A stretch of DNA of 39,340 nt from Lentibacter sp. (lineage in GTDB: Bacteria > Pseudomonadota > Alphaproteobacteria > Rhodobacterales > Rhodobacteraceae): assembly GCA_016744435.1 (NCBI GenBank), contig JADGEJ010000033.1:1-39340 (forward strand), written 5' to 3'. The notes under the pieces are model-generated. The model was not told the origin of the DNA. It ran no database searches and saw only the letters and a program-made list of their open reading frames with translations. Below are positions 1 to 39,340 of this stretch, piece after piece (the first letter of the stretch is position 1; every line of letters begins with the position of its first letter). The position numbers and the translations under genes were made by a program.

Positions 1-1160
1 AAAGGCTCAAGGATATTGCCCGAGTAATGATCCGCCTTACGCAGATGCGTGCGAATGCCCTGCTTGTTCAGCGCTTCAACCACGTCAACCGACGCCACGC
101 CTTCAACAACCAGTGAGACAAGCCCCTCACGCGCAGCGTTATCTGGCCCGCCAAGGATCGTGACCCGCTCCATGTCGCGCAATCCCGCAAGGTTGCCGAG
201 GCCGTCGATCATCGCATCCGTCAGCGCCTTTTCCTGATCGTGGATCACTTCGCCCGCCGCGACGATCCTCGCGCGCCGATCCGCAGCACCTGACACCTCA
301 CCGCCAAGCCACTCCAGATAGCCGCAAACGTCGCTCAACGTCGCATAAGCCCCCGTGTCGCGCGTGCCCATTTCCCAGTTCAGCTCCGGCCCGCCATCAA
401 GCGCATTATGCGCGACAGCTTCCAAGGTTGGTGACATCCAGGCAAGCCCGTAGCCATGCCGCGAGAACATTTTATACGGGCTAATCACATAGCCATCGAC
501 ATCATAAGCCGCCAAATCAATCGCGCCGTGGGCGGCGTGCTGAATGCCATCAACCACAATCAGACAGCCCGGTGCCTTGGCGCGAATAGCGGCTGAAACT
601 GCCGCCACATCAACGCCCATCCCCGTCACAGGCGAGGTGTGCACAATCGTCGCCACCACCGTGTTCGCAGTCACGGCATCGGCGTAAGCCTCCGCCGCAA
701 TCGTCCCCGTCGCGTCGTCATGCGCGATCACAACATGCGTGAGTTTCGCCTCCTCCGCCCAGCGCGCAGCCGCCGAGCGTGACGCCGGATGCTCGAGCGT
801 CGAACTCAGCACAACGCCCTGCCCTCGCCGCGCCAGACAGGCGTTCATGATCAGTCGAAACAACAGCTCCGTGCCGCTCTCCCCAACAAAGAATGTTCCG
901 CTCTTCGCGTTCATCATCAGCGCCATGTCGGCCTTGGCCTTGGCAATGATGTCCACCAATGCCTGACTTGCCCCATTGGCACGGCCTTGATTGTCCGGAA
1001 TAGCTGCAAACTTGGCAGAGGTCTCAACCGCGCTGTTCAGCGTCAAAGCGCCACCCGCGTTCTCGAAAAACACCCGTTCGCCCTCAAACGGGCAAGCCTC
1101 CACATGGGCAAACCTTGCCCGCACTTCGCCCATCATCTCATCAGAAAACGCATTTGCCAT
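1..1160 (-). CDS. Class V aminotransferase / cysteine desulfurase-like PLP enzyme (3' end outside window)
   Basis: The minus-strand frame stays open from an ATG at 1160 to the window edge, giving 386 codons of the N-terminal and central part. It reads as a fold-type I PLP enzyme of the aminotransferase class V (cysteine desulfurase/SufS-like) family. Visible motifs are FFENAGGA near residue 32, SSTLEHPASR near 119, VVDGIQHAAHG (PLP-binding Asp at about 204) and SPYKMFSRHGYG with the expected Schiff-base lysine at about 230. The start is well supported by a perfect AAGGAGG five bases upstream. The substrate cannot be read from sequence. There is no isc or suf gene beside it, so Fe-S assembly is not implied; it is closer to the stand-alone 'cysteine desulfurase-like' proteins of proteobacteria. 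Family confident, function open. Confidence 0.85.
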   Translation of the reverse strand, partial: MANAFSDEMMGEVRARFAHVEACPFEGERVFFENAGGALTLNSAVETSAKFAAIPDNQGRANGASQALVDIIAKAKADMALMMNAKSGTFFVGESGTELLFRLIMNACLARRGQGVVLSSTLEHPASRSAAARWAEEAKLTHVVIAHDDATGTIAAEAYADAVTANTVVATIVHTSPVTGMGVDVAAVSAAIRAKAPGCLIVVDGIQHAAHGAIDLAAYDVDGYVISPYKMFSRHGYGLAWMSPTLEAVAHNALDGGPELNWEMGTRDTGAYATLSDVCGYLEWLGGEVSGAADRRARIVAAGEVIHDQEKALTDAMIDGLGNLAGLRDMERVTILGGPDNAAREGLVSLVVEGVASVDVVEALNKQGIRTHLRKADHYSGNILEP

Positions 1161-1220
1161 ATCGGCCTCCTTGGTTTGCCCCATCAAAAGCCGAAAGCCA
1201 CAGAAATGAAAAGCCCTGCA

Positions 1221-1256
1221 GTGCCCTTCTCTGTGCCCTTCTCTGTGCCTTTCTCC
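1221..1256. repeat. 12-bp tandem repeat, three copies
   Basis: The unit GTGCCCTTCTCT occurs at 1221-1232 and 1233-1244 without change, and at 1245-1256 with two mismatches. On the minus strand each unit contains a purine-rich AGAGAAGGG, and the array sits about 60 bp upstream of the class V aminotransferase start. It is probably a replication-slippage array. Confidence 0.85.
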
Positions 1257-1298
1257 GCCATTGCACCCAATCCCTGAATGACAAATCGCAAATTTGGC

Positions 1299-1330
1299 AG
1301 CGCCCGAACCGCCCCCACGGGGCGGGCGCT
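1299..1330. other. GC-rich hairpin
   Basis: Outer arms AGCGCCCG (1299-1306) and CGGGCGCT (1323-1330) are perfectly complementary. An alternative inner hairpin, CCGCCCC - CAC - GGGGCGG (1309-1325), is also perfect. No T-tract follows on either strand, so it is not a standard intrinsic terminator. On the minus strand it would lie in the leader of the class V aminotransferase gene. Confidence 0.5.
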
Positions 1331-1685
1331 TTGCTTCCCCCCCTCGGTTCGGACGCGGTGTTTGATTGAGATGTTGAGCGACAGCTTCGCCAAAGCCGCG
1401 TGCCGTGCCACTAGGCCTTTCCTGATAGAATCAATAGGGTTTTGACAGTAAAATTGTCAGGTATAAAAACAAAAACACTCGGGTATAAACCCTTATTTTT
1501 AAGGCATTTTCACGGGTAATTCTACATTTTTGGCCTTTTCGGAACGGCGCTTCAGAGTTAATATCGAACACACGCTTAGGCACCCAGACATTGACCCAGC
1601 CGCCGCCAGGTAGACAGTCAAGGCACCCATAGCTTTTAAAATTCTCGCGTTCCGTAAGACGCTTTTTATTAGCAAGGTAGACATC

Positions 1686-1973
1686 ATGGCCAGCTCAGCT
1701 CACCATCAGTTCCAAAGCAAATGCAACGTCTGTGTAAACGCAGCGCAGCTTACAGCAAAACCCACAGCATCATCGGATGCAATTGACTGCCCCGTAGGCG
1801 GGCATGTCACCGTTGCCTCAGGCTGTGCGTCGTTTGAGCCCTCACAAAGTGCAACCTGCTCTACCTGCTGGAACTATTCCGCAGAAGAGACTGCGGCGTC
1901 CTGTTCAGTCCACGGCATTCTGGCCGCCCTGCGCGAAGCCTGCCCAGAGGCCGTCGAGCGCGCAGCAGCTTAA
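1686..1973 (+). CDS. Small cysteine-rich protein of unknown function
   Basis: This 95-residue frame starts at ATG with AAGG eight bases upstream and is followed at once by a good intrinsic terminator, which supports a real transcription unit. The protein has eight cysteines (C13, C16, C35, C47, C58, C61, C73, C86), two CxxC pairs (13-16 and 58-61) and histidines at 40 and 76. That spacing would suit a small zinc-binding or redox protein. There is no signal peptide and no transmembrane stretch. I do not recognise a family. GC and codon use match the flanking genes, so it does not look foreign. A spurious ORF remains possible because it is short and isolated. Confidence 0.55.
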   Translation: MASSAHHQFQSKCNVCVNAAQLTAKPTASSDAIDCPVGGHVTVASGCASFEPSQSATCSTCWNYSAEETAASCSVHGILAALREACPEAVERAAA

Positions 1974-1997
1974 ACCAAACAAATACGAACGTCATGA

Positions 1998-2028
1998 GCC
2001 CGCTGTGGAATGCCCGCAGCGGGTTTTC
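1998..2028 (+). terminator. Intrinsic terminator of the Cys-rich gene
   Basis: Stem CCCGCTG (1999-2005) pairs with CAGCGGG (2017-2023) across an 11-nt loop and is followed by TTTTCTTTT. It lies about 25 bp after the stop codon of the 95-residue ORF. Confidence 0.8.
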
Positions 2029-2073
2029 TTTTGGCCCGGGTTCCTTTTTGCCAGTGCAGCCGCCAGTCGGGCC

Positions 2074-2104
2074 AAAAAACGCCCCCGCGAAGCACGCGAG
2101 GGCG
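2074..2104 (-). terminator. Intrinsic terminator of glyA
   Basis: On the minus strand CGCCCTCGCG, loop TGCTT and CGCGGGGGCG form a stem followed by six T residues. It lies 28 bp after the glyA stop codon. Confidence 0.85.
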
Positions 2105-2132
2105 TTGGTTTAATCGAGCGATAGTCGCGCTA

Positions 2133-3416
2133 TCAAAGCTCAGGATACAGCGGGAAGTCCTTGAGCATCGCCGCCACTTCGCCGCGCACTTTGGCCTCAA
2201 CAGCTTCGTTGCCTTCAGCGCCATTCGCCGCGATGCCGTCAACCACTTCGACGATCCAATCCGCGATCTGGCGGAACTCGGCTTCGCCGAAGCCGCGCGT
2301 TGTGCCCGCAGGCGTGCCAAGGCGCAGGCCTGACGTCACCATCGGCTTTTCAGGGTCAAACGGAATGCCGTTTTTGTTGGTGGTGATATGCGCACGGCCC
2401 AGCGCCGCGTCAGCGATGTTGCCGGTCACGCCTTTGGGGCGCAGATCAACCAACATCAGGTGCGTGTCGGTGCCGCCAGTGACGATGTCCAGACCACCCT
2501 TGATAAGCTGGTCGGCCAGCGCAACGGCGTTGGCCTTCACCTGCTTGATGTAGTCCTTGAAGTCAGGGCGCAGCGCTTCGCCAAAGGCCACAGCCTTGGC
2601 TGCGATAACGTGCATCAGCGGGCCGCCCTGAATGCCGGGGAAGATCGCCGAGTTGAACTTCTTGGCCAGCGCCTCGTCGTTCGTCAGGATCATGCCGCCG
2701 CGTGGGCCGCGCAGGGTTTTGTGCGTTGTCGTCGTCGCAACATGCGCGTGCGGGAATGGCGAGGGGTGCTCGCCAGCCGCGACGAGGCCCGCGAAGTGCG
2801 CCATATCGACGTGCAGATATGCGCCGACCATATCAGCAATCTCGCGCATGCGAGCAAAGTCGATAACCCGTGGGATGGCCGAGCCACCCGCGATGATCAT
2901 CTTCGGCTGGTGCTCTTTGGCGAGCGCTTCAACTTGGTCGTAGTCCAACAGGTTGTCGCTTTCGCGCACGCCGTACTGAACCGCGTTAAACCACTTGCCT
3001 GACTGGTTGGGGCGCGCGCCATGCGTCAGGTGCCCGCCCGCATCAAGGCTCATGCCAAGGATCGTATCGCCCGGCTGCAACAGCGCTTGGAAAACGCCTT
3101 GGTTGGCCTGTGAGCCCGAGTTCGGCTGCACGTTGGCAAAGCCACAACCAAACAACTCTTTGGCGCGCTCAATCGCAAGTGTTTCGGCCACGTCAACATA
3201 TTGGCAACCGCCATAATAGCGGCGGCCCGCATAGCCCTCGGCGTATTTGTTGGTCAGCACAGTGCCCTGCGCCTCCATCACGGCAGCCGAAACGATGTTC
3301 TCTGAGGCGATCAGCTCGATCTCGTCGCGTTGGCGGCCCAACTCGTCAGTAACGCTGCCCCAAATCTCTGGGTCGCGTGACGCCAGTGATTCCGTGAAAA
3401 AGCCCTTGTTAGACAT
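2133..3416 (-). CDS. glyA: Serine hydroxymethyltransferase
   Basis: SHMT is a cytosolic PLP enzyme that interconverts serine plus tetrahydrofolate with glycine plus 5,10-methylene-tetrahydrofolate, the main source of one-carbon units. The 427 residues match the family length. Diagnostic stretches are [10 protein letters not shown] near 34, [15 protein letters not shown] near 56, QPNSGSQAN near 97, [10 protein letters not shown] near 202 and the PLP-lysine motif [14 protein letters not shown] (K233). The start codon has GGGAG at proper spacing. The gene is divergent from nadK, and the 203 bp between them holds repeated GTTTCCTATTGG-type motifs that may control one or both genes. It ends at a clear terminator. 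Confidence 0.98.
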
Positions 3417-3452
3417 GCTCGTCTCCCGTTCTGGTGTAAGTTCTGTTCCCGC

Positions 3453-3468
3453 GTTTCCTATTGGAAAC
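3453..3468. promoter_or_regulatory. Imperfect palindrome, possible operator in glyA-nadK gap
   Basis: GTTTCCTATTGGAAAC is symmetrical except for its central four bases. It lies 36 bp upstream of the glyA start. The half GTTTCCTATTGG recurs inverted at 3569-3580. Confidence 0.45.
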
Positions 3469-3548
3469 CAGCCCCTGCGGAAACCCTAATTACGACCATT
3501 GCGGCGATCTGCGCGCCAAACCTGCGCCTCTCCAGTGGACAAGCAGGC

Positions 3549-3580
3549 CCAATAGGTTACCCTAGCCGCCAATAGGAAAC
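3549..3580. promoter_or_regulatory. Two CCAATAGG boxes spaced 20 bp, possible operators
   Basis: CCAATAGG at 3549-3556 and CCAATAGGAAAC at 3569-3580 are direct repeats exactly 20 bp apart (two helical turns). Together with 3453-3468 they make three copies of the same motif in one short divergent gap. Confidence 0.45.
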
Positions 3581-3595
3581 TTAAGGCCGCACAAA

Positions 3596-3619
3596 AGGCT
3601 TCACTGAAGGCTTCACTGA
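3596..3619 (+). repeat. 12-bp tandem duplication covering the nadK ribosome site
   Basis: AGGCTTCACTGA occurs twice, back to back, ending at the base before the nadK ATG. The duplication gives two Shine-Dalgarno-like AAGG sequences (3595-3598 and 3607-3610). The second is at normal spacing from the start codon. Confidence 0.85.
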
Positions 3620-4381
3620 ATGACCCTCAAAATCGCTTTTACGGCGAGTGACACTGCTGTCGCCCAGACAGCCCGCGCGGCGCTGACCAGTCGTTATGGC
3701 GAAGTCTCTGAAGAGGCCGCTGACGTGATCGTGGCGCTTGGCGGCGACGGTTTCATGCTGCAAACTCTGCACCGCACCCAAGGCTTGCCCGCGCCAGTGT
3801 ATGGGATGAACCGTGGCACCGTCGGCTTTCTGATGAACGAGTACAACGAGAGCGACCTGCCAGAGCGGCTTGCTGCCGCCGAGGAAGAAGTGATCAACCC
3901 GCTCGCTATGACCGCGACCTGCGTTGACGGCACCGTCCACGAAGCGCTGGCGATCAACGAAGTCTCGGTGCTGCGGATGGGGCCGCAAGCCGCCAAACTC
4001 AAGATAGAGATCGACGGGCGGCTGCGCATGGAAGAGCTTGTCTGCGACGGCGCGCTGGTGTCGACGCCCGCTGGCTCAACCGCCTACAACTACTCCGCTC
4101 ACGGCCCTATCCTGCCGATCGGCTCTGACGTTCTGGCCCTCACGGCGATTGCCCCGTTCCGCCCCCGTCGCTGGCGCGGAGCATTGCTGCCCAAAAATGC
4201 CACCGTGCGCTTTGAAGTCACAGACCCAGCCAAGCGCCCCGTCATGGCCGACGCCGACGGGCGCTCGGTGCGCGACGTGGCCACTGTCGAGATCCGCTCA
4301 GCCCCCGACATCGGCCACCGCATCCTGTTTGACCGCGGCCACGGCCTCGAAGAGCGCCTGATCCGAGAGCAATTCGTATGA
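3620..4381 (+). CDS. nadK: NAD kinase
   Basis: The protein phosphorylates NAD+ at the 2'-hydroxyl of its adenosine ribose using ATP, the only route to NADP+ in bacteria. The 253 residues are typical of the short alphaproteobacterial form. Family motifs are all present: GGDG (41-44), the NE pair (113-114) that contacts the nicotinamide ribose, and the glycine-rich [20 protein letters not shown] from about 143. The ATG is preceded by GAAGG inside a 12-bp tandem duplication. It is divergent from glyA and followed by an unrelated gene 185 bp downstream, so it is probably monocistronic. Confidence 0.97.
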
Positions 4382-4409
4382 ATGCATAGGCTACGATGCG
4401 ACCTCCGAA

Positions 4410-4431
4410 AGCGGCCAAGGCCTTGGCCGCT
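4410..4431. promoter_or_regulatory. 22-bp perfect palindrome
   Basis: The arm AGCGGCCAAGG is followed directly by its reverse complement, with no spacer. It lies 29 bp after the nadK stop codon and 134 bp before the next start. There is no T-tract, so it is either an mRNA 3' hairpin or a protein-binding site. Confidence 0.4.
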
Positions 4432-4565
4432 CCGCCATTCGCAGTAACACGATCACCTCGACATACCTCTCACGTTTTTCCGCCCTTCAGAAAAATCTCT
4501 GCAACATAAAAGCTCTGAGCGTAAAATTGTGCTATGCTACCCCTCATCAACCTAAGGGAGTATCA

Positions 4566-5609
4566 ATGGCCTATTATGGACGACTGAAAAACAACATCCT
4601 CTACCCCCAAGGCAGCTCGGCCCCCGGTCAGGCAGGCTGGGTCTGCGACCACTTGCTCGCCCTGCGCCGCGACCTCGCCCAGCAAATCAAAGACGCACGC
4701 AAACCCAACTCGCTGATCCTCGGCTCTTGGAACATCCGCCACTTTGACGGCGGCCGCCCCCGCCTGCGCGAAAGCTTTCACTACATCGCCGAAATAATCG
4801 ACCACTTCGACATCTGCGCAGTGCAGGAAGTCAAAGACATCGAAAGCGTTGAGCGCCTGTGCAAGCTTCTCGGCTCAAACTGGGACTTTTTCATCAACGA
4901 CAGCTCCGGCTCGGGCCGTGGCAACCACGAGCGCATGGCTTTCTTGTACAACAAAAACCGCGTGCAGTTTCGCAACCTGATTGGCGAGCTGGTGTTCCCG
5001 CATGACATGCTCCCAGGTGGCGAGCAAGTCGGGCGCACGCCCTTCTTTGCTGCGTTCCAAGCGGGCTGGTTCAAGTTCACCCTCTGCTCAACCCACATCG
5101 TCTACGAAGAGGAGGAAAACCGCCCCCTCAGGCGCGACGAAATATCGGCCATCGCCAAGCTCCTGAAAAAGCGCGCAAAGGACAGCGAAGAAGTGCACAT
5201 CTTCCTCGGCGACATGAACATAGACGCCACAAGCGACCGTTCCTTCCAGATCTTGCTCGATGAGGGCTATCATGTGCCCCTCTTTGGCGCGACCAACCTC
5301 GCAGGCGGCAAAGCCTACGACCAGATCACATTCACAGGCCCGCAAGACAAGGCCCGCCTCTTGCGTCACGGCGCGTTTGACTGGCGCTCAGCAGTGTTTA
5401 TGCCAAGCGAGCAAGACGCCTATGAAGTCACCGCAATGGCCATTCGCGAAAAGCCCGACACAGGCAAGCCCTACGCCAATTGGGAGCGTTCCTACAAAGA
5501 CTGGTGCACCCATGAAATGTCTGATCACCTGCCCATCTGGATCGAGATCGAAGTTGATTACTCCGATGAATACTTGCAAACTATTGCCGATGGTCAACTG
5601 ATCGCCTGA
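4566..5609 (+). CDS. Endonuclease/exonuclease/phosphatase (EEP) fold protein
   Basis: This 347-residue protein belongs to the metal-dependent EEP (DNase I-like) superfamily. Its signatures run in order: SWNIRHF with Asn56, AVQEVKD with Glu88, THIVYEEE with His177, LGDMNID with Asp216/Asn218, and MSDHLPIW with Asp320/His321, so the active site looks intact. The first 50 residues are an extra N-terminal segment with no signal peptide, so it should be cytosolic. The start was set at the ATG after AAGGGAG, 13 codons inside the longest open frame. Whether it acts on DNA, RNA, phosphoinositides or another phosphodiester cannot be told. Neighbours nadK and a glycerate kinase give no hint. Confidence 0.85.
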   Translation: MAYYGRLKNNILYPQGSSAPGQAGWVCDHLLALRRDLAQQIKDARKPNSLILGSWNIRHFDGGRPRLRESFHYIAEIIDHFDICAVQEVKDIESVERLCKLLGSNWDFFINDSSGSGRGNHERMAFLYNKNRVQFRNLIGELVFPHDMLPGGEQVGRTPFFAAFQAGWFKFTLCSTHIVYEEEENRPLRRDEISAIAKLLKKRAKDSEEVHIFLGDMNIDATSDRSFQILLDEGYHVPLFGATNLAGGKAYDQITFTGPQDKARLLRHGAFDWRSAVFMPSEQDAYEVTAMAIREKPDTGKPYANWERSYKDWCTHEMSDHLPIWIEIEVDYSDEYLQTIADGQLIA

Positions 5610-5619
5610 CGCAATCGTG

Positions 5620-5693
5620 TCGAAACGCCCACAACATATCAGTGTTTCGCGCGTTTCGAGTTCACGCTGTGATCCAACATAAACTCGAAACGC
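5620..5693 (+). promoter_or_regulatory. Three mutually complementary segments upstream of the glycerate kinase
   Basis: TCGAAACGC (5620-5628), GCGTTTCGAGTT (5651-5662) and AACTCGAAACGC (5682-5693) are arranged so that the middle segment can pair with either neighbour: 9 bp with the first, 12 bp with the last. The last segment ends three bases before the Shine-Dalgarno AGGGG of the next gene. The layout resembles an attenuator or leader switch, or a set of operator half-sites. Confidence 0.5.
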
Positions 5694-5708
5694 TTTAGGG
5701 GCAAAGTG

Positions 5709-6968
5709 ATGACAGAAAAACAGATGCGCGAAACGGCCAAAGCGCTGTTCGCCGACGCCGTGAAAGCCGCAGACCCTGCCTTGGCCGTGCGCGTGCATGT
5801 GGACAAATTTGGCCTGCCCGCCCCGCAGGACGGCGGCCAAACCTGCCTTATCGCTGTCGGCAAAGCCGCCCCTGCGATGCTCGCGGAGGCGCTGAAGCAC
5901 GTGAAGGGGCCGTGCTCTGCCCTCGCCGTCACCCACCATGACAATGCCCAGACAGTCCAAGGCGCCGAGGTTATGACAGCGCAACACCCTGTGCCCGACG
6001 CGGCGGGGCAACTCGCCGCTAACCGCGTGCTTGAGTTACTGCATGGCGCAAGCGCAAGTGATCAAATCATCGCGCTTATCTCTGGCGGTGGATCGGCGCT
6101 TTTGCCAGCGCCCGCCGCACCACTCACACTCGCCGACAAGCAATCCGTCAACCAGCTTTTGCTGGAAAGTGGCCTCGACATTGTTGAGGTCAACACCATC
6201 CGCCAACAGCTCTCCGAGCTCAAAGGCGGCGGGTTTTTGCGCCACGCAGCCCCTGCCCCCGTCACCGCGCTCATCCTCTCCGACGTGGTCGGCGACGACC
6301 TGCGCGCTATCGCCAGTGGCCCGACAGTTGCGCCCATCGGCAGTCGCGCAACGGCAGTTGAACTGCTCACCAAGCATGGCCTTTGGGGGCGCTTGCCAAA
6401 CTCAGTTCAAACCCTGCTCGCAAGCCCTCAAGAAAGCGTAAACCTACCGCCCGCAGACAACCACCTGATCGGTGGCAACAGCCAGTCGCTCAACGCCGTT
6501 TTGCGCGCCGCAACGGGCTTGGCCGCAACCATCATAATGCCGCCACTAGTTGGCGATGTTGCCGAGGCCGCCCAGCGCATCTTTTCGACAGCAGCGGCGC
6601 TTGAAATGTCCGAGCCCACCCTTTTGATCTTTGGTGGCGAGACCACCGTCAAACTGCGCGGCAGCGGCCTTGGCGGGCGCAACCAAGAGCTTGCCCTGCG
6701 CGTCGCCCAACTGGCAACAGAAGGCCTCGCTTGCAACTGGGTGTTTCTCAGCGGCGGAACCGATGGCCGCGACGGCCCGACAGACGCGGCGGGCGGGCTG
6801 GTTGACGGCGGCACTCTCGCGCGCATCGCGGCCGCGGGCCAAGACGCCGAGGCCTTGCTCGCCAACAACGACAGTTACGCGGCACTGCAAGCGGCGGGCG
6901 ACTTGCTGATCACTGGCGCGACAGGCACCAACGTCGCGGATGTGCAGCTCCTGTTTCTGCAGCCCTGA
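5709..6968 (+). CDS. Glycerate 2-kinase, MOFRL family (TtuD/GarK type II)
   Basis: The 419-residue protein has the two-part layout of type-2 glycerate kinases: an N-terminal DUF4147 domain (LIAVGKAAPAMLAEA near 46; ALISGGGSALLPAP near 118; VNTIRQQLSELKGGG near 160; LILSDVVGDDL) and a C-terminal MOFRL domain (LLIFGGETTVKL, GGRNQELALR, LSGGTDGRDGPTDAAG). Such enzymes phosphorylate D-glycerate to 2-phosphoglycerate; older annotation calls them hydroxypyruvate reductase TtuD. The ATG is preferred over an adjacent in-frame GTG because AGGGG lies eight bases before it. A role in glyoxylate/serine or tartrate carbon entry is inferred; no glxR/tsr/gcl partner is adjacent. It converges with mvaA. Confidence 0.88.
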   Translation: MTEKQMRETAKALFADAVKAADPALAVRVHVDKFGLPAPQDGGQTCLIAVGKAAPAMLAEALKHVKGPCSALAVTHHDNAQTVQGAEVMTAQHPVPDAAGQLAANRVLELLHGASASDQIIALISGGGSALLPAPAAPLTLADKQSVNQLLLESGLDIVEVNTIRQQLSELKGGGFLRHAAPAPVTALILSDVVGDDLRAIASGPTVAPIGSRATAVELLTKHGLWGRLPNSVQTLLASPQESVNLPPADNHLIGGNSQSLNAVLRAATGLAATIIMPPLVGDVAEAAQRIFSTAAALEMSEPTLLIFGGETTVKLRGSGLGGRNQELALRVAQLATEGLACNWVFLSGGTDGRDGPTDAAGGLVDGGTLARIAAAGQDAEALLANNDSYAALQAAGDLLITGATGTNVADVQLLFLQP

Positions 6969-7020
6969 GGGCCACGGCTTTGTTGACCATTTTCGCAGGC
7001 GTTAACCTTTTCGCTCAAGC

Positions 7021-7092
7021 CAAATCGTATGTACGCGTTATGCACAGATAGCTGCATACATAGCTGCATAGTGTAGGCACGGGTGTTTTGGC
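7021..7092 (-). repeat. Intergenic 72-bp dispersed repeat, copy A
   Basis: Read on the minus strand, this segment matches 21232-21303 at 61 of 72 positions without gaps. Conserved inside it are two TATGCAGC boxes 12 bp apart, TGTGCATA and CGCGTACATAC. TATGCA of either box can pair with TGCATA further on. It begins two bases after the mvaA stop codon, between two convergent genes. There is no ORF in it and no T-tract. Confidence 0.85.
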
Positions 7093-7094
7093 TG

Positions 7095-8351
7095 CTAACC
7101 TTTGGGTTCTGCGAGCAAAGCACGGGCCACATCTTCGCGCACCTCAAGCCGCTCGATCATCGCCTTCGCGACACGGTCAATGTCGGCCCCTTCAGCGCCC
7201 GCAACGAGGGCCACATTGCGCGCATGAAGCCCCATATGGCCGCGCTGGATACCCTCGGTTGCGAGCGCTCTGAGGGCCGAGAAATTCTGGATGAGGCCGA
7301 CTGAGGACACCACCCTTGCAAGCCTGTCAGCGCTTGTTACCCCCATGATTTTCAACGACTTTTGTGCAGTGGGGTGGGCCTTGGTTGCGCCGCCAACAAT
7401 GCCCACGGGCATCGGCATTTCGATCTCGCCCCAAAGGTCTCCCGCTTCTGTGATGCCATAGCGCGTCAGCGGACCATAGTTGCCCGCATGGCCCTTGGTC
7501 GCGGCATAGGCATGCGCCCCAGCCTCAAGCGCGCGTGTGTCGTTGCCCGTCGCCAGTGCGACCGCGCTAATGCCGTTCATGATCCCCTTGTTATGCGTCG
7601 CCGCGCGGTAAGGGTCATGCACTGAAAATTCATAAGCCGAAACAATGCCTTGCACTGTTTCCCCGCCGATCTCCGCTGCTGTCCAGACCGCCCTCGCGCG
7701 CACCAAACGGCGGTCAGCAAGGTTGCTCAAAATCCGCAATCCGACGCGGCCACCCGTCCATTCCGCCAGCTTGGGAGCAAGCGTTTCGGCCATAGTATTC
7801 ACCGCATTCGCCCCCATCGCATCGCGCACATCAACGATCAGATGCACCACCAGAAATGGCCCGGCAATGCGCACCTCAAGGTCGCGAAACCCGCCCCCGA
7901 GCTTTACCAGCATCGGATCACAAGCGTTGCAAATCTCTGATATTTCTCGCTTTTTCTCAGAAACGGCAGTCTGAGCAACTGGCAAGTCAGCAAGCCCGGT
8001 GATCTGAACCTGCGCGATCATGCAGGGATCATCTGCCTCAGTTGTGACGCCGCCCGTCGCCCGGCAGGCCCGCGCGCCGTTGCCAACAGCGGCGATGACA
8101 GAGCTTTCTTCCGTCGCCATCGGCACCAGCACATCAACGCCATCAACGATCAAATTGGTCGCAACCCCAAGCGGAATTGCCATCACCGAGATCACATTCT
8201 CGCTCAGATGATCCGCCAACTCCCCCGAAGCCGCCGCTTCAAAGTCTAGCTCAGCCGCGTCACGCTTGCTTATAAGTCCTTGATTTACAAGCTCTTGCAA
8301 CCGTTGGGCCCGCGATAATTTGTGAAACCCAGATATCCGTGACGACGCCAT
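7095..8351 (-). CDS. mvaA: Hydroxymethylglutaryl-CoA reductase, class II (degradative type)
   Basis: This cytosolic enzyme interconverts mevalonate plus CoA and HMG-CoA. The 418-residue soluble form, with no membrane anchor, and motifs MATEESSVIAA (Glu81), DAMGANAVNT (177-186), ATHNKGIMNG (Lys255), ATGNDTRALEAGAH (Asp271) and GHMGLHARN (His372) match class II enzymes such as that of Pseudomonas mevalonii, with all four catalytic residues present. An ATG four codons upstream is possible, but GGAGAG at ideal spacing favours the start used here. No mevalonate kinase or HMG-CoA synthase is nearby, and ispH later in the window indicates the MEP route, so mevalonate catabolism to HMG-CoA is the likely direction. 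prpE lies upstream on the same strand behind its own terminator. Confidence 0.94.
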   Translation of the reverse strand: MASSRISGFHKLSRAQRLQELVNQGLISKRDAAELDFEAAASGELADHLSENVISVMAIPLGVATNLIVDGVDVLVPMATEESSVIAAVGNGARACRATGGVTTEADDPCMIAQVQITGLADLPVAQTAVSEKKREISEICNACDPMLVKLGGGFRDLEVRIAGPFLVVHLIVDVRDAMGANAVNTMAETLAPKLAEWTGGRVGLRILSNLADRRLVRARAVWTAAEIGGETVQGIVSAYEFSVHDPYRAATHNKGIMNGISAVALATGNDTRALEAGAHAYAATKGHAGNYGPLTRYGITEAGDLWGEIEMPMPVGIVGGATKAHPTAQKSLKIMGVTSADRLARVVSSVGLIQNFSALRALATEGIQRGHMGLHARNVALVAGAEGADIDRVAKAMIERLEVREDVARALLAEPKG

Positions 8352-8401
8352 AAAGCTCTCCATGCCTAAACAAGAGCGATGTTAGCGCCGCACGCGGAAA
8401 T

Positions 8402-8425
8402 GAAAAGGCCCGCACGAGGCGGTCC
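8402..8425 (-). terminator. Probable intrinsic terminator of prpE
   Basis: On the minus strand GGACCGC, loop CTCGT and GCGGGCC form a stem with one A-G mismatch, followed by TTTT. It lies five bases past the prpE stop codon, so mvaA is probably transcribed separately. Confidence 0.6.
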
Positions 8426-8430
8426 ATTCA

Positions 8431-10320
8431 TTATTTCGCGTAACCAAGAGTTTGGAGCGCTTCGGTGATCTCGTCCAAGATCACCGGATCATCGATCGTC
8501 GCGGGCATTTTCCATTCGGTGCCATCGGCGATCGACACCATCGTGCCCCTAAGTATCTTGCCCGAACGTGTCTTTGGCAACCTATCAACTACAACCGAGA
8601 GCTTAAATGCCGCAACCGGCCCGATCTTTTCGCGCACCAGCTTGACGACTTCTTTCACAATGTCCTCGTGAGCCTTGGTGCACCCCGCATTGAGGCACAG
8701 AAAGCCAACAGGTGATTGGCCTTTCAACTGGTCAGCCACACCGATCACAGCGCACTCAGCAACATCGGGGTGCCCCGCGAGGACCTCTTCCATGCCGCCA
8801 GTGCTAAGACGGTGCCCAGCCACGTTAATTACGTCATCGGTGCGCGCCATGATATAGACATAGCCATCTTCGTCCATCATGCCAGCATCGCCGGTTTCGT
8901 AGTAGCCGGGGAAAGTACTGAGATAGCTCTTCTGAAAGCGGTCTTCCGCATTCCAAAGGTTGGGCAAGGTGCCTGGGGGCAATGGTAGCTTGATCGCGAT
9001 CGCTCCCAATGTACCAGCTTCTACTGGGTGGCCAGCATCATCCAGAATTGTCACTTCAAAGCCCGGCATCGGAACTGTCGGAGAGCCTAGTTTTGTTGGC
9101 AATTCCTCAATTCCCAAAGGATTTGCCGCAATCGCAAACCCTGTCTCTGTTTGCCACCAATGGTCAACCACTGGCACACCCAATTGGTTTTGCGCCCAGA
9201 TGATAGTGTCAGGGTCAGCACGCTCACCAGCAAGGTAAACTTGCTCAAGGCAGCTCAGGTCATATTTTTTGACAAAATCGCCAGCAGGGTCTTCTCGTTT
9301 TACGGCGCGAAACGCAGTTGGCGCCGTGAAGAAACTCTTTACATTGTGCTCGGAGATCACTCGCCAGAAAGTGCCGGCATCAGGCGTGCCGACAGGCTTG
9401 CCTTCAAACACAATCGTCGTGTTCCCGTGGATAAGCGGTGCATAGCAAATATAGCTGTGTCCAACGACCCAGCCAACATCAGAGGCTGCCCAGAACACGT
9501 CACCTGGATCAACGTTATAGATGTTCTTCATCGTCCAGTTCAGCGCCACAAGTTGGCCCGCCGTGTGGCGAATGACGCCCTTGGGCGCGCCTGTCGTGCC
9601 CGATGTATAGAGAATATAGGCTGGGTGATTGCCCTCAACGGGCACACATTCGGCAGGTTCAACGCCATATTGGAAGCCGTGCCAATTGTAGTCACGCCCT
9701 TCGACAAGCTCGGCCACTTCTTGCTCGCGCTGGAGGATAACCGTGAAGTCGGGCTTGTGTTTGGCGAGCTCAATCGCACCATCGAGCAGCGGCTTGTAGT
9801 GCACAACGCGGCCCGGTTCGAGGCCACAGGAGGCCGCAATAATGGCTTTCGGCTTGGCGTCGTCAATCCGTACCGCAAGTTCGTTGGCGGCAAACCCGCC
9901 AAACACCACAGAGTGTACCGCTCCAAGGCGAGCACAGGCGAGCATTGCCTCAAGTGCTTCTGGCACCATCGGCATATAGATGATGACGCGATCGCCCTTC
10001 TCAATGCCCTTGGCGCGCAACGCACCGGCTAGGTTGGCCACACGGTTGCGTAGCTCTACATAAGAAATCTCTCGTTTAGTGTGGGTAATTGGGCTGTCAT
10101 AGATGATCGCCGTTTGCTCGCCGCGGCCAGCTTCAACGTGGCGGTCAACAGCATTATAGCACGTGTTGCACTTGGCATCAGCGAACCATTCATAGAGGTT
10201 ATTACCTTTCTCAAAAAGCGCCTTGCTGGGCTTCTTATCCCAGTCGATCGCTTCAGCCGCCTCCATCCAAAATGCTTCAGGGTCGGCCTGCCACGTCGCG
10301 TAAACTTCTTTATAACCCAT
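8431..10320 (-). CDS. prpE: Propionyl-CoA synthetase (acyl-CoA synthetase, PrpE type)
   Basis: An AMP-forming acyl-CoA ligase of 629 residues that activates propionate, and in marine roseobacters acrylate from DMSP, to the CoA ester. The adenylate-forming signatures are YTSGTTGAPKGV (from 238), YETGDAGMMDEDGY and TRSGKILR with acyladenylation lysine K588. GRVVHYKPLLDGAI near 170 and the length fit PrpE better than acetyl-CoA synthetase Acs, which is usually near 650 residues; substrate choice is still an inference. The upstream region carries a group of GCAAA/TTTGC motifs like those reported for RamB-type regulators of acetate and propionate genes. A terminator follows the gene. Confidence 0.9.
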   Translation of the reverse strand: MGYKEVYATWQADPEAFWMEAAEAIDWDKKPSKALFEKGNNLYEWFADAKCNTCYNAVDRHVEAGRGEQTAIIYDSPITHTKREISYVELRNRVANLAGALRAKGIEKGDRVIIYMPMVPEALEAMLACARLGAVHSVVFGGFAANELAVRIDDAKPKAIIAASCGLEPGRVVHYKPLLDGAIELAKHKPDFTVILQREQEVAELVEGRDYNWHGFQYGVEPAECVPVEGNHPAYILYTSGTTGAPKGVIRHTAGQLVALNWTMKNIYNVDPGDVFWAASDVGWVVGHSYICYAPLIHGNTTIVFEGKPVGTPDAGTFWRVISEHNVKSFFTAPTAFRAVKREDPAGDFVKKYDLSCLEQVYLAGERADPDTIIWAQNQLGVPVVDHWWQTETGFAIAANPLGIEELPTKLGSPTVPMPGFEVTILDDAGHPVEAGTLGAIAIKLPLPPGTLPNLWNAEDRFQKSYLSTFPGYYETGDAGMMDEDGYVYIMARTDDVINVAGHRLSTGGMEEVLAGHPDVAECAVIGVADQLKGQSPVGFLCLNAGCTKAHEDIVKEVVKLVREKIGPVAAFKLSVVVDRLPKTRSGKILRGTMVSIADGTEWKMPATIDDPVILDEITEALQTLGYAK

Positions 10321-10412
10321 TTTCTCTCTCCTCCGCTTTGCACATGGTTACGCTTCACGGGGCGCTCCGAGCAAGCCTCATGGCCGACGTCGCGTCAGAT
10401 TACCGCAAGAAA

Positions 10413-10527
10413 TTTGCATATCTCGAGATAACCGGAATGCAAATTTTCGCAAACCGCGTAAAAATATGCGTGGAAGGCAACTAAATCTCACGGATTGCAA
10501 ATTTGCTAACCCCAAACTGCAAAGCAG
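10413..10527. promoter_or_regulatory. Cluster of TTTGC/GCAAA motifs upstream of prpE
   Basis: Four related sites lie in 115 bp: TTTGCATA (10413-10420), TGCAAATTTTCGCAAA (10438-10453), TTGCAAATTTGC (10495-10506, containing the perfect palindrome GCAAATTTGC) and CTGCAAAGCAG (10517-10527). The gap belongs to prpE because maeB reads in the same direction and ends here. RamB/ScfR-type regulators of short-chain fatty acid metabolism are known to bind TTTGCAAA-like sites, so they are candidate operators. Confidence 0.5.
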
Positions 10528-10536
10528 ATTGCCCCC

Positions 10537-10551
10537 CCCTGCGCAGCAGGG
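10537..10551. other. Short hairpin after maeB
   Basis: CCCTGC-GCA-GCAGGG is a perfect 6-bp stem three bases past the maeB stop codon and next to a run of eight C. There is no T-tract, so it could mark an mRNA 3' end but is not a standard terminator. Confidence 0.35.
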
Positions 10552-10554
10552 AAG

Positions 10555-12834
10555 CTAGCCGTAGTGCTCCACAGGCGTTCCAGCAATTGCAGCCATGTTG
10601 AGCAATCCGCGTGCAGATATGCCCGGCGTGACGACATGTGCTCGATTGCCCATCCCCATCAAGATCGGGCCAACTTCAAGGCCGCCCCCCTTCACTTTGA
10701 GAATATTGCGCGCTGCCGAGGCAGCATCGGCATGCCCGAAGATCAGAATGTTGGCAGCCCCGTTAAGCCGGTTCTTCGGCAAAAGCCGCGCGCGCAACTC
10801 AGGGTCCAGCGCAGCATCAACATTCATTTCGCCTTCATAGGCAAAATCATGTTCTCCCGCGTCGAGAAGCTCGATCGCGGCGCGCAACCGCTTCCCCGAA
10901 CCCTCAGCCTGGTTACCAAATTGCGATTGCGAGCAAAACGCAACTTTTGGCTCAACCCCGAAGCGCACAGCATGGCGTGCAGCCCCGATAGCCGTTTCAG
11001 CGATCTCCTCAGGTGTCGGCAACGTGTGCACATGGGTGTCGGCAATAAACAACGGACCGTCTTCTAGGATCATCAGTGAAAGCGCTCCTTGGGCGTGGTG
11101 CTTCTGGCCGCCCAAAATCTGCGTGACATAGTTGAGATGCCAGCGAAACTCGCCAAAGGTTCCGCAGATCAGACTGTCAGCGTCGCCACGGTGCACCGCA
11201 GTTGCCCCAATCGCGGTGGTGTTGGTCCGCATGATCGCGCGCGCTAAATCCGGCGTCACGCCTTTGCGTGCCATGATCTGGTGATAGCTTTCCCAAAAGT
11301 CGCGGTAGCGCGGGTCATTCTCGGGGTTTACCAACTCAAAGTCTCGGCCCGGTTTGATCGTGATGCCGTGACGCTCGCAGCGCTGTTCGATCACATCAGG
11401 TCGCCCGATCAAAATTGGCCGTTCCGTAGTTTCCTCCAAGATGGCTTGCGCCGCACGCAACACGCGTTCGTCTTCGCCCTCCGCAAATATGATCCGCCGC
11501 GAGGCTTTGGATGCGGCTTCAAACACAGGACGCATCAGCAATGCCGACTTGAAAACCGATTGGTTGAGCTTCTCTTTGTAAGCTTCCAAATCCGCGAGTG
11601 GACGCGTCGCAACGCCCGTCTTCATTGCTGCCTCCGCAACTGCCGAACTGACAACAGCAGACAAGCGCGGGTCAAAAGGCTTGGGGATTAGGTAATTTGC
11701 CCCAAACGTCATTTGCTCCCCCTTATAAGCGGCCGCGGCCTCGGCGCTGGTGGTCGCGCGGGCCAGCGCGGCGATCCCTTCAACGCAAGCGACTTGCATT
11801 TCGTCGTTGATCTCGCTCGCCCCCACGTCAAGCGCGCCACGAAAGATAAAGGGAAAGCACAGCACGTTGTTGACTTGATTAGGGAAATCGCTGCGCCCAG
11901 TCGCTATAACGGCATCGGGCGCCACAGAGCGCACCTCATCGGGCATTATTTCTGGCGTTGGGTTAGCCAGCGCGAAAACAATCGGGCGTTTGCTCATCTT
12001 CGCTACCAAATCGGGGTTCATGACCTTTGGGCCCGAAAGCCCGAGAAACATATCAGCCCCGTCGATAACTTCTGCCAAACTGCGCTTATCGCTCTGTTGA
12101 GCGAAAGCGGCTTTCTGAGGGTTCATGTCTTCTTCGCGGCCCTCATAAACCAGCCCGTGAACATCACAAAGCCAGATATTCTCACGCTTCACACCAAGCT
12201 TGAGCAGCATGTTGAGGCAGGCAATGCCCGCCGCGCCGCCGCCCGTGCTAACGATCTTAATGTCTTCAAACGCCTTGCCGACAACATGCATTGCATTGGT
12301 GGCTGCCGCACCAACTACGATCGCTGTACCGTGCTGGTCATCGTGAAACACCGGGATACCCATCCGCTCACGGCAGATTTTTTCAACAACAAAACAATCA
12401 GGCGCCTTGATGTCTTCCAGGTTGATCGCACCAAAGCTCGGCTCAAGCGCGCATATGATATTGGCCAGCGTTTCAGGGTCTTTCTCGTCAACTTCGATGT
12501 CAAAACAGTCGATGCCAGCGAATTTCTTGAACAGAACTGCCTTGCCTTCCATCACTGGCTTTGAGGCCAACGCGCCTATGTTGCCAAGCCCCAAAACTGC
12601 CGTGCCATTGGTGACAACCGCCACTAAGTTTCCGCGCGCCGTATAACGGCTAGCGTCGGCAGGGTTTGCGGCTATTTCCATGCAAGCTTCCGCAACACCC
12701 GGAGAGTAGGCGCGCGCAAGGTCACGGCCATTGGCCATCGGCTTGGTTGGGCGGATCTCCAGCTTACCGGGCGTTGGAAACTCGTGGTAGGCAAGTGCCG
12801 CCTCACGTGCTGATTGTTTCCGGTCATCATTCAT
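10555..12834 (-). CDS. maeB: NADP-dependent malic enzyme with C-terminal phosphotransacetylase-like domain
   Basis: The enzyme oxidatively decarboxylates malate to pyruvate and yields NADPH, feeding gluconeogenesis or acetyl-CoA supply during growth on C2-C4 acids. The 759 residues show the large MaeB two-domain form. The N-terminal malic enzyme part has RAYSPGVAEAC, GLGNIGALASKPVMEGK, FHDDQHGTAIV and an NAD(P)-binding VSTGGGAAGIACL. The second half resembles phosphate acetyltransferase (GDADSLICGTFGEF, VEVGPILMGM-like end) and is usually regulatory, not catalytic. The start was moved 40 codons inside the longest frame, to an ATG with GAGGGC before it, which removes a non-conserved tail. A 22-bp palindrome lies just upstream in the divergent gap with cdd. 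Confidence 0.95.
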   Translation of the reverse strand: MNDDRKQSAREAALAYHEFPTPGKLEIRPTKPMANGRDLARAYSPGVAEACMEIAANPADASRYTARGNLVAVVTNGTAVLGLGNIGALASKPVMEGKAVLFKKFAGIDCFDIEVDEKDPETLANIICALEPSFGAINLEDIKAPDCFVVEKICRERMGIPVFHDDQHGTAIVVGAAATNAMHVVGKAFEDIKIVSTGGGAAGIACLNMLLKLGVKRENIWLCDVHGLVYEGREEDMNPQKAAFAQQSDKRSLAEVIDGADMFLGLSGPKVMNPDLVAKMSKRPIVFALANPTPEIMPDEVRSVAPDAVIATGRSDFPNQVNNVLCFPFIFRGALDVGASEINDEMQVACVEGIAALARATTSAEAAAAYKGEQMTFGANYLIPKPFDPRLSAVVSSAVAEAAMKTGVATRPLADLEAYKEKLNQSVFKSALLMRPVFEAASKASRRIIFAEGEDERVLRAAQAILEETTERPILIGRPDVIEQRCERHGITIKPGRDFELVNPENDPRYRDFWESYHQIMARKGVTPDLARAIMRTNTTAIGATAVHRGDADSLICGTFGEFRWHLNYVTQILGGQKHHAQGALSLMILEDGPLFIADTHVHTLPTPEEIAETAIGAARHAVRFGVEPKVAFCSQSQFGNQAEGSGKRLRAAIELLDAGEHDFAYEGEMNVDAALDPELRARLLPKNRLNGAANILIFGHADAASAARNILKVKGGGLEVGPILMGMGNRAHVVTPGISARGLLNMAAIAGTPVEHYG

Positions 12835-12866
12835 GCTTTGCCCTCGCCATATGCCGCTCAAATCCC

Positions 12867-12888
12867 AATAGTTTAACGTTAAACTATT
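12867..12888. promoter_or_regulatory. 22-bp perfect palindrome between maeB and cdd
   Basis: The arm AATAGTTTAAC is followed directly by its reverse complement. It lies 33 bp upstream of the maeB start and 97 bp upstream of cdd. Size and symmetry suit a dimeric repressor such as a MarR or TetR protein; no such regulator gene is adjacent. Confidence 0.6.
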
Positions 12889-12984
12889 TATTTCAGAATT
12901 AAAAGCAGCGAAACACCGCGCTACCTCTTGCTTTCCCAAGCCTGTCTCTCGCAAACTGATGACAAAATCGTAAAAGGTGGTTCC

Positions 12985-13377
12985 ATGTCCTTGTCAGATG
13001 CTGCGCGCGCTGCGCGCGAAAACGCCTATGCCCCCTATTCAAACTTCAAGGTTGGCGCTGCTTTGCGCACACCTTCTGGCGCTGTTTTTTCAGGCTGCAA
13101 CGTCGAGAATGTTGCCTACCCTGAGGGAACCTGTGCTGAGGCTGGCGCTCTCGCGGCGATGGTTGCTGCTGGTGAGACCAAATTAAGCGAGGTCTACGTT
13201 ATCGCCGACAGCCTCGAACCCGTTACACCCTGCGGCGGCTGCCGCCAAAAGCTCGCAGAGTTTGGCGCTCCTGACCTCAAGGTAACCATGGCCACAACGG
13301 CTGGCCGAGAAAAGAGCATGACATTGGCCGAACTACTGCCCGGTGCTTTCTCGCAGTCACATATGGATAACACATGA
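12985..13377 (+). CDS. cdd: Cytidine deaminase
   Basis: Deaminates cytidine and deoxycytidine to uridine and deoxyuridine in pyrimidine salvage. At 130 residues it is the small tetrameric type. The zinc site is complete: CAE (Cys50, catalytic Glu52) and PCGGC (Cys83, Cys86). FSGCNVENVAYPEGTC is a family signature. The start follows AAAGGTGG; the upstream part of the longer frame is not conserved-looking. It is the first gene of a four-gene salvage operon: its stop overlaps the deoA start as ATGA, implying translational coupling. Confidence 0.96.
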   Translation: MSLSDAARAARENAYAPYSNFKVGAALRTPSGAVFSGCNVENVAYPEGTCAEAGALAAMVAAGETKLSEVYVIADSLEPVTPCGGCRQKLAEFGAPDLKVTMATTAGREKSMTLAELLPGAFSQSHMDNT

Positions 13378-14678
13378 GCGACACGCGCGCCTTGCTTACC
13401 GCTCTGCGCGAAGGAGAGGCCGTTGCACCAGAGGCTTTCAAGGGCTTTGCTTCCGGCCTTGCAGACAGCTCTGTAAGCGACGCTCAAGCCGGTGCCTTCG
13501 CTATGGTAGCATTGCTCAAGGGCCTAACGCGTGAACAACGTGTTGCGCTGACACTTGCGATGCGTGACAGCGGTGATGTTCTCAACTGGCAGCTCGACAG
13601 GCCAGTGCTCGACAAACACTCCACGGGTGGTATCGGAGATTGTGTTTCATTGCTCCTTGCCCCTGCCTTGGCGGCCTGTGGCGCAGCGGTTCCGATGGTA
13701 TCTGGACGAGGGCTTGGCCATACGGGCGGCACACTCGACAAGCTGGAAGCGATCCCCGGTTTCAAAACCGGCCTTGATGAAGCCGAGTTCAAACGCATCG
13801 TCACCAAAGGACATCTCGCGATCGTGAGTGCCTCTGCCAATATCGCCCCCGCAGACAAGAGGCTCTACGCCATTCGAGATGTGACAGCCACGGTTGAGAG
13901 CCTTGATCTGATAACAGCCTCCATCCTCTCGAAGAAGCTTGCTGCAGGGCTTGGCGGCCTAGTACTTGATGTCAAAACAGGTTCGGGCGCCTTTATGAAA
14001 ACCCGCAAAGACGCCCGAGATTTGGCGCAATCGCTGGTGAACACGGCCAACGCAGCTGGCTGCCGCACCTCAGCACTTGTTACCGACATGAGCCAGCCAC
14101 TGGTGCCATCGTTGGGTAACGCTCTCGAAGTAGCCGAAGTGATGCGCATGCTCAAAGACCCAAAGGACTCGCCTCTCCTAAGCATATCAGCAGCGCTTGG
14201 CGGCGTCGTGCTGAGCGACTCCGGCCTAAGCGACACACCACAAACGGGCGCTGAAGCCATAATAAATGCTGTTCAAAGTGGACAGGCCGCTGAAGCCTTT
14301 GGCCGGATGGTCCATGCCCAGGGTGGGCCAGTGCGGTTTGTGGAAAACTGGCAGCGGCTTTTGCCCGAAGCCAACAACATTCGCGAACTGCGAGCGCCTG
14401 AAGCGGGTTACATCAGCGCCTATGCAGGAGAAGCGCTCGGCCTCGCGGTCGTGCATTTGGGCGGTGGACGCAGCGTAGAAACCGACAAGGTCGACCCCGC
14501 GGTTGGGCTAACGGAATTGCTCCCACTCGGAACTTACGTGAACAAGGGCGATCCGATCGCGCGGATCCACGCTAGCCGCGCTGACCAAACCAAGCAGGCT
14601 GAAGCCGCTGTTTTGCACAGTATCACAATCGGCGAGAGGCCAGAAATTCCTACGCTGATATATGAAAGGGTCAGTTGA
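13374..14678 (+). CDS. deoA: Thymidine phosphorylase
   Basis: Cleaves thymidine or deoxyuridine with phosphate to the free base and 2-deoxyribose-1-phosphate. The 434 residues match the DeoA family. Signatures are LDKHSTGGIGD (79-89, phosphate-binding), SGRGLGHTGGTLDKLEAIPG (from 110) and the glycine-rich C-terminal barrel with VVHLGGGRSVETDKVD. It receives deoxyuridine from Cdd and passes deoxyribose-1-phosphate to DeoB, matching the gene order. It overlaps cdd by four bases and deoB by one. Confidence 0.97.
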   Translation: MSDTRALLTALREGEAVAPEAFKGFASGLADSSVSDAQAGAFAMVALLKGLTREQRVALTLAMRDSGDVLNWQLDRPVLDKHSTGGIGDCVSLLLAPALAACGAAVPMVSGRGLGHTGGTLDKLEAIPGFKTGLDEAEFKRIVTKGHLAIVSASANIAPADKRLYAIRDVTATVESLDLITASILSKKLAAGLGGLVLDVKTGSGAFMKTRKDARDLAQSLVNTANAAGCRTSALVTDMSQPLVPSLGNALEVAEVMRMLKDPKDSPLLSISAALGGVVLSDSGLSDTPQTGAEAIINAVQSGQAAEAFGRMVHAQGGPVRFVENWQRLLPEANNIRELRAPEAGYISAYAGEALGLAVVHLGGGRSVETDKVDPAVGLTELLPLGTYVNKGDPIARIHASRADQTKQAEAAVLHSITIGERPEIPTLIYERVS

Positions 14679-15886
14679 TGGCGCGTGCTTTTTTCATTGT
14701 GCTTGATTCCGTGGGCTGCGGCGGAGCACCAGATGCTGCGAAGTTCTTCAACGGCACGCTGCCGGACACTGGCGCAAACACGCTTGGGCACATTTATCAG
14801 GCCAGCGCTCATGGCCAGGCTGATAGCGGGCGAAGCGGGCCGCTGAAAGTGCCCAACCTCGAAAGCCTTGGCCTAATCAACGCGATCAACCTCTCCTCCG
14901 ACATTGGCCTGCCACCAAGCCGACACCCACTGATAGGCAGTTGGGCCGCCGCCACGGAAGTAAGCCTTGGTAAGGACACCCCTTCCGGCCACTGGGAGCT
15001 GGCAGGTGTGCCCGTCCCATGGGACTGGCACTATTTTCCCAATGAAACGCCCGCATTCCCGAAAGAGACAACCAACCTTGTACAAGAACTCGCAGGTGTT
15101 TCGGGCATTCTAGGAAACTGCCACGCCTCTGGCACGCAAATCATCGAGCAGCTTGGCCAAGAGCATGTAGAGAGCGGCTGGCCGATTTGCTACACTTCAG
15201 TCGACAGTGTATTCCAGATTGCCGCGCATGAAGAGAGCTTCGGGCTTGAGCGCCTACTTGAACTATGTCGCGCCGTCGCCCCCCACCTGCACAAGATGAA
15301 CGTTGGCCGCGTGATAGCCCGTCCCTTTGTTGGCCAAGAAGGGAGCTTTAGACGCACAGCGAACCGTAAAGACTTTGCCATGGCCACCCCCAGCCCGACA
15401 CTCTGCGACTGGGTCAAACAAAGCGGCGGAAGTGTTCACGCGATAGGCAAAATCGGTGACATTTTCTCGCATCAAGGCATCGACAGCTCGGTCAAAGGGC
15501 CCGACAATCTGCTGATGGAAGATTTGCACTTACGTGCAGCAACTGCTCCTGACGGCTCTTTGACATTTGCCAACCTTGTTGAGTTTGACACACACTATGG
15601 CCACCGCCGCGACGTCTCGGGCTATGCGCGCGCGCTCGAGTGGTTTGACACCGAGCTGGGCAAGTTCCTTGCCGTACTTAAGCCCAACGACGTGTTGATA
15701 ATAACTGCCGATCACGGCAATGATCCGACGTGGCCCGGCACCGACCACACGCGCGAACGTGTGCCAGTTCTTGTCGCTGGTGCTGGCGCTCGACAAATCG
15801 GGCATATCGCCTTTAAAGACGTCGCCACCAGCCTTGCGACCTATCTGAACTTGCAAACCAAAGGAGATGGCGTCAGCTTCCTGTGA
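14678..15886 (+). CDS. deoB: Phosphopentomutase
   Basis: Converts (deoxy)ribose-1-phosphate to the 5-phosphate, linking nucleoside breakdown to central metabolism. The 402 residues show the alkaline-phosphatase-superfamily metal sites of Deo[12 protein letters not shown] near the N-terminus, DTPSGHWEL near 105 and [19 protein letters not shown] near the C-terminus. The ATG overlaps the deoA stop as TGATG; an in-frame TTG one codon earlier is unlikely. No deoC (deoxyribose-phosphate aldolase) follows in this window, so the final step is encoded elsewhere or the pathway serves ribose salvage. Confidence 0.96.
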
Positions 15887-15915
15887 GCAAGACATGCCAG
15901 CCAACCGGAGATTCT

Positions 15916-16548
15916 ATGAGCCACAATCTAACAGTCATCGACCACCCTCTTGTGCAGCACAAACTCAGCTTAATGCGCAAAACTGGCACACCTTCAGCAC
16001 AGTTTCGCCAACTGCTTGGTGAGATCACCCAACTGCTCGCCTATGAAGCCACCCGCGACTTACCCCTTAGTACGCAGCAAATAACCACACCGCTCGCGGA
16101 AATTGACGCGCCCATGCTGGCAGGCAAAAAACTGGCACTGGTTTCGATCTTGCGAGCTGGCAACGGCATGCTTGACCCGATGCTAAGCCTTATTCCTTCC
16201 GCACGTGTTGGATTTGTCGGGCTCTACCGCGACGAAGAAACGCTGAAACCTGTGCAATATTATTTCAAGGTACCTGACAGATTGGGAGAGCGCGAAGTTA
16301 TCGCAGTTGATCCGATGCTGGCGACGGGCAACTCGAGCGTGGCTGCCATTGACTTACTCAAAGAGGCCGGAGCGACAAACATCCGCTTCCTTTGCCTACT
16401 CGCAGCCCCAGAAGGCGTCGCCCGCATGCAAGAAGCACACCCCGATGTTGCGATCTTCACTGCGTCGCTTGATTCGCGCCTCAACGAGCAAGGCTACATC
16501 GTTCCAGGGCTAGGGGATGCGGGTGACCGTATGTTCGGCACAAAATAG
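15916..16548 (+). CDS. upp: Uracil phosphoribosyltransferase
   Basis: Makes UMP from uracil and PRPP, recovering the base released by the upstream salvage enzymes. The 210-residue length is standard. Motifs are [13 protein letters not shown] near 83, the PRPP loop [19 protein letters not shown] near 137 and the C-terminal [16 protein letters not shown] uracil-binding stretch. GGAGA precedes the chosen ATG, which lies 11 codons inside the longest frame. It is the last gene of cdd-deoA-deoB-upp, 29 bp after deoB. Confidence 0.97.
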
Positions 16549-16625
16549 CCGAAAAAAACCGAAGCGGCTGCTAGACTCATCCGCTGTGTTCAGGCAAAGT
16601 CTCCTGACACTTGTGGGGGCAAGAA

Positions 16626-18050
16626 ATGAGTCTGAAAAGAGTAATCGCAGTTGGTGTAGTTTTAGCGTCATTGGGGCTCGCTGCGGCCCAAGCCAAGACG
16701 TTGCGTGAGGCCGAAATTCCGGCCGAATACCCGCCATCAAGCTTCAAGGGCAAGCAATATGTCGACAGCCGCGGGTGCGCATACATTCGTGCTGGCATCG
16801 ACGGGCTCGTAAACTGGGTTCCGAGAGTTTCGCGCTCTCGCAAGGTGCTCTGTGGCCTCAAGCCAACATTCGGCTCGGGCACTCAGGTGGCAGCGGCAGC
16901 GCCTAAGCGCTCGAAAGTCATTCAGATTGTGCCAGAGCAATTGCCAGCCGCCAAACCAGCCGCTGCAAAGCCAACACCACGTAAGCCTGTTGCTACGCCC
17001 AAAAGAGTTGTGAAGGCCAAGCCTGCAATGGCGGCTCCCAAACCTGTTGTGCGCCGCGTTCAAGCTCCCAAGATCATCAAGCCAACCCAGCAAGTGCGCC
17101 GTATTCAGCCTGCGCCTAAACGGGTAACGCAAGTTCCTGCCGCAAAGCCCGTGCGTCAGGTTACGCGACAACGCGTTCAGCCTCAAAAAGTCGTGCGCCG
17201 TTCAACATGTACCAATTTCACTGGAATTAGTGCGCAATATGCTGGCCGTGGAGCAGCCGTGCGTTGTGGATCTCAAACGCAATCAGTGTCTGGTATGGCC
17301 GTTACGCGGCAGCCAACAAAAGTTGTGCGCAACGGCCAAGCCGTCACCGTGCAGCGCCGTGTTATAACACGGGCCCCGGCACAGCAACCGCGTGTTGTTG
17401 TCCGCCAGCAAGCCTCAACTCCACAAGCCAAGGTCGTGACACGCAATAAAAAGACTGGGGCAATCAACGCACAGGGTTCAACCCGCGTTGTTCCGCGCCA
17501 TGTGTATCAGCAGCAGCAGTCTGCTAAGGTTAGCAATACAGCTCCGAACGGCTACCGCCCCGCTTGGACCGATGATCGGCTTAATGCCAAGCGCGCGCAC
17601 ATGAAAGTCAGTGGCATCCGTCAATCTGACTTGGTGTGGACACGATCAGTGCCACGCAAATTGTATCTGCGCAGCTCAGGGCGTGTTGTGAACAAGTTGT
17701 TTCCGCAACTTCGCTACCCCTACACCAGCATGGCAGAGCAGAACAAAGCCATGGGGTTTACAACCTCGACAAAAAACCCATCGCCAGCCGTACAACCTCG
17801 GAAGCAAGCAAAGACGCAGGCAACCGCTGGAGGGCGCTATGTGCAAGTCGGTACCTTTGGGCAAACCGCAAACGCCAACCGCGCAGTGGCCCGTTTGCAA
17901 GCATCTGGCCTGCCGGTGCGCATGAGCAACCTCAAGCGTAGTGGCAAAAACTATCGTGTTGTTCTGGCTGGGCCGTTCAGCTCCAATCAGTTAAGTGGTG
18001 CGCTGTCAAAGGCCCGACGCGCTGGGTTTTCTGACGCATTCGTGCGCTAG
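16626..18050 (+). CDS. Secreted or periplasmic SPOR-domain protein
   Basis: The 474-residue protein starts with a signal peptide (KR, then a hydrophobic stretch ending AAAQA, cleavage near 23). It continues with a small conserved-looking module (about 29-83, two cysteines), a long Pro/Lys/Ala/Val-rich low-complexity linker (about 90-195), a short Cys-containing segment (STCTNFTGISAQYAG), another basic linker, and a C-terminal SPOR domain (about 402-474: YVQVGTFGQTANANRAVARL ... YRVVLAGPF). SPOR domains bind denuded peptidoglycan glycans, often at the septum, so a cell-wall or division role is likely. The basic linker should be extended. GTG and ATG starts further upstream lack conserved sequence. 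Confidence 0.85.
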   Translation: MSLKRVIAVGVVLASLGLAAAQAKTLREAEIPAEYPPSSFKGKQYVDSRGCAYIRAGIDGLVNWVPRVSRSRKVLCGLKPTFGSGTQVAAAAPKRSKVIQIVPEQLPAAKPAAAKPTPRKPVATPKRVVKAKPAMAAPKPVVRRVQAPKIIKPTQQVRRIQPAPKRVTQVPAAKPVRQVTRQRVQPQKVVRRSTCTNFTGISAQYAGRGAAVRCGSQTQSVSGMAVTRQPTKVVRNGQAVTVQRRVITRAPAQQPRVVVRQQASTPQAKVVTRNKKTGAINAQGSTRVVPRHVYQQQQSAKVSNTAPNGYRPAWTDDRLNAKRAHMKVSGIRQSDLVWTRSVPRKLYLRSSGRVVNKLFPQLRYPYTSMAEQNKAMGFTTSTKNPSPAVQPRKQAKTQATAGGRYVQVGTFGQTANANRAVARLQASGLPVRMSNLKRSGKNYRVVLAGPFSSNQLSGALSKARRAGFSDAFVR

Positions 18051-18073
18051 AGCAAAGCCACATTTCTTACGTC

Positions 18074-18106
18074 TAGGGCCTTTGTTGGAAACCAGCAGAG
18101 GCCCTA
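18074..18106. terminator. Hairpin between convergent genes, possible terminator
   Basis: TAGGGCCT (18074-18081) pairs perfectly with AGGCCCTA (18099-18106). The right arm contains the stop codon of the minus-strand gene. It may end transcription from both sides, but neither strand has a T-tract. Confidence 0.4.
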
Positions 18107-18478
18107 AATGAACCCCCTGAAACGTAACAGCACAATAACAGCCGCAGTTAAAACCAATAGGTTAAACGCAAGCCCAGATGTTAGCTTGAGTGCATTGTCG
18201 ATGCGCCGCTTCTTAACATCTATCCCTTCAAGATATTCCGCAAGCCGGGCCTTGGCGATGTTGATCTCTGCTTCCGAAATCTGCGCGAACAGTTGAGGGT
18301 GGTCAACTTTGTCCAGCGCATCTACCACTACCTGCGCATGCCCGCGCTGCTTTACAGGCAGCCGACGCCCAGCGCGCGAAACAGCTTCTGCCAAGCTTGG
18401 TTGCGACAGCCGCAAACGCTCGTTCATCAGTACACAAAGCTGTTCTTCGGTCTCCTTTAGGTGTCGTGGATCAATCAC
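18104..18478 (-). CDS. Small protein with C-terminal transmembrane segment, unknown function
   Basis: A 124-residue protein. Most of it is charged and probably helical (RHLKETEEQLCVLMNERLRL, QISEAEINIAKARLAEYLEGIDVKKRRID). It ends in one hydrophobic segment, LAFNLLVLTAAVIVLLRF, followed by a few polar residues, so it is a likely tail-anchored inner-membrane protein with a cytoplasmic N-terminus. The GTG start was chosen because GGAAG sits seven bases upstream; a TTG four codons earlier overlaps that site. I do not recognise a family. It is divergent from the alpha/beta hydrolase with 70 bp between starts. Confidence 0.7.
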   Translation of the reverse strand: MIDPRHLKETEEQLCVLMNERLRLSQPSLAEAVSRAGRRLPVKQRGHAQVVVDALDKVDHPQLFAQISEAEINIAKARLAEYLEGIDVKKRRIDNALKLTSGLAFNLLVLTAAVIVLLRFRGFI

Positions 18479-18548
18479 CTGATCTTCCAATTAGCTGGCT
18501 TCAATAAACTGACTTTGTGTCACCGCAATAATCGAATAACAACTGCCT

Positions 18549-19319
18549 ATGCTAAATTTTATCCGTCACGGTACCAAGTCCGACAATCCCCCTCTACTGA
18601 TCGCGCATGGCCTCTTTGGCTCTGCACGCAACTGGGGCGTCATTGCCAAGCGCCTCTCAACAACGAGGGAAGTCCTTGTCGTAGACATGCGCAACCACGG
18701 ATCTTCACCTTGGTCAGATAGCCATACCTATGATGATATGGCGCAAGACCTCGCAAAGATCATTGAAGTTGAAATGAGCGGTTTTGCGAATGTCCTAGGC
18801 CACTCGATGGGAGGGAAGGCCGCGATGGTGCTGGCGCTAAACTACCCCCAACTCATCGCGAAGCTCACCGTCGCCGACATCGCCCCTGTCGGCTACGGGC
18901 ACTCTCAACAAGCCAATATAGACGCCATGCTTTCGATCAATCTTGAACGAATTGAGACAAGGTCTGAGGCCGTGGCCGCGCTTCAATTACGTGTTGAAGA
19001 CGCGGCTCTCGCCGCGTTCTTCACCCAATCGCTCGACATCAAAGAAAAGCGCTGGCGACTTAATCTTGACACGCTTGCGCACGAGATGCCCCATATCCTA
19101 GCCTTCCCGAAAATTGCCGAAAGCAACCTCTTTCCAGGGCCTACGCTTTTTCTGTCAGGTGCTGCCTCAGACTACGTGTTGCCGGAGCACAGGCCTGTTA
19201 TCAAAGGCATGTTCCCTGAGGCCCGCTTTGCCAAAATCCCCGGTGCGGGCCACTGGCTGCACGCCGAAAAGCCTCGTGAGTTCGTGGCCGCTGTTGAAGC
19301 CTGGCTCACAGCACCTTAA
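18549..19319 (+). CDS. Alpha/beta hydrolase (YbfF-like esterase)
   Basis: A 256-residue cytosolic alpha/beta hydrolase. The oxyanion region is LLIAHGLFGSARNW near 16, the nucleophile elbow is GHSMGGK (serine near 80), and the catalytic histidine is in GAGHWLHAEKP near the C-terminus. The acidic residue is probably the Asp in GAASDYVLPEHR. The layout matches the YbfF/esterase group acting on small acyl esters, possibly acyl-CoA; the true substrate is unknown. No clear Shine-Dalgarno is visible. Its stop codon shares a TTAA with the stop of the convergent DUF6473 gene. Confidence 0.88.
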   Translation: MLNFIRHGTKSDNPPLLIAHGLFGSARNWGVIAKRLSTTREVLVVDMRNHGSSPWSDSHTYDDMAQDLAKIIEVEMSGFANVLGHSMGGKAAMVLALNYPQLIAKLTVADIAPVGYGHSQQANIDAMLSINLERIETRSEAVAALQLRVEDAALAAFFTQSLDIKEKRWRLNLDTLAHEMPHILAFPKIAESNLFPGPTLFLSGAASDYVLPEHRPVIKGMFPEARFAKIPGAGHWLHAEKPREFVAAVEAWLTAP

Positions 19320-20152
19320 GACCCTTCCAAATGGCGGTCGATCACCGGCTTGAGAGAAAATGCAGCTTCCATATGTGCCGCGGGACCAAGCAATTGCAAC
19401 GTCGCCGACGCTTCAAATGGAGTGTAAACCATTCCCTCATTGCCACGAGCCAAGGCCGCTGCGCTTGCCTTCACAATAATGGTTTCCGCCACGCGGCTTT
19501 CAACCTGAGTCAGCATTTTTGCTGTTACGCCAAAGGGAGAGCTTGCCGAATGGTCAAAGCCAACCTTCTCGTCTGGTCCATGGTCCGCAAACCACATCAG
19601 GACCTTTGGCCCAGGCACCCTATCGAGCAGCAAGTTCATCCGCGCGACCCAGGCTTCCCGCAGTTCTTGCAAAAGCAGCATGAAACGGTCTGGATCTTTG
19701 TTCACCAAGCATCTCAACATGTGATTGGTAAAGTGAAACTCCGTAAAGTCGACATCCGGGAAAACCGAGAGCATACTTTGAGAGGCACCGAGAAACCTGT
19801 CATTGCGGCGTGGATGGACCGAGTAATAGCGATTTGATAGGTTGTGCACACCCATCACCTGTATCACCGTCAGGCGCGCCCTTGCCGCCAGATCAAGTGT
19901 GGCGAAATCGTTCAAAAACGAATCCACGCCAGCGTTGGGCACTCCAAGGTTCAGACATTGCACCTCGGCCATGTCTTCCAGAAGGTCTGGAAAGGGCCTC
20001 GCTACAAACTTTCCATAGGTTTCAGTGCTGCCCAAAAAGGCAACAAATGTTTCCCCAATTTCTTGCTTTGGTCCGCGAAACAAGAGCCGCGAAGTACCAT
20101 AACAACAGGGGTAGTAATCAAGGGGTCTCCCCCCTAGTTTTTCATAAGCCAT
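19316..20152 (-). CDS. DUF6473 family protein, unknown function
   Basis: The 278-residue protein resembles the DUF6473 family found mainly in Rhodobacteraceae. A SGNH/GDSL-like pattern can be seen: FLGSTETYGKFV near 40, with a serine where the nucleophile would be, then LNLGVPNAGVDSFLND and a later VLMWFADHGP. No signal peptide is present. Members are often near sulfotransferases or polysaccharide genes, but no such gene is here. The ATG follows GGTGGG; an upstream TTG is less likely. It overlaps the convergent hydrolase by four bases at the stops. Assignment is from memory of the family, so moderate. Confidence 0.7.
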   Translation of the reverse strand: MAYEKLGGRPLDYYPCCYGTSRLLFRGPKQEIGETFVAFLGSTETYGKFVARPFPDLLEDMAEVQCLNLGVPNAGVDSFLNDFATLDLAARARLTVIQVMGVHNLSNRYYSVHPRRNDRFLGASQSMLSVFPDVDFTEFHFTNHMLRCLVNKDPDRFMLLLQELREAWVARMNLLLDRVPGPKVLMWFADHGPDEKVGFDHSASSPFGVTAKMLTQVESRVAETIIVKASAAALARGNEGMVYTPFEASATLQLLGPAAHMEAAFSLKPVIDRHLEGS

Positions 20153-20311
20153 AAGTCCCACCAATTTTTTAGTTCACCCATCTTCACTATGCGAGTGAGA
20201 TATTTAGATTTCGCTAACACTTAAAAAGCGACCTACTAATAAGGCGCATAATGCCCCTTGCGGCCCTCCTCCGCAGGCGCTTATGCTGGCATTCAAAATG
20301 AGGAGCAGCAC

Positions 20312-21187
20312 ATGGACATCAAATCAGTTGGGGTGATCGGCGCGGGCCAGATGGGCAACGGAATCGCCCATGTAATGGCGCTGGCGGGCTATGATGTGAC
20401 CTTGAACGACCTGAACCCAGACGCGCTGGCAGAGGCTCTTGGGCGGATCGAAAAAAACATGGCGCGCCAAGTGGGCAAAGCCCAGATCACCGAAGCCGAA
20501 ATGGTCGCAGGATTAGGCCGGATCACATCCACGCTCGACATCGCCGCCGTTGGACAGGCAGATCTTGTTATCGAGTCAGCCACCGAAAATGAAGACATCA
20601 AAAACAAGATCATCGAAGGCCTCGTACCCCATCTTGCCGAGCAGTCGATCGTGACTTCAAACACCTCATCAATCTCGATAACCCGCCTCGCATCGCGCAC
20701 CGACAGACCCGAAAAATTCATGGGGTTCCACTTCATGAACCCCGTCCCGCTGATGCAACTCGTCGAGCTTATTCGCGGCATCGCGACCGACGAAGAAACT
20801 TACCTGAGCTGTCTGCAGGTTGTTGAAAAAATAGGAAAAACTGCTGCAAGCGCGGAAGACTTTCCCGGCTTTATCGTCAATCGGATTCTGGTCCCGATGA
20901 TCAATGAAGCCTGCTATACACTCTATGAAGGTGTCGGCAATGTCGCCTCTATCGACAACGCGATGAAGCTTGGTGCCAACCACCCGATGGGGCCTTTGCA
21001 ACTGGCCGATTTCATCGGCCTTGATACCTGTCTAGCGATCATGCATGTGCTGCACGACGGGCTTGCTGACACCAAATATCGCCCCTGCCCTTTGCTGTCC
21101 AAATACGTTGCAGCCGGTTGGCTTGGCCGTAAAGCGGGCCGCGGATTTTACGACTATCGCGGCGACGTTCCGGTGCCCACGCGCTAG
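20312..21187 (+). CDS. hbd: 3-hydroxybutyryl-CoA dehydrogenase
   Basis: Oxidises or reduces (S)-3-hydroxybutyryl-CoA/acetoacetyl-CoA with NAD(P). The 291 residues carry the Rossmann motif GVIGAGQMGNGIAH (7-20), VIESATENEDIK near 86, the SNTSSISITRLA serine region near 116, and the catalytic histidine in MGFHFMNPVP (H140). The C-terminal dimer domain has GANHPMGPLQLADFIGLDT. The start follows GAGGAG at good spacing, 18 codons inside the longest frame. It is a single-domain enzyme, as in butyrate, polyhydroxybutyrate-linked or ethylmalonyl-CoA metabolism. A copy of the 72-bp repeat lies 44 bp past its stop. Confidence 0.95.
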   Translation: MDIKSVGVIGAGQMGNGIAHVMALAGYDVTLNDLNPDALAEALGRIEKNMARQVGKAQITEAEMVAGLGRITSTLDIAAVGQADLVIESATENEDIKNKIIEGLVPHLAEQSIVTSNTSSISITRLASRTDRPEKFMGFHFMNPVPLMQLVELIRGIATDEETYLSCLQVVEKIGKTAASAEDFPGFIVNRILVPMINEACYTLYEGVGNVASIDNAMKLGANHPMGPLQLADFIGLDTCLAIMHVLHDGLADTKYRPCPLLSKYVAAGWLGRKAGRGFYDYRGDVPVPTR

Positions 21188-21231
21188 TAAACGCAAGGCA
21201 GCGTACGGTGGGGTTAACGCCCCGACGCCCC

Positions 21232-21303
21232 GCCAAAACGGCCGTGCCTACAATATGCAGCACTCTATGCAGCAATGTGTGCATACCGCGTACATACAGT
21301 TTG
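21232..21303 (+). repeat. Intergenic 72-bp dispersed repeat, copy B
   Basis: This copy matches the reverse complement of 7021-7092 at 61 of 72 positions without gaps. It is sense to the 3-hydroxybutyryl-CoA dehydrogenase gene upstream and faces the terminator of the convergent LysR gene. It holds the same TATGCAGC, TATGCAGC, TGTGCATA and CGCGTACATAC blocks. Confidence 0.85.
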
Positions 21304-21356
21304 CCGCCAATCCTTAACGCAAATTAACTTAATACAGCGTGCGTTGGTCATCCCTC

Positions 21357-21383
21357 AAAAAAAGACCCCGGAAAAATCCGGGG
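21357..21383 (-). terminator. Intrinsic terminator of the LysR gene
   Basis: On the minus strand CCCCGGA, TTTT, TCCGGGG form a 7-bp stem followed by TC and seven T residues. It lies about 30 bp past the stop codon of the LysR regulator gene. Confidence 0.9.
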
Positions 21384-21414
21384 CCAGTTCAGGGAGAAAA
21401 TCTGTTGGGACAGC

Positions 21415-22320
21415 TCACCAGTCTGATGGGCCTTTGTCACCAAACGAGTGCACCAAGAAGTCGATAAAGGCGCGCACTTTGGGTTGCGTGAAGCGCCCGG
21501 GCGGGTAAACCGCATAGATGCCTTGTGTCTCAACCGGAAGCTCGGGGATAGCGTCTTGCACGAGGCCCTTCTCCAGCGCATCCGCGTAGAGGAAGCTTGG
21601 CAGGTAAGCGATGCCGAGGCCAGAGATCGCGGCGTTCAAAAGCGACTGGCCGTCATTGACTGTCAGCCAACCCGCGGTGCGCACTTGGCGCTTCTCGCCA
21701 GATGGTGCCGTGATCTTCCAAACGTTGCCAGCCGAATTGTTTGAGTAATGCAACAGCTTGTGCTCATTCAGATCGTCGATCTTCTCAGGGCGGCCATAGC
21801 GCTGGAAGTAGCTCGGTGAAGCGATCATCCGCATGTTTGTTTCTGTCAGTTTGCGCGCTCTGAGCGTGCTGTCCTCAAGGTCTCCCATACGGATGGCCAT
21901 GTCAAAGCCCTCAGAGATGAGCTCAACATAACGGTTGTTGAGCACCATGTTGACGGTGATGTCAGGGAAATCCGTGAGGAACTCGCCGAGCACTGGCGAG
22001 AGGTGATTGACACCAAAGTCTGTCGCAACTGAAATCCGCAAGAGGCCTGAAGGATCAGACTGCATCGAGCTTACCAAAGCGTCGGCCTCTCCAGCATCGT
22101 TCAAGACGCGGCGGGCACGGTCGTAGTAGGCGAGGCCGATTTCAGTCGGGCTCACACGGCGCGTTGTGCGGTTGAGAAGCCGCGCACCAAGGCGGGCTTC
22201 AAGGGAAGAGACGTGCTTAGAAACGGCAGATTTTGAGATCCCCATTTTCTTGGCTGCGTCGGTAAACCCGCCTTGGTCAACGACCGTGGCAAAGGCTTCC
22301 ATTTCAGTTAGTCGGTCCAT
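21415..22320 (-). CDS. LysR-family transcriptional regulator
   Basis: A 301-residue LTTR. The N-terminal winged helix-turn-helix is clear (FATVVDQGGFTDAAKKMGISKSAVSKHVSSLEARLGARLLNRTTR split across residues 10-52). It is followed by the effector-binding periplasmic-protein-like domain (LRISVATDFGVNHLSPVLGEFL near 93). The sequence belongs to the broad LTTR subgroup close to DmlR/AaeR-like proteins, whose inducers vary. The start follows GAGGTGAT. Its target is unknown: it is convergent with the 3-hydroxybutyryl-CoA dehydrogenase, and smc lies upstream on the same strand, so there is no divergent partner to point to. Confidence 0.93.
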   Translation of the reverse strand: MDRLTEMEAFATVVDQGGFTDAAKKMGISKSAVSKHVSSLEARLGARLLNRTTRRVSPTEIGLAYYDRARRVLNDAGEADALVSSMQSDPSGLLRISVATDFGVNHLSPVLGEFLTDFPDITVNMVLNNRYVELISEGFDMAIRMGDLEDSTLRARKLTETNMRMIASPSYFQRYGRPEKIDDLNEHKLLHYSNNSAGNVWKITAPSGEKRQVRTAGWLTVNDGQSLLNAAISGLGIAYLPSFLYADALEKGLVQDAIPELPVETQGIYAVYPPGRFTQPKVRAFIDFLVHSFGDKGPSDW

Positions 22321-22489
22321 ACTCGATCACCTCAGAATTTCGTCTTGTTGAGGATGTGTATGGCGGCCAATGAAGGCGCAATCTGGGCAGTGGTGGGATA
22401 ATACTGGGGTATTGTCTCGCATCGTTCATGGCATGGAAACAGCGGAACAGTGGTTTCCGCGCGCAAGAAGTTTCAGTTTTCTGGGGGCC

Positions 22490-25400
22490 TTACGCCACCA
22501 TCGCTTCGGCTTTCTTAAGGTCAACACTCACGAGCTGGCTCACGCCCTGTTCTTGCATTGTTACTCCGAACAGCCTGTCCATCCGGCTCATGGTGACGGC
22601 GTGGTGCGTGATGATCAGAAAGCGGGTGTCGGTGCGGCGGCACATCTCGTCGAGCAAGTCACAGAACCGCGTCACGTTGGCGTCGTCGAGCGGCGCATCA
22701 ACTTCGTCGAGCACGCAGATCGGCGCGGGGTTGGCAAGGAAGACACCAAAGATAAGCGCCAGCGCCGTGAGCGTCTGCTCGCCGCCTGACAGCAGCGAAA
22801 GCGTCGCCAGTTTTTTGCCCGGAGGCTGACACATGATCTCAAGGCCGGCTTCCAGCGGGTCATCGCTTTCTACCAGTACAAGGTTGGCATCGCCGCCGCC
22901 AAACAGGTGTTTGAACAGCATCGAGAAGTTTGAGTTCACTTGCTCAAACGCCGTCAGAAGCCGCTCGCGGCCCTCGCGGTTGAGGCTGTTGATCCCGTTC
23001 CTCAACGTGCGGATCGCTTCTTCGAGGTCTTCCTTCTCGCCCTTAAGAGTGTCGTGCTCTTCGGCGACTTCCTTGGCGTCTTCCTCGGCGCGCAGGTTGA
23101 CAGCGCCCAGCGCGTCACGCTGACGCTTAAGGCGGTTAACGTCATTTTCGATCGCCTCGGAGGCGGGCATTTTCTCGGGGTCAGCCGCGAGGCTCTCAAG
23201 CAGCTTGTCTGGCGTTGTCTCTTGCACCTCTTCAATGCGCTCTGCGGCATAGGCGACAGTTTCGCGCGCGGCCTCTGTGCGGGCTTCGGCGCGGGCGCGG
23301 GCTTCGCGGGCTTCTGAGGCGGCGCGCTCTGCGTCGCGCTCTGCGTTGCTCGCCGTGCGCTCGCTGCCTTCAGCCTCTGAAAGGGCATCGGCGGCCTTTG
23401 CGCAACGCGCTTCGGCATCACTGATCGAATGGCCCAGTTCTGCGCGCTTCGCGGCAATCTCTTCGGGGGCTGCGGTGGCGTCCTTAAGCTCAACCTCAGA
23501 AGCCTCTTTGCGCTCGACCAGCTCGGCAATCCGCTTTTCGGCGGTTTCCAAGCGGTGGCGCCAGCCTGACATCTCTTTGGTGACTTCCTGGCTGCGGCGG
23601 GTGCGGGCCTCGCCTTCGCGGCGCAGCTCGTCGTGGGCTGAACGTTTGGACATCATCGTCATGCGCGCGGCTTCGACCGTCAGTTTGACGTCTTCAACTT
23701 CTGCGCGGGCTTCGGCCAAATCGCCCAAGCCGGCCAAGCCGCGCTCTGCCTCTTGCAAAGATTTGCGCGCAGTCATCGCCTCTTCTTCGTGGCGTTTCAC
23801 GGCGAGACCCAAGCTGTCGAGGCGCGACTCAGCCAGCGTTCTGTCAGCTTCGGCGCGGCTCAAAGCGCGGGCGGCATCGGCCACGGCACTGTCGGCGGCG
23901 CGGCGGGCTTCGCGGGCGTCTTTGTCGGCCTGAGCATCTGTCGCCAGTTGCTGGGTAAGCATCGCATGAGCACGGCGCGCGCCCTCTGCGCGGGCGCTGG
24001 CGCTTTCCATCTGTTGTTTGAGGGCCTCAAGGCGGTTGATCTGCTCAAGGCGCAACGCAGCCGCACTTGGCGCATCTTCCGCCCAAGCGCGCAACCCGTC
24101 CCAGCGCCACAAGTCGCCCTCAACGCTCACAAGCCGCTGACCGGGCTTAAGCTGTTCCTGCAAGGCGGGGGCTTCGTCCGCGTCAACCAGCCCGATCTGC
24201 GCCATGCGCCGCGCCAGAACAGCGGGCACATTGACGTGCTCGGAAAGCGGGCGCACGCCCGCCGGCAGCGGGTGCGGTTCCTTGTAAGACGGCAGGCTCG
24301 CCCAGCCAGAGGGGCCATCTTCGCTCACTTCCGGTGCGCGAAGATCATCGGCCAAAGCCGCACCGAGGGCTTTCTCAAACCCCGGCTCAACTTGCACGCG
24401 GTCAATGATCTGCCCGCCTTCGGCTGTGTCACGTTCAACCAAGCGAGCCAGTGCCGTGGCTTCAGCCGACAGCGCGTTGACTTCGCCTTCGGCTTCAGAC
24501 AGTTCGGCACGGGCCACCGCTTCGCGGCTTTGGGTCGCTGCGCGCGCTGCTTCAGCGGCGGTCAGCGCTTCCTCGGCGGCGACTGAAGCCTGATGCGCAC
24601 CCTTCTCGGCGGCTTGCGCTATCTCAAAGTCGCTCGCGGCTTTCGCCAAGGCGGCGCGTGACACTTCAACCGCGGCAAGGGCCTTTTCGGCCTCACCGCT
24701 TGAGCGGCTCTCGGTTTTGCGACTGTCTTCCAGCAGGCGCTGGGCTGATTGGTGACGCGCTGACAGGCGGGCCACATCTTCTGTAAGCTCACTGAGAGCA
24801 CTTTCGCGCTCTTGCAGGATTTCGGCAGATGACTGGCTGCTCTCGGCGGCGGCTGTCAGGCGCCCTTCGTGGCCTTCGCCGGCTTTCTTAAGCTCGTCAG
24901 CCTCCCACTCAAGCCGCGCGATGGTTTCTTCTGCATCGCGGTTCAGGCCAGCCTCGCGCTCCATGTCAGCACTCAGTTGGAGGATGCGGTTCTTGAGCGT
25001 CTCGATAGTGTGCAGGGCTGACTTCTCTTGGTCGTCCAGCGTGTCGCGTTGCACGGTCAGGCGCTGCAACACAGCAGTTGCGATAGCTTCTTCCTCTCGC
25101 AAAGCTGGCAAAGCATCTTCCGCAAGCTGGCGCTGCTTGGTCGCATCGCGCGCGGCCTTCTCTGCCTGAGCAGCCGTTGTCGTGCGTTCGCGCAATGTGT
25201 CTTGCTCGGCAGCATGGGCCTCGGCAGCTTCTTTCCAACGCCGATAAAGCAGCAGGCCCTCAGAGCGGCGCAACTCTTCGCCGATTTCGCGGTAGCGGGC
25301 CGCTTGGCGGGCTTGGCGCGCGAGCTGGGCAAGTTGAGTTGCGAGCTGTTCGATCACATCATCAACCCGCGACAGGTTTGTCTCGGCACCCTTGAGCTTG

Positions 25401-25945
25401 AGTTCGGCCTCATGGCGGCGTTGATAGAGCCCCGAGATCCCAGCCGCCTCTTCCAGAATGCGGCGGCGGTTCTTCGGCTTCGCGTTGATCAGCTCGGCGA
25501 TCCGCCCCTGCCCCACCAATGCTGGCGAATGCGCGCCGGTTGAGGCGTCAGCAAACAACATCTGCACGTCGCGCGCGCGGGTGTCTTTGCCATTGGCCTT
25601 ATAGGCGCTGCCCACATCACGGGTGATACGGCGCACGACCTCAAGATTGTCTTGGTCGTTAAAGCCAGCAGGTGCGAGGCGGTCTTGGTTGTCGATATGC
25701 AGCGAAACTTCGGCAAAGTTGCGCGCGGGTCGTGTGGCCGCGCCAGCAAAGATCACGTCTTCCATGCCGCCGCCGCGCATTGAGGTTGGGCGGTTTTCGC
25801 CCATAACCCAGCGCAGTGCTTCCAACAGGTTAGACTTGCCACAGCCGTTAGGGCCGACAACGCCAGACAGCCCGTGCTGAATGATCAGATCGGTCGGATC
25901 AACGAAGCTTTTGAAGCCCTGTAATCTGAGTTTGTGAAACTGCAC
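22490..25945 (-). CDS. smc: Chromosome segregation protein SMC
   Basis: A 1151-residue condensin ATPase that compacts and segregates origin-proximal DNA with ScpAB. Domains in order are the N-terminal ATPase half (LRLQGFKSFVDP; Walker A GPNGCGKSN at 31-39), a long coiled coil rich in Ala/Glu/Arg, the hinge in the middle (around 500-620: VQVEPGFEKALGAALADDL), the returning coiled coil, and the C-terminal half with signature LLSGGEQTLTALAL and Walker B ICVLDEVDAPLDDAN. The GTG start is preferred, since the FKSF motif should be about ten residues in, although no good Shine-Dalgarno is visible. A perfect DnaA box lies about 100 bp upstream. scpA and scpB are not in the window. Confidence 0.96.
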   Translation of the reverse strand: MQFHKLRLQGFKSFVDPTDLIIQHGLSGVVGPNGCGKSNLLEALRWVMGENRPTSMRGGGMEDVIFAGAATRPARNFAEVSLHIDNQDRLAPAGFNDQDNLEVVRRITRDVGSAYKANGKDTRARDVQMLFADASTGAHSPALVGQGRIAELINAKPKNRRRILEEAAGISGLYQRRHEAELKLKGAETNLSRVDDVIEQLATQLAQLARQARQAARYREIGEELRRSEGLLLYRRWKEAAEAHAAEQDTLRERTTTAAQAEKAARDATKQRQLAEDALPALREEEAIATAVLQRLTVQRDTLDDQEKSALHTIETLKNRILQLSADMEREAGLNRDAEETIARLEWEADELKKAGEGHEGRLTAAAESSQSSAEILQERESALSELTEDVARLSARHQSAQRLLEDSRKTESRSSGEAEKALAAVEVSRAALAKAASDFEIAQAAEKGAHQASVAAEEALTAAEAARAATQSREAVARAELSEAEGEVNALSAEATALARLVERDTAEGGQIIDRVQVEPGFEKALGAALADDLRAPEVSEDGPSGWASLPSYKEPHPLPAGVRPLSEHVNVPAVLARRMAQIGLVDADEAPALQEQLKPGQRLVSVEGDLWRWDGLRAWAEDAPSAAALRLEQINRLEALKQQMESASARAEGARRAHAMLTQQLATDAQADKDAREARRAADSAVADAARALSRAEADRTLAESRLDSLGLAVKRHEEEAMTARKSLQEAERGLAGLGDLAEARAEVEDVKLTVEAARMTMMSKRSAHDELRREGEARTRRSQEVTKEMSGWRHRLETAEKRIAELVERKEASEVELKDATAAPEEIAAKRAELGHSISDAEARCAKAADALSEAEGSERTASNAERDAERAASEAREARARAEARTEAARETVAYAAERIEEVQETTPDKLLESLAADPEKMPASEAIENDVNRLKRQRDALGAVNLRAEEDAKEVAEEHDTLKGEKEDLEEAIRTLRNGINSLNREGRERLLTAFEQVNSNFSMLFKHLFGGGDANLVLVESDDPLEAGLEIMCQPPGKKLATLSLLSGGEQTLTALALIFGVFLANPAPICVLDEVDAPLDDANVTRFCDLLDEMCRRTDTRFLIITHHAVTMSRMDRLFGVTMQEQGVSQLVSVDLKKAEAMVA

Positions 25946-26045
25946 TGTTTGCTTTGGCCAAATGATTCCGGATTCCGGCCAGTTTGGCGTCTGACTTGGC
26001 TGCCTGTCAACGCGCAGCACCCTTTATGTGGGGTTATCCGCCGAG

Positions 26046-26054
26046 TTATCCACA
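26046..26054 (+). promoter_or_regulatory. Perfect DnaA box upstream of smc
   Basis: TTATCCACA matches the strong DnaA consensus exactly. It sits in the 117-bp gap between the smc start and the end of the upstream glutathione transferase gene. It is a single box, so not an origin; it might tune smc transcription or be chance. Confidence 0.4.
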
Positions 26055-26062
26055 AGATATCG

Positions 26063-27028
26063 CTATATAGAGCGTAAATTACCCCGATTGTGCGGCGCAT
26101 CGAAGTCCAGAACAGGGTTCACTGGGGTGATGCGGTTTGGGTTAATGCCCTCGTGACTGTAGTGATAGTGCCGCACGATATGAGCAAAATTGGTCGTCTT
26201 GCTCACGCCTTCCACCTGATACAGTTCGCGGGTGTAGGCCCAGAGGTTGGGGTAATCAACGATGCGTTTGCGGTTACACTTGAAATGCAAATGATAGACC
26301 AGATCAAAGCGCACAAGGGTCGTGAACAGGCGCCAGTCGGCTTCTGTTAGGACGTCGCCCATCAGGTATCTGCTCGCGCCAAGCCGCGCTTCTAACCACT
26401 CCAGCGTGTCAAACAACGGCACGACAGCGGCGTCGTAAGCCTCTTGCGAAGTGGCAAACCCCGCTTTGTAGACGCCGTTGTTGAGCGTGTTATAAATGCG
26501 TGCATTCACCACATCTATGGCGTCGCGCTGAGCTTCTGGCCAAAAGTCGAGCCTGTTGCCTGTTAAGCCGTCGAACGCGGCGTTCATCATCCGGATGATC
26601 TCACTGCTTTCGTTTGAGACGATGGTCTCAAGCTCTTTGTCCCACAGAATTGGGACAGTGACGCGGCCAGACACCTGCGGATCAGCTTTGGTATAGATGT
26701 CGCGCGCAAATGGCAGGCCATAGAGTGTATCACCTGTCGCGCCCTCATCATCGCGCTCAAATGTCCAGCCATCCGAAAGCATATCAGGATGCACAACCGA
26801 GGTGCTGATATGCTCGGTAAGGCCTTTTAGCGCACGAAAGATCAGCACTCGGTGGGCCCATGGGCAGGCGTGCGAGACGTAAAGATGATAGCGGCCTGAA
26901 ACTGCGGGGAAGTCACCGTCAGGGGTGATCCAGCTTCGAAAGCCCGCGGTTGTGCGTTTGAAAGCCCCACCTGTTGATTTGGTATCATACCAGACATCTT
27001 CCCAAACACCGTTTACAAGCTGGCCCAT
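26063..27028 (-). CDS. Glutathione S-transferase, glutathionyl-hydroquinone reductase type (YqjG/ECM4)
   Basis: Glutathionyl-hydroquinone reductases (xi-class GSTs) remove glutathione from glutathionyl-hydroquinones. The protein has 321 residues, within family length. The thioredoxin-fold N-half has the diagnostic YVSHACPWAHR with active cysteine C55. The C-terminal helical domain has ANDVVNARIYNTLNNGVYKAGFA-like and LTEADWRLFTTLVRFDLVYHLHFKCN stretches typical of the class. The chosen ATG has GGAGAG four bases before it; an ATG inside that ribosome site and a long Cys-rich upstream extension are rejected. It stands alone, 117 bp upstream of smc. Confidence 0.9.
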   Translation of the reverse strand: MGQLVNGVWEDVWYDTKSTGGAFKRTTAGFRSWITPDGDFPAVSGRYHLYVSHACPWAHRVLIFRALKGLTEHISTSVVHPDMLSDGWTFERDDEGATGDTLYGLPFARDIYTKADPQVSGRVTVPILWDKELETIVSNESSEIIRMMNAAFDGLTGNRLDFWPEAQRDAIDVVNARIYNTLNNGVYKAGFATSQEAYDAAVVPLFDTLEWLEARLGASRYLMGDVLTEADWRLFTTLVRFDLVYHLHFKCNRKRIVDYPNLWAYTRELYQVEGVSKTTNFAHIVRHYHYSHEGINPNRITPVNPVLDFDAPHNRGNLRSI

Positions 27029-27251
27029 CGCGCTCTCCATTGCTGTATGCAAGCAACATAGACCGCTCAAGCACGCAAAAAAACTGCAGCACACGCGCAG
27101 GGCCGGTGCGCTACTGCACAAACCACCTTTCAAGGCGGCAGAGTCACGCAGTTGCAACAGGTGCATGTGCAGCATTCTGTTTTTCACGCATTGTCACTTG
27201 CTGTTCACATCTCATGTGTAATTTTGCCCCGATACCACTGGGAACATTGCC

Positions 27252-27617
27252 ATGACTGACTATCTTTCGCCTGAAATCGAAGCCGCCTTGAAGGCCGCGC
27301 GCAAACAAGCGATGCGCAAATCTAGCCGCTTGCGTGTGCATGTCGGCGACGAGAAATACCCGATCATGCGGCTGTGGGACGAAGGCTTTGCTCTTGATCT
27401 CGAAGATGCACCGCATCTGCGCGGCTTGGTTGACGTATACGACAGCGCCAAACACCTGATGCAGTGTTTGATCGTTGCCTCCGCTGAAGAGGCCGGAGAA
27501 GTGATCTATGAGTTCAAACGCGCGACAGTGGCCAACGACACTGCCCCGCTTGACTACGAGCGCGCCGTAAACGCGCCCGTGGCCTTGCTTGGCGCAGATG
27601 TTGCGCGCGCACGCTAG
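27252..27617 (+). CDS. Conserved-looking small protein, possibly PilZ-like
   Basis: A 121-residue soluble protein without signal peptide. The central part (RKSSRLRVHVGDEKYPIMRLWDEGF... split over 22-48, then GLVDVYDSAKHLMQCLIV and EVIYEFKRAT) has the beta-rich, Arg-containing look of PilZ c-di-GMP-binding domains, but a full RxxxR plus D/NxSxxG signature cannot be confirmed, so this is only a resemblance. GGGAAC precedes the ATG. It is divergent from the glutathione transferase gene and ends base-to-base against the convergent patB. Confidence 0.75.
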   Translation: MTDYLSPEIEAALKAARKQAMRKSSRLRVHVGDEKYPIMRLWDEGFALDLEDAPHLRGLVDVYDSAKHLMQCLIVASAEEAGEVIYEFKRATVANDTAPLDYERAVNAPVALLGADVARAR

Positions 27618-28787
27618 TTATTGCAGATCAGCAAAGGCTTTTTGCAACCGCGCAACTGCGTCTTCAACCACAGAGCGCGGTGTCGCGAGGTTAAAGCGCA
27701 TGAAGCTTTCGCCGCCCGTGCCAAACGTCGGGCCGTGGTTGGCGGCTATCTTGGCGTCTTTCTCAACCCGCTGGGTAAACTCTTCGCGGCTCATGCCTGT
27801 GCCCTCAAAGTCGACCCACGCGAGGTAGGTTGATTCTAGTGGCATTGATTGCAGACCCGGGATGCTGTTAACGCCCGCATCAAAAATCTCGCGATTGCCA
27901 TTGATATAAGCGACCATTTCGTCAACCCATTTGGCCCCCTCCGGAGAATAGGCGGCTTCGGCCATGAACAACCCGAAAGAGTTGGGCGACAGGCCGAGGC
28001 CCATCATCCGCTGGGCAAACTCGGCGCGCAGCTTTTCATTGGGGATGATCACATTGCCCGAGTGGCTGCCCGCTATGTTGAATGTCTTGGTTGTCGCCGT
28101 CATCATAACGAGACGGTCTTCAATATTGTCCAAAAGCGCCATGGCTGTGTGCTTCTGACCGGGCATCAAGATGTCATGGTGGATCTCGTCGGACACCAAG
28201 ATCAAACCATGTTTACGTGCAAATTCAGCGACTTGCTCAAGTTCCTCGCGGCTCCAGACACGCCCGCCCGGATTGTGAGGCGAGCAGAGCACGACCATCT
28301 TCTCGCTGCCATCAAGGATGCTGTCGTAGCTGCCAAAGTCCATCTCGTAGCGGCCATTGTTGAGAACCATCGGGCACTCGACAACGCGGCGGTTGTTGGC
28401 CTTAATCACCTTGGCAAAGGCATGGTAGACAGGGGTAAAGAGCACGACACCATCGCCCGGCTCTGTCCAGGTATCAACGCACATCGCGGTGCCATTCACC
28501 AAGCCATGGGTCGTGAAGATAGCGGCTGGGTCAACCTCCCAGCCGTGGCGCTCCTTCATCCACCAGCAGATCGCGGCGCGATAGCTGGTTTCGTCGGCGT
28601 AGTAGCCGTAAACACCGTGATCAAGCATGCCCTGCAGCGCATTTTGTACGCAAGCAGGCGGGCGAAAGTCCATGTCAGCGACCCACATCGCGATCCCCTC
28701 ATCGGCAGGCACGCCATAGAGCGTTTCCATCGCGTCCCACTTGGCAGAATGCGTTCCTTTGCGGTCGATGATCTCGTCGAAATTCAT
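27618..28787 (-). CDS. patB: PatB/MalY-type cystathionine beta-lyase (C-S lyase)
   Basis: A 389-residue fold-type I PLP enzyme that cleaves C-S bonds of cystathionine and related cysteine conjugates to pyruvate, ammonia and a thiol, in methionine synthesis or sulfur recycling. Signatures are MWVADMDFRPP (34-44), GVYGYY near 58, CSPHNPGGRVW (168-178), LVSDEIHHDI near 197 and the PLP lysine in TATTKTFNIAG (K234). The C-terminal FMRFNLATPR carries the carboxylate-binding arginine. GAGGGC precedes the chosen ATG, 41 codons inside the longest frame. Its stop abuts that of the convergent small gene. Confidence 0.92.
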   Translation of the reverse strand: MNFDEIIDRKGTHSAKWDAMETLYGVPADEGIAMWVADMDFRPPACVQNALQGMLDHGVYGYYADETSYRAAICWWMKERHGWEVDPAAIFTTHGLVNGTAMCVDTWTEPGDGVVLFTPVYHAFAKVIKANNRRVVECPMVLNNGRYEMDFGSYDSILDGSEKMVVLCSPHNPGGRVWSREELEQVAEFARKHGLILVSDEIHHDILMPGQKHTAMALLDNIEDRLVMMTATTKTFNIAGSHSGNVIIPNEKLRAEFAQRMMGLGLSPNSFGLFMAEAAYSPEGAKWVDEMVAYINGNREIFDAGVNSIPGLQSMPLESTYLAWVDFEGTGMSREEFTQRVEKDAKIAANHGPTFGTGGESFMRFNLATPRSVVEDAVARLQKAFADLQ

Positions 28788-28877
28788 GGCTTGGCCCTCT
28801 ATCTGATTTGGGCAAGACGCTACCGGAATGCGCGCCAAGCGCAAGGCCATGTTGCACCGCGCGCCAACCTGCCCTAA

Positions 28878-29405
28878 ATGAGCCTTATGAAACTGCCTAT
28901 TCTCATCCACCCCGACCCGCGGCTCAAAAAGAATTGCGCCCCTGTGCCTGACTTGTCAGACAGTCTACGCACGCTGGCCGATAACATGCTTGAAACCATG
29001 TATGACGCCCCCGGAATTGGCCTCGCAGCGCCCCAAATTGGCCAGCTCACAAGGCTTTTTGTGCTTGATTGCGTCAAGGAAGAGGGCGAAGCGGCCCGCC
29101 CGCTGATCATGTTCAACCCTGAGATCGTGGCGAGCTCTGACGAGACCAATGTCTATGAAGAAGGCTGCCTGTCGATCCCCGAGCAATACGCCGAAGTGAC
29201 CCGCCCCAAAGTGGTTGACGCGCGCTGGATTGACCGTGACGGAAACGAGCAAACCGAGACATTCGACGGCCTCTGGGCAACCTGTTTTCAGCACGAGCTT
29301 GATCACCTCAATGGCAAGCTGTTCATCGACCATATCGGAGCGATGCGCCGCCAGATGATCACCCGCCGGATGCAGAAACTCAAACGCGAGCAAGCCCGCG
29401 CATGA
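28878..29405 (+). CDS. def: Peptide deformylase
   Basis: Removes the N-formyl group from nascent proteins with an Fe(II) or Zn centre. The 175 residues hold all three active motifs: GIGLAAPQIG (46-55), EGCLS (metal ligand C97) and QHELDH (His139, catalytic Glu140, His143). The C-terminal basic helix (RRQMITRRMQKLKREQ) is normal for ribosome binding. The first ATG is used, but an ATG three codons later is equally possible because no clear Shine-Dalgarno is seen. It is the first of three overlapping genes def-def2-fmt, the removal and addition steps of the formyl-Met cycle. Confidence 0.95.
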   Translation: MSLMKLPILIHPDPRLKKNCAPVPDLSDSLRTLADNMLETMYDAPGIGLAAPQIGQLTRLFVLDCVKEEGEAARPLIMFNPEIVASSDETNVYEEGCLSIPEQYAEVTRPKVVDARWIDRDGNEQTETFDGLWATCFQHELDHLNGKLFIDHIGAMRRQMITRRMQKLKREQARA

Positions 29406-29893
29406 GCGTGCGGACCTGCATCCCGTGGCCCGACAAGCGGCTCCGCACGGCTGCCGCACCCGTGAGCGAAGTCACTGACGAGACACATAAAATCTGGGCT
29501 GATATGGTCGACACGATGGAGGCAATGCCCGGTGTTGGCCTTGCCGCTGTGCAGATCGGCGTGATGCAGCGCCTCGCCGTTGTCGACGCCTCCGACAACC
29601 GTGGCGAGGCCATCCTGATGGCCAACCCCGAGATCATCGACGCAAGCGCTATCCTGCGTGAACACCCCGAAGCCAGCCCCAACTTGCCCGGCTTTTCAGC
29701 GCGCCTCAAACGGCCCCGCGGCGTGAGCGTGCGGTTTCTCAACGCCGAGGGCGTGGTTGAGCAACGCGAGCTTATTGGCCTCTGGTCGACCTCAGTGCAG
29801 CACCAGATTGACCACCTCAATGGCAAGATGTTCTTTGACCATTTGAGCAAAGTGAAACGCGACATGCTGCTGCGCAAGGCGAGGAAATCCTGA
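29402..29893 (+). CDS. Peptide deformylase-like protein with degenerate active site
   Basis: A 163-residue paralogue of the preceding deformylase that keeps the fold but not the chemistry. Motif 1 is [10 protein letters not shown] (44-53). The EGCLS cysteine motif is replaced by EASPN (90-94), so the metal-binding Cys is absent. HExxH has become HQIDH (134-138), losing the catalytic glutamate while keeping both histidines. There is no frameshift and the gene overlaps def by four bases (ATGA) and fmt by one, so it is under selection as part of the operon. A pseudoenzyme role such as ribosome binding or regulation is an inference. It should not be counted as an active deformylase. Confidence 0.9.
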
Positions 29894-30801
29894 TGCGCGT
29901 TACCTTCATGGGCTCACCCGAATTTTCCGTTCCTGTGCTTGATGCTTTGGTTGCGGCTGGTCACGAGATCGCGGCGGTTTACTGCCAGCCGCCACGGCCT
30001 GCGGGGCGTGGCAAAAAAGACAGGCCAACTCCGGTGCATGCCCGCGCCTTGGAGCTCGGGCTTGAGGTGCGCCACCCCGTTTCGCTGAAGACGCCTGAAG
30101 CGCAAAAAGAGTTCGCAAGCTTTGCCCCAGAGGTTGCTGTCGTCGTCGCCTATGGGCTGATCCTACCGCAAGCCGTACTGGATACGCCTACGTATGGTTG
30201 CCTCAACATTCACGCGTCTTTGTTGCCGCGCTGGCGAGGGGCCGCGCCCATTCACCGCGCTATAATGGCAGGAGACACCGAGACAGGTATTTGCATCATG
30301 CAGATGGAAGCGGGCTTGGATACCGGGCCAGTTCTGTTGCGTGAAGCCACGCCGATTGGCGCGGAAGAAACCACCGCAGAACTGCATGACCGCCTGTCAG
30401 TGATTGGCGCGGACTCTATCACTAAGGCTTTGTCTAATATAGATAATCTTTCGCCAACAACCCAGCCGAGTGACGGTATAACCTACGCCTCAAAGATCAG
30501 TAAAGACGAAGCCCGCGTTGACTGGAATAAGCCCGCTGATGCGGTTGATCGCCAAATTCGCGGGCTGTCCCCCTTCCCTGGCGCGTGGTGCGAGCTTGAC
30601 GGCGCCCGCATCAAACTACTGGCTTCCAGATTGGCTGAGGGCAACGGCGAAGCTGGCGAAACCATCAGTACGGAGCCGTATGTTGCCTGTGCCAAAGGAG
30701 CGGTGCAGCTCCTCCGCTTGCAAAAAGCAGGCAGTCGCGCGCAAGGTGCCGAAGAGTTTTTGCGCGGCACGCCTATGCCAATTGGCACGCGGCTGACTTA
30801 A
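29893..30801 (+). CDS. fmt: Methionyl-tRNA formyltransferase
   Basis: Transfers a formyl group from 10-formyl-tetrahydrofolate to Met-tRNA(fMet) for translation initiation. The 302 residues show the N-terminal formyltransferase fold ([25 protein letters not shown] loop; catalytic Asn105/His107 in [25 protein letters not shown]) and the C-terminal tRNA-binding beta-barrel ([25 protein letters not shown]). Its ATG overlaps the stop of the deformylase-like gene as TGATG, so translation is coupled. Confidence 0.97.
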
Positions 30802-30849
30802 CAGCTATCGGCACAGGGGTTAGTTTCACGACCCATCGGAGGAAATAAC

Positions 30850-31083
30850 ATGGTTATCTGGCTCATCACCATCGGCGCAGCCGCCGGTTTTCTTGCAACC
30901 AAGATCATGAAGATCGAGGCTGATCTCATCACCACAATGGCGATAGGCATTGGTGGAGCCTTCGTTGGCGGTTTCGTTTTACGCTTTCTTATCAGTATGA
31001 TGGGAATGCTGGCAGGGCTTGTCGGCGCTGTGCTCGGAGCCATGCTGCTGATCTGGCTTTGGCAGACATATATCAAACGCTAG
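30850..31083 (+). CDS. Small membrane protein, GlsB/YeaQ/YmgE-like
   Basis: A 77-residue, very hydrophobic protein with about three membrane helices: residues 1-18, the glycine-rich TTMAIGIGGAFVGGFVLRFL, and MGMLAGLVGAVLGAMLLIWLW. The glycine-patterned helices and length resemble the transglycosylase-associated GlsB/YeaQ/YmgE family of stress-related inner-membrane proteins. The function is not established. GGAGGAAATAAC before the ATG is a strong ribosome site. It may be cotranscribed with fmt (48 bp gap). Its stop directly abuts the stop of the convergent TRIC gene. Confidence 0.82.
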   Translation: MVIWLITIGAAAGFLATKIMKIEADLITTMAIGIGGAFVGGFVLRFLISMMGMLAGLVGAVLGAMLLIWLWQTYIKR

Positions 31084-31707
31084 TCAGTTGCGCGGTGGGC
31101 GGGCCTTGTAAACCGGCAGGCGCCACCCGAAGGCGATCGAGCCTGCGCGCAGCACCACTGTGCTGAGCACACAACTGCCAAAAACCACCAAGGGCGCGCC
31201 CGAAAGCGTCGCTGCAAGCAGCGCCACAGCCGCGCCGCCAAAGGCAGCGGAGACATAGAGCTCACCCTGCCGCAGCACCATCGGAACCTCGTTGGCGACC
31301 ACATCGCGCATGAGGCCTCCGAAGGTGCCGGTGATGACCCCCATGATCAAGACAATCGGCGCGCCATAGCGCAGCTCCATCGCCACGCCAACGCCAGCCG
31401 CAACAGCGACGCCAAGCGCGAGCGCATCGAGCCACAAGAGCAGGCGTGCGCGACTTTCAAACAAATGCGCGGTAAAAAAGATCAACGCTGCAGCGCAGCA
31501 GGCAATGCCAATGTGCCCCGGGTTGGCGATCCAGAAAACCGGGTTTCTGTCGAGGAGCAAGTCGCGCAAAGTGCCGCCGCCGACGGCAGTGAGCGTAGCC
31601 AGAAAGGCAAATCCGATCAGGTCAAGTTGCGCACGGGAGGCGGCCAGCGCGCCGGTAAGAGCAAAGACAAAAACTGCTGCATAGTCGAGCAGCGCGAGCG
31701 TGCTCAT
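31084..31707 (-). CDS. TRIC/UPF0126 family cation channel protein (YadS-like)
   Basis: A 207-residue inner-membrane protein with two repeats of three hydrophobic helices, each ending in the family's glycine-rich motif: [20 protein letters not shown] near 41 and [19 protein letters not shown] near 127. This is the bacterial trimeric intracellular cation (TRIC) channel layout. The function in bacteria is poorly known; monovalent cation conduction is from homology. It is the last gene of the minus-strand operon ispH-methyltransferase-rnhA-TRIC, overlapping the rnhA stop by four bases. Confidence 0.9.
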
Positions 31708-32171
31708 CCTTCGCGCTTTTTGGGTTTGAACGGCTCCATTCCAGCGCGGGCCAATTCGTCAGCGCGCTCGTTTTCCGCGTGCCCCGCGTGGCCTTTGATC
31801 CACTTCCACGTGACGGTGTGGCGCTCTTGAGCGGCGTCAATACGTTGCCACAGATCCACGTTTTTGACAGGTTTCTTGGCGGCCGTCTTCCAGCCGTTGC
31901 GCTTCCAACCAAAAATCCAACCGGTGACACCGTTTTTCACATAGGCGCTATCGGTGACAACAGTTAGGTTTGATGGTTTCTCAAGTGTTTCCAAGGCGTT
32001 GATCGCCGCGAGAAGTTCCATTCGGTTGTTGGTCGTGTCGGCTTCACCGCCCTGCAAGCAGCGCTCTTTGAGCACTTTATTGCCCTCTTTGGCGAGCAGC
32101 AAAACGCCCCAGCCGCCTGGGCCCGGGTTGCCCGAGCAGGCACCGTCGGTGTAGGCGAAGAGTTCAGGCAT
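31704..32171 (-). CDS. rnhA: Ribonuclease HI
   Basis: Degrades the RNA strand of RNA-DNA hybrids such as R-loops and primers. The 155 residues match E. coli RNase HI in length. The acidic active site is visible: Asp9 in [17 protein letters not shown], Glu52 in NNRMELLAA, Asp74 in VVTDSAYV and the final Asp in [10 protein letters not shown], with the basic loop [17 protein letters not shown]. The start used is the internal ATG, since the longer frame's first 29 codons are non-conserved and lie within the upstream methyltransferase gene. It overlaps that gene by eight bases and the TRIC gene by four. Confidence 0.96.
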
Positions 32172-32754
32172 GTGAGCGCACCAAAATATAGGGTTCAAGT
32201 TTGCCCGAAAAGCCCCTGCCCTCGGCGTTGAGCGTGTTGTAGGGCCTAAAGCCTGCATCAGTCAGAAGTTGCATGAGTTCGCTTTCCGTAACGTAGGTGT
32301 ATTGCCGCCCGATGTTGTCGCGTGACGCGCCGTCGCCGAGCTTCATTCCGATGTGAAAGATGCCTGCGGGCTTCAGCGCAAGTTTGATGCTGGCCAAATG
32401 CGCGGGGAGGCTTTCGCGTGGGGCGTGGAGGAGTGAGAAATTTGCCCATACGCCATCGTATGCGCCCTCGGTATCAAGCTCGTCGAAAAAGGCCTGCCAT
32501 GCATTAACGCCTTGCTGTTGGCGCGCCAAAGCGACCATTTCGGCCGAGCCGTCAAAAGCGTCAACTGTGCACCCCTTAGCCGCCATCTGAACCGCGAAGT
32601 GGCCGGGGCCGCAGCCAAAATCGAGGACCTTAGCTGCATCAGGTAAGTCGGCAAGGAATCCATGCAAGCTGTCTTGATCGGATTTACCGATTTTCAAGTC
32701 AGCGTACTCTTTGGCTTTGGCGTCATAGACGGCCAGTGTTTCATCGTCGCTCAT
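32164..32754 (-). CDS. Class I SAM-dependent methyltransferase
   Basis: A 196-residue Rossmann-fold methyltransferase. Motif I is [19 protein letters not shown] near 44, followed by the acidic [15 protein letters not shown] and later [13 protein letters not shown]. The substrate cannot be inferred from the C-terminal half; it is of the Methyltransf_11/25 type. The ATG overlaps the ispH stop (ATGA), and its own end overlaps rnhA, so it is embedded in a tightly coupled operon. That does not identify the substrate. Confidence 0.9.
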
Positions 32755-33701
32755 GCGGGTACTCTCAGGATGCGGGGAACTTTGAACTCGACGTTTTCTT
32801 GTGCAGTTTCAATCAGTTTTGTCGTGACATTATAGCGCTCGGAGAAGGCGTCGATGACTTCCTCAACCAGAACTTCAGGTGCAGAAGCGCCCGCCGAAAG
32901 GCCGACAGATTTGATGCCCTCAAGAGCGCGCCAGTCGATCTCCGTGGCACGGCCAACGAGCTGTGAATAGCCACAACCGCCCTTGGCCGCGACTTCAACC
33001 AAACGGCGGGAGTTTGATGAGTTTGGCGCACCAACAACCAGCAGGGCGTCAACCTTGCCAGCAATGGCTTTAACCGCGGCCTGGCGGTTTGTGGTCGCGT
33101 AGCAGATGTCTTCTTTGTGGGGCCCGACGATCGCGGGAAAGCGGGCCTGCAGTGCGGCGACTATCCCTGCTGTGTCGTCAACCGAGAGCGTGGTTTGGGT
33201 GACGAAGGCAAGCTTTGTCTCGTCGCGGACTGTGACTTTGGCAACGTCCTCTTCGGTTTCCACCAGAAGCACTTCGCCGTCAGGAAGCTGGCCCATTGTG
33301 CCGACAGTTTCGGGGTGCCCTGTGTGGCCGATCATGATGATTTGCAAGCCTGCAGCAGCGTGACGCTCGGCTTCGATGTGCACCTTGCTAACCAATGGGC
33401 AAGTCGCATCAACATAGACCATCTCACGGCGTGCAGCCTCGGCTGGCACAGCCTTAGGAACGCCGTGAGCCGAGAAAATGACCGGGCGGTCATTGGGGCA
33501 GTCTTCGAGTTCTTCGACAAAGACAGCGCCTTTTGCACGCAAATCGTCGACAACGAACTTGTTGTGAACGATCTCGTGACGCACGAACACAGGCGCGCCC
33601 CACTTCTCAAGCGCCATTTCGACGATCTTGATAGCACGATCAACACCTGCGCAAAAACCGCGCGGAGCGGCGAGGTAGACTGTCAGGGCCGGCTTACTCA
33701 T
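32751..33701 (-). CDS. ispH: 4-hydroxy-3-methylbut-2-enyl diphosphate reductase
   Basis: The last step of the MEP isoprenoid pathway, giving IPP and DMAPP through a 4Fe-4S cluster. The three cluster cysteines are in place: [10 protein letters not shown] (C17), VDATCPLV (C101) and [11 protein letters not shown] (C200), as are the catalytic Glu131 in [11 protein letters not shown] and the SNS-type NSSNSRRL motif. The 316-residue length is standard. It is the first gene of an operon of four overlapping genes. Its presence shows that this organism makes isoprenoids by the MEP route. Confidence 0.97.
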
Positions 33702-33824
33702 GGCGCGCTCCTTAAGGCGTTCAGCAAAGCTGTTCTGCGATGAACCTCAGTTACAGGTCAAGGGCGAGGCGCCTCTTGGCCTTTGAGCTAAGCGATGCGC
33801 GCTCACAGGTCTAGGGCCAAGACG

Positions 33825-33862
33825 CAAAAAAGGCGCGGGGCCAAAGCCGCGCGCCCCTTTTT
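33825..33862 (-). terminator. Intrinsic terminator of the NYN gene, possibly bidirectional
   Basis: GGCGCGGGG and GCGCGCCCC-type arms around a CCAAAG loop make a GC-rich hairpin. A-runs on the left (33826-33831) and T-runs on the right (33858-33862) give a T-tract on both strands. It lies 12 bp past the stop of the minus-strand NYN gene. Confidence 0.75.
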
Positions 33863-33874
33863 AAAGTCGCAAGC

Positions 33875-34447
33875 CTAGTCCTGTCGTTCAAGCGTTGTCT
33901 CGTTGCGCGCAGGCTCTTCGCGTGGCGGGCGGCCGATCACATCCTTGAGGTCTGACAACTCGATAAAGTTGTCGACTTGGCGCCGCAGTTCATCGGCGAT
34001 CATCGGCGGCTGGCTGCGGATGGTTGAAACAACCGAAACGCGCACACCTTGGCGCTGCAGGCTTTCCACAAGCGGCCTAAAGTCGCCATCGCCCGAAAAG
34101 ATCACGATGTGGTCAACATGCGGCGCAAGTTCCATCGCGTCGACGGCAAGCTCTATGTCCATGTTGCCCTTCACCTTGCGGCGGCCCATCGAGTCGGTGA
34201 ACTCTTTGGCGGGCTTCGTGACCATGTTGAAACCGTTGTAGTGCAACCAGTCAACCAGCGGGCGAATCGGCGAATACTCATCGTTTTCAAGCAGGGCTGT
34301 GTAGTAAAACGCGCGCAAAAGCTTGCCGCGGCGCATAAATTCGCTGCGCAAAAGCTTATAGTCAATGTCAAACCCAAGCGCCCTTGCAGCGGAATAGAGG
34401 TTTGCACCATCGATGAACAGCGCGAGCCGTTCGTCTTTGTAAAACAT
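33875..34447 (-). CDS. LabA-like NYN domain protein (putative PIN-fold ribonuclease)
   Basis: A 190-residue protein of the NYN/LabA (DUF88) family, PIN-like nucleases that use clustered aspartates to bind metal. The aspartates are at D13 (ALFIDGANLY), D97 and D103 (KGNMDIELAVDAM) and D120/D122 (IFSGDGDFRPLVE), so the site is complete. NYN proteins are thought to act on RNA; bacterial LabA roles are mostly undefined. The last 25 residues are polar and probably disordered. It is divergent from folK with about 140 bp between, monocistronic, and ends at a strong terminator. Confidence 0.92.
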   Translation of the reverse strand: MFYKDERLALFIDGANLYSAARALGFDIDYKLLRSEFMRRGKLLRAFYYTALLENDEYSPIRPLVDWLHYNGFNMVTKPAKEFTDSMGRRKVKGNMDIELAVDAMELAPHVDHIVIFSGDGDFRPLVESLQRQGVRVSVVSTIRSQPPMIADELRRQVDNFIELSDLKDVIGRPPREEPARNETTLERQD

Positions 34448-34588
34448 CGGTGTTCTTCCTTTTATATAGCCTCAAAAATTATCCGCATGAGTGGCAATCA
34501 GTGGTTTACGGAGGGGCGAGGCTCGTTCAGAGGAGGTAGTGCTAAATAAAATACCGTTCAAGCTTATAGGTGTGTCAGCGGAAAGGAT

Positions 34589-35164
34589 ATGGTTTTGATT
34601 GAAAAAGAGCAAATTTTCCTAGTGGCACTTGGCGGAAACCTGTCTTCAGGTGTTGGGCCGCCGGAGGTGACGTTGCGACAGGCTCTGAGGCGGTTTGAGC
34701 ACTTTGGCCTGAATGTCGACTCAGTGAGCCGTTTTTACAAAACGCCATGCTTTCCCGCAGGGGCCGGGCCCGACTACGTCAATGCGGCAGTAAAGCTGCG
34801 CGCGCACCGCACACCAGAGCAGGTACTTGCGGCGCTGCACGCCATCGAAGCCGAGTTTGGCCGCGAGCGCGTACAACGCTGGGGGATGCGCAGCCTCGAT
34901 CTTGATTTGCTGGCGACGGGTGATGCCGTCTTGCCCGACTTGGACAGCTATCTTCAGTGGCAAAACCTACCGCTTGATGAGCAGAAAAAACAGGCTCCAG
35001 AGGTGCTGGTCTTGCCGCATCCACGCCTAAGCGAACGGGGCTTCGTCTTGGTTCCATTGGCTGACATCGCCCCGGACTGGCGCCACCCTGTTTTGGGGCA
35101 AACTGTGATCGGGATGCTAAAAGCCTTGCCAGAGGCTGAAAAACAAGCCGTGAAACCGCTTTAA
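34589..35164 (+). CDS. folK: 2-amino-4-hydroxy-6-hydroxymethyldihydropteridine pyrophosphokinase
   Basis: HPPK transfers pyrophosphate from ATP to hydroxymethyl-dihydropterin in folate synthesis. In its 191 residues the family signatures are LVALGGNLSSG near 10, SRFYKTPCFPAGAGPDYVNAAVKL near 48, the metal/ATP motif RWGMRSLDLDLLATGD near 93 (the usual GPRTLDLD is slightly altered) and LPHPRLSERGFVLVPLADIAP near 145. GGAAAGGAT precedes the ATG. Most roseobacters keep folK apart from folP/folB, as here; rpoZ follows after 75 bp. Confidence 0.93.
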   Translation: MVLIEKEQIFLVALGGNLSSGVGPPEVTLRQALRRFEHFGLNVDSVSRFYKTPCFPAGAGPDYVNAAVKLRAHRTPEQVLAALHAIEAEFGRERVQRWGMRSLDLDLLATGDAVLPDLDSYLQWQNLPLDEQKKQAPEVLVLPHPRLSERGFVLVPLADIAPDWRHPVLGQTVIGMLKALPEAEKQAVKPL

Positions 35165-35178
35165 ACGCCTTTTTCGCC

Positions 35179-35207
35179 TTGTGTTTCGCGCGATTGCAGC
35201 CTAAATA
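35179..35207 (+). promoter_or_regulatory. Possible sigma-70 promoter of rpoZ
   Basis: TTGTGT (35179-35184) and TAAATA (35202-35207) are separated by 17 bp and end 32 bp before the rpoZ start. The match is only partial. Confidence 0.3.
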
Positions 35208-35239
35208 CCAGCCTTCACAAGACAGATCTGGAGTGTCCC

Positions 35240-35593
35240 ATGGCCCGCGTTACAGTTGAAGATTGCGTTGATAAAGTTCCCAACCGGTTCGAGCTTGTCA
35301 TGCTTGCGGCCCACCGTGCGCGCGAGATTTCTGCTGGTGCAGCCCTGACCGTCGAGCGCGACAACGACAAAAACCCTGTCGTGTCGCTGCGCGAAATCGC
35401 CGATGAGACACAGTCTGCCGATGATCTGCGCGAGCGCCTTATCGAATCAAACCAGACTCAGATCGAAGTTGATGAGCCTGAAGACGACGCAATGGCGCTT
35501 CTTATGGGTGCTGAGGCCGATAAACCTGCCGAGGACGACATGTCTGAAGAGCAGCTTTTGCGCCAGTTGATGGAAGCTCAAGGCCAGGGCTAA
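35240..35593 (+). CDS. rpoZ: DNA-directed RNA polymerase omega subunit
   Basis: The omega subunit assists assembly of beta-prime and mediates part of the ppGpp response. The 117 residues begin with the conserved [29 protein letters not shown]. The acidic C-terminal tail ([23 protein letters not shown]) is the longer alphaproteobacterial version. GGAG lies eight bases upstream of the ATG. It is 22 bp from rsh, a classic rpoZ-spoT pairing joining the alarmone synthetase with a polymerase subunit that helps form a ppGpp site. Confidence 0.97.
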
Positions 35594-35615
35594 GCCCCAG
35601 TAAAGGTGCTCTCGG

Positions 35616-37787
35616 ATGATCCCAGTCGACGAACTGATCGGTCTCGTCCGCGCCTATAACCCCGAGACAAACGAAGCGCTTGTGCGCAAGGCCTATGCCT
35701 ATGGGCTGGCCTCGCATGAGGGCCAGTTCCGCCATTCTGGCGAGCCTTACTTCTCCCACCCGATAGAAGTTGCCGCGATTCTGGCCGAGCAACGGCTGGA
35801 TGATTTGGCGATCATCACAGCGCTTTTGCATGACACGATCGAAGACACGAGCACCTCTTACGAAGAGGTGAGCGAGATGTTCGGCGAGGAGGTCGCCGAC
35901 TTGGTTGACGGCGTGACCAAGCTCACCAACCTCCAGCTGAGCTCAACCGAGACAAAGCAGGCCGAGAACTTCCGCAAACTGTTTATCGCCATGTCGCGCG
36001 ATTTGCGTGTTATCCTCGTCAAGCTGGCTGACCGATTGCACAACATGCGCACCATCAAGGCGATGCGCCCCGAAAAACAGGGCCAAAAGGCGCGCGAAAC
36101 CATGGACATCTACGCGCCGCTCGCCGGCCGGATGGGCATGCAGTGGATGCGTGAGGAGCTTGAAGACCTCGCCTTCAAGGTCCTCAATCCTGAAGGCCGC
36201 GCCAGTATCATGCGGCGGTTCATTACGCTGCAAAACGAGACTGACGATGTGATCGGACGGATCACCACAGACATGCACCAAGAGCTTGAGCGTGCTGACA
36301 TTGATGTTCAGATCATTGGCCGTGCGAAAAAGCCCTATTCTATCTGGCGTAAAATGCAGGAAAAAGAGCTCGCTTTCTCGCGGCTCTCCGACATTTATGG
36401 CTTTCGCATCATCGCCAAGAACGAAGCCGATTGTTACCGCGTTCTGGGGGTTATCCACCAGCGTTGGCGGGCTGTTCCCGGCCGTTTCAAAGACTATATC
36501 AGCCAGCCAAAAACCAACGGCTACCGCTCGATCCACACCACAGTTTCAGGCCGCGATGGCAAGCGCGTTGAGGTGCAAATCCGCACACAACAGATGCACG
36601 ACGTCGCCGAAACCGGCGTAGCAGCGCATTGGTCTTACCGTGAGGGCGTGCGCAGCCAGAACCCCTTCGCCGTTGACCCGGTAAAGTGGGTGTCGGGCTT
36701 GACCGAGCAGTTTGACGACGAGGTTGACCACGACGCCTTTCTCGAAGCTGTCAAACTTGAGATGTATGCTGACCAAGTGTTCTGTTTCTCGCCCAAGGGC
36801 GACGTTATCAAGCTGCCGCGTGGCGCAACGCCACTGGACTTTGCCTATGCGATCCACACCCGCATCGGCCACGCTTGTGTTGGTGCCAAGATCGACCATA
36901 TGCGCGTGCCGCTCTGGACGCGGATCAGGAACGGCCAGTCTGTCGAGATCATCACTGCCGAGGGCCAAAGCCCGCAAGCGACATGGCTTGATATCGCCGT
37001 CACCGGCAAAGCCAAAACCGCAATCAGGCGGGCGCTGCGCGAGGTCGATCGGGGCCGCTATATTAAACTTGGGCGCGAGATTGCCCGCGCTGCATTTGAG
37101 CATGTCGGCAAAAAGTCAACCGACAAAGTCATTGAAAACGCAGCAAAAAAACTGCGCTTGGAAGATGGCGACGAGCTGCTGGCGCGCCTTGGTAGCGCCG
37201 AGATCGTTTCACGCTCGGTCGTGCAGGCTGTCTACCCTGATCTGATCGAAGACGAGGCAGAAGCTGTCGAGGCCTCCGGTGCTGTGATCGGCCTTGGGCC
37301 TGATCAACATTTTGACCGTGCCCCCTGCTGCCAGCCACTGCCGGGCGAGAGAATTGTCGGCATCACCTACCGCGGCAAAGGCGTCGTTGTGCACGCGATC
37401 AACTGCGAAAACCTCAGCCACTATGAAGAGCAACCCGAGCGCTGGCTTGATCTGGGCTGGCAAGACGGCAAGCATCCTGCGATCTATTCGGTGACGCTTG
37501 AGCTGACCATCGGAAACGACGCAGGCGTACTGGGACGAATTTGCACATTGATCGGAGAGCAGAAGGCCAATATCTCGGACTTGAGATTTCTGGATCGCAA
37601 ACCGGACTTTTACAAATTGCTGGTAGACATTGACCTAAGTGACGCCGAACATCTGCATGCTTTGACTTCAACTCTTGAGGCGGAAAATGATGTTGCTGTC
37701 CTTAAACGCCACAGCGAGCCAACGCGAGGCTTGCAAGGCCACAACACAACCGCCCCGCAAGAGGGCCAGAACGGAACGGAAAGATAA
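35616..37787 (+). CDS. rsh: Bifunctional (p)ppGpp synthetase/hydrolase
   Basis: The RelA/SpoT homologue controls the stringent response. The 723 residues contain the HD hydrolase domain (FSHPIEVA with H48; LLHDTIEDT with HDxxED at 72-77), the synthetase domain (RAKKPYSIWRKMQ near 236; YGFRI; RFKDYISQPKTNGYRSIH), a TGS domain (VFCFSPKGDVIKLPRGATPLDFAYAIHT near 386), a zinc-finger-like region (APCCQP) and a C-terminal ACT domain. The RFKD motif and intact HD site point to a dual-function enzyme, as in the single Rsh of alphaproteobacteria. The gene lies between rpoZ (22 bp) and a DUF2062 gene (12 bp), so these are cotranscribed. Confidence 0.97.
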   Translation: MIPVDELIGLVRAYNPETNEALVRKAYAYGLASHEGQFRHSGEPYFSHPIEVAAILAEQRLDDLAIITALLHDTIEDTSTSYEEVSEMFGEEVADLVDGVTKLTNLQLSSTETKQAENFRKLFIAMSRDLRVILVKLADRLHNMRTIKAMRPEKQGQKARETMDIYAPLAGRMGMQWMREELEDLAFKVLNPEGRASIMRRFITLQNETDDVIGRITTDMHQELERADIDVQIIGRAKKPYSIWRKMQEKELAFSRLSDIYGFRIIAKNEADCYRVLGVIHQRWRAVPGRFKDYISQPKTNGYRSIHTTVSGRDGKRVEVQIRTQQMHDVAETGVAAHWSYREGVRSQNPFAVDPVKWVSGLTEQFDDEVDHDAFLEAVKLEMYADQVFCFSPKGDVIKLPRGATPLDFAYAIHTRIGHACVGAKIDHMRVPLWTRIRNGQSVEIITAEGQSPQATWLDIAVTGKAKTAIRRALREVDRGRYIKLGREIARAAFEHVGKKSTDKVIENAAKKLRLEDGDELLARLGSAEIVSRSVVQAVYPDLIEDEAEAVEASGAVIGLGPDQHFDRAPCCQPLPGERIVGITYRGKGVVVHAINCENLSHYEEQPERWLDLGWQDGKHPAIYSVTLELTIGNDAGVLGRICTLIGEQKANISDLRFLDRKPDFYKLLVDIDLSDAEHLHALTSTLEAENDVAVLKRHSEPTRGLQGHNTTAPQEGQNGTER

Positions 37788-37799
37788 GGCAGGCAACTC

Positions 37800-38432
37800 G
37801 TGGTGTTTAAGAGGCGCGATAAAAGATCCTGGTGGAAAGCTGCCGTGGACTTTGTCTACCCGAAAGGGGGATGGGGCCGCGCCTTTCGCTATGTGAAGCA
37901 CCGGTTGCACCGCCTGCCCGACCCGCCGCACAAAATTTCTCGTGGCATTTGGGCAGGGGTGTTTACCACCTTCACGCCATTTTACGGGCTGCACTTTCTG
38001 ATCGCGGCACTGATAGCCGTGCTGATGCAAGGCAATATCATTGCCGCCTTGCTTGCGACGTTCTTTGGCAACCCGCTGACATATATCCCGATCGCCGTAG
38101 TGGCGTTGAAAACGGGCCACTGGTTGCTGGGTACGGAATTTGAAGTTGCGGATCAGCGGCTCGATGAGAAGTTCGCCGATGCTTGGTCTGACCTTTGGCA
38201 CAACTTCATGGCCATTTTCACCGATGATGTCGCCGATTGGCACGGGCTGTCTGTCTTTTTTGATGAAGTTTTCTACCCCTATATGATCGGGGGGATCCTG
38301 CCGGGAATCGTTGTTTCTTCTATCTGCTATTATCTCGCAGTGCCGGTGATCAGGTTTTACCAAAACCGTCGCAAAGGGCGGATCAAAGAGAAGTTGGCCA
38401 AGCTGCGTAAGAAAAAGACCGATGAAACCTAG
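37800..38432 (+). CDS. DUF2062 family membrane protein
   Basis: A 210-residue inner-membrane protein of the DUF2062 family. A basic N-terminus (FKRRDKRSWWK) leads to a segment GIWAGVFTTFTPFYGLHFLIAALIAVLM near 49 and the family motif FFGNPLTYIPIAVVALKTGHWLL near 88. A charged soluble loop follows, and then a last membrane helix (MIGGILPGIVVSSICYYLAVPV) and a lysine-rich tail. The function is unknown. The GTG start has AAGGCAGG nearby. It lies 12 bp after rsh and upstream of pdxJ, a position common in Rhodobacteraceae. Confidence 0.88.
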   Translation: MVFKRRDKRSWWKAAVDFVYPKGGWGRAFRYVKHRLHRLPDPPHKISRGIWAGVFTTFTPFYGLHFLIAALIAVLMQGNIIAALLATFFGNPLTYIPIAVVALKTGHWLLGTEFEVADQRLDEKFADAWSDLWHNFMAIFTDDVADWHGLSVFFDEVFYPYMIGGILPGIVVSSICYYLAVPVIRFYQNRRKGRIKEKLAKLRKKKTDET

Positions 38433-38539
38433 CGACAGGCTCCCCCAAGATACTTGCCCTATGAGGAAAAGATGGGCTTGCGGCAAAATTTGATCAAAAT
38501 ACTGTAAGAGCTAGCGATTCGTCTATTTGGAGGCCCGAA

Positions 38540-39292
38540 ATGACACATCTGGGGAAGCTGCGCCTTGGCGTGAATATTGACCATGTGGCAACCGTGCGCA
38601 ATGCACGTGGCAGCGCCTATCCGGACCCGGTGCGCGCCGCCAAGCTGGCTGAAGAGGCTGGAGCAGATGGCATAACAGCGCATTTGCGCGAAGACCGTCG
38701 GCACATTCGTGACGCTGATATCGACGGCTTGATGCTGTCGTTAAGCACGCCTTTGAACTTCGAGATGGCCGCCACCGAAGAGATGCAAGAGATCGCCCTT
38801 AGCCACAAGCCGCATGCTGTGTGCATCGTTCCGGAAAAGCGCGAGGAGCGCACAACTGAGGGAGGCTTGGATGTCGCTTCAGACGACAACCGGCTGGCTG
38901 GTTTTATCGCGCCGATGCGCGAGGCAGGCTGCAGGATTTCGCTATTTATCGGCCATGAGGAGGCGCAAATCAGAGCCGCCGCGCGGATTGGCGCGGAAGT
39001 TGTTGAGCTACACACTGGCGCCTATTGCGACTACCACTATGAGGGCGACTTCGCCAAGCGCGACACTGAGCTTGCTGCTCTGTGTGAAGGCGCGGCACTG
39101 GCGCATTCGCTCGGCCTTGAAGTACATGCAGGCCACGGGCTGACCTATGAAACAGTGCAGCCTATTGCTGCGATGCCCGAAGTGCGCGAGCTCAACATCG
39201 GCCATTTCCTGATGGCGGAATCGCTGTTTGTCGGCATGGTTCCCGCGATTGCCGAGATGCGGCGTTTGATGGATGAGGCGCGCGATGATTGA
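38540..39292 (+). CDS. pdxJ: Pyridoxine 5'-phosphate synthase
   Basis: Condenses 1-deoxyxylulose-5-phosphate with 3-amino-2-oxopropyl phosphate, the last ring-forming step of DXP-dependent vitamin B6 synthesis. The 250-residue TIM-barrel protein shows [16 protein letters not shown] near 10, [14 protein letters not shown] near 44, the catalytic Glu/His region [20 protein letters not shown] near 92, [12 protein letters not shown] near 155 and [10 protein letters not shown] near 194. GGAGG precedes the ATG. It shares deoxyxylulose phosphate with the MEP pathway that ends at IspH. Confidence 0.97.
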
Positions 39293-39335
39293 GCTGAACA
39301 ATGTGGTGCCAGACGTGCGGGACGCCCCGACATGA
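39285..39335 (+). CDS. Possible 16-codon coupling ORF between pdxJ and acpS
   Basis: An ATG overlapping the pdxJ end by eight bases, with GAGG seven bases upstream, opens a 16-codon frame ([16 protein letters not shown]) whose TGA overlaps the next ATG as ATGA. It could serve translational coupling from pdxJ to acpS, or be the remnant of a longer gene. It is too short for coding statistics. Confidence 0.3.
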
Positions 39336-39340
39336 TCCTG
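39332..39340 (+). CDS. acpS: Start of holo-[acyl-carrier-protein] synthase (cut by window end)
   Basis: Only three codons, M-I-L, are inside the window. They match the usual AcpS beginning MILGIGTD. acpS directly after pdxJ is a widespread arrangement in alphaproteobacteria. The call rests on synteny and is tentative. Confidence 0.4.

What the first reader, a model, noticed from the sequence alone, without database searches (positions are those of the whole stretch)
7021..7092. 72-bp dispersed intergenic element found twice, both times between convergent genes
The reverse complement of 7021-7092 and 21232-21303 agree at 61 of 72 positions with no gap, although the host genes differ. Conserved blocks are TATGCAGC twice at 12-bp spacing, TGTGCATA and CGCGTACATAC. 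The first TATGCA or the second can pair with TGCATA, so two alternative hairpins are possible and preserved in both copies. Each copy is sense to, and just past the stop of, a CoA-metabolism gene (mvaA, 2 bp; 3-hydroxybutyryl-CoA dehydrogenase, 44 bp) and faces a convergent gene. It is not a standard terminator (no T-tract), contains no ORF and is not a known IS end. It could be a 3'UTR RNA element or sRNA, a chromosome-architecture protein site, or a new repeat family of this lineage.
Basis: seen in the sequence. Interest (0 to 1): 0.75.

Follow-up and report, generated by a model that had tools for sequence, protein, structure and literature searches.

The report
Replication-oriented repeat along Rhodobacterales chromosomes
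The small repeat is one of some sixty copies in this bacterium's genome that mostly point the way replication travels; related species keep many of the sites in place but carry a different central code, so they look like an undescribed kind of signpost for chromosome organisation.

Summary
Observation confirmed: the two copies agree at 61 of 72 positions. The genome has 62 matches at E<1e-5. The 72 bp are the centre of a ~155-bp element: outer frames (GTTAAC; TTAACTTAAyGCAGCGTGCGGTG) around a core of about 3-5 tandem TGCA modules at 11-12 bp. Six of six congeners searched carry the frame with other core types; similar arrays recur in other Rhodobacterales genera. 48 of 66 own elements sit beside the same gene, same side and direction, in congener G004 (61 of its 75 distinct sites compared). 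Orthologous cores are no more alike than random cross-species cores, whereas orthologous frames are: in-place concerted evolution. Element-forward is the G-rich strand in 56/66 own, 56/61 G004 and 28/30 G001 loci. On G001's complete chromosome 45 of 52 sites fit a two-switch pattern; one switch brackets a dif-like site. Spacing is more even than random in G001 and G004. A hairpin RNA is not supported. Best reading: a replichore-polar protein-binding array for chromosome organisation or segregation; the factor is unknown and lagging-strand mobile origin is the main rival. Against: window copy 2 lies where skew is near zero, G328 shows no polarity (2 of 4), 18 of 66 own sites had no partner among those compared.

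The parts
7027..7080 (-). Copy 1 core: 54 bp, GTGCCTAC + TATGCAGC x2 + TGTGCATA + GTACATAC at 11-12 bp spacing
6970..7130 (-). Copy 1 whole element including frames (extent approximate); its upstream frame overlaps the 3' end of mvaA (stop at 7095)
   Evidence: extent of the own and G004 alignment; G004 carries an element at the same place after mvaA
7001..7006 (-). GTTAAC of the downstream frame of copy 1
   Evidence: GTTAAC 9.6 per kb within 70 bp of own elements against 0.095 in other intergenic DNA of the same loci
21244..21297 (+). Copy 2 core, 54 bp, same modules
21194..21354 (+). Copy 2 whole element with both frames
   Evidence: R2 hit 21196-21349
21198..21211 (+). Left outer frame motif GCAGCGTACGGTGG
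21213..21218 (+). GTTAAC of the left frame
21322..21346 (+). Right frame AATTAACTTAATACAGCGTGCGTTG; it differs by one base from the consensus motif, whose 11 occurrences in this genome all lie at elements
   Evidence: places compared
7095..8363 (-). Neighbour: HMG-CoA reductase gene (mvaA)
   Evidence: PF00368
5709..6968 (+). Convergent neighbour: DUF4147/MOFRL protein
20312..21187 (+). Neighbour: 3-hydroxyacyl-CoA dehydrogenase gene
21415..22302 (-). Convergent neighbour: LysR-family regulator

Best explanation
A dispersed, directional chromosomal site. Each ~155-bp element has a conserved frame around a core of about 3-5 tandem TGCA-containing modules at 11-12 bp, roughly one DNA turn, as expected for side-by-side binding of a multimeric DNA-binding protein. 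The sites lie on average every 45-63 kb, often just beyond gene 3' ends, and mostly point along the leading strand from origin to terminus. Shown by computation: copy number, frame and module anatomy, orthologous positions, lineage-specific homogeneous cores, replichore polarity (own, G004, G001 and others), even spacing (tested in G001 and G004 only). Inferred: that a protein binds the modules, that its specificity changes between lineages and the cores follow, and that the direction is read by a process running along the replichore (segregation, loop extrusion, a translocase or the fork). I think a chromosome-organisation or segregation role most likely.
For: Polarity: on the complete chromosome of G001 45 of 52 sites fit a two-switch pattern (1 of 20,000 permutations reached it); one switch (1,387,038 + to 1,530,318 -) brackets a dif-like site at 1,467,986, the other (2.94-3.02 Mb) coincides with the GC-skew flip in 31 sampled loci. 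In G004 contig C7 sites are 4 +, 1 - before the dif-like site and 4 +, 8 - after it. Element-forward strand is G-rich in 56/66 own (P=3e-9), 56/61 distinct G004 and 28/30 G001 loci, also in convergent pairs (27/29 own, 12/12 G001). In four other genera the TGTGCATC reading is always on the C-rich strand (0/10, 0/10, 0/6, 0/5) and in G136 always on the G-rich one (5/5). Even spacing: gap CV 0.67 against 0.97 random in G001 (P=0.0009) and 0.67 against 0.94 in G004 (P=0.0012). Position: 48 of 66 own elements have a G004 partner, all 48 same side and orientation. Concerted cores: orthologous core identity 0.809, cross-species non-orthologous 0.803, within species 0.84-0.85; left frame orthologous 0.732 against 0.62-0.65.
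Against: No binding protein is identified and no experiment was available. Window copy 2 points opposite to copy 1, 14 kb away, where GC skew is near zero. 7 of 52 G001 sites and 10 of 66 own loci are discordant. G328 gave 2 of 4, no polarity. The dif consensus is recalled; at 3 mismatches the backward control also had one match in G001, though the four dif-like sites are nearly identical across genomes. The skew loci are themselves mostly element sites, and only 2 lie beyond 3.0 Mb. dnaA in G001 (position 1,096) is 260-340 kb from the inferred origin; with dnaA as origin 42 of 52 fit. 18 of 66 own elements had no partner among the 61 distinct G004 sites compared (one of them, at mvaA, does have one outside that set). 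Patchiness across genera is odd for a core chromosome function, though the searches are insensitive to changed cores.
Confidence: 0.45

Rival explanations
1. A non-autonomous mobile element that enters single-stranded DNA of the lagging-strand template (as IS200/IS605 or REP/RAYT-type systems are recalled to do); orientation would then reflect insertion chemistry, and cores spread by copying or gene conversion.
For: Dispersed, intergenic, patchy between genera; polarity fits lagging-strand insertion; cores homogenise inside genomes; a truncated Y1 transposase fragment exists in the own genome.
Against: Only a 45-of-121-residue Y1_Tnp fragment was found in the own genome (relatives not searched); most own positions are shared with G004, and 15 of 66 own elements have a partner among 30 G001 loci, 12 in the same orientation; spacing more even than random in G001 and G004; old frames with changed cores in place; no match on plasmids or phages with one own-type query each.
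Confidence: 0.22
2. A polar replication-fork pause or arrest site (Tus/Ter-like logic, different protein): permissive to forks from the origin, blocking forks travelling the wrong way.
For: Replichore polarity with a switch around the dif-like site.
Against: Sites are spread over the whole G001 chromosome, not concentrated around the terminus: 7 within 300 kb of the dif-like site against 9.5 expected. The multi-module 155-bp anatomy differs from the recalled 23-bp Ter.
Confidence: 0.15
3. Recombination or repair signal on the leading strand (Chi-like), or a seed for gene conversion.
For: Leading-strand orientation; sequence homogenisation among copies.
Against: Much rarer (one per ~50 kb) and longer than Chi (recalled); fixed orthologous positions.
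Confidence: 0.08
4. 3'UTR RNA element, sRNA or bidirectional terminator using TATGCA/TGCATA hairpins.
For: Mostly away from divergent promoters (29 convergent against 5 divergent in own, P=4e-5); AAAAC...GTTTTG ends; one-sided changes in the core mostly keep G-U pairs (22 cells against 2 broken); arrays in other genera lie in one orientation in tandem pairs (20 against 3).
Against: 0 of 12 pairs with a compensatory change, and all 500 shuffles score at least as high; no strand bias in tandem pairs of own, G004 or G001; arms absent from other cores; no Rfam family at the core.
Confidence: 0.05

Closest known systems
AIMS / KOPS (FtsK-orienting polar sequences)
   Same: Leading-strand orientation; here the strand also switches around a dif-like site.
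   Different: AIMS are octamers whose abundance and strand bias rise towards the terminus (PMC5993296, abstract and passages); here 52-77 long multi-part sites per genome, evenly spaced, not enriched near the dif-like site of G001.
REP/BIME, ERIC, BOX and MITE repeats; Caulobacter intergenic repeats (recalled)
   Same: Short dispersed intergenic repeats, often beyond gene 3' ends; BOX is recalled to have a variable number of inner modules.
   Different: Replichore polarity, even spacing, frames kept in place while cores are replaced; no intact RAYT found in the own genome; tandem modules rather than one palindrome.
Tus-Ter fork traps (recalled)
   Same: Polar relative to replication.
   Different: Chromosome-wide and modular; no Tus search was made.
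Noc, SlmA or MatP binding sites (recalled)
   Same: Tens of dispersed chromosomal binding sites.
   Different: I know of no replichore polarity for those; MatP sites are terminus-only.

Membership tests
AIMS/KOPS | More abundant on the leading strand | tested here: met
AIMS/KOPS | Abundance rises towards the terminus | tested here: not met
   G001 only: 7 sites within 300 kb of the dif-like site against 9.5 expected, 12 within 300 kb of the inferred origin
AIMS/KOPS | Short (octamer) sequence | tested here: not met
   ~155-bp element
REP/RAYT | Cognate Y1 tyrosine transposase in the genome | tested here: not met
   own genome only (99% complete draft): a 45-residue fragment of PF01797
REP/RAYT | Conserved palindromic hairpin | tested here: not met
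   cores of relatives are direct repeats
MITE | Terminal inverted repeats and target-site duplication | tested here: inconclusive
   inner ends AAAAC/GTTTT are inverted, outer GCAGCGTGCGGTG motifs are direct repeats common to many sites; no clean empty site examined
Tus-Ter | Polar fork arrest by a bound protein | not testable with these tools
   needs experiment
Known RNA family | Match to an Rfam model | tested here: not met
   window, gathering; five loci, E<=0.5: one sub-threshold hit beside, not in, a core
Caulobacter-type repeats associated with CcrM sites (recalled) | GANTC enrichment | tested here: inconclusive
   G004 2.41 per kb against 0.80 background, own 0.70 against 0.82

The most novel reading that the evidence does not exclude
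A bacterial counterpart of directional loop anchors: evenly spaced, replichore-oriented nucleoprotein arrays that tell a moving machine (SMC, a translocase or the fork) which way along the arm it is going, bound by a fast-changing factor, so that lineages rewrite the code at dozens of sites that stay in place.
Probability: 0.3. Interest if true: 0.95.

Novelty: categorically new. Interest (0 to 1): 0.86.

Why it matters
Long, evenly spaced sites that read the replication direction across whole chromosomes, stay at orthologous positions and yet change their recognition core between lineages fit no class of repeat or architecture signal that I know or found in the nine paper searches made. They would make two questions testable: how bacteria mark direction along a chromosome arm, and how dozens of dispersed sites change in concert in place.

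Tried and rejected
RNA hairpin: folds of 30 single copies showed no common structure by eye, RNAalifold on 27 of them (three copies with another module number left out) gave 12 pairs without compensatory change, and the pair count is no better than its shuffles. CoA-gene regulation: neighbours are mixed. MITE/REP: no intact transposase in the own genome. Single longer duplication: rejected. CcrM-site repeat: GANTC enriched in G004 only. Plasmid or phage cargo: no match for one own-type query.

Sensitivity warnings. R1 on 60 genomes (4 with a match) and R2 on 120 family genomes (3 with a match) ran with stricter filters; R2 on the six congeners alone found 15-77 matches in each, where R1 had found them in G004 only. 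So 'no match' is not absence. In one search the backward control matched 16 of 394 genomes with 1-4 each, so only own, G262, G136, G330, G381, G328 and G062 stand clear of it. Three of 15 own-G001 pairs differ in gene orientation; I did not read them as flips, and the L048 case is a different site.

Rows dropped: of 68 own matches, C25:33680 (E=0.07, inside a gene) and C48:3686 (E=0.7, abutting another copy) were left out, giving 66. G004 has 77 matches, 75 distinct sites; 62 entries were compared, 61 distinct (L066 and L323 are one site), and 48 own elements share 47 distinct partners. The mvaA pair (L036-L114) was seen apart and is not in the 48. The G004 spacing test used 74 of the 77 (the one C11 site, one overlapping and one partial match left out). 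The output that no G004 core has TRTGCAGC is wrong for L061 and L069. Identities use free end gaps and are inflated; only their order is used. Genes come from my own codon-score script, not a standard gene finder. The sign tests treat loci as independent.

Full report
1. Check. The reverse complement of 7021-7092 and 21232-21303 agree at 61 of 72 positions without gaps, E=8e-17 in a search of the whole genome. Both copies lie between convergent genes, 2 bp past mvaA and 44 bp past a 3-hydroxyacyl-CoA dehydrogenase gene. A sequence model of the core (R1, 27 copies) finds 68 matches at E<=1 in this 3.25-Mb, 68-contig genome, 62 of them at E<1e-5. I used 66.

2. Anatomy. Conservation mostly extends about 50 bp beyond the 54-bp core on each side. 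The core is GTGCCTAC, TATGCAGC, TATGCAGC, TGTGCATA, GTrCATAC at 11-12-bp steps. Some copies lack or gain one ~12-bp module. A second module set, TGCATACCGCAG, occurs in a minority of own copies and in mixed copies. The frames are GCAGCGTGCGGTG-GGTTAACG on the left and GTTAACG-AATTAACTTAAyGCAGCGTGCGGTG on the right (consensus over 45 own and G004 copies, many incomplete). GTTAAC is 9.6 per kb within 70 bp of own elements, 0.095 per kb in other intergenic DNA and 0.18 in coding DNA of the same loci. All 11 own-genome occurrences of the right-frame pattern are at elements.

3. Relatives. At the 3' end of mvaA, G004 has an element at the same place and in the same orientation with another core; in G001, G002, G003 and G006 I saw none there, and G005 gave no mvaA match. 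A full-length model (R2) gives 77 matches in G004 and 15-34 in each of G001, G002, G003, G005, G006. The 24 loci of these five read have the same frame and similar length but other cores: GGGGGGTGA plus GTGCAC modules at 11 bp, shared by G001-G003 and G005, and TAGTGCACCCCC-like modules at 12 bp in G006. In other genera a three-module pattern occurs 36 times in G262, 16 in G136, 15 in G330, 12 in G381, 10 in G328 and 9 in G062; 33 of 394 genomes had any match, the rest of them 1-4, while the backward control matched 16 genomes with 1-4 each, so low counts mean little. Harenicola, Halocynthiibacter and Marivivens are Rhodobacterales. The outer frame CCACCGTACGCTGC-TTAAC is also seen in 2 of 10 G330 loci, and frame-only hits in G100 and G015 show further cores. 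TGCA arrays lie just upstream of a dihydrolipoamide dehydrogenase-like gene in G134, G373 and G328 (read from sequence; G134 and G373 have only 2 and 3 pattern matches).

4. Position and concerted change. Comparing neighbouring proteins, 48 of 66 own elements have an element beside the orthologous gene in G004 (61 distinct of 75 sites compared), all 48 on the same side and in the same orientation; 16 match on both sides. 15 of 66 have a partner among 30 of the 52 G001 loci, 12 in the same orientation. Core identity: orthologous own-G004 0.809, non-orthologous own-G004 0.803, within own 0.841, within G004 0.847. Left frame: orthologous 0.732, within species 0.62-0.63, cross-species non-orthologous 0.65. 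Right frame: 0.771 against 0.72-0.74. The own module TRTGCAGC is in 57 of 66 own elements; among the 62 G004 entries only L061 and L069 have it. So frames were inherited in place and cores were replaced lineage by lineage.

5. Polarity and spacing. A model of the G001 type (R3) finds 52 sites at E<=0.01 on the complete 3,281,784-bp chromosome of G001. 45 of 52 fit a two-switch pattern: plus from 3.02 Mb through zero to 1.39 Mb, minus from 1.53 to 2.94 Mb; 1 of 20,000 label permutations reached this and none exceeded it. GC skew in 31 sampled loci (mostly element sites themselves) flips in the same intervals, in genes of either direction. A dif-like site (consensus recalled; 2 mismatches; the backward control also had one match in G001) lies at 1,467,986, inside the first interval. 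In G004 it lies at C7:356,481, with sites 4 +, 1 - before and 4 +, 8 - after. The dif-like sequences of G001, G004, G381 and the own genome are nearly identical. With the dif-like site fixed, 42, 43 or 45 of 52 fit when the origin is put at dnaA, opposite dif, or at the skew flip. Locus by locus, the element-forward strand is G-rich in 56 of 66 own, 56 of 61 G004, 28 of 30 G001, and 5/5 G002, 4/4 G003, 4/5 G005, 5/5 G006. Read by the TGCA pattern it is the G-rich strand in 5/5 G136 and the C-rich strand in G262 (10 of 10), G330 (10 of 10), G381 (6 of 6) and G062 (5 of 5), but 2 of 4 in G328. The frame runs with the pattern in G136 and against it in G330, which would reconcile the two signs; the frame was not traced in G381 and G062. 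Gap CV is 0.67 in G001 and in G004 against 0.97 and 0.94 for random sites (P=0.0009 and 0.0012); mean gaps are 63 and 45 kb. Spacing was not tested in the own draft. In the window copy 1 is concordant, while copy 2 lies where skew fades to zero.

6. Context. Own: 29 convergent, 12 tandem sense, 16 tandem antisense, 5 divergent, 4 undetermined; G004: 32, 10, 10, 9; G001: 12, 6, 7, 2 and 3 undetermined of 30. Convergent against divergent in own P=4e-5. In six other genera (40 loci) 20 tandem arrays were sense and 3 antisense by the TGCA pattern, with 11 convergent, 5 divergent and 1 undetermined, a point that an RNA reading could use.

7. Mechanism. Shown: anatomy, polarity, spacing in two genomes, in-place concerted change. 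Inferred: a protein reads the modules and something reads the direction. Modules about one helical turn apart suggest side-by-side binding. Conserved positions and even spacing argue for selection, and polarity for a replication-linked or segregation-linked process. A lagging-strand mobile origin could explain polarity but not easily even spacing or in-place core change.

8. Comparison. AIMS are octamers that rise towards the terminus (PMC5993296, abstract and passages seen); these sites do not in G001. PMC7901474 (passages seen) mentions KOPS and dif in Dinoroseobacter; the passages show no such element. Paper searches (otherwise listings only) showed no description; most subscription papers are not in that library. 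Caulobacter intergenic repeats, IS200/IS605 strand bias, Ter, Chi, BOX, Noc, SlmA and MatP are recalled.

9. Verdict. Real, widespread, strongly non-random; function inferred, factor unknown.

Noticed in passing
window 21350-21420, minus strand (L048:1618-1688): Sub-threshold Rfam match to suhB/mmgR sRNA (34.2 bits, gathering 41, E=7e-4) next to copy 2, at the 3' end of the LysR gene.
   Followed up: no
L042, L046, L049, L055, L081, L100, L101, L102 at about +110 to +260 from the core; also L034 at +905: A second ~130-bp repeat family with hairpin GCGCCTTGGCTTCGCCAAGTCGC follows some elements.
   Followed up: partly
window 20000-39340: GC skew rises from -0.11 at the left to about +0.02 at the right end, so a replichore switch or an inversion border may lie near.
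   Followed up: partly
L117 (G000:C65:20735-20866): Truncated IS200-like Y1 transposase fragment, 45 of 121 residues.
   Followed up: no
L173 (G134), L151 (G373), L210 (G328): TGCA arrays directly upstream of a dihydrolipoamide dehydrogenase-like gene in three genera (read from sequence).
   Followed up: partly
G004 elements, e.g. L070, L071, L075: GANTC sites enriched at G004 elements (2.41 against 0.80 per kb) but not at own ones.
   Followed up: partly
L106 (own) and L065 (G004): An element between an apparent intrinsic terminator and the start of the next gene, conserved with the same module type in both species.
   Followed up: no
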